A DNA stretch of 26,818 nt from a virus. Positions 1-26,818 of this stretch are shown piece by piece; the stretch's first letter is position 1, and the number at the start of each line of letters is the position of its first letter. The notes beneath the pieces are model-generated. The model was not told the origin of the DNA. It saw only the letters and a program-made list of their open reading frames with translations, and searched no databases. The translations under genes were made by a program, and so were the position numbers. Location: positions 1-26,818 of IMG/VR virus record IMGVR_UViG_3300035162_000762, one strand, 5' to 3'.

Positions 1-244
1 ACCATATAAGCATAGGCACAACATATTCATCTAGTAGGCTTTTCCAACGTGCGTTTTCAGGCAAGTCTATTCCTGCTACTATGGCCGCTGTTAAAGCATC
101 ATACATTTTTGTACTCAAATAGTTTTGAATATGTATCTCCTGCGCTGTCTTAATGAAGAAAATGAACTTGTCCGTATCTACATTCCCATCAAGAATAGAG
201 TTGCGAACTAAGTCAGTTCTGTCTATGAATAATACTGTTGCCAT
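1..244 (-). CDS. Head-tail connector (neck) protein, partial
   Basis: This gene starts at the ATG at 244 and runs off the left end, so only the first 81 codons are present. The visible protein begins MATVLFIDRTDLVRNSILDG and continues with a helical stretch containing DTDKFIFFIKTAQEIHIQNYL. This N-terminus resembles a small neck/connector family common in Bacteroidetes siphoviruses (the DUF6712-like type); that match is from memory, not a search. Such proteins are thought to sit between portal and tail. It follows the portal gene by 7 bases, which supports a role at the head-tail joint. No promoter or terminator separates the two. Confidence 0.7.
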   Translation of the reverse strand, partial: MATVLFIDRTDLVRNSILDGNVDTDKFIFFIKTAQEIHIQNYLSTKMYDALTAAIVAGIDLPENARWKSLLDEYVVPMLIW

Positions 245-251
245 TTCTTAT

Positions 252-2345
252 TTATTTAGGGTAAGCTCCTCTACCTGCTTGTTTGTCTGTTGCTATTGCA
301 GCTTTCTTAGAGCCTCTTGGATTTCTTAAAGCGTAAGCAGGAATAGTTCTAGTCTTCTTATAGTTCTTAAGGTTTTTAGATGCCTCTGTTTTACTTTCTA
401 AGCGATACAAAACCCTAACCCATTTATGTTTGCAATAGATTCCACCTTTTAACTCAAAGATGTTATAACGCATACTAGGCTTATGTCTAAACTGCACATT
501 GACATCCTCGAAATTACTTGCCTTGTCAATATCCTCTATACGCCATACAGTTCCTTTACTACTCATAGCCATCATATTCTTGCAGAAGTCTCTAGATTCA
601 CCAGACTGCGACATCCCTTTAGCATATTTGTACCTGATTTTGTACAAACCATTTTTTGAATCTAAATCGCTATAAGCAGATCCATCAGCTTTTGAAGTAA
701 TAAAGTCTTTAAGTCCTACAAGGTGTTTGATTTTTGAAAGCGTTGTTTCCTCTTTTTCATTGATTAAAAAAGCTGCCCAATCTTCATTGCTATATTCTGA
801 GTCCTCTTCTAGCTCATCAACTACAACCCATTCGTCCCCCATTTGAGTTCCTGAACTTCCTAAAGAACCCAAAAGAATTTCTGTACTATCACTTGATAAC
901 TCAGTAGATAAGGGGACACAGTTTGGCACTTCTTTGCCATCTTTCATCTTAGTTCCTATCTGCTCATATCCATCCCAACAAGGCTCTTTTAAGGATATAT
1001 CGTGATTCTCGCAAGGCATAAAGTAAATAACGCCCTCAACTTCGTGTTCGTGATATCCACCACACCCGTCAGCCTCTGCTTTTGCAATAGCCTCCTCTTT
1101 TGTCTCAAATGCTTCTTTTCCATCTATTTTTTTAAGATTGAATTTCTGCATCTCAACGCCAGTTTCTTCCTCTATTTCTTCTTTGTCTTGAATGTCGGTA
1201 TTTACCTCAGTAAATTCTAACGGCTGTAAGGTCGTAAAGTATAGGTTTAAGGCAATATCGTTGTAAGCTAGTATATTGTCAAAGGAATCAATTAAAAGCT
1301 CCTGAAACGGTCTAATAACGGTGTTGTCCATTAATAGAGATGCTGTCTTAATCTCTTCAGCATTGTTTCCTAAACCGCTTTGGTCTTTAATACCTAAAAG
1401 CATAGGAGAAACAATACGGTGGGCTACCATTATTTTCTTAGTAGATTCTTCAGATAAGAACTGATATTGGTTATGGGCATCACTTAATTGTACAGGAGTT
1501 ATTTCCGCCTGACTTTCTTTGTTGTCATTAAAAGCAATAATGAACTTTCCTGCGTTGCTAGTCCCTGAAAACTTCTCAGCTATTTTATTCTCTATTGACC
1601 TGCGTTCCTCTTGGTTTGGAGTTCCATTATTAAAGTTAATCAGCATACTAGGAGCTAATCCGTTCAGTATGTTGTTTAAGTGATAATTTGAGACCTCTTC
1701 TTCTAGTTCAGCATACTGCAAACCACCTTGATAATCAACTGGAGAGTAGTAATAGAATCCAGACTTGTAGGGTTTAATGTAGTATATCTCAATGTTCTCT
1801 TTTGACATACCATATGCAGGTATTCTTAATGGATTATCGCTTCTCTTAATGTTCGGCCAATCCTTAAAGTAATAGTAAGCAGGAATATCACCGTCATCAT
1901 TGCACTTTTCAGCTCTTAATGTTTCAATAGGCATATGCTCTATTTGTGCAATACTCTTTCTATCCTTAGAATAGATAATCTGCATAGCACATTGCCCCAT
2001 TAATTTAAGGTCATAGCATAATTTTCTTACCACATCCTTTTTGAATAGGGAAATCATTTGAGCATACTCGTTTGGCTTACTACTTGAATCAGTAGCATTT
2101 AAACCCTTGCCATAAATAGCTTGACTAATTCCATTGATAGCGGCATTATTAGTCGGGCTTCCATTATATCTGTCTATGAGATATTGAAAGTAATTATTGT
2201 CCGCACCATATTCAATGTAATCTTCACCGCTTACCTCTTTGATTTCAGGGCTAGTATAAGTGCTTAGGTTAACAAAGCCAAACTCTGATACCTTAGAGGC
2301 TTTTTTAAACTGGCCTTTATCGTTTCTCAATTGTGTGTTTTTCAT
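252..2345 (-). CDS. Portal protein with C-terminal extension
   Basis: This 697-aa protein is most likely the portal, the ring at the capsid vertex through which DNA is packaged and ejected. Residues 1 to about 385 look like a portal core, with a conserved-looking stretch from about 300 (KKIMVAHRIVSPMLLGI) to 350. The rest is unusual. Residues 428-448 carry C428, H432, H434, C445 and H448, like a metal-binding knot. Residues 456-479 have a second Cys-spaced motif (CWDGYEQIGTK...VPNC). Residues about 565-650 form a separate domain with RDFCKNM, WRIEDI and CKHKWVRVLY, and the tail is very basic. The C-terminal domain resembles a minor head protein fused to the portal; this is inference. The start overlaps the stop of the previous gene as ATGA, implying coupled translation. 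It belongs to the unit opened by the late promoter at 2720-2753. Confidence 0.75.
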   Translation of the reverse strand: MKNTQLRNDKGQFKKASKVSEFGFVNLSTYTSPEIKEVSGEDYIEYGADNNYFQYLIDRYNGSPTNNAAINGISQAIYGKGLNATDSSSKPNEYAQMISLFKKDVVRKLCYDLKLMGQCAMQIIYSKDRKSIAQIEHMPIETLRAEKCNDDGDIPAYYYFKDWPNIKRSDNPLRIPAYGMSKENIEIYYIKPYKSGFYYYSPVDYQGGLQYAELEEEVSNYHLNNILNGLAPSMLINFNNGTPNQEERRSIENKIAEKFSGTSNAGKFIIAFNDNKESQAEITPVQLSDAHNQYQFLSEESTKKIMVAHRIVSPMLLGIKDQSGLGNNAEEIKTASLLMDNTVIRPFQELLIDSFDNILAYNDIALNLYFTTLQPLEFTEVNTDIQDKEEIEEETGVEMQKFNLKKIDGKEAFETKEEAIAKAEADGCGGYHEHEVEGVIYFMPCENHDISLKEPCWDGYEQIGTKMKDGKEVPNCVPLSTELSSDSTEILLGSLGSSGTQMGDEWVVVDELEEDSEYSNEDWAAFLINEKEETTLSKIKHLVGLKDFITSKADGSAYSDLDSKNGLYKIRYKYAKGMSQSGESRDFCKNMMAMSSKGTVWRIEDIDKASNFEDVNVQFRHKPSMRYNIFELKGGIYCKHKWVRVLYRLESKTEASKNLKNYKKTRTIPAYALRNPRGSKKAAIATDKQAGRGAYPK

Positions 2346-2719
2346 CGTACTGTGTAGGTATTATTAAAACCGTCATAATGTGTATACTGCCCTTCATTAA
2401 GTTTATAGTGAGAGCTTTCATTTAACTGGTTAACATCTTGGTCTGTACAAAATATTCTATCCTTGAAAATATCTTCTTTATACCCCGAAGCTGTTTCTGT
2501 GTATAAATGTATATCATAAAAATGGTTTTCAACTAATACAGGAGCAAAGGCTTGGCTGAACTGTAAGTAATTGCCCACCGTTGTAGCCGCTGCAATAGTA
2601 TATATCACGATAATGTTTGTACTATCGTCTCTGATAGACATTTTAAACGGAATACTGTCATACTTTCTAGGTATTACAGATATGGTTTGAGCTACTGCTG
2701 AGGTGGTTAATATTATCAT
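2342..2719 (-). CDS. Unknown virion-region protein
   Basis: This 125-aa protein is of unknown function. It begins MIILTTSAVAQTISVIPRKYD, then shows beta-rich sequence without an obvious motif. I recall similar small proteins next to structural genes in Bacteroidetes phages, so a minor virion role is plausible. It is the first gene after the late promoter at 2720-2753, and its ATG is only 5 bases downstream of the TACGTTATATA element. Its stop overlaps the portal start (ATGA), so the two are probably translated together. The N-terminus is moderately hydrophobic but is not a convincing signal peptide. Confidence 0.6.
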   Translation of the reverse strand: MIILTTSAVAQTISVIPRKYDSIPFKMSIRDDSTNIIVIYTIAAATTVGNYLQFSQAFAPVLVENHFYDIHLYTETASGYKEDIFKDRIFCTDQDVNQLNESSHYKLNEGQYTHYDGFNNTYTVR

Positions 2720-2753
2720 ACTCTTATATAACGTAAAAAAAAAATTAATTTGT
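2720..2753 (-). promoter_or_regulatory. Late-type promoter, portal unit
   Basis: On the minus strand ACAAATT (2753-2747) is followed by 11 bases, then TACGTTATATA (2735-2725) and 5 bases to the ATG at 2719. The same arrangement occurs at three other places in the virion region. It lies just downstream of the terminator at 2768-2797, so it would restart transcription for the portal unit. Its identity as a promoter is inferred from repetition, spacing and position. Confidence 0.65.
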
Positions 2754-2767
2754 AGAATTATATAAGC

Positions 2768-2797
2768 AAAAAAAAAGCCCCCGATTAAGGAGGCTTT
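2768..2797 (-). terminator. Rho-independent terminator after tail-tube gene
   Basis: Reading the minus strand, AAGCCTCC and GGGGGCTT form an 8-bp stem with one G-U pair and a 6-base loop, followed by a run of nine T. It lies 23 bases after the stop of the 2820-3383 gene. It separates the capsid/tail-tube unit from the portal unit. Confidence 0.85.
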
Positions 2798-2819
2798 ATT
2801 TTCTAACTTAAAAAGTTAA

Positions 2820-3383
2820 TTAAGCAGGTACAACTGCTGGAGGTGTGTTAGCTGGAGTAGGGTCAATTTGAACAGCACTTGCTGTTGCTTGTCCTGCTGC
2901 TAAGAACCAAGGAGCATTCTGCTCCATTCCTTCCATAGTTAAAGTGAAACCACTCAAGTCACCTGCTGCTGCGCCTGTAACAATAGTTCCACCTGTCATT
3001 TCCATTCCGTTGTTGAGACCACAAAGAAACTCATTACCATAGTAATCAACTACAACCGCATAAGGTCGTGTGATAGCTATTTGATAAAGTTCAGCACTAG
3101 TCAAAGCATCTAAAAATGGTAATGTAAGACTCAAAGTCTGAGTGTAAAAAGTAGTCCCGTTTTCTCTTGAAGAGGTAACAGTAGTTTCTAAACTAGAGCT
3201 GCCTTTTACTGGATAAGAAAACCATACTGGAGCAGGTGTATCATCTACAATAGTAGCCTCACCTGTTGCTGCTGCAAGTGTGATACTATCAATAGTACCA
3301 AAGTCTGCAAACCTTACTTCTTTAATGCCACCAAAAGCGGACTTACAAGGGACACTCCGCCCCGATGTTAATGCACAAGCCAT
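2820..3383 (-). CDS. Putative major tail (tube) protein
   Basis: This 187-aa protein is a candidate major tail-tube subunit, which polymerises around the tape measure. It begins MACALTSGRSVPCKSAFGGI, a start seen in a family common in Bacteroidetes siphoviruses (from memory), and has a beta-strand, Thr/Ser/Ala-rich composition throughout, including SSRENGTTFYTQTLSLTLPF at about 91-110. The gene is framed by strong terminators on both sides, which is typical of highly expressed structural genes. No late-promoter element precedes it, so it probably depends on readthrough from the capsid gene. The A-rich leader (TAAAAACATAAAATT before ATG) is typical for Bacteroidetes translation starts. A decoration protein is the main alternative. 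Confidence 0.6.
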   Translation of the reverse strand: MACALTSGRSVPCKSAFGGIKEVRFADFGTIDSITLAAATGEATIVDDTPAPVWFSYPVKGSSSLETTVTSSRENGTTFYTQTLSLTLPFLDALTSAELYQIAITRPYAVVVDYYGNEFLCGLNNGMEMTGGTIVTGAAAGDLSGFTLTMEGMEQNAPWFLAAGQATASAVQIDPTPANTPPAVVPA

Positions 3384-3402
3384 AATTTTATGTTTTTAGT
3401 TT

Positions 3403-3444
3403 TAAAAAAAAAGGGTGAGCGGATTAAAGCCACCCACCCTTTTC
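3403..3444 (-). terminator. Rho-independent terminator after capsid gene
   Basis: On the minus strand AAAGGGTGGG pairs with CTCACCCTTT (10 bp including one G-U pair) around a 13-base loop, followed by a run of T to 3404. It sits 18 bases after the capsid stop codon and 20 bases before the next start. It should partly uncouple tail-tube transcription from capsid transcription. Confidence 0.85.
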
Positions 3445-3461
3445 TAAGTATTATTAATTAA

Positions 3462-4442
3462 TTAAGCGTACTCAACAAGGTCAGAAGCGATCCCGAATTG
3501 AACAGCACTTGTGAAACGCATTACCATTCTCACGTTGTTAGAAGCATCCAAATCTGCCATATCTAAAACTTTTACAGCATTTGTGTCATTCAACAAACCT
3601 GTACCGAAGTATAAGTTAGAGCGTTGAGCTGCGTACATTTTGTTAACAGACATTCCCGGACAAACGAATATTTTAACTCCATTGACAGTTAAACTTCCGT
3701 TGTTCCACCATTGAGTTCCCATATTAGAAACACCATTAGCACCTAATCCATTTGCGCCAAAACCACCAAGAGCCTGTACATAGAATTTAGCTGCTGCTGA
3801 TCCAACGTAAAGGAATAAGTCTTCTTTTCCGTAAAGTGAAGCTGGGATAGCATCTACTACCTTAGACAATTCAGTTACAATGTTAGCTGCATCTAAACCA
3901 CCTGCGATAGCTGCTACTTGCTGACCTGCAGGAATATCTCCTGCTGCTGCTGATGCTGCGATTAGTTTCTCAAAACCATCAAAAGAGTTATTAGCTCCTG
4001 CGGCAGTATCTCCTTGCCAAATACAGAACTCAGTATTTTGTGCTACTTCAGAAGCTACGTGAGCAATCATAAAGTCAGAGAATTTAGGTGGCAATGCTTG
4101 ACCTAAACCATATCCCATTGACTGGCTTTCCCAATCGTTTACGAAGTCATACTTACATAATTGTAGGTTAACTTGTAGCTCAACTGGCTGAATGATACGC
4201 TCAGTAAGTGTTACAGAACTGTTTGGTGTAAAGTCACAAGATGCTGCACTTACTAGATTACCAGTAGCTAGTTTCTTGATCACCTCTTTGTAAGAGATGT
4301 TTGCTTTTACAGTTAGTCCGCCATCATCAATAGTTGATGCGCTTAAAAGAGCTGCTGCGATGTACTCACCTGCAAACTCACCTGCGTAGGTAGTCGTGAT
4401 GTTAACGGCAGTTGCCAATTGTACGTTTCTTGAATTACTCAT
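3462..4442 (-). CDS. Major capsid protein
   Basis: This 326-aa protein is the major capsid protein, the shell subunit of the head, probably with the HK97 fold. It has the expected size, an Ala/Gly-rich composition, and a near-complete lack of charged clusters. It lies directly after a scaffold-like gene and is followed by a strong terminator. The N-terminal part (MSNSRNVQLATAVNITTTYA) and the region around 105-130 (SMGYGLGQALPPKFSDFMIA) resemble capsid proteins of Bacteroidetes siphoviruses, recalled without a search. The leader is A-rich with no Shine-Dalgarno. Only 11 bases separate it from the scaffold gene, and both should be made from the late promoter at 5069-5100. Confidence 0.8.
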   Translation of the reverse strand: MSNSRNVQLATAVNITTTYAGEFAGEYIAAALLSASTIDDGGLTVKANISYKEVIKKLATGNLVSAASCDFTPNSSVTLTERIIQPVELQVNLQLCKYDFVNDWESQSMGYGLGQALPPKFSDFMIAHVASEVAQNTEFCIWQGDTAAGANNSFDGFEKLIAASAAAGDIPAGQQVAAIAGGLDAANIVTELSKVVDAIPASLYGKEDLFLYVGSAAAKFYVQALGGFGANGLGANGVSNMGTQWWNNGSLTVNGVKIFVCPGMSVNKMYAAQRSNLYFGTGLLNDTNAVKVLDMADLDASNNVRMVMRFTSAVQFGIASDLVEYA

Positions 4443-4453
4443 ATTCGTTTGAT

Positions 4454-5068
4454 TTATTTATTTAGTTTATTTAATACTCTTTCCATTGCTGTGGTATTGA
4501 ACTTACCTTTTGCAAATTCCATTCTTTTCTTAGGTGCGCTTTCTCCTTCAGGATTGTGCTTGATAGGAGCAGCAGCAGCTTCAGAAAATTCTTCTTTAAC
4601 AGTACGTGACTTTAAAACATTAGCAGTTTCTTCAGCCATTTCCTCTTCTTGCATTTTGCTTTCTTTGTCAGCTTTTAAATCTGCAATAGCATCTTCAAGG
4701 TTCTGGATTCTTTTCTCCATTCCTTCCCAGTCTCCAACCTCAGCCATTTCTTTTGACTCTTCTTCTTCTTTAAGGTCAGAAGTGATTTCTTCACCTTCTT
4801 CAGTTTCTTTAGCAGGAACTTCGTCAGCTACCTCTCTAACGTCAGCAATTACACCCTCTTCAGATACCACTAATAAGCGGCCATCTTCAAGCATATACTC
4901 ACCGACAGGCATAGCAACTTTCTCATCGTCTGTAACGATAAAAACCTCTTTGTCCTTTTCAAAAGAATCAGCACTTATTACGGTGCCGTTTTCTAGCTTC
5001 ATATCCATAAGTTTAACCTCAAGGTTTAGAAGTGTTTTGATTTGATTTAGCATTTCAGTTGATTTCAT
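4454..5068 (-). CDS. Scaffold-like capsid assembly protein
   Basis: This 204-aa, very acidic protein is probably the scaffold that organises capsid subunits before DNA packaging. Residues about 20-75 form a small beta-rich region (LENGTVISADSF, then MPVGEYMLEDGRLLVVSEEG). About 85-150 is a Glu/Lys-rich helical, probably coiled-coil segment. The C-terminus is basic and ends KGKFNTTAMERVLNKLNK, similar to the tail of scaffold-type proteins upstream of capsid genes in Bacteroidetes phages. Position between prohead protease and capsid supports the call. The ATG is 3 bases from the TACGTTATATA element of the late promoter. Confidence 0.65.
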   Translation of the reverse strand: MKSTEMLNQIKTLLNLEVKLMDMKLENGTVISADSFEKDKEVFIVTDDEKVAMPVGEYMLEDGRLLVVSEEGVIADVREVADEVPAKETEEGEEITSDLKEEEESKEMAEVGDWEGMEKRIQNLEDAIADLKADKESKMQEEEMAEETANVLKSRTVKEEFSEAAAAPIKHNPEGESAPKKRMEFAKGKFNTTAMERVLNKLNK

Positions 5069-5100
5069 ATGTATATAACGTAAGTATTGATAAAATTTGT
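5069..5100 (-). promoter_or_regulatory. Late-type promoter, scaffold/capsid unit
   Basis: The minus strand reads ACAAATT (5100-5094), 11 bases, TACGTTATATA (5082-5072), then CAT and the ATG at 5068. Spacing is identical to the other three copies. It lies between the 51-aa Cys-rich gene and the scaffold gene and would drive the most highly expressed virion genes. Confidence 0.7.
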
Positions 5101-5108
5101 ATTTTCAA

Positions 5109-5264
5109 TTAAGTTCTAGTGATTACTCCTATCCCTTGCGCCCTCATAGAGCCGTCACAGCACTCTCTAGAATAAGTGTTACTATCCCAACATAGACAAG
5201 CTCTTCCGCTGCCTTTAGGTGACGTTCTACTAGCTATAAATCTGCTATTGCTTTTACTTCGCAT
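5109..5264 (-). CDS. Cys-rich 51-aa phage protein
   Basis: This 51-aa protein has the motif CLCWDSNTYSRECCDGSMRA followed by QGIG. I recall a small conserved family in Bacteroidetes phages with the same pattern of C.C....TYS..CCDG....QGIG, of unknown function. The paired cysteines suggest metal binding or a disulfide-stabilised virion part. It starts at an ATG inside the last codons of the protease gene (11-base overlap), so it is probably translated with the protease. It ends just before the scaffold promoter. Confidence 0.75.
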   Translation of the reverse strand: MRSKSNSRFIASRTSPKGSGRACLCWDSNTYSRECCDGSMRAQGIGVITRT

Positions 5265-5859
5265 CTTCAGAAGTTAAAATGTTTACTATTTCCTTTAGGA
5301 TTTTTTCATCCTCTGATAAATCTGCTTTAGCCTCTTCTTTAGGTTTACCCATCTTGTCAGCGAAGTATCCTTCAATCGAGAAGCCTTTGACCTTATTTGT
5401 TTTGACATACTCCTGCCATATCTCTTCGTTATTAACCTTGACTGCACCCATCCAAGTTCCAATAGGGACATTAAGGCCATACTTTCTTGATTTGTCTTGT
5501 ACCTCGTCTTCAACTATCCAGCTCTCAACTAAAGTAAGACCATTAAGTGCTTGATCGTGTTCTAAGGTTGAGTTGTTTTGATAACCGTTTTTAAGGTACA
5601 TCTGTGATGCCTTAACTATCGTGTCTTTTGAAAAGAAAATGTAATACTCACCCTCTTCACCATTTCTGTATATTGGCTTATTAGGTATAAGTAAAGCACC
5701 TAGCAGTATCTTTTTTTCCTTGTCAACCTCAGCGAGTTTTATCTCTTCTGAATTTAAGGTTACAAAGTCAGACTCTATTGCAGGGTTTTCTACGATTGAG
5801 ATAGCTTCGATTCCTGCATCTTCTTGATCCTCGTCTAGTATTAGTTCTATAATCTTCAT
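5254..5859 (-). CDS. Prohead protease, XkdF-like
   Basis: This 201-aa protein resembles XkdF-type putative phage serine proteases (Peptidase_S78_2), which trim scaffold and capsid proteins during head maturation. It begins MKIIELILDEDQEDAGIEAI followed by SIVENPAIESDFV, a start typical of the family. The fold core at 52-170 has GALLIPNKPIYR, then TLEHD with candidate catalytic H101 and GFSIEGYF with candidate S161. Residues 167-201 are charged and helical. It directly precedes the scaffold and capsid genes, as expected. Its ATG lies 3 bases from a late-promoter element. Family assignment is by recognition of these motifs. Confidence 0.8.
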   Translation of the reverse strand: MKIIELILDEDQEDAGIEAISIVENPAIESDFVTLNSEEIKLAEVDKEKKILLGALLIPNKPIYRNGEEGEYYIFFSKDTIVKASQMYLKNGYQNNSTLEHDQALNGLTLVESWIVEDEVQDKSRKYGLNVPIGTWMGAVKVNNEEIWQEYVKTNKVKGFSIEGYFADKMGKPKEEAKADLSEDEKILKEIVNILTSEDAK

Positions 5860-5891
5860 ATTTATATAACGTATTTATTTGTAATTTTTGT
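5860..5891 (-). promoter_or_regulatory. Late-type promoter, protease unit
   Basis: The minus strand reads ACAAAAA (5891-5885), 11 bases, TACGTTATATA (5873-5863), then AAT and the ATG at 5859. The upstream box partly lies in the last bases of the tape-measure region, just after its stop. It is one of four copies with the same spacing. Confidence 0.7.
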
Positions 5892-5893
5892 GT

Positions 5894-7972
5894 TTATCCT
5901 ACTGTTGCACCTGTAATAATACCTCTGTCTAAGGCTTGAGCGGTGGTCACATCACTTGCTACTACATAAGTTTTTATAGGTTGATTGGTTTGGCTTCCTA
6001 TGGCATCAGCTAATTGATTACTTCCGCTAGCTCCTACTGTGTTAAATTCAGGCGGAGCAGAAGGTATTGAAGGGGTTGCGGGTCTACCGCCAGTACTTGG
6101 TGGCGGCGTACTTGCACCTACTGGTTTTGTACTTGCTATTTTCTTGATATTAACTGCTGCAAAAGCACCCGCCAAACCTGCTTGAATATATGGATAAGCA
6201 GGGAACAGCCCTGTAACAGGACTAGCAGAAGCAGTAGTAAACGCATTTTGAACGGCTTGATAACCGCTTATTGTAGCTTGACCTATTGCCATAGCTTTAC
6301 CTAATTTACTTCCCTCTCCTGCTATCTCACCGATTAAAGCAAACCCTTGTTTTGCAGAATCCAGCTTGGCATTTATTACATCTCTATTTAGTTGCTTTTC
6401 CTTTTCCGCCTTTGCCTCCTCTCTAGCTAAGTCTTCATCATCAAATTGTTTTTGTTTATCTGCTAACGCTTTTAAACCAGCAGCTACAATGTCACCTAAA
6501 ATAGTTTCATCAGTTATTTTTTGTTCTATGGCTTGAGCTAATAAAGCGTCATAGTGTTCTTGTATTTTCTCAAGTTCTAACTCTCTTTTTTCATCTTCAT
6601 AAAGTGCTGTCGCATCTCTGATGTTCTTTTTTAAAGCCTCTAATTCTTTTAGCCTTTGAATCTCAGCGTCATCTATCTCTTTTTTGTTAGCTGCAACAAT
6701 ATCATCTGCTGCAACTTTTGCCGCTGCTTCTTCAGCTCTTAAAGCTATTACCTGTGCAGTTACCTCTCTGTCTTTTTGTAATTTAGCTGTTTCCAGATTT
6801 ATTAGCTCGGCTTTTAGAGCAACCTCTTCGTCAAGCGCATCTTTAGTAGCAGCCCCTAGTGAGTTTTCCGCAATCTTAGCATCTAACCTTAACTGAGCAG
6901 CTTCAATCTCTTTTTGTGTTATTTCATCTTCTAGCCTTCCTGCTTCTTCTAAAAACTCAATACGTTGATTTAAACTAAAGTTTTCTTTATCAACTGCTTT
7001 GTTTAACAAATCGGCTCTGTCTCTGTTTGCTTTTGCTCTATCTAAGATAATTTGTCTATCTAGTTTATCAGCTTTAGCTCTTTGGTCGGCTATTTGTTGT
7101 GCAATTTTAGCTTCTTTAGATAGTTCTGTAATTAAATTTTTAGTGCTTTTTATTAATGCTTCTGTAATCATTACAGTTGGGTTTAAAGCTCTGTTAAGAC
7201 CTACCACGCCTTTCCCTGCATCCTTTAAAGCACCTCTAAAATCTCCACTAAATAGTTTTTTAATAGCTGAACCCATAAACCCTAAGCTCTCTATTGCTAG
7301 GTCTATCTTATCCATCACAAATTCTGTGATAGTATTTCCAAAGTCTTTTATAAGTTGTACTGGATCTGTAAATAAACTAATTAAAATATCACCTATAAGT
7401 GCTATCCTATCAATGAACACGTCCATAATAACGCCCATCACAGTCATTATCTTGTTAAATTGATTTTGCCCCTTTTCTGAACTGGTAAAAGCAGCTCCTA
7501 ATGAAGTAATAGCAATTAGCAAAGCTCCAATACCTGTTCCGATTATAGCGATTTTCATCAACTTTAACCCTTTGGTAGCAGCCATAATTGATGTCCTCAT
7601 TCCACCTAAACCAGAAATAACGCCACCAGTTTGAGCATCTAATATTCCAAGTACACCGCCGTAATCAGCTGTGTTTTCTTCTGCTTCTTTTAAAGTTTTA
7701 TTAGCTTTTTTTCTTTCTGTCGTTACATTTTTTAATCCATCGACCTCTTCGTCTAACTTATCTTTAGTTTCTTTTATCTTATTATTTAAAGACTTTCTCC
7801 TTGCAAATTCTGTTTTGGTAGTTGAAGCAAGTTCTTTTTCGAAACTTTCTAATTCAGATTTTAACCCCTCAATTAAACTTTCTTGAGCACGAAAAGAAGC
7901 ATTCAATTCTTCTACATTAGCTTGTGCTTCTGAAGTAGATATGTTTAAGGTATATTCTTTAACTACTGCCAT
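5894..7972 (-). CDS. Tail tape measure protein
   Basis: This 692-aa protein is the tape measure, which sets tail length and leaves the virion during DNA ejection. It has the classic layout: a coiled coil at about 10-95 with heptads rich in Glu/Lys, a hydrophobic segment at about 138-165 (MKIAIIGTGIGALLIAITSL), a second at about 180-205, a long charged helical region at about 285-540, a Gly/Ala-rich hydrophobic region at about 540-615, and a Pro/Ser-rich linker near 620-650. At 692 residues it would suggest a comparatively short tail. It overlaps the upstream 46-aa gene by 10 bases. Confidence 0.85.
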   Translation of the reverse strand: MAVVKEYTLNISTSEAQANVEELNASFRAQESLIEGLKSELESFEKELASTTKTEFARRKSLNNKIKETKDKLDEEVDGLKNVTTERKKANKTLKEAEENTADYGGVLGILDAQTGGVISGLGGMRTSIMAATKGLKLMKIAIIGTGIGALLIAITSLGAAFTSSEKGQNQFNKIMTVMGVIMDVFIDRIALIGDILISLFTDPVQLIKDFGNTITEFVMDKIDLAIESLGFMGSAIKKLFSGDFRGALKDAGKGVVGLNRALNPTVMITEALIKSTKNLITELSKEAKIAQQIADQRAKADKLDRQIILDRAKANRDRADLLNKAVDKENFSLNQRIEFLEEAGRLEDEITQKEIEAAQLRLDAKIAENSLGAATKDALDEEVALKAELINLETAKLQKDREVTAQVIALRAEEAAAKVAADDIVAANKKEIDDAEIQRLKELEALKKNIRDATALYEDEKRELELEKIQEHYDALLAQAIEQKITDETILGDIVAAGLKALADKQKQFDDEDLAREEAKAEKEKQLNRDVINAKLDSAKQGFALIGEIAGEGSKLGKAMAIGQATISGYQAVQNAFTTASASPVTGLFPAYPYIQAGLAGAFAAVNIKKIASTKPVGASTPPPSTGGRPATPSIPSAPPEFNTVGASGSNQLADAIGSQTNQPIKTYVVASDVTTAQALDRGIITGATVG

Positions 7973-8103
7973 TTGATAGTGTTTTTAATAATTTTTGAAG
8001 CACTCTTCAAGTCTTTAGGTAAAGCATCTTTCCCCTGTGCAATTCTTATGTTTTCAGTTTCTCCCTTTGCTACTTGTAGCAGCTCAATTATATTACTTAT
8101 CAT
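7963..8103 (-). CDS. Small 46-aa protein between tail genes
   Basis: This 46-aa protein begins MISNIIELLQVAKGETENIR and ends with a basic helix. It starts at an ATG overlapping the stop of the 8100-10331 gene (ATGA) and ends 10 bases inside the tape-measure gene, so it is embedded in a translationally coupled chain. Function is unknown. A minor tail or tape-measure chaperone role is possible from position alone. Confidence 0.65.
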   Translation of the reverse strand: MISNIIELLQVAKGETENIRIAQGKDALPKDLKSASKIIKNTIKWQ

Positions 8104-10331
8104 ACCTTGTTTAATAGTTCCATTTTACTTTTACCGCTTTGTAGCTCAGTAGTAATGGAGTTAATTCTATACGTCTTAGTGTTTATCGTAAAAGTGTCAT
8201 TTAACTTAAAGTTGTATATAATCCTTAGAGGCAAATAAGACGTAATCTGTGTTAGCCTTCTAGCTTGATTGAATACGTCAATGATATACTCGCTATGGTA
8301 TACACTAAAAAGAGTGTCTGTGAACTGGTCAGAATTTACCTCGTACTCGTTTAGCTCATTGTTAAAGTGGATGTTTTCTTTACCAGTAGATGATGACTGA
8401 TATAAAGCGTTTGAAGGTATCCAATACGCATCCTCACTACTTGCAGCGTTAGAGCTTGAACGGTAACTAATATCAGTACCACCTGATTGTCTTATGCCGT
8501 AAAAGATTAAAGGCTTACCGAGATATGGCTGTGCATTTTCATTTACACTCCAGCCCCATTGGATTGTAGTTAGTATGCTATTGGTTACATTTACTAATCT
8601 CTCATACTTCATATGCTCAAAAGGAGCTATGACTTTATAAATCTCTGTTGATGCGTTATAGTTTAAACCACCTGTACCATCAGTATTTGTACCTCCAATG
8701 TATTTTAAAGCACCCCAAGATGTTCCGAATAGTTGGTTATGCTGCTTTGCTAGATAAGTTCCTGTGCCTTCATATGCGTAGACAATTTCCTTGTATGGTA
8801 AAGCTATGTTTACCTCACTTTGGTTTGTATCTACGTATTGAGATATGTTATAATCTATGGGCGCATCTAAGCCCTCTATATCTGCTGAAGTATAGTAACT
8901 ATAATTGGAAGCCCCTAAAGTCGTTAAGGAGGCTTTTAAACAGCTTAGAGATTCAACTGTTCCACCGTCAGCTACTACACGAGCGTTAAAAGCATTCGCT
9001 ATTGGACTTAATGTTGATTCTAATGGTCGTACAACTATGGTTCCTGAATCGTTGACATAAGCTACTAGACTGAACATCTTAAACAAACCAGTAAGGAATG
9101 AGACAATAGTTACGTCAGGTATCTGTTGAGGTATTTGAAAGTCAAAAGATTCTAAAGCTGTAAAGGTGGTTGATGTAGCTGTATCAGTATAAAAGCCTGT
9201 TCCTGTTTCACCTTCTATTTCCCACTCAATAGAACTGAATGCTATTGTTCCTGAACTTTGAGGGTGTACAATACTTACCGCATAAACACCATTTGCAACC
9301 AAGAAATTAAAAGGAAATAAAACATTCAGAGTTCCCGCTGCCTGTGTTGATGTGAATACCGTACTACCATTTAAACTAACTATAACTGAATAAGGCTTTG
9401 CAGCATCAGCAGCTATGGGTGTGCAGGTTATATTTGCAGTTAGTATTCTATTAGGTGCAGTTACTAAAGCCGCAGGTATGGTGATTGTAGAATAACCAAC
9501 TATTATTTGAGTGGCACTAGCAGTCCAATTATTTACTAGGCTTTCGTATGTTAATATCTGTTGGTCAGGTTGTACCGCTCCGCTTTTTCTGTGTAACCAC
9601 ATATACAGGTTATAGAAACCAGGATTTGACGTACTAAAAAAATCTTCTGAAAAGACTAGGTTGGTATTGTAGCCGTTTGCAACGGTGTACTTTATCTCTA
9701 TCTCTTTAATGATTTCATAAAGCCTTAGAGCGAACTTTAACTGATTCCAATATACACCCTGATGATGACTATTATGATACCAAAGGTTGTTACTGCCTTG
9801 TGCGTTTACTCCTGATTCAAAGTATAGCCTATCTGTGTGCGTGATTAAAGGAGTAATGACATAAGCGTTTGCACCTGCTGGTTGTTGCATCTTATCTAAC
9901 ACCCCTGCTGCACTATAAGTCAGGTCATATTTAGAGTTACTAAAAGCTAGTGAACCAAGTTTGTCTTCTCCTAAGATGTCGGTCAATTCAACTGTGTTTC
10001 CGAAAAATGTAATCTTATAGCTGTGTACTAGGTTATTCTTTAAGCTAACACCTTCTAGTTTTATAAGGCCAGTTTGAAAGGGTAAAGTGTTTAGCTCAAT
10101 TCTACCTGCTTTTTTCTTTCTAGCATCATAACCATCTACAATATTGAAATTGTAATAGTGCTGAAATATCTTGTTATTTGTCTTACTAGCGGGTACAGAG
10201 AATGTCTTAGTAAAGGCTGTGAAAACCTTATCTAATTGCTTAATGTTTTGAATGGTCTGTGTAAGAGATACCGTTTCATCCTTAAACAAATCAAGCCTTT
10301 CGCTTTCAATATATAGCTGTAATTCTTGCAT
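8100..10331 (-). CDS. Large tail protein, tip or fibre candidate
   Basis: This 743-aa protein is probably a virion component of the tail. It opens with a conserved-looking region, MQELQLYIESERLDLFKDET, then TFSVPASKTNNKIFQHYYN and an Arg/Lys patch, and continues as a long beta-rich protein with abundant Ser/Thr/Asn/Tyr, ending in a charged QSGKSKMELLNKV. I recall similar proteins near tape-measure genes of Bacteroidetes siphoviruses, where they are candidates for tail tip or baseplate parts. Being upstream of the tape measure is unusual for tip genes. No enzymatic motif is evident. A 16-base gap separates it from the 341-aa gene upstream. Confidence 0.6.
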   Translation of the reverse strand: MQELQLYIESERLDLFKDETVSLTQTIQNIKQLDKVFTAFTKTFSVPASKTNNKIFQHYYNFNIVDGYDARKKKAGRIELNTLPFQTGLIKLEGVSLKNNLVHSYKITFFGNTVELTDILGEDKLGSLAFSNSKYDLTYSAAGVLDKMQQPAGANAYVITPLITHTDRLYFESGVNAQGSNNLWYHNSHHQGVYWNQLKFALRLYEIIKEIEIKYTVANGYNTNLVFSEDFFSTSNPGFYNLYMWLHRKSGAVQPDQQILTYESLVNNWTASATQIIVGYSTITIPAALVTAPNRILTANITCTPIAADAAKPYSVIVSLNGSTVFTSTQAAGTLNVLFPFNFLVANGVYAVSIVHPQSSGTIAFSSIEWEIEGETGTGFYTDTATSTTFTALESFDFQIPQQIPDVTIVSFLTGLFKMFSLVAYVNDSGTIVVRPLESTLSPIANAFNARVVADGGTVESLSCLKASLTTLGASNYSYYTSADIEGLDAPIDYNISQYVDTNQSEVNIALPYKEIVYAYEGTGTYLAKQHNQLFGTSWGALKYIGGTNTDGTGGLNYNASTEIYKVIAPFEHMKYERLVNVTNSILTTIQWGWSVNENAQPYLGKPLIFYGIRQSGGTDISYRSSSNAASSEDAYWIPSNALYQSSSTGKENIHFNNELNEYEVNSDQFTDTLFSVYHSEYIIDVFNQARRLTQITSYLPLRIIYNFKLNDTFTINTKTYRINSITTELQSGKSKMELLNKV

Positions 10332-10347
10332 CTACGTTATTTCTATG

Positions 10348-11373
10348 TTATCTCACGTTATTTATGTAATCAAACGCATCTTCAAAGTCTATGGTGTATT
10401 CTATCAAACGGTCATTGAGTGAAGTCTTGTAAGTCATATTTGATGTTCTAACTGTGACAGGTATAATCTCAGGCGTGTTAGGCTGCTGAACTTTCTCCCT
10501 AGTTATCCATACATTCTCACTTAAAAGAAGCTCCTCAAAATAGGCGTTTGTCCATTCAGGGTAGTAGCCACTTGACAAGGTTCTTGATTGCTTGGCCTTT
10601 GTGTTTAATAACTTTACCGTTGGATTACTTTGTGAGTATGTAGCATCAGGCAATAATGTATTTGCTTGGTAGCTTTCATTTGACTTGCTTATCTGCTTGA
10701 CTTTCTTTAAGAAAAACCATAGGTCTTGTAATACGCCAAACCTATTTATAAAAGCAACCTTCGTACCCACGCCATACTTAGTGCAGTTTATTCTATTGAT
10801 GGTAAGTAATACGTTGTTAGTTATTATAAAGGTATCTTCAGCTCGATAAAATTCGTAAGAAACAACTCCAGCCGCTGACATATGAGCAGCATATCCGCTA
10901 TAATCTTCAGGCACAAATATTTCAAAGTCATCATTAGTCGCTGCTGTTGCAGGAGTCTTTTCTGCTAGTAACCAAGTAGCCTGGTTAGAAGCTCTGTTTG
11001 CATATGGTATGCTTGAGTTTGCGCCATCTATAAATTTACTGTACCCTTCGTATCCATCTCCACTTAATGTGCTTACAGGAGAACCCACAGCACTACCTCC
11101 TGCGTTTATTTCTGAATAGAAAGTTATTGTTGAGGTAAAGGTTATTTTCTGTGAAACTGGGGCTGCAAATGAATCTGAAATAGTTATATCTAAATAGTCC
11201 CTGAGTAATTCTGCTATCTCAAATACAACTGGCACACTTGTAACCACATCTTTAACGATGGTGTATACCAATGTCCCGTCAACACTTAGTAATAATTTAG
11301 CTGATTTAACTAAGCTGTTTCCAGTAGTTGCCTGTGCGTATAGTGGGGTTCTTAAACCGTAATTAGTTGGCAT
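10348..11373 (-). CDS. Unknown tail protein (341 aa)
   Basis: This 341-aa protein is of unknown function. It begins MPTNYGLRTPLYAQATTGNS and is rich in beta-prone Thr/Ser/Val, with TLVYTIVKDVVTSVPVVFEI around 32-51 suggesting a beta-sandwich domain. A more polar, helical section follows with FLKKVKQISKSNESYQ around 223-238, and the end is acidic and aromatic. It lies between the gp10-like gene and the large tail protein and is transcribed with them. I treat it as a tail structural protein by position. A tail tube or tail tip protein are both possible. Confidence 0.5.
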   Translation of the reverse strand: MPTNYGLRTPLYAQATTGNSLVKSAKLLLSVDGTLVYTIVKDVVTSVPVVFEIAELLRDYLDITISDSFAAPVSQKITFTSTITFYSEINAGGSAVGSPVSTLSGDGYEGYSKFIDGANSSIPYANRASNQATWLLAEKTPATAATNDDFEIFVPEDYSGYAAHMSAAGVVSYEFYRAEDTFIITNNVLLTINRINCTKYGVGTKVAFINRFGVLQDLWFFLKKVKQISKSNESYQANTLLPDATYSQSNPTVKLLNTKAKQSRTLSSGYYPEWTNAYFEELLLSENVWITREKVQQPNTPEIIPVTVRTSNMTYKTSLNDRLIEYTIDFEDAFDYINNVR

Positions 11374-11376
11374 ATC

Positions 11377-11910
11377 TTATTTCTTTGTTCCTAGTATTAT
11401 GGCATTCTCTATATCAAGACTGAATGCTTCAAGCATATCGTCAGGTAATCTTTTTAATCCCGCTTCAAATGGCTTAGTAAAAAACAGGTTTGCTTTCAAT
11501 CCTTTATTGTATATGCTTCTGGATATAATAAAGCTCATAGCTTCATATGATAAAAAACGTCCAGTCTTTTTGTCGTTCCATTGGAACTGCTTTTGTCTTA
11601 GCCACTTATTAATTCCTTTAGTCAAACCACCCTTTGGCCCAGTTCCGCTACCATACTTAAAGTCTGATAATGCAGCAGCAGTTTGTGGGTAAGTAGATGT
11701 TTTTCCCTTTACACCTTTGTCTACAAAAGCACCATAGCCCTCCATTAAGAAGTCCAATAAAAACAAATTAGCTTCTTGTTCTAGGTTGTATTCTAAGGAA
11801 TTGTAAAGATCTCCACCACCTTTGTTGTCTTTTGTAAGATTTGATTTAGATTGTTGTACTACGTATTTAGCATATTTATCTAATATCTCGTCAAGGTTTT
11901 CAAAATTCAT
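11377..11910 (-). CDS. HK97 gp10-like tail completion protein
   Basis: This 177-aa protein resembles HK97 gp10-type head-tail joining proteins. Features are an N-terminal helix (NFENLDEILDKYAKYVVQQS), a loop with GGDLYNSLEYN, a conserved-looking GYGAFVDKGVKGK near 75-88, and a C-terminal helical section after FFTKPFEAGLKRLPDD. I chose the ATG at 11910 because it overlaps the upstream stop as TAATG. An upstream start at 11961 would add 17 residues buried in the previous gene. Such proteins typically lie next to the tail terminator gene, as here. Confidence 0.65.
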   Translation of the reverse strand: MNFENLDEILDKYAKYVVQQSKSNLTKDNKGGGDLYNSLEYNLEQEANLFLLDFLMEGYGAFVDKGVKGKTSTYPQTAAALSDFKYGSGTGPKGGLTKGINKWLRQKQFQWNDKKTGRFLSYEAMSFIISRSIYNKGLKANLFFTKPFEAGLKRLPDDMLEAFSLDIENAIILGTKK

Positions 11911-12380
11911 TAGCAGATATATATATCGTTGTAAATCATTATATCCATAGTCGCTGACCATCCTGCTAGTTGATTCTCAAACCTGTCATAAAATGGAGTC
12001 AGGTTAGGGCTGCTATCTAATTGGTACATCTCTGTGTATAGCGTACCCATTCTCAGGCGTTGAATTAATCTATTTAAAACAGCTAATTGAGTGTTTAAAA
12101 TATCTTGCACATCGTTATTCCCTTTGAAACGATCAACTGTTTGGCTTTTTGACTGATCAACTATGTCACAAGCAAGGACAGTAATGTTAAATCTTAGTAC
12201 CTGCTCTTCGTCTACTACGTTATTGATTATAATATGTCCAAGAGGGAATATGTCCTGCTTGTTCAAATTAACATCCGTAATGTCACCCGTAGTTACGGTG
12301 TTGATGTTTTCATCACCTAGTAACTCATTTTTGATTGTTTCGGTTAACTGGTAAAAACCTCTTACACCTTGATTTGCCAT
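11910..12380 (-). CDS. Putative tail terminator / neck protein
   Basis: This 156-aa protein is probably a tail completion or terminator protein that caps the tail tube at the neck. Features are an alpha/beta layout, MANQGVRGFYQLTETIKNEL at the start, a DIFPLGHIIINNV strand, and the C-terminal FENQLAGWSATMDIMIYNDI, which resembles proteins at this position in Bacteroidetes siphoviruses. It is translationally coupled to both neighbours: it starts 1 base within the end of the frameshift extension and ends overlapping the gp10-like start. Confidence 0.55.
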   Translation of the reverse strand: MANQGVRGFYQLTETIKNELLGDENINTVTTGDITDVNLNKQDIFPLGHIIINNVVDEEQVLRFNITVLACDIVDQSKSQTVDRFKGNNDVQDILNTQLAVLNRLIQRLRMGTLYTEMYQLDSSPNLTPFYDRFENQLAGWSATMDIMIYNDIYIC

Positions 12381-12637
12381 TACTTAAAGTTCTTTTTAAT
12401 TTGTTTTGCTTCTAGTTCGTTTTTCTCTTTTTCAAATGTCAACATCGTAAAGCAAGTGTGTATATTTAGTTCAGAGATATCTTCAAATCTTCTAACATCT
12501 CCTTTAGCGAGTGTATAAACTGATTGATACCAACCCCATTTTTTTCCGAAGCTAGATATTGCGTCAAGGCTATCGTTTCCCCCTCCTCCAAATAGTCCGT
12601 CATAACCTTCGATAAGTCTAGACCTAAATTCCACAAA
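12380..12637 (-). CDS. Frameshift extension of tail chaperone (T-like)
   Basis: This reading frame of 85 codons has no good start of its own and lies in the -1 frame relative to the upstream chaperone gene. A -1 slip on a run of ten T would join it after codon 160 of that gene, giving a product of about 245 residues. The encoded segment contains KKWGWYQSVYTLAKGDVRRF and ends with ELEAKQIKKNFK. A tryptophan-rich KWGWY segment at this place is familiar to me from tail chaperone fusions in Bacteroidetes phages, and the design matches lambda gpG/gpGT. A GTG at 12634 could give an 84-aa stand-alone protein, but that seems less likely. Confidence 0.7.
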   Translation of the reverse strand, partial: FVEFRSRLIEGYDGLFGGGGNDSLDAISSFGKKWGWYQSVYTLAKGDVRRFEDISELNIHTCFTMLTFEKEKNELEAKQIKKNFK

Positions 12638-13116
12638 AAAAAAATTGAAGATAAAACGGCACTCATTGGCATATCCAAAAGCGCACCCTCATTACCCAGA
12701 ACATACTTATCAATATTGTACTTTTCTTTTAGCTTAACTATGATGGGTCTATAAAGCACGTTCATAGCCTTCTCCATATTGTCCCAGTCCCCTATAAAAG
12801 TGTCAAGGTCTATGTACTCTCCTAGAGTTAATTCATCTAGCTGAGGTTGGAAACCATATTCCACTTCATTTAACTCAAATCTTTTTACCAGAATAGGCTT
12901 CTCTTCAAATATCTTTGATATACTATTTGATATTTCAGTAGAGTCTTTGACTTGTAACAGCATAACCTTTTCTAATGAAACGCCACAAAAGATTTCAATC
13001 ATTTTAGCGTTTAAGAACCTTTCATCTTGAATAGAGTCTTCTAGCTTTAGATATTTTTTGTATTGTCTTAAAGTGATATCACTTAAGGAACTAGGTATTT
13101 TAATTTTGATTGCCAT
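12466..13116 (-). CDS. Tail assembly chaperone (G-like)
   Basis: This 216-aa protein is the unshifted product of the chaperone pair that binds the tape measure during tail assembly. It begins MAIKIKIPSSLSDITLRQYK and is helical throughout, with LTLGEYIDLDTFIGDW at about 96-111. After the T run (codons 158-161, ATT TTT TTT TTG) this frame continues for 55 codons and ends LKEMLEDLKISLN. The ATG is 3 bases from a late-promoter element and this is the first gene of the long tail operon. Confidence 0.75.
   Translation of the reverse strand: MAIKIKIPSSLSDITLRQYKKYLKLEDSIQDERFLNAKMIEIFCGVSLEKVMLLQVKDSTEISNSISKIFEEKPILVKRFELNEVEYGFQPQLDELTLGEYIDLDTFIGDWDNMEKAMNVLYRPIIVKLKEKYNIDKYVLGNEGALLDMPMSAVLSSIFFLWNLGLDLSKVMTDYLEEGETIALTQYLASEKNGVGINQFIHSLKEMLEDLKISLN
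12635..12644 (-). other. Slippery T10 run for -1 frameshift
   Basis: The minus strand has ten consecutive T, framed as A TT TTT TTT TT G, so two adjacent TTT codons can re-pair after a -1 slip. The -1 frame is open for 85 codons beyond it. Transcriptional slippage on T10 is an alternative mechanism, and an assembly error in the homopolymer is the trivial one. Confidence 0.7.
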
Positions 13117-13148
13117 ACTTATATAACGTAATTAATTGAAATTTTTAC
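13117..13148 (-). promoter_or_regulatory. Late-type promoter, tail operon
   Basis: The minus strand reads GTAAAAA (13148-13142), 11 bases, TACGTTATATA (13130-13120), then AGT and the ATG at 13116. The upstream box is the most divergent of the four. It begins 14 bases after the T tract of the terminator that ends the acidic cassette, so it restarts transcription for about 7 kb of tail genes. Confidence 0.7.
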
Positions 13149-13161
13149 AATATTAAAAGTA

Positions 13162-13195
13162 ATAAAAAAAAGAGCAGCCATTTCTGACTGCTCTC
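13162..13195 (-). terminator. Rho-independent terminator of acidic cassette
   Basis: On the minus strand GAGCAGTC pairs with GGCTGCTC (8 bp, one G-U pair) around a 6-base loop, followed by eight T. It lies about 37 bases after the stop of the 76-aa gene and directly precedes the late promoter of the tail operon. Confidence 0.85.
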
Positions 13196-13231
13196 TGCGT
13201 TAACTTCGGTGTAGTTTATTTACTAGGACGA

Positions 13232-13462
13232 CTACACCCGCGTATCTATTCTCTTAACAATTTCGTCCTTAAACTCTTGAGTTAATTTCGCCCATTGAAC
13301 TGGGTATGAATCGTATTCTCCGCTTACTATAATCTCTAAGTCATTAGGATCGTATATAGCTTCGTAGTATGCAGGAGTATCATAATTACCTTCATCACCA
13401 GAGTAACCAATTGAACCACTTATGTTTATTGTTTCATCTCCGTATATAAATTCAAAGTCCAT
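13232..13462 (-). CDS. Acidic 76-aa protein of moron-like cassette
   Basis: This 76-aa protein is strongly acidic, with roughly three times more Asp/Glu than Lys/Arg, and rich in Tyr and Gly (ISGSIGYSGDEGNYDTPAYY). I do not recognise a family. It starts at an ATG overlapping the stop of the preceding gene (TAATG). The pair has its own early promoter and terminator and interrupts the terminase-to-tail order. Size, charge and setting would suit a host-takeover or anti-defence protein such as a DNA mimic, but nothing in the sequence proves that. Confidence 0.65.
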   Translation of the reverse strand: MDFEFIYGDETINISGSIGYSGDEGNYDTPAYYEAIYDPNDLEIIVSGEYDSYPVQWAKLTQEFKDEIVKRIDTRV

Positions 13463-13824
13463 TACTTGATTATGTTTTTAAGGTTAGTATTTACGGTCTG
13501 TGCAAATTCTGAAAATGCTTTTTTGTCAGTTAATACCTCTTCTTCATTTAAAGAATCAGCTACTTCATATTCGACCTCAAGATTATCAATTACAAACTCG
13601 TATAAAGCGATGAAAGCTAATTGACTAATAGTGTTTACTTGCCCAAACTGGTTGTCTTCCCAATCTGTAAAGTTTAACTCTCTGATAATCTCAAAACAAT
13701 TATAGTAATAAATACATTCTCTGTCAATGTCTTGGTTAATGAAATCCCACATATCGTCAGGTCTTTCTTCTTTTATTGAGTTAGCTAATGTCTCTAGGTA
13801 ATCGTACTTGTTGAATGTGCTCAT
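13462..13824 (-). CDS. Acidic 120-aa protein of moron-like cassette
   Basis: This 120-aa protein is acidic and mostly helical. It begins MSTFNKYDYLETLANSIKEE and has an aromatic stretch (CIYYYNCFEIIRELNFTDWE) near 37-56. I do not recognise its family. It is the first gene after the early promoter at 13938-13973, with a leader of about 105 bases. Early expression inside the late region argues for a function in the first minutes of infection. Confidence 0.65.
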   Translation of the reverse strand: MSTFNKYDYLETLANSIKEERPDDMWDFINQDIDRECIYYYNCFEIIRELNFTDWEDNQFGQVNTISQLAFIALYEFVIDNLEVEYEVADSLNEEEVLTDKKAFSEFAQTVNTNLKNIIK

Positions 13825-13937
13825 CTGTTCTGTTTTTAATGAATGAAAAAAAAGAAAGGGTTGATCCAGAGACTTGATTTGATTTCTAAGTCGGTTAAGT
13901 TATCTCCACTAGCGTTAGATACCCCCCTTTCGATACT

Positions 13938-13973
13938 CTAATATACAACGCTTTTAGTTATAAACAAAACCGT
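13938..13973 (-). promoter_or_regulatory. Early host-type promoter, acidic cassette
   Basis: On the minus strand TTG (13967-13965), 19 bases, TATATTAG (13945-13938) fits the Bacteroidetes promoter TTG-N19-TAnnTTTG with one mismatch in the core. The 34-bp stretch 13940-13973 matches 20107-20140 at 31 positions, including an identical 18-bp block AGTTATAAACAAAACCGT (plus strand) over the -33 box. The start site is expected near 13932. Confidence 0.75.
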
Positions 13974-13985
13974 CTACAACTTTTA

Positions 13986-15149
13986 TTAGTGAAGAGCATA
14001 TTTGCCAAAGTTAGGTCTGGACAATATAGAGTAAGTTGCGTATCGACAGGGATCAATAATATGGTTATGCTTATCCTCTGGAATGTTAACTAGCATACCA
14101 GATTTGTCTTCACGCCATTTGTAAGCTCTAAATTCTGATATAGCATTTGTTGAAGAACTAAGTATGTGAATCTTATATCTTTTAAGCAAATCAATCCCTG
14201 CATTAACTGAGTCTCTTCCTTTTATACTAGGCAAGATATTGTGACCCATTCGCCTTAGCTCACTAATTAATCTAGGCTCTGCACTATCTGCGTATATTGG
14301 ATTACCGGATAAGTTCTGCTCTCTTAAAAATACGTTAATGTCTTGAGTGGTCATCTGAGTTCTGTAAAGATGCTCTTTCACATAAAGATTATATCCCTCT
14401 GTATAAACAGAAACAAAAGTAGTAGGATCATTAGTATAGCCAAAATCCATACCATAAGCAATAAGGTTAGCTTCTTGTGGTATTCTGTTTACCTCAACAT
14501 ATTTAAAAATAGTGCTTCTACTCGCAGACCTTTCACCAAGACCATAGACTTGCCAATATTGTTCGTCTGTATCTCTAAGCCTTTCTATTTCTTTTATTAT
14601 TGAATCCTCAACAAAAGGATTGTCTAGGTAAGTAGTCTTAAAAAAAGCACAGTCCTCTCTTGGTATTACTCTGTCATAAATCCAATGGTATTCGTCTGAT
14701 GGATTAAAGTCAATTATGATTTTGTCCTGAGTTCTGAATAACAATTGCTGCCAATCTTCAAAGTATAGCTCATTAGCTTCATTGACAAATAGCAAATCTC
14801 TTTTACGCCCTCTAATCTTTTGTGGTTGATCCAAAGAAATAAACTCTACTAAATTTCCAAATAAGTGGTATTCAGAATTAGACTTGTTATGAAAATGCTC
14901 ACTATATATATTGTTAGCTTGTAGTATAGACATAAAGTCACGCAAAACCGTAGCTCTTAAACTAGGAAAAGTCTTACGGCATATAGTAATAATCTTGTTA
15001 TTATTCCTAGTACAGTATTCAAATATAATCCACAAAATGATGTTATAGGTCTTACCTGACCTTGTACCACCCTGTTCAACTACAATCTTTTTCTGGTTCT
15101 CAACTAAATGTTTGTATACAACATTAGTCTTTATTTTTAATTGAGTCAA
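13986..15149 (-). CDS. terL: Terminase large subunit
   Basis: This 387-aa protein is the large terminase subunit, the motor that drives DNA into the prohead and cuts it. The ATPase domain has Walker A GGTRSGKT at 27-34 and a Walker B-like LLFVNEAN at 119-126, where N123-E124 stands in place of the usual DE. The coupling region around 145-150 is IIDFNP. The RNase H-like nuclease has D235 (GMDFGYTNDP), D288 (YADSAEP) and D366 (HIIDP), a complete metal-binding set. The start overlaps the end of the small subunit gene by 26 bases. Length is slightly short but complete. Confidence 0.93.
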   Translation of the reverse strand: MTQLKIKTNVVYKHLVENQKKIVVEQGGTRSGKTYNIILWIIFEYCTRNNNKIITICRKTFPSLRATVLRDFMSILQANNIYSEHFHNKSNSEYHLFGNLVEFISLDQPQKIRGRKRDLLFVNEANELYFEDWQQLLFRTQDKIIIDFNPSDEYHWIYDRVIPREDCAFFKTTYLDNPFVEDSIIKEIERLRDTDEQYWQVYGLGERSASRSTIFKYVEVNRIPQEANLIAYGMDFGYTNDPTTFVSVYTEGYNLYVKEHLYRTQMTTQDINVFLREQNLSGNPIYADSAEPRLISELRRMGHNILPSIKGRDSVNAGIDLLKRYKIHILSSSTNAISEFRAYKWREDKSGMLVNIPEDKHNHIIDPCRYATYSILSRPNFGKYALH

Positions 15150-15480
15150 TTATTTCAATTTGAAAGTTAGTAGGCATTCCATCTGCTCCTGTAATTTCTT
15201 GACGTTCAATGTAACCTCTATTCTTGCCCTTTGTCTTTAGATAAAAGATAGTAGCACTTGTGCTTCCATCACCAATTTGTTTATGCAATTGACTCTCAGC
15301 AAAATCTAAAGCAATGTTTTCTATTTCTTTAACCTGATCGTTAAATTCCCGATCTTCTTTTAGCCAATGGTAAAATTGTGTTCTGCCTATGCCCACTTTC
15401 TTACAAGCGGTAGTTACTACTCCGAGCGATTTTTCTAACGCTTCTAGCATTCCTTTTTTATGTTGTTCGGTTTTGTTCAT
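15124..15480 (-). CDS. terS: Terminase small subunit
   Basis: This 118-aa protein is the small terminase subunit, which recognises phage DNA for packaging. Residues about 18-45 form a helix-turn-helix (VVTTACKKVGIGRTQFYHWL), followed by a long helix and ATIFYLKTKGKNRGYIER, a C-terminal motif familiar from TerS proteins. It is immediately upstream of terL and 2 bases after the glycosyltransferase-like gene. Confidence 0.88.
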   Translation of the reverse strand: MNKTEQHKKGMLEALEKSLGVVTTACKKVGIGRTQFYHWLKEDREFNDQVKEIENIALDFAESQLHKQIGDGSTSATIFYLKTKGKNRGYIERQEITGADGMPTNFQIEIIDSIKNKD

Positions 15481-15481
15481 C

Positions 15482-16225
15482 TTATATCCCCTTAATGGGT
15501 GCTTTTATAATAGGATTAAGGTCAAAGTTCTTTGTCTTCTTACCTCTCTGTGTTGTATCTAGTTTCACAATTTTCTTGCCCCATTTCTTTTGTAATAAGG
15601 TTAACTGGTCTTTCTCTCTGCTCATTGTTCTATAATCCGCACAGCCTCCTAAATTTCCGTGGTCTTTCTTAACCAGACAAGCATAGTTAAATCTTAGTAT
15701 CTTTCTATACTGATTTAGGTTTTGTAAGCAATAATCGTAATCGTCTTTTAAAGGTAGTCTTTCGTCAAATCTTAAATCGTTATTTAGGAATCCCATAAAA
15801 GAAGCAGAGACTGTATTTGTAAAACTGATCGGTGAGTATTCTCTATAACTTCCCTTGTCTCCTAATATATTAACGCCCCAGAGTCTTGTTCCACTTTCTT
15901 CAGCCATATTAAAGCATTGTTCGATCCACTCGTGTATGTTTTCTATTTTCTCTTGCTTTGGTTTACCATCTTTTAAGTTCCACCTTTTAATAGCTTCAAT
16001 ATCGTCATCTATTATTAAGCACTTTTGTTTTGTATAGTTTTCAAGTATATAGTTTCTTACTCTTGCTATATTACCTTTTATGCTATCTGGCATTACCTGA
16101 ATATTGTAACCTAGCTTTTTGTATTCTTCGGCTTCAAATTCGTGTACGCAATAAATCACCTCTGGAATGATCTTGTGAGTCTTTACTCCTTTAGCTCTCT
16201 TAAAACTTGGTGCATATATTTTCAT
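15482..16225 (-). CDS. Glycosyltransferase-like protein, second of pair
   Basis: This 247-aa protein looks like a GT-A fold glycosyltransferase of the TET-associated type found in phages. It begins MKIYAPSFKRAKGVKTHK, has a DDD sequence at 73-75 (LIIDDDIEAIK) that would bind the metal and nucleotide sugar, and LKDDYDYCLQNLN near 158-171 as the likely acceptor-side acidic motif. The end APIKGI matches the end of its neighbour (NPIKGV), and both share KWGKKI. The two are clearly tandem paralogs. The related phage enzymes are implicated in adding sugars to modified DNA bases, so DNA hypermodification is a reasonable hypothesis here. The ATG overlaps the upstream gene's stop. Confidence 0.65.
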   Translation of the reverse strand: MKIYAPSFKRAKGVKTHKIIPEVIYCVHEFEAEEYKKLGYNIQVMPDSIKGNIARVRNYILENYTKQKCLIIDDDIEAIKRWNLKDGKPKQEKIENIHEWIEQCFNMAEESGTRLWGVNILGDKGSYREYSPISFTNTVSASFMGFLNNDLRFDERLPLKDDYDYCLQNLNQYRKILRFNYACLVKKDHGNLGGCADYRTMSREKDQLTLLQKKWGKKIVKLDTTQRGKKTKNFDLNPIIKAPIKGI

Positions 16226-16938
16226 ACTCCCTTAATTGGGTTATCAAATTGAAAGCCTGTTTTTTTCCAGTTCATTATCTTTTTTCCCCATTTGTTGTTT
16301 AGCATAGTAGCATACACCCTTCTGTCATCATTGCTGTAACCGATTACGCTATCTTTACCACCATCCTCACCAAAGAATACCATTGCATACTGGTTGTCTT
16401 TTAAAATCCTTCTGTTGAGGTTTAGTTTCTGTATCCAGAACTCCACATCTTCGTTTATCTTAAACCTCTCGTCATATTTTAACCCATCTTTAGCATAAAT
16501 TAATGTTGCTCCGAAAATTGGTTTTTTAAGGGAAAATGGCTCAAAGTCTTTCCTTTTTTTATTATCAAGTGAATAATCAACACCTGCATAAGTAGCCTTC
16601 ATATCTTTTGCCATTAGATGTATTTTGTCTAATAACTCTAGTGACTCTTCTTGCTCTAAGTAATTACCTTCTTTTTTTCTCCTGATTTTTACTAGGTCAT
16701 CGTCTATGATCCATCCGTACCCATCCTCTTGTTCTTTTTCTATCAGATCTAGTATTGCATTTCTTTTTTTAGAAACAGAGCCATCTCTACTATCAGGTAT
16801 GCTTTTTACAGCATTGCCATATCTTTTCTTGTATTCCTTTTCTTGACTTTTAGGCACTATGATTTGACCACATCCAAAATACTCGTAAGTCTTTACAGAC
16901 TCAGAGCGATTATAAGAGGGTATGTATATGTTATTCAT
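16222..16938 (-). CDS. Glycosyltransferase-like protein, first of pair
   Basis: This 238-aa protein is the paralog of the next gene. It begins MNNIYIPSYNRSESVKTYEY, has DDD at 79-81 (WIIDDDLVKIRRK), and RFKINEDVEFWIQKLNLN near 158-175 with the ED/E pair expected in GT-A enzymes. It ends NPIKGV. The start overlaps the stop of the ParB-like gene by 8 bases. Together with the ParB-like gene and the terminase genes it forms one tight cluster. Protein glycosylation is an alternative to DNA glycosylation. Confidence 0.65.
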   Translation of the reverse strand: MNNIYIPSYNRSESVKTYEYFGCGQIIVPKSQEKEYKKRYGNAVKSIPDSRDGSVSKKRNAILDLIEKEQEDGYGWIIDDDLVKIRRKKEGNYLEQEESLELLDKIHLMAKDMKATYAGVDYSLDNKKRKDFEPFSLKKPIFGATLIYAKDGLKYDERFKINEDVEFWIQKLNLNRRILKDNQYAMVFFGEDGGKDSVIGYSNDDRRVYATMLNNKWGKKIMNWKKTGFQFDNPIKGV

Positions 16939-17524
16939 CCTTTATACCCTTTAGGTATTCAGCACCATCTAGCACCCTTCCTATACCTTTAGACCAAGGC
17001 TTTCCGTTTGCTCTCATAGAATGAACAGACTTTATGTTAAAATGAGTTTGAGCACTTAACCAATCAACTTCTGAGTCAAATAAAAGAACAACATAATTGT
17101 GAGCCTCATCCAGGTATTCGCTAAATTCTATTTCTTGTTCCTCAACTCCTGTAAACTCTTCAATGCTAGGCACTTCAAGTCCCCAGTCATTTAACTTCTC
17201 GACATCCCAAGTATTTGCAAGTACATCCCAGTCCCACTCGCCAAATCCAACATTGTCCTTAATAATGAATTGTTGTATCTGATCATCGGTAAAGTTTTCA
17301 GCTTTAATTATATAAACTTCTTTTAGTCCAATTTCTTGACAAGCCTTGTACCTCATATTTCCGCCAAGTATACTCATATCGCTATTGACTACAATTGGCC
17401 TTAGCTTTAGCATCTCTGGAAATTCTTTTATGCTATTGCATAACTTCTTAAACTTGTTCTTTTCTATCGTCCTAGGGTTAACAGGATTTGAAAAGATTTC
17501 GTTAATTTTTACTTTTTGTATCAT
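16931..17524 (-). CDS. ParB/sulfiredoxin-like domain protein
   Basis: This 197-aa protein has an N-terminal ParB-like domain (about 1-100): MIQKVKINEIFSNPVNPRTI, RPIVVNSD, and the core loop ILGGNMRYKA at 52-61, which corresponds to the GHRR motif. The ParB/Srx fold in phages is found in proteins that bind CTP or act as nucleases or kinases, and is often a partner of DNA modification enzymes. The C-terminal half has WDWDVLANTWDVEKLNDWGL and an acidic stretch. It lies directly before two glycosyltransferase-like genes, supporting a DNA-modification role over plasmid-type partitioning. Confidence 0.75.
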   Translation of the reverse strand: MIQKVKINEIFSNPVNPRTIEKNKFKKLCNSIKEFPEMLKLRPIVVNSDMSILGGNMRYKACQEIGLKEVYIIKAENFTDDQIQQFIIKDNVGFGEWDWDVLANTWDVEKLNDWGLEVPSIEEFTGVEEQEIEFSEYLDEAHNYVVLLFDSEVDWLSAQTHFNIKSVHSMRANGKPWSKGIGRVLDGAEYLKGIKDE

Positions 17525-17525
17525 A

Positions 17526-17585
17526 TTAATTGTTTTCTATACCGTTATTATCTAAATCTCTTTGCATCAATTCTATTAGTGTCAT
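17526..17585 (-). CDS. Putative 19-aa microprotein
   Basis: This 19-codon frame (MTLIELMQRDLDNNGIENN) exactly fills the gap between two genes: it starts 5 bases after the stop of the membrane-protein gene and ends 1 base before the ATG of the ParB-like gene. The fit suggests a translated peptide or a leader that passes ribosomes to the next gene. There is no other support, so it may be chance. Confidence 0.35.
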   Translation of the reverse strand: MTLIELMQRDLDNNGIENN

Positions 17586-17590
17586 TTTGT

Positions 17591-18055
17591 TTATCTTAAA
17601 AATAATCCTATTACTATAACTATAAATGCGAGTATCTCAACCCACCATATTTTGTTGTTTACTTTAGGTATCAGCATTATTAATCCAGTACCTAATGTGA
17701 ATACCAATAAAGGAAAGTAAATGTCATATTGAAATCCTAAGCCAAACAAAGCGCACACAATTCCTACTACTGCTCCTAAATAGTGTACTATGTTTGTACT
17801 TGCCCCTTTAGATAAAAATGATGTAGCAGTTCCTACAAAACAGAGTCCAGCACCCGACATAAAGAACCAAGCGTTGCCCCCTTGAAATATCATAGTTATA
17901 CCAATAGACCAGCAGAATAATGTAAATAGGTTTTTCATTGGCTTTGGTAAATCATACCAAGACTGGGAAATAGAAGGTAAAGGTTTACCGAACTGCGAAT
18001 AAAGAAACGCTATGTAGGTAATGAAAATTAATGCTTGAATTGTTGTTAGTATCAT
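17591..18055 (-). CDS. Multi-span membrane protein
   Basis: This 154-aa protein has about five hydrophobic segments: 3-20, 42-56, 60-80, 90-105 and 115-152. A conserved-looking loop PSISQSWYDLPKPMKNLF lies at about 27-44. I recall relatives in Bacteroidetes phages near terminase genes, of unknown role. Candidate roles are superinfection exclusion or a second membrane factor for lysis, both guesses. It is the first gene after the structured stretch 18056-18280 and heads the ParB-GT-terminase cluster. Confidence 0.6.
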   Translation of the reverse strand: MILTTIQALIFITYIAFLYSQFGKPLPSISQSWYDLPKPMKNLFTLFCWSIGITMIFQGGNAWFFMSGAGLCFVGTATSFLSKGASTNIVHYLGAVVGIVCALFGLGFQYDIYFPLLVFTLGTGLIMLIPKVNNKIWWVEILAFIVIVIGLFLR

Positions 18056-18280
18056 TTCTCTTTGGTGTTAAAGGTTATAAAGGGGAGTCAGCTGAACCTA
18101 ACCATAAGCCTTATATATTTAATTTATATAAACCGCTCCCCTCTATGATTAAAGCAAGGTGGATACTTACCCAAGTAAAGACTAAATTAATTAGTACAAC
18201 CACCCCGCTATGCATTCAGGGGACATTTTGATTTCTACCTACTCCTAGCATAAAAACTGTCCGCGTCCCCCTCATATTTA
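18056..18280 (-). other. Structured noncoding region, possible leader or origin
   Basis: These 225 bases have several G/C blocks that can pair in alternative ways. On the minus strand GGGGAC near 18270 can pair with GTCCCC near 18223, while that CCCC block can instead pair with GGGG near 18205. Further on AGGGGAG pairs with CTCCCCT (18138-18144 with 18080-18086), enclosing an AT hairpin TTATATA/TATATAA. This looks like a regulated leader RNA for the membrane-protein unit. The AT-rich core, the nearby DnaA-like gene and one DnaA-box-like sequence, GTATCCACC (7 of 9 to TTATCCACA) near 18162, also allow an origin. Both are inference. Confidence 0.4.
18111..18215 (-). CDS. Possible 34-aa membrane peptide
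   Basis: This 34-codon frame starts at an ATG at 18215 and encodes MHSGVVVLINLVFTWVSIHL followed by ALIIEGSGLYKLNI, a single hydrophobic span. It lies inside the structured intergenic region, so it could be a real transmembrane peptide, a leader peptide or chance. There is no coupling to neighbours. Low confidence. Confidence 0.25.
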   Translation of the reverse strand: MHSGVVVLINLVFTWVSIHLALIIEGSGLYKLNI

Positions 18281-18757
18281 TTAGCTCCAAGCGTTTTTTA
18301 TCATTTTAATCCTGCTTCTCATTTCTGATGTTTTATTAGGCGGAACATCTAGAACCAAACTAACTAAAGGATGTTTTAATTTTTCTTGAGTCTTTAAGTA
18401 TTCACTTTCCAATGCAACGTATTTATTTTCAAGGTACTTTATTTTTTCAATCTCGTAGAAAGGAATATTGTCTGTAAATAGAAATCTATTTTCAATCTTT
18501 AAAAGTCTTGGTTTTTTTTTCCTGTAAGTAGGATACTTTTTGAATAAGTGCATAGCAGTTGCGTGACCCATATGTTTCCCCTGAGATATGAAAAAACCAG
18601 AAATGTTTGCCCATCTCATATGTAGTTTCTCTCTCAGTAACCAACAAACCAATGCTCGGTATTCAACATAGTCTTGTTCTCTTGTGTTTTTGTATATATC
18701 TAGCTGACATAGTTTAATAACTTCGTCACCTATTTCTTTAGGTGTTAAATCTTTCAT
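18281..18757 (-). CDS. DnaA domain IV-like replication protein
   Basis: This 158-aa protein resembles the DNA-binding domain IV of DnaA without an ATPase. Residues 30-75 hold YVEYRALVCWLLREKLHMRW, then ISGFFISQGKHMGHATAMHL; the GHATAMH segment sits where DnaA has its HSTV-type signature for the DnaA box. The remainder is a coiled, basic segment (about 75-158). It could bind the phage origin or recruit host proteins. It starts at the last base of the exonuclease stop codon. The match is by motif only. Confidence 0.6.
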   Translation of the reverse strand: MKDLTPKEIGDEVIKLCQLDIYKNTREQDYVEYRALVCWLLREKLHMRWANISGFFISQGKHMGHATAMHLFKKYPTYRKKKPRLLKIENRFLFTDNIPFYEIEKIKYLENKYVALESEYLKTQEKLKHPLVSLVLDVPPNKTSEMRSRIKMIKNAWS

Positions 18758-19470
18758 TAGTCAGTCCTTAGTTTTAATTGGTGATAGCATTCGGCATATT
18801 TTTCTTTTGCCTTGCTTTTGTATTTTTCTTTAAATAACTCGTACAATTTTCTGGTGTACTGGTATTTAGTATGACAATCAGCATAGTATTTCTCCGCAAA
18901 CCTCTTTCCCTTACCTTTAAAGTAGTTTACATTGTCAGCTCCATCTCCTGCAATCATTTGCTCATAGAAATTGTATAGAGCTTCTTCTTCAGATATGTCT
19001 AGTATCTCCTTGTGTTTGTAGTGATAGTTGTACATAAGGCAAGGGAATTGTTTATAGTCCTTGTCAATACTCACAATCATAACCTCGTCTCTGCCTATAT
19101 CTTTAGCAATATTGTACCAATACCTAGCCACCATATCGTCTGTCTCTACTCCATACCCATAAATGCTATCGTATTGCTTTTTGGCATATTGATGCATTTC
19201 GTTTAACAAAGGAGGTAAGTCAGTATAATTTCTGTTTGCTTTGTACTTTTTTGATATTAGTTTTCTAAAGTTTCCCTTTGATCCACTAAAAGTAAGCACC
19301 TTGTCAATAGAGTAAATTTCTTCTAATCTATTGACGATAGACATAAATTGCTCATCAAATTTGTTACGAGCTTTTGAGATATCTGTATGGTATGGTTCAT
19401 CGTCTGGAGTTTCTCTTTTCCTATAACAACTGGCAAAGATTAAACTGTCTGCATCTACTAATAAAATCAT
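18757..19470 (-). CDS. 5'-3' exonuclease (FLAP/PIN family)
   Basis: This 237-aa protein is a FEN-like 5'-3' exonuclease that would remove RNA primers and resect DNA. Acidic metal ligands are present in order: D6 and D8 (LLVDADSL), E109, D111 and D112 (GVETDDMVA), D136 and D138 (SIDKDYKQ), and D176 and D179 (AGDGADNV). FSGSKGNFRK followed by YKANR fits the usual loop. GKGKRFAEKYY at about 186-196 corresponds to the helix-hairpin-helix after GDGADN. The set is complete, so the enzyme is likely active. The ATG overlaps the previous stop. Confidence 0.85.
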   Translation of the reverse strand: MILLVDADSLIFASCYRKRETPDDEPYHTDISKARNKFDEQFMSIVNRLEEIYSIDKVLTFSGSKGNFRKLISKKYKANRNYTDLPPLLNEMHQYAKKQYDSIYGYGVETDDMVARYWYNIAKDIGRDEVMIVSIDKDYKQFPCLMYNYHYKHKEILDISEEEALYNFYEQMIAGDGADNVNYFKGKGKRFAEKYYADCHTKYQYTRKLYELFKEKYKSKAKEKYAECYHQLKLRTD

Positions 19471-19772
19471 AGGTTATTAATCTCTGACTTTATACGCTCA
19501 AGTGTTGCCTGTTGCATTTTCTTTTGTTCTTTGCCTACCAGATTTATAATAGCAGGTAAGTCTACATATAAAGTATCTGCATCAATTGTTAAGGTTCTTC
19601 CCTCTCTATATCCAAAGTGGATCTCGCCATCACTAGCGTGTATAGTATGAATTTCCCCTACGTAAGTGTTTAGTTTTTCGTGTTCTAATTCCAAAGTAAG
19701 GTTATAAAGTTCACCTTTCAACTCTTCTATTGGCAATCCTTCTAATGCTTCTAAATCTGTCATTAAACTCAT
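19467..19772 (-). CDS. Unknown 101-aa early protein
   Basis: This 101-aa protein begins MSLMTDLEALEGLPIEELKG, then a helical stretch LYNLTLELEHEKLNTYVGEI, a strand-rich middle (GEIHFGYREGRTLTIDADTL), and a C-terminal helix. The family is not recognised. It overlaps both neighbours by 4 bases (ATGA type), so it is translationally coupled. It belongs to the early unit started at 20105-20140. Confidence 0.65.
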   Translation of the reverse strand: MSLMTDLEALEGLPIEELKGELYNLTLELEHEKLNTYVGEIHTIHASDGEIHFGYREGRTLTIDADTLYVDLPAIINLVGKEQKKMQQATLERIKSEINNL

Positions 19773-19915
19773 ATGTCTATTTTTAAAAAATTCTTAACTC
19801 CTTCGGTTTCCTTTACTCTATAATTGATAATCACATCTGTGATGTTTGGATCTAATTTCGTGTGTAATTCTATTTGCTCCCTTATATAGATTAAGGCTTC
19901 ACGACTTACACGCAT
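19769..19915 (-). CDS. Small 48-aa early protein
   Basis: This 48-aa protein begins MRVSREALIYIREQIELHTK and ends VKNFLKIDI. Its TGA overlaps the ATG of the next gene (ATGA), and it starts 1 base after the stop of the 50-aa gene. The family is not recognised. The amphipathic helix with basic residues would suit a small regulatory protein. Coupling on both sides is the main evidence that it is real. Confidence 0.6.
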   Translation of the reverse strand: MRVSREALIYIREQIELHTKLDPNITDVIINYRVKETEGVKNFLKIDI

Positions 19916-19916
19916 A

Positions 19917-20069
19917 TTATCCTCTATTTAAAGAGTCAAACAATTCCGACATCTCAGCTATAGTCTGTTGGATTATTGCTTTCTGTTCTTGTCCTTTAGC
20001 GTGAACGTTTTCAAAAGAAATAAGCTGTCCTAAAATTTCTCCGTATTTAAATGCTTCTCTATTTGTCAT
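19917..20069 (-). CDS. Small 50-aa early protein, first after promoter
   Basis: This 50-aa protein begins MTNREAFKYGEILGQLISFE and is predicted to be fully helical, ending EMSELFDSLNRG. It is the first gene after the early promoter, with a leader of about 30 bases, so it should be one of the earliest products. No family is recognised. Confidence 0.6.
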   Translation of the reverse strand: MTNREAFKYGEILGQLISFENVHAKGQEQKAIIQQTIAEMSELFDSLNRG

Positions 20070-20104
20070 CTGTTCTATATTTACTACCGCTTCATTGCGA
20101 TATT

Positions 20105-20140
20105 TAAATATACAACTATTTCAGTTATAAACAAAACCGT
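20105..20140 (-). promoter_or_regulatory. Early host-type promoter, exonuclease unit
   Basis: On the minus strand TTG (20134-20132), 19 bases, TATATTTA (20112-20105) fits the Bacteroidetes promoter very well. The surrounding 34 bp (20107-20140) match the promoter at 13938-13973 at 31 positions. The start site is expected near 20100, giving a leader of about 30 bases. Confidence 0.8.
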
Positions 20141-20146
20141 TCAAAA

Positions 20147-20569
20147 CTATTGTTCATCAAAATTTAAGTTGATCCTTACAGCATCGTTTTCTTGTAAAAG
20201 GTAAACATCTTTCAATATTCTTTTCTTTGTCCACATTGTAGTATCAGGACAATATTTCTTTACTGTCTCAGGCAGCTTGAGCGTATTGAGATAGTACAGG
20301 AAATTTCCTTTAGGGTCAAACACATAAAATATCTTTATTATGTTTTCATCTATTCTCATTAAAGCATCGTACTTGTCTTTCTCAAGCATCTTAGTGTCAT
20401 AATGTTTATTGCGGAACTTCATTTCAATCACACAGGGGAAACCTTTGGGTGTTTTGCCAATGGCATCGTATCGTGAATATCCTTCACCAGCCCATTCTAA
20501 TTCCCAGCCCTCAGAATTGAGTAATAAAACAACGGCCTGTTCCCACTTATGAACCTTACTTATCCCCAT
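20147..20569 (-). CDS. PD-(D/E)XK nuclease-like protein
   Basis: This 140-aa protein has the core of a PD-(D/E)XK nuclease: D35 (YSRYDAIGK), then E49-x-K51 (CVIEMKFRN), with strands on either side and a basic YDTKMLEKDKYDAL helix at 57-70. VRR-NUC or Holliday-junction-type enzymes with this length occur in phages. It ends just before the early promoter and overlaps the upstream gene by 14 bases. Function in recombination or host DNA breakdown is possible; no substrate is indicated. Confidence 0.65.
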   Translation of the reverse strand: MGISKVHKWEQAVVLLLNSEGWELEWAGEGYSRYDAIGKTPKGFPCVIEMKFRNKHYDTKMLEKDKYDALMRIDENIIKIFYVFDPKGNFLYYLNTLKLPETVKKYCPDTTMWTKKRILKDVYLLQENDAVRINLNFDEQ

Positions 20570-20780
20570 TCCTAGTGTATGTCCAAACTAGGTTTAAGTC
20601 TTGTATCCACTTGTTTATTGTTTTCGGGCTACAAGTACAAGGTTTATAATAGGTATGTTTGAAGTATCTCGAGTGCAAGTCACAAACCAATTCAAACTCT
20701 GTTGGGCTGATAACGTCCTTGTTTTCTGCCATTCGAAATTTAGTCCAGTCGTTATAGTCTGTATCATTGAATTTTACCAT
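20556..20780 (-). CDS. Unknown 74-aa protein with CxC motif
   Basis: This 74-aa protein has FELVCDLHSRYFKHTYYKPC followed by TCSPKTINKWIQDLN. I recall small proteins with this pattern near replication genes in Bacteroidetes phages, without known function. The three Cys and two His may bind a metal, and the C-terminal WIQDLN helix resembles an HTH half. The 3' end overlaps the nuclease gene by 14 bases. Confidence 0.6.
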   Translation of the reverse strand: MVKFNDTDYNDWTKFRMAENKDVISPTEFELVCDLHSRYFKHTYYKPCTCSPKTINKWIQDLNLVWTYTRNGDK

Positions 20781-20920
20781 CTTTTTATTTTTAAGTCGTT
20801 AAGGTTTTTTCTTCTCTTGTCACAGTTACATTTTGTGCCTTTAAAAGAATGATACGTTTCCACAAGTAATTTAATACCTGTATACTTAGTAATGTAGTAA
20901 ATGATGTCTCCTAGTTTCAT
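20774..20920 (-). CDS. Small 48-aa basic protein with CNC motif
   Basis: This 48-aa protein begins MKLGDIIYYITKYTGIKLLV, then has CNCDKRRKNLN and ends basic. The pattern of a YITKYTGIK helix followed by CxCDKRR..LN is one I recall in Bacteroidetes phages. The role is unknown. It overlaps the next start by 7 bases and starts 1 base after the stop of the upstream gene. Confidence 0.65.
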   Translation of the reverse strand: MKLGDIIYYITKYTGIKLLVETYHSFKGTKCNCDKRRKNLNDLKIKRW

Positions 20921-20921
20921 A

Positions 20922-21422
20922 TTAAAACTTATTTAGTTTATTAATTGGCAAAACAGTTGCGTTTGCTCTTGTAAATTTAAAATTACCAAAATCTTTCCCT
21001 TTAGCAATAAATTCCCCTTTTTCAAAAAAATCAGAGCAACTAAACCATCCCAGAATCCAACCCTTGCTGTAATCTTTTAATATTCTTAAAAAGATATAAT
21101 AATCAGCTTTTTGTTTATGTACCCCATCTGTTTTGTGTGAGTTAACTGTACAGAGGTAATTTTCTAATGGCTTGGACTTGCAACTTATAGTTTTTATTTC
21201 TAATCTCTTTCCTTTATTAGAAAGCAAATCGTATTCAAAACAATCAACGTCTTTTTTTATTTTCAGATATTGCATTACAACTCTTTCGCCAATGTAACCT
21301 TCTAGTATTCTTGTCTTCTCAAAACCAAATTTGCTAGGTTCTGGATTACCTGATCTTTTGACTTTCTCTAGTTTATTTAAAGCATAATCAATAGTCTCTT
21401 TTTCTATTACAAATTCAATCAT
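20922..21422 (-). CDS. PD-(D/E)XK nuclease-like protein, second
   Basis: This 166-aa protein has a conserved helix GYIGERVVMQYL (42-53), then D65 and E75-x-K77 (YDLLSNKGKRLEIKTIS), the usual spacing for PD-(D/E)XK enzymes. A further Lys/Asp segment, ADYYIFLRIL, fits the third strand. It is thus a second nuclease-like protein in the same gene block as 20147-20569, with little similarity to it. The start overlaps the stop of the sigma-like gene. Confidence 0.6.
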   Translation of the reverse strand: MIEFVIEKETIDYALNKLEKVKRSGNPEPSKFGFEKTRILEGYIGERVVMQYLKIKKDVDCFEYDLLSNKGKRLEIKTISCKSKPLENYLCTVNSHKTDGVHKQKADYYIFLRILKDYSKGWILGWFSCSDFFEKGEFIAKGKDFGNFKFTRANATVLPINKLNKF

Positions 21423-21916
21423 AATAGTTTTTTGAGTTTTTCCTGAACTCTGTTATAAGTCCAATAAAGTGAGTAATATTTTATTTTTGATTTTCTTGAA
21501 AATTCAGCAATGCTTTCTCCGCCATTTATTATTTCAAACACTTTTCTGTCATACCAATACATAGTGCTAAGTTCTTTTTCAATTATAGAATAAGCAGCTT
21601 CATAATTAACATCAGTAGCAGAGTAATGAGTTTCTCCATTGTCATTTATGTGATCCTCTAAGTGAATGATGCTGATGTTTTTATGCTTTCTTTTTAAATC
21701 GAGATATAGAGTTTTCAATGTTTTGAAAATGTAATAATAGTTTACATCGTCATTGTACATTATGTTATTGCCTTCTTTCTCTAATTGAAAATGTATTTTT
21801 ATGTACATCTCCTGAGTAATATCTTCAGCTATTCTTTTAGGACATCCAAATGTTGTAACAATGTCAACCCAAGTATTATGTTTTTTAGCTATTAAGGTTA
21901 TTACTTCTTTGCTCAT
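21419..21916 (-). CDS. Sigma-70-like factor
   Basis: This 165-aa protein resembles a small ECF-type sigma factor. Residues about 10-45 fit region 2.1: WVDIVTTFGCPKRIAEDITQ then EMYIKIH, close to the A.DL.QE....W pattern. A middle segment YYYIFKTLKTLYLDLKRKHK fits region 2.3-2.4. Residues about 120-165 fit the region 4 helix-turn-helix: DRKVFEIINGGESIAEFSRK and YYSLYWTYNRVQEKLKKLL. Such factors are common in Bacteroidetes phages. It is the natural candidate to recognise the four late elements (RYAAAWW-N11-TACGTTATATA). It lies in the replication block, so it would be made before the virion genes. Confidence 0.7.
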   Translation of the reverse strand: MSKEVITLIAKKHNTWVDIVTTFGCPKRIAEDITQEMYIKIHFQLEKEGNNIMYNDDVNYYYIFKTLKTLYLDLKRKHKNISIIHLEDHINDNGETHYSATDVNYEAAYSIIEKELSTMYWYDRKVFEIINGGESIAEFSRKSKIKYYSLYWTYNRVQEKLKKLL

Positions 21917-21917
21917 T

Positions 21918-22751
21918 TTATTTTAGTGGATCATAAATATTTTGCACAATTACTGGTAAACCTAACTCGTTTACTTTAAAGCTAAATGTCTCAAATGCAT
22001 ATCCTCTGCTCCTTTTACATTTAACTGTAACCCATTCTTTATTAGCTGTGTTAGCTTCTAACTCAATATGTGTCTCGCACTTTTTCTCTAGGAATGATCC
22101 CAGATGTCCTGTCATTTTAGCTGTGCCATAGTTCTGGTGAATCACATTTATTATGTGACAATTAAATTTAGCAGACCATTCCATTAGCTTTTGCACAACC
22201 GCATTTGATTCTTCTAAACTGTTAACATCACTAACAAGGTCGGCAATTCCATCAATAATGACCAGAGATGGAGTATTTATTTTTTCTAATAGATAATATT
22301 CGATGAACTCTAATCTGTCTTTATATCCCACCGCACGAAGGCCAAAGGTGTGATAAATATCCGCATCAATCTTAGAATCCATATCGTGAACTCTTTTAAA
22401 TACTCTCTGGCAATGCCATAGTCCTTGCTCTGTATCAAAGTGTATTAAGTTTCCTTTATCCCTATGTCCTAATATATCACCCCCATATATGTTAGAACCA
22501 CTTAAATATACCGAAGCCAGTAAGGATATAAAGAATGTCTTCTTGGTTTTAGGCGGTGCGCTTACACAACTGAGATTGCCATATGTTCCTATAGGTATAG
22601 GTAATAGCGAGTCTCCTTTTGGATGTTTTATTAGTTTCTCTCCAAAAGATAAAGCCACAGGCGGGTAATCTATTTGTTCTTTAGTATTTACTAAGCAATC
22701 GTTTTCAATTAATTGCATTCTGTTATTGTGTTCTGTTTGTTTTTTTGTCAT
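21918..22751 (-). CDS. RecA/DnaB-fold ATPase (RepA-like helicase)
   Basis: This 277-aa protein is an AAA_25/RepA-like ATPase, probably the replicative helicase or a helicase loader. The Walker A is APPKTKKT (65-72), in which the usual GK pair is KK; variants like this occur in the RepA-like family. Walker B is LVIIDG (163-168), and a sensor histidine lies in VIHQN (203-207). A DTEQG segment at 106-110 fits the family's Walker-A-prime region. It lies after a strong terminator at 22763-22802, so expression may rely on readthrough. Confidence 0.8.
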   Translation of the reverse strand: MTKKQTEHNNRMQLIENDCLVNTKEQIDYPPVALSFGEKLIKHPKGDSLLPIPIGTYGNLSCVSAPPKTKKTFFISLLASVYLSGSNIYGGDILGHRDKGNLIHFDTEQGLWHCQRVFKRVHDMDSKIDADIYHTFGLRAVGYKDRLEFIEYYLLEKINTPSLVIIDGIADLVSDVNSLEESNAVVQKLMEWSAKFNCHIINVIHQNYGTAKMTGHLGSFLEKKCETHIELEANTANKEWVTVKCKRSRGYAFETFSFKVNELGLPVIVQNIYDPLK

Positions 22752-22762
22752 TGGATCAATTT

Positions 22763-22802
22763 AAAAAAAAAGGTATGAATCTCAACAACCCATACCTTTT
22801 CC
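22763..22802 (-). terminator. Rho-independent terminator between SSB and ATPase
   Basis: On the minus strand AAAAGGTATG and CATACCTTTT form a perfect 10-bp stem around a 13-base loop, followed by T residues to 22763. It is the strongest hairpin seen in the window. Being inside the replication block, it probably sets a lower dose of the ATPase relative to the SSB-like protein. Confidence 0.9.
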
Positions 22803-22824
22803 TTATTAAATAAAAAGAGGCTTT

Positions 22825-23154
22825 CTAAAATGGCAAATCTGAATCTTCTTTAGTTGACACAGTTTCTCTTGCATCCTCTGCTTTTTCCTCTCTATCAGCA
22901 AGTGTGATCTCACCTTTGTTTCCTTTTGCATCCTGAATCCAAACCACCTTGCCATTGCCAAAGTAATGATTTGCTACTTTTGCATCTCTTTCTTCTTTGG
23001 TTCTTGCATCTTGTAAACCTACATTGTTTCCATAACGAGTCTCGTCATTGATAGAAATAGTAAAATTATACCAGACTGCTCCATCCTTTCCAGCAATGAA
23101 TTTTTCCTTTGGTAACTTAGTTACATTGATTGATGCATTAATAATTGCTCCCAT
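22825..23154 (-). CDS. Single-stranded DNA-binding protein-like
   Basis: This 109-aa protein looks like a small SSB. It has an OB-fold-like beta region (INASINVTKLPKEKFIAGKD, VWYNFTISINDET) and an acidic C-terminal tail ending EDSDLPF, matching the DxDIPF-type tip by which SSBs contact partner proteins. The fold itself is inferred. It lies with the annealing-like, zinc-ribbon and ATPase genes, fitting phage replication. Confidence 0.75.
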   Translation of the reverse strand: MGAIINASINVTKLPKEKFIAGKDGAVWYNFTISINDETRYGNNVGLQDARTKEERDAKVANHYFGNGKVVWIQDAKGNKGEITLADREEKAEDARETVSTKEDSDLPF

Positions 23155-23185
23155 AATAATTGATTGTTTTTAATTAATAATTTTT

Positions 23186-23335
23186 TTATAAATATGAATA
23201 ATCTGGATAATCTGGAAAGTCACAAGGTTCAGAAATAAAACCACATTTTTCACATTCTATCTCTTCGGCTTCATTGTTGGCCATATTTAAATACCCACAA
23301 TCTCCACATAATACTGGTTGTTTAATTGATTGCAT
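23186..23335 (-). CDS. 49-aa zinc-ribbon peptide
   Basis: This 49-aa protein has CGDC at 10-13 and CEKC at 28-31, two CxxC pairs typical of a zinc ribbon, with an acidic Tyr-rich tail (CDFPDYPDYSYL). It starts 2 bases before the stop of the upstream gene's region and lies directly before the SSB-like gene. Small zinc ribbons often contact nucleic acid or polymerase; the partner is unknown. Confidence 0.75.
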   Translation of the reverse strand: MQSIKQPVLCGDCGYLNMANNEAEEIECEKCGFISEPCDFPDYPDYSYL

Positions 23336-23337
23336 TA

Positions 23338-23721
23338 TTATTTTTTAAAACTATCAGATTCGTCTTCGCCAAAAACTCCTAGCTCGTAAAACCCTGTCAA
23401 CTTTAAAACCGCTCTGGACATAGCTCTTTTCTCTGCCATCTCAGCAACGTACCAACTGTTACAATTTCCATCCTTAAAATTAGTTCCTTTTAAAGCAGAT
23501 CCAAAAGTTTGTATTTTCTTACCTTCTTTTTCTGCATTAGCCTTAAAGACTGAAAAATTTGGCTCACATTGAATGACCTCATAGTCAATAGATATTTGCT
23601 CTATCGCTTGTATCTTATCAATACCTTGTCGTGTAATAATTACATAATGCTGATGCTTGTATACATCATCCTTTGTCAGATCGTACTTCTTGTACAAGTC
23701 TACGAGTTTGTTTCTGTCCAT
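23338..23721 (-). CDS. Possible single-strand annealing protein
   Basis: This 127-aa protein has a helical end and a conserved-looking motif WYVAEMAEKRAMSRAVLKLT (about 89-108) followed by GVFGEDESDSF. That motif resembles the helix of annealing proteins where an A-x-x-RA-x-x-RA pattern is common, but I cannot assign it to Erf, RecT or Rad52 with confidence. The early part (YVIITRQGIDKIQAIEQISI) is strand-rich. Proximity to SSB-like and zinc-ribbon genes favours recombination. It overlaps the upstream gene by 22 bases. Confidence 0.5.
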   Translation of the reverse strand: MDRNKLVDLYKKYDLTKDDVYKHQHYVIITRQGIDKIQAIEQISIDYEVIQCEPNFSVFKANAEKEGKKIQTFGSALKGTNFKDGNCNSWYVAEMAEKRAMSRAVLKLTGFYELGVFGEDESDSFKK

Positions 23722-23906
23722 CCTATTGTTTGATTAAAGTGAATATTTGCAATGTCTTGGTGTAATACCTGAACTTGAGCTTCTAAGAACTCACAATGTG
23801 CTATAAGGTCTTTGACCTGTTGTCCATCTTCAAGCTCTTCTATTCTTCTAGTTAAAGCTCTTATTCTTTCGTTCTTGTATTCGTGAGTTTGGTAGATATT
23901 TCCCAT
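23700..23906 (-). CDS. Small coiled-coil protein (68 aa)
   Basis: This 68-aa protein has a continuous helix from about 10 to 55 with heptad-like pattern (NERIRALTRRIEELEDGQQV, LEAQVQVLHQDIANI). No family is recognised. It is translationally coupled to the upstream gene at TAATG and overlaps the next start. A structural or adaptor role is possible. Confidence 0.6.
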   Translation of the reverse strand: MGNIYQTHEYKNERIRALTRRIEELEDGQQVKDLIAHCEFLEAQVQVLHQDIANIHFNQTIGWTETNS

Positions 23907-24121
23907 TACTTAATGTTTATTAAGATGGATTTTCTTTTGTCTATTTCTTGATAAATAGCCATCTGCTCAAAACCATCAGAATGTTTTGTAGCGTAAAGTA
24001 GCTTTTCTTCTAGCTCCCTTATTTCTTTTCGTAAAAGTTGATCTTGTGTGATATTCGATACTGTTAGGATCTCTCCATCTACAATTTTGGTTGTAGTTCC
24101 ATCATTCCAATTTAGTTCCAT
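23906..24121 (-). CDS. Small coiled-coil protein (71 aa)
   Basis: This 71-aa protein has a short beta part (MELNWNDGTTTKIVDGEILT) and a helix (LLRKEIRELEEKLLYATKHS). No family is recognised. Its ATG lies only about 13 bases after the -7 box of the promoter at 24135-24164, so its transcript should carry a leader of under ten bases. Confidence 0.6.
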   Translation of the reverse strand: MELNWNDGTTTKIVDGEILTVSNITQDQLLRKEIRELEEKLLYATKHSDGFEQMAIYQEIDKRKSILINIK

Positions 24122-24134
24122 AATTATGTGTCTG

Positions 24135-24164
24135 TTAAGTTATTACTGAAACGAATATAAACAA
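24135..24164 (-). promoter_or_regulatory. Early host-type promoter, recombination unit
   Basis: On the minus strand TTG (24164-24162), 19 bases, TAACTTAA (24142-24135) fits TTG-N19-TAnnTT. It shares TTTTGTTTAT over the -33 box with the other two early promoters. It lies just after the terminator at 24192-24227. Confidence 0.7.
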
Positions 24165-24191
24165 AAAGTTTCACAAGTACCCTTATTTAGA

Positions 24192-24227
24192 CAAAAAAAA
24201 AGAGGCGAAATAAATCAACCCCTTTTT
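24192..24227 (-). terminator. Rho-independent terminator after NinG-like gene
   Basis: On the minus strand AAAGGGG pairs with CCTCTTT (one G-U pair) around a 13-base loop, followed by T residues to 24193. It lies about 37 bases after the NinG-like stop. Confidence 0.75.
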
Positions 24228-24263
24228 CCTAGTAATAAAAACAGAACAGTCAAATGTAGTCAT

Positions 24264-24653
24264 TTACATATTACTTACCAAATTTTGGTATTTAAATATC
24301 CAGTCCTCTAATTCAGAGTTTGTTATTTTAATTATCTCATTTGCTCTTTGATGTAATTCAATTGAAGTTCCTTCGCCAAACCTTTTATCTAAATTTTGAC
24401 CAAAGATAAACTGCTCACCATATTTAAACACATTGCACCCTGCACATTGCACCTGACAATTAACCTCGTCCCATCTAGTAGAGTAATGTCTTCTGGATTG
24501 AAAGTGTCCGTTTTGTAGATTTTTCCAATGGTCTTGTTTACCACAAGTAAAGCAAGTAGCTATTTCATTGACTGAATTGACTTGCCTAATATATTGGCTA
24601 AATACAGTATCTAACTTTTTAACCAGTTTAGTCCTTGTAAGTTTTTTAGCCAT
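24264..24653 (-). CDS. ninG: NinG-like recombination nuclease
   Basis: This 129-aa protein resembles phage NinG (Rap), a structure-specific nuclease that acts on recombination intermediates. It has a basic N-terminus (AKKLTRTKLVKKLD) and cysteine/histidine ligands C34 and C37 (TCFTCGK), H50 (NGHF), H56 (RRHYSTRW), and C66, C70 and C73 (NCQVQCAGCN), in the order expected for the family. The start overlaps the upstream gene by 8 bases. Lambda NinG is larger, so the enzyme is compact here. Confidence 0.85.
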   Translation of the reverse strand: MAKKLTRTKLVKKLDTVFSQYIRQVNSVNEIATCFTCGKQDHWKNLQNGHFQSRRHYSTRWDEVNCQVQCAGCNVFKYGEQFIFGQNLDKRFGEGTSIELHQRANEIIKITNSELEDWIFKYQNLVSNM

Positions 24654-24873
24654 TATGTAATAATGTTTTTCCTAATCTTAAGTCTATCTTTTGTATTGCC
24701 TCATATAAATAAAGACTGTTTTTTTTAACAGCGTCTTTTTCTTCTATTGTTGAGTCTATGCCTAGATTCGTGTATTGTATAGCATCAATTTCTAGCAATC
24801 TATGTACCTTTTCTCTGTTAGATAGTGTTTTGCAATTGAATGTCTTGTCTACTTTTTTTTTGGAATATGGCAT
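24646..24873 (-). CDS. Unknown 75-aa basic protein
   Basis: This 75-aa protein begins MPYSKKKVDKTFNCKTLSNR and is helical, with Lys-rich termini. No family is recognised. It lies upstream of the NinG-like gene, overlapping it by 8 bases, and follows a 127-base AT-rich gap. Confidence 0.55.
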   Translation of the reverse strand: MPYSKKKVDKTFNCKTLSNREKVHRLLEIDAIQYTNLGIDSTIEEKDAVKKNSLYLYEAIQKIDLRLGKTLLHNG

Positions 24874-25000
24874 AATTATACTTTTTTGTATCAGAAAATT
24901 ATAATAACTTTCAATTTTTTAATAAATCCAAGATAATAACATTCAAAGAATACATAATAATAATATAGAAATATATCAAAATAATATAATAAAACCTGCG
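24874..25000. other. AT-rich intergenic region
   Basis: This 127-base stretch is extremely AT-rich with runs of AT-only sequence near 24954-24994. It holds no gene. A TAATTTTC box near 24895 could act as the -7 element of a minus-strand promoter for the 75-aa gene, but no TTG lies 19 bases upstream, so I do not call one. It could serve as an easily melted site. Confidence 0.35.
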
Positions 25001-25192
25001 TTAAGATCCACAACCTTCGCAGTCTGGGTTATCAATCGAACAAGCATTTTCGTTCTTTTCACTTGTCGTTAGGTCATTAACGAAGTCAGCAAAGCTGTCA
25101 TTCATTCCGAAGTCATCAGGCATATCATTTTTTTTATTGGTTACTTGTTCATCCCAGTATAGAAATATCTGAGAGCTTTTGTGTTTAGGCAC
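25001..25192 (-). CDS. Unknown 63-aa protein, GTG start
   Basis: This 63-aa protein begins at a GTG that overlaps the upstream stop by 1 base (TAGTG). The start is supported only by that coupling, and an ATG 18 codons further in is an alternative. It has acidic DDFGMNDSFADFVNDL, and ends CSIDNPDCEGCGS with three Cys. No family is recognised. It is the last gene of the lysis cassette. Confidence 0.5.
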   Translation of the reverse strand: MPKHKSSQIFLYWDEQVTNKKNDMPDDFGMNDSFADFVNDLTTSEKNENACSIDNPDCEGCGS

Positions 25193-25611
25193 TATTTTCC
25201 TATTGCCTTAAGTTTTTCAATCCCTCTAGAGCTAAAATAAGCAGCTACTATTAAAGAAAGAAGTCCTGTAATTGAATCTAATGGGTATTCTAGGAACCAA
25301 CCTAGTACATAAGATACCGAAAAGAAAACTAATGTAAGAGGTCTTACGTTTTTAGAAAGCCAAGAATCTGAGTTCATATCTGAATCCCATCTCTTTGTCA
25401 CCTCTTGCATCTCTACTAAGTCCATTTTAAGCAACTCTAAGACAGTTTCTTTATCTTTAGATGGTAACACATCATCTTTAGCAATAAGGTCTTTAATCAC
25501 CTTAAAAACACCAGCATCAGGTATTACCTCGCCTAATACATCCAGTATCTTAGGTGAAGCTTTTTTTAGAAATTTACCTGCCTTAGTATCTGCAAACTTT
25601 TTTCTTTGCAT
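25192..25611 (-). CDS. Holin-like membrane protein (3TM type)
   Basis: This 139-aa protein has a soluble helical N-terminus (about 1-80, including ASPKILDVLGEVIPDAG) and a C-terminal hairpin of two to three membrane spans: RPLTLVFFSVSYVLGWFLEY, then SITGLLSLIVAAYFSSRGIE. This fits the three-span holin type known from gene transfer agents and phages. The ATG at 25611 is chosen because it overlaps the upstream stop (TGATG). A GTG one codon earlier is possible. It lies in the lysis cassette with the endolysin. Confidence 0.75.
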   Translation of the reverse strand: MQRKKFADTKAGKFLKKASPKILDVLGEVIPDAGVFKVIKDLIAKDDVLPSKDKETVLELLKMDLVEMQEVTKRWDSDMNSDSWLSKNVRPLTLVFFSVSYVLGWFLEYPLDSITGLLSLIVAAYFSSRGIEKLKAIGK

Positions 25612-25760
25612 CACTTCTTTTTATTTAGCAAGTACCATTTCTGAATAGTATAGCCAATAGTGACTGTAACCAGAATAATTTTTAGCGCAACATCTATATT
25701 AGTCATTGATATTCCGAAGCTTCCTAGGTTGATCAATAGCGTTTGATAGTCGTGTTTCAT
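25611..25760 (-). CDS. 49-aa membrane peptide, second holin candidate
   Basis: This 49-aa protein begins MKHDYQTLLINLGSFGISMT, has one hydrophobic span (VALKIILVTVTIGYTIQ at about 24-40), and ends KWYLLNKKK, a basic cytoplasmic-type tail. The pattern is familiar from Bacteroidetes phages as a small holin-like or antiholin-like protein. It is coupled at both ends (ATGA upstream, TGATG downstream) to the lysis genes. Confidence 0.75.
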   Translation of the reverse strand: MKHDYQTLLINLGSFGISMTNIDVALKIILVTVTIGYTIQKWYLLNKKK

Positions 25761-26221
25761 TTCTTGTCAATTTGTTCAAGTTTCTTTGATGCCCAATTAA
25801 TACCTGTTGTTCCGCCCCATCCTAACCAAGCTACATAGCCTTTGTCTTTCCAAGGAGTGTCTTTAAATTCTGTGCTTACCTCAGCATTCTTTTGATGCCT
25901 TCTAAAAGCTGACATTCTAGCTATGGTTTCTCTGCTTATGTTTTCACGTTTTGCTAACTGGTTAGCTCTAACCCATCCAACTCTTGTCATACCTTTAACC
26001 TCGTCACCGTATTTATCTCTCCACCTTAAAACCTTTTTGGCGTTATTAGAAACACTTTGTGGGTAATCATTATAGGTCTCTAGGTTTATCATTTTTCCCT
26101 GAAAGGAACGGTAACAAATAGCGATTGCTTGAGACTTATCGTGATACTGCATCATCTGAGGAACGCACCTGATCATATAAGCTCCTTGCTTTTCACCTGA
26201 TTTTTTGTTTGGTATGGGCAT
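25757..26221 (-). CDS. Unknown 154-aa protein of lysis cassette
   Basis: This 154-aa protein has two parts. Residues 1-45 (MPIPNKKSGEKQGAYMIRCV, then SQAIAICYRSFQGKM) resemble the leading segment of prohead proteases and portal-related proteins, where MPIP..GE...F..RC and AICY motifs recur. Residues about 60-150 carry VLRWRDKYGDEVKGMTRVGW, SAFRRHQKN and KDKGYVAWLGWGGTTGINWA, a module I have seen in phage proteins without known function. Its place between endolysin and holin suggests a lysis or virion-associated role. Confidence 0.6.
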   Translation of the reverse strand: MPIPNKKSGEKQGAYMIRCVPQMMQYHDKSQAIAICYRSFQGKMINLETYNDYPQSVSNNAKKVLRWRDKYGDEVKGMTRVGWVRANQLAKRENISRETIARMSAFRRHQKNAEVSTEFKDTPWKDKGYVAWLGWGGTTGINWASKKLEQIDKK

Positions 26222-26223
26222 TG

Positions 26224-26685
26224 TTAGCAGTTTTTACAAGGTGACCATTCGTGATATACTCCGGGTCTTTTGATTACTAATACTTGGCCTCTGTTTTCTT
26301 TTTCGTTTACATAAGAAACGTGCAGCCATACAGGTTCTGCTCCAAATTCCCATATCAACTGGTCAAAATCTAAGTTGTCTTTGATGTAATGAAACATCTC
26401 AAGATTAGTCTTACCACCCAAAGAAGTAATATCAAAAGCCTGACCTTTCATATGCGAAGAGCCTGGCGCTCCTTTTAAGGCACTATTAAGTTTAACAGAC
26501 CTAAACATACTATTCACCTTTATAGGCGCACCTACCCACTCCCTAAGTGGCTCAAACACCTTCTCAGCTAGTAGCTCCATATTCTCGATATCCTCAGAAC
26601 TTGGCTTATTAGCAATCTTGTATTGTTTTGCGTAATTGGAGTGGGTAGCTTCTTTGTAACTAATGTGTTTACTTATCTTTTTCAT
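26224..26685 (-). CDS. Peptidase M15-type endolysin
   Basis: This 153-aa protein is an M15-family (VanY/Hedgehog-fold) peptidase that would cleave peptidoglycan cross-links at lysis. The zinc ligands are in order: H78 and D85 in SSHMKGQAFDI, and H122 in WLHVSY. Arg in MFRSVKLN (about 62) fits the conserved region before them. No signal peptide is seen, so export would need a holin. It heads a tight lysis cassette. Confidence 0.85.
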   Translation of the reverse strand: MKKISKHISYKEATHSNYAKQYKIANKPSSEDIENMELLAEKVFEPLREWVGAPIKVNSMFRSVKLNSALKGAPGSSHMKGQAFDITSLGGKTNLEMFHYIKDNLDFDQLIWEFGAEPVWLHVSYVNEKENRGQVLVIKRPGVYHEWSPCKNC

Positions 26686-26818
26686 CCTCTGAGATTAATT
26701 TAAATGAACCGTCCTCAAGGTTTATATCTATTTTGCCATAAAGGGCTTCAATAGCTTTGTTAGAATCTATCTGCTCATTAATTAAGGTCGTGTACATATG
26801 CGCTAAAGCGTGTTTCTG
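26669..26818 (-). CDS. Unknown protein, C-terminal part only
   Basis: This partial frame enters from the right edge and ends at 26669. The last 49 codons read QKHALAHMYTTLINEQIDSN and onward to SFKLISEDEKDK. The frame overlaps the endolysin start by 17 bases, as many genes here do. An internal ATG at residue 8 could be its start. Nothing identifies it. Confidence 0.5.
   Translation of the reverse strand, partial: QKHALAHMYTTLINEQIDSNKAIEALYGKIDINLEDGSFKLISEDEKDK

Follow-up and report, generated by a model that had tools for sequence, protein, structure and literature searches.

A two-box element at the start codons of structural and tail genes in a marine siphovirus family of Bacteroidota: a probable late promoter class for a phage-encoded ECF-type sigma factor

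The window and the genes behind the four sites

The DNA analysed here as a whole, referred to as the window, is an IMG/VR virus record of 26,818 bases and probably a fragment of a genome. Its recognisable genes all lie on the minus strand. The virus belongs to an uncultured, abundant marine siphovirus family of Bacteroidota hosts. A scan with the capsid protein collected 80 loci with 86-97 % identity as relatives, and among named phages only P12024S and P12024L turned up, neither of them close. These Nonlabens phages (genus Inhavirus) are distant relatives, the capsid of P12024S being 26 % identical.

Four minus-strand genes carry a common element directly in front of their ATG (sites A to D). 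Site A (2720..2753) opens a gene for a 125-aa protein (2342..2719) with an N-terminus, MIILTTS, that is conserved in the relatives; the portal gene follows (252-2345; phrog_33693, 4.7e-97). Site B (5069..5100) precedes a scaffold-like gene (4454..5068), characterised by its position, the acidic composition and a weak match to phrog_24921, and behind it lies the capsid gene (3462-4442). Site C (5860..5891) opens the gene of a head-maturation protease (5254..5859; phrog_3017 and phrog_34096), and site D (13117..13148) a gene for 216 aa (12466..13116) that matches the function-less phrog_32199, is by position the first of the tail block and has a conserved N-terminus in the relatives. The initial annotation had the sites open the portal, scaffold/capsid, protease and tail units; this holds for the last three, while site A opens the 125-aa gene and the portal comes next. 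A location behind a terminator or gene end had been described for three of the sites and was found for all four: terminator-like hairpins on the minus strand precede site A (2774..2797) and site D (13169..13196), site B comes directly after the stop codon of a short ORF and site C after that of the tape-measure gene. In the relatives, third codon positions are the most variable ones from codon 2 onward, weakly so for the scaffold gene, thus the ATGs behind the sites are true starts.

The element in the window

The 11-mer TACGTTATATA is present in exactly four copies, all on the minus strand (2725-2735, 5072-5082, 5863-5873, 13120-13130), which confirms to the base the identical copies first annotated. 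Dinucleotide-preserving shuffles of the window contained a mean of 0.02 copies, and 0 of 100 shuffles reached four. Between the 11-mer and the ATG lie five nucleotides at site A (AGAGT) and three at sites B (CAT), C (AAT) and D (AGT), in agreement with the 3-5 bases reported before. An upstream box RYAAAWW at a distance of exactly 11 bases had also been proposed and is indeed present at every site, as ACAAATT (A and B), ACAAAAA (C) or GTAAAAA (D), each exactly 11 nt before TACG. With up to two mismatches, the 11-mer is no commoner than by chance (15 occurrences in the window vs. 14.3), hence the signal resides in the full two-box element; the mismatch search was uninformative and was dropped as evidence. 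A matrix was derived from 148 distinct sites of the relatives, excluding the window and collected without use of the CAAA box. It scored 33.5 bits for site A, 30.4 for B, 29.5 for C and 27.8 for D, and nothing besides these sites exceeded -0.1 bits on either strand of the window, as expected from the earlier statement that the window holds no other full copy.

Conservation of the element in related viruses

The element in the relatives can be written ACAAAWT-N13-CGTTATATA, and the aligned contexts also show (T)ACAAAWT upstream. The core CGTTATATA is invariant in these contexts; the leading TA of TACGTTATATA varies and the CG is kept. Upstream, the conserved core narrows to CAAA, separated by 15 nt from CGTT. 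Over the 148 sites, the CAAA columns hold 1.0-1.6 bits vs. mostly 0.0-0.3 bits in the mid-spacer. Some AT-rich spacer columns adjoining the core exceed the latter range. A motif search in the 80 capsid-gene relatives, as suggested in the initial annotation, revealed 93 exact copies of the 11-mer on the gene strand and 0 on the opposite strand; full copies within genes or on that strand, which would have spoken against a promoter, were not encountered. In IMG/VR, the two-box pattern followed by ATG had at least 120 matches vs. 50 for a control with reversed core, and no contig had two of these 50 control matches.

The same four genes bear the sites in most long relatives, on the same strand and with both boxes fixed, and the spacer sequence turns over. 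The distance to the ATG is specific for the gene: 3 nt at site C (65 of 67) and site D (27 of 28), mostly 4-5 nt at site A and mostly 6 nt at site B. Five relatives possess an additional site before a gene for a ParB-like protein, at 1 or 3 nt. Overall the distance ranges from 1 to 7 nt between genes, and the spacing of the boxes is constant. Internal genes such as those for the major capsid protein and the portal had no site in the relatives examined. In some far relatives one of the genes lacks a clear site, e.g., site C in G017-G019 and G023, or has its site farther from the ATG (site D of G024, site C of G026; 12 nt in a few far relatives), thus the architecture is not absolute. In the clade of G020 and G028 the CG of the core is lost. 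The comparison across the family supports the initial reading of the sites as one repeated promoter class opening structural and tail units; from the gene content we infer that these promoters act late.

A phage-encoded sigma factor

The ORF 21419..21916 (minus strand, 165 aa) had gone unnoticed in the initial annotation. It had no Pfam match itself and reached no curated score cut-off; its matches to NCBIfam ECF sigma models were sub-threshold (best 8.5e-4). Among the members of its family, 36 of 44 matched Sigma70_r2 (PF04542, best 6e-5) and 34 of 44 the sigma70-ECF model TIGR02937 (best 1.2e-10). A profile search of the PDB ranked mycobacterial SigE first (E 0.015). The AF2 model (mean pLDDT 84, pTM 0.46) has helices at 105-164, and its top Foldseek matches were E. 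coli sigmaE and M. tuberculosis sigH, sigL and sigE, with probabilities near 1 and E about 1e-3; the matches covered most of the sigmaE, sigH and sigL chains, with low whole-chain TM scores of 0.3-0.44. The domain order is that of ECF sigma factors, with a region 2 recognised via the homologs, a region 4-like C-terminal helix bundle and neither region 1.1 nor region 3. Since its own matches are weak, the protein is called a sigma factor on account of its homologs and predicted fold, by which it is a divergent member of the ECF type. No cellular relative came to light among 84,980 cellular genomes, thus the gene is not simply a host gene.

Every one of the 25 long relatives had the sigma gene, among them the five long contigs that were picked by the capsid gene alone; the three records without it are fragments of 15-18 kb. 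Within the limited sensitivity of single-sequence tblastn, only two early genes reached 25 of the 26 comparison genomes, the sigma gene and a gene for a 74-aa CxC protein (20556..20780, minus strand), and the genes for a DnaA-C-like and a ParB-like protein reached 13. The 74-aa protein aligns with the C-terminal end of gp35 from P12024S (hhalign E 4e-5) and may, speculatively, be a partner of the sigma factor.

Promoter divergence correlates with sigma divergence among the relatives (rho 0.59, Mantel p 0.001), a confounded relation, as portal divergence predicts it at least as well. The partial correlation given the portal is about 0, and sigma divergence adds nothing beyond the divergence of portal, protease or tail gene. 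Only terminase divergence was a clearly poorer predictor, and the terminase has been swapped in some members. Covariation was therefore dropped as proof of a pairing. On the residue level, the G020/G028 clade, which has lost the CG, also has changes of the conserved D and R of region 2.4, however, the sigma factor of relative L146 also lacks both residues and its sites keep CGTTATATA, thus the residue-level link between sigma factor and motif fails and was dropped as an explanation for the clade. Co-occurrence and promoter geometry point to the phage sigma factor as the protein that probably reads sites A to D.

Promoter geometry and predicted transcript starts

Promoters of ECF sigma factors combine a -35 box with a short -10 box that often reads CGT, at a separation of about 15-17 nt. 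The CAAA and CGTT boxes, 15 nt apart and conserved in the 148 distinct sites of the relatives, correspond to this layout. As far as sequence can tell, the geometry is ECF-like and fits this type better than the -35/-10 of sigma70 or the promoters of the host sigma-ABfr. The two boxes described in the initial annotation are thus real, and the -35/-10-like spacing ascribed to them is better accounted for by an ECF sigma factor than by sigma70. Conservation and spacing speak against the plain sigma70 -35/-10 kind and the sigma-ABfr -33/-7 kind, and both readings were given up.

We consider it probable that the four sites represent a late promoter class that is read by the host RNA polymerase with the phage ECF-type sigma factor and gives rise to near-leaderless late mRNAs. 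The host polymerase would carry the product of ORF 21419-21916 to the sites, the sigma factor would recognise CAAA(W) as -35 and CGTT(ATATA) as -10 element at a distance of 15 nt, and transcription would start roughly 6-9 nt after CGTT, the late units opening with leaderless or near-leaderless mRNAs with leaders of about 0-6 nt. The start distance is borrowed from phage 7-11 (PMC8948821). In the window, the distance from the C of CGTT to the ATG is 12-14 nt, thus the predicted leader is about 0-5 nt long. The rule places the starts at 2724-2721 (A), 5071-5068 (B), 5862-5859 (C) and 13119-13116 (D), with predicted leaders of 2-5 nt at site A and 0-3 nt at sites B, C and D. Judged from this geometry and the conserved true ATGs, the late mRNAs are probably leaderless or nearly so. 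Leaderless bacterial genes have been predicted from TA-like signals located about 12 bp ahead of the start (PMC3160421). For Flavobacterium johnsoniae, 87 % of the predicted transcripts have leaders of more than 10 nt (PMC6847099), thus leaders near zero would be exceptional in Bacteroidota. As a separate observation, counted against the explanation preferred here, TATATA taken as the -10 box with sigma70 geometry would put the start inside or after the ATG.

Other readings of the element

The primary sigma factor of Bacteroidota, sigma-ABfr, uses TTTG near -33 and TANNTTTG near -7 (PMC6847099), and promoters of this type occur in the window as likely early promoters. The four sites may be variants of such host promoters (TTTG ... 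TAnnTTTG), perhaps served by a phage activator, for which the DnaA-C-like or the ParB-like protein would be candidates. TACGTT is compatible with TAnnTT, and TTTG/TANNTTTG promoters, with 4-5 nt to the start, would likewise yield a short leader (PMC6847099). However, none of the four sites has TTTG at -33 or ends its -7 box in TTTG, and the relatives conserve not the leading TA but the CG, at positions that the host consensus leaves open. A scan for TTTG-N17-21-TANNTT detected host-type candidates elsewhere in the window and none at the four sites; the ordinary host-type promoters TTTG-N19-TATATT at 13968 and 20135 look unlike them. The candidate activator genes, found by the same tblastn search in just 13 of 26 genomes, also argue against this explanation, which we regard as unlikely.

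An action of the element in the mRNA, as translation-initiation signal or regulatory leader with transcription arriving from upstream, is suggested by its location directly before start codons; this phylum has no Shine-Dalgarno sites, and A-rich sequence upstream of the start is of importance (PMC6847099). A pair of boxes separated by about two helical turns, with a free spacer, rather suits the binding of DNA. Each copy is found where a unit begins, behind a terminator or a gene end, and the internal capsid and portal genes have none; it is the distance to the ATG that differs from gene to gene, within 1-7 nt, not the spacing of the boxes. A role in the mRNA is thus very improbable.

Bacteroidota encode many ECF sigma factors, and one of these might read the sites instead of the phage protein; this would leave unexplained why every long member examined carries a sigma gene, one without relatives in 84,980 cellular genomes, and we assign it a slightly lower chance still. 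Repeated operators and packaging sites are known from phage genomes, but a mere binding site for packaging, replication or repression is the least probable reading in view of the strict orientation, the fixed distance to the starts of the same late genes throughout the family and the additional copy before the ParB-like gene in five relatives.

Relation to known phage sigma factors

A late promoter class read by a phage sigma factor, the reading favoured above, has precedents. The sigma factor gp47 of phage 7-11 (SaPh711_gp47) recognises the bipartite element GTAAtg-(16)-aCTA in front of late genes, and the measured transcription starts lie at a distance of 6-9 bp (PMC8948821). The two systems share a bipartite element of similar spacing, its presence at several late genes and a phage-encoded sigma factor; they differ in the sequence and the host, Salmonella, and in the distance of 1-7 nt to the ATG in the family of the window, which leaves almost no space, or none, for a leader. 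The sigma factor gp36 of phiEco32 serves middle and late promoters with the single element tAATGTAtA (PMC8948821), and its homologs have been termed ECF (PMC7881722). Here, too, a phage ECF-type sigma factor brings the polymerase of the host to genes of the middle and late classes, but one element is used in place of the two boxes conserved in the family of the window. These precedents mean that the kind of system is already known: sigma-driven late promoters of phages have been described, and what is new is that the hosts are Bacteroidota, that the sequence differs and that the predicted leaders are close to zero. Full-text searches of open-licence papers turned up no account of a late promoter class in siphoviruses of Bacteroidota, nor of a reader for one.

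The analysis thus provides a concrete candidate pair of sigma factor and promoter for an abundant uncultured marine family. If the reading is true, structural genes are expressed from almost leader-free mRNAs in a phylum without Shine-Dalgarno sites; leaderless initiation in Bacteroidota would become directly testable, and a compact orthogonal promoter would be available for these bacteria. The chances are about even for the wider view that a widespread family runs its late programme via a dedicated ECF sigma factor, with promoters fused to the start codons, capsid, portal and tail genes as a conserved leaderless regulon in a phylum whose mRNAs mostly have leaders, and the 74-aa protein as a possible partner of the sigma factor.

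P12024S is an isolated and sequenced relative in which such a pair can be tested. Its gp33, annotated with a Sigma-70 region 2, is homologous to the sigma family of the window (E 5.4e-10), and an element ACAAA ... CGTTAATA is located 2-3 nt before several of its genes, gp35 included; the site at the protease gene is CGTTACTA. In comparison to the family of the window, P12024S and P12024L have the -10 core CGTTAATA in place of CGTTATATA and a spacing one nucleotide shorter, and other genes bear the element as well.

The conserved CG pair in the CGTT core of the late promoters was lost in one clade of related viruses, L189 (G020) and L204/L205 (G028). Ahead of the same genes, the sites of this clade read NNTTATATA or TATTATACT instead, and region 2.4 of the proposed phage sigma factor was changed. 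In L157, L172 and L173 (G001, G011, G012), sigma and late promoters were conserved despite a divergent large terminase with only ~30 % identity to that of the window, a swap of the terminase module.

A possible partner of the phage sigma is a 74-aa CxC protein (20556-20780, minus strand) without match in Pfam or PHROG, encoded close to the sigma gene in 25 of 26 comparison genomes. Its counterpart in the distantly related Nonlabens phage P12024S is the C-terminus of gp35, and a late-type site was also present at the gp35 gene.

Two near-identical host-type promoters on the minus strand, at 13968 and 20135 (TTTTGTTTATAACTNAAA...GTTGTATATT), are likely early promoters. Two neighbouring minus-strand genes (15482-16225 and 16222-16938) matched TET-associated glycosyltransferases (PF20691), which suggests that the phage DNA is modified.
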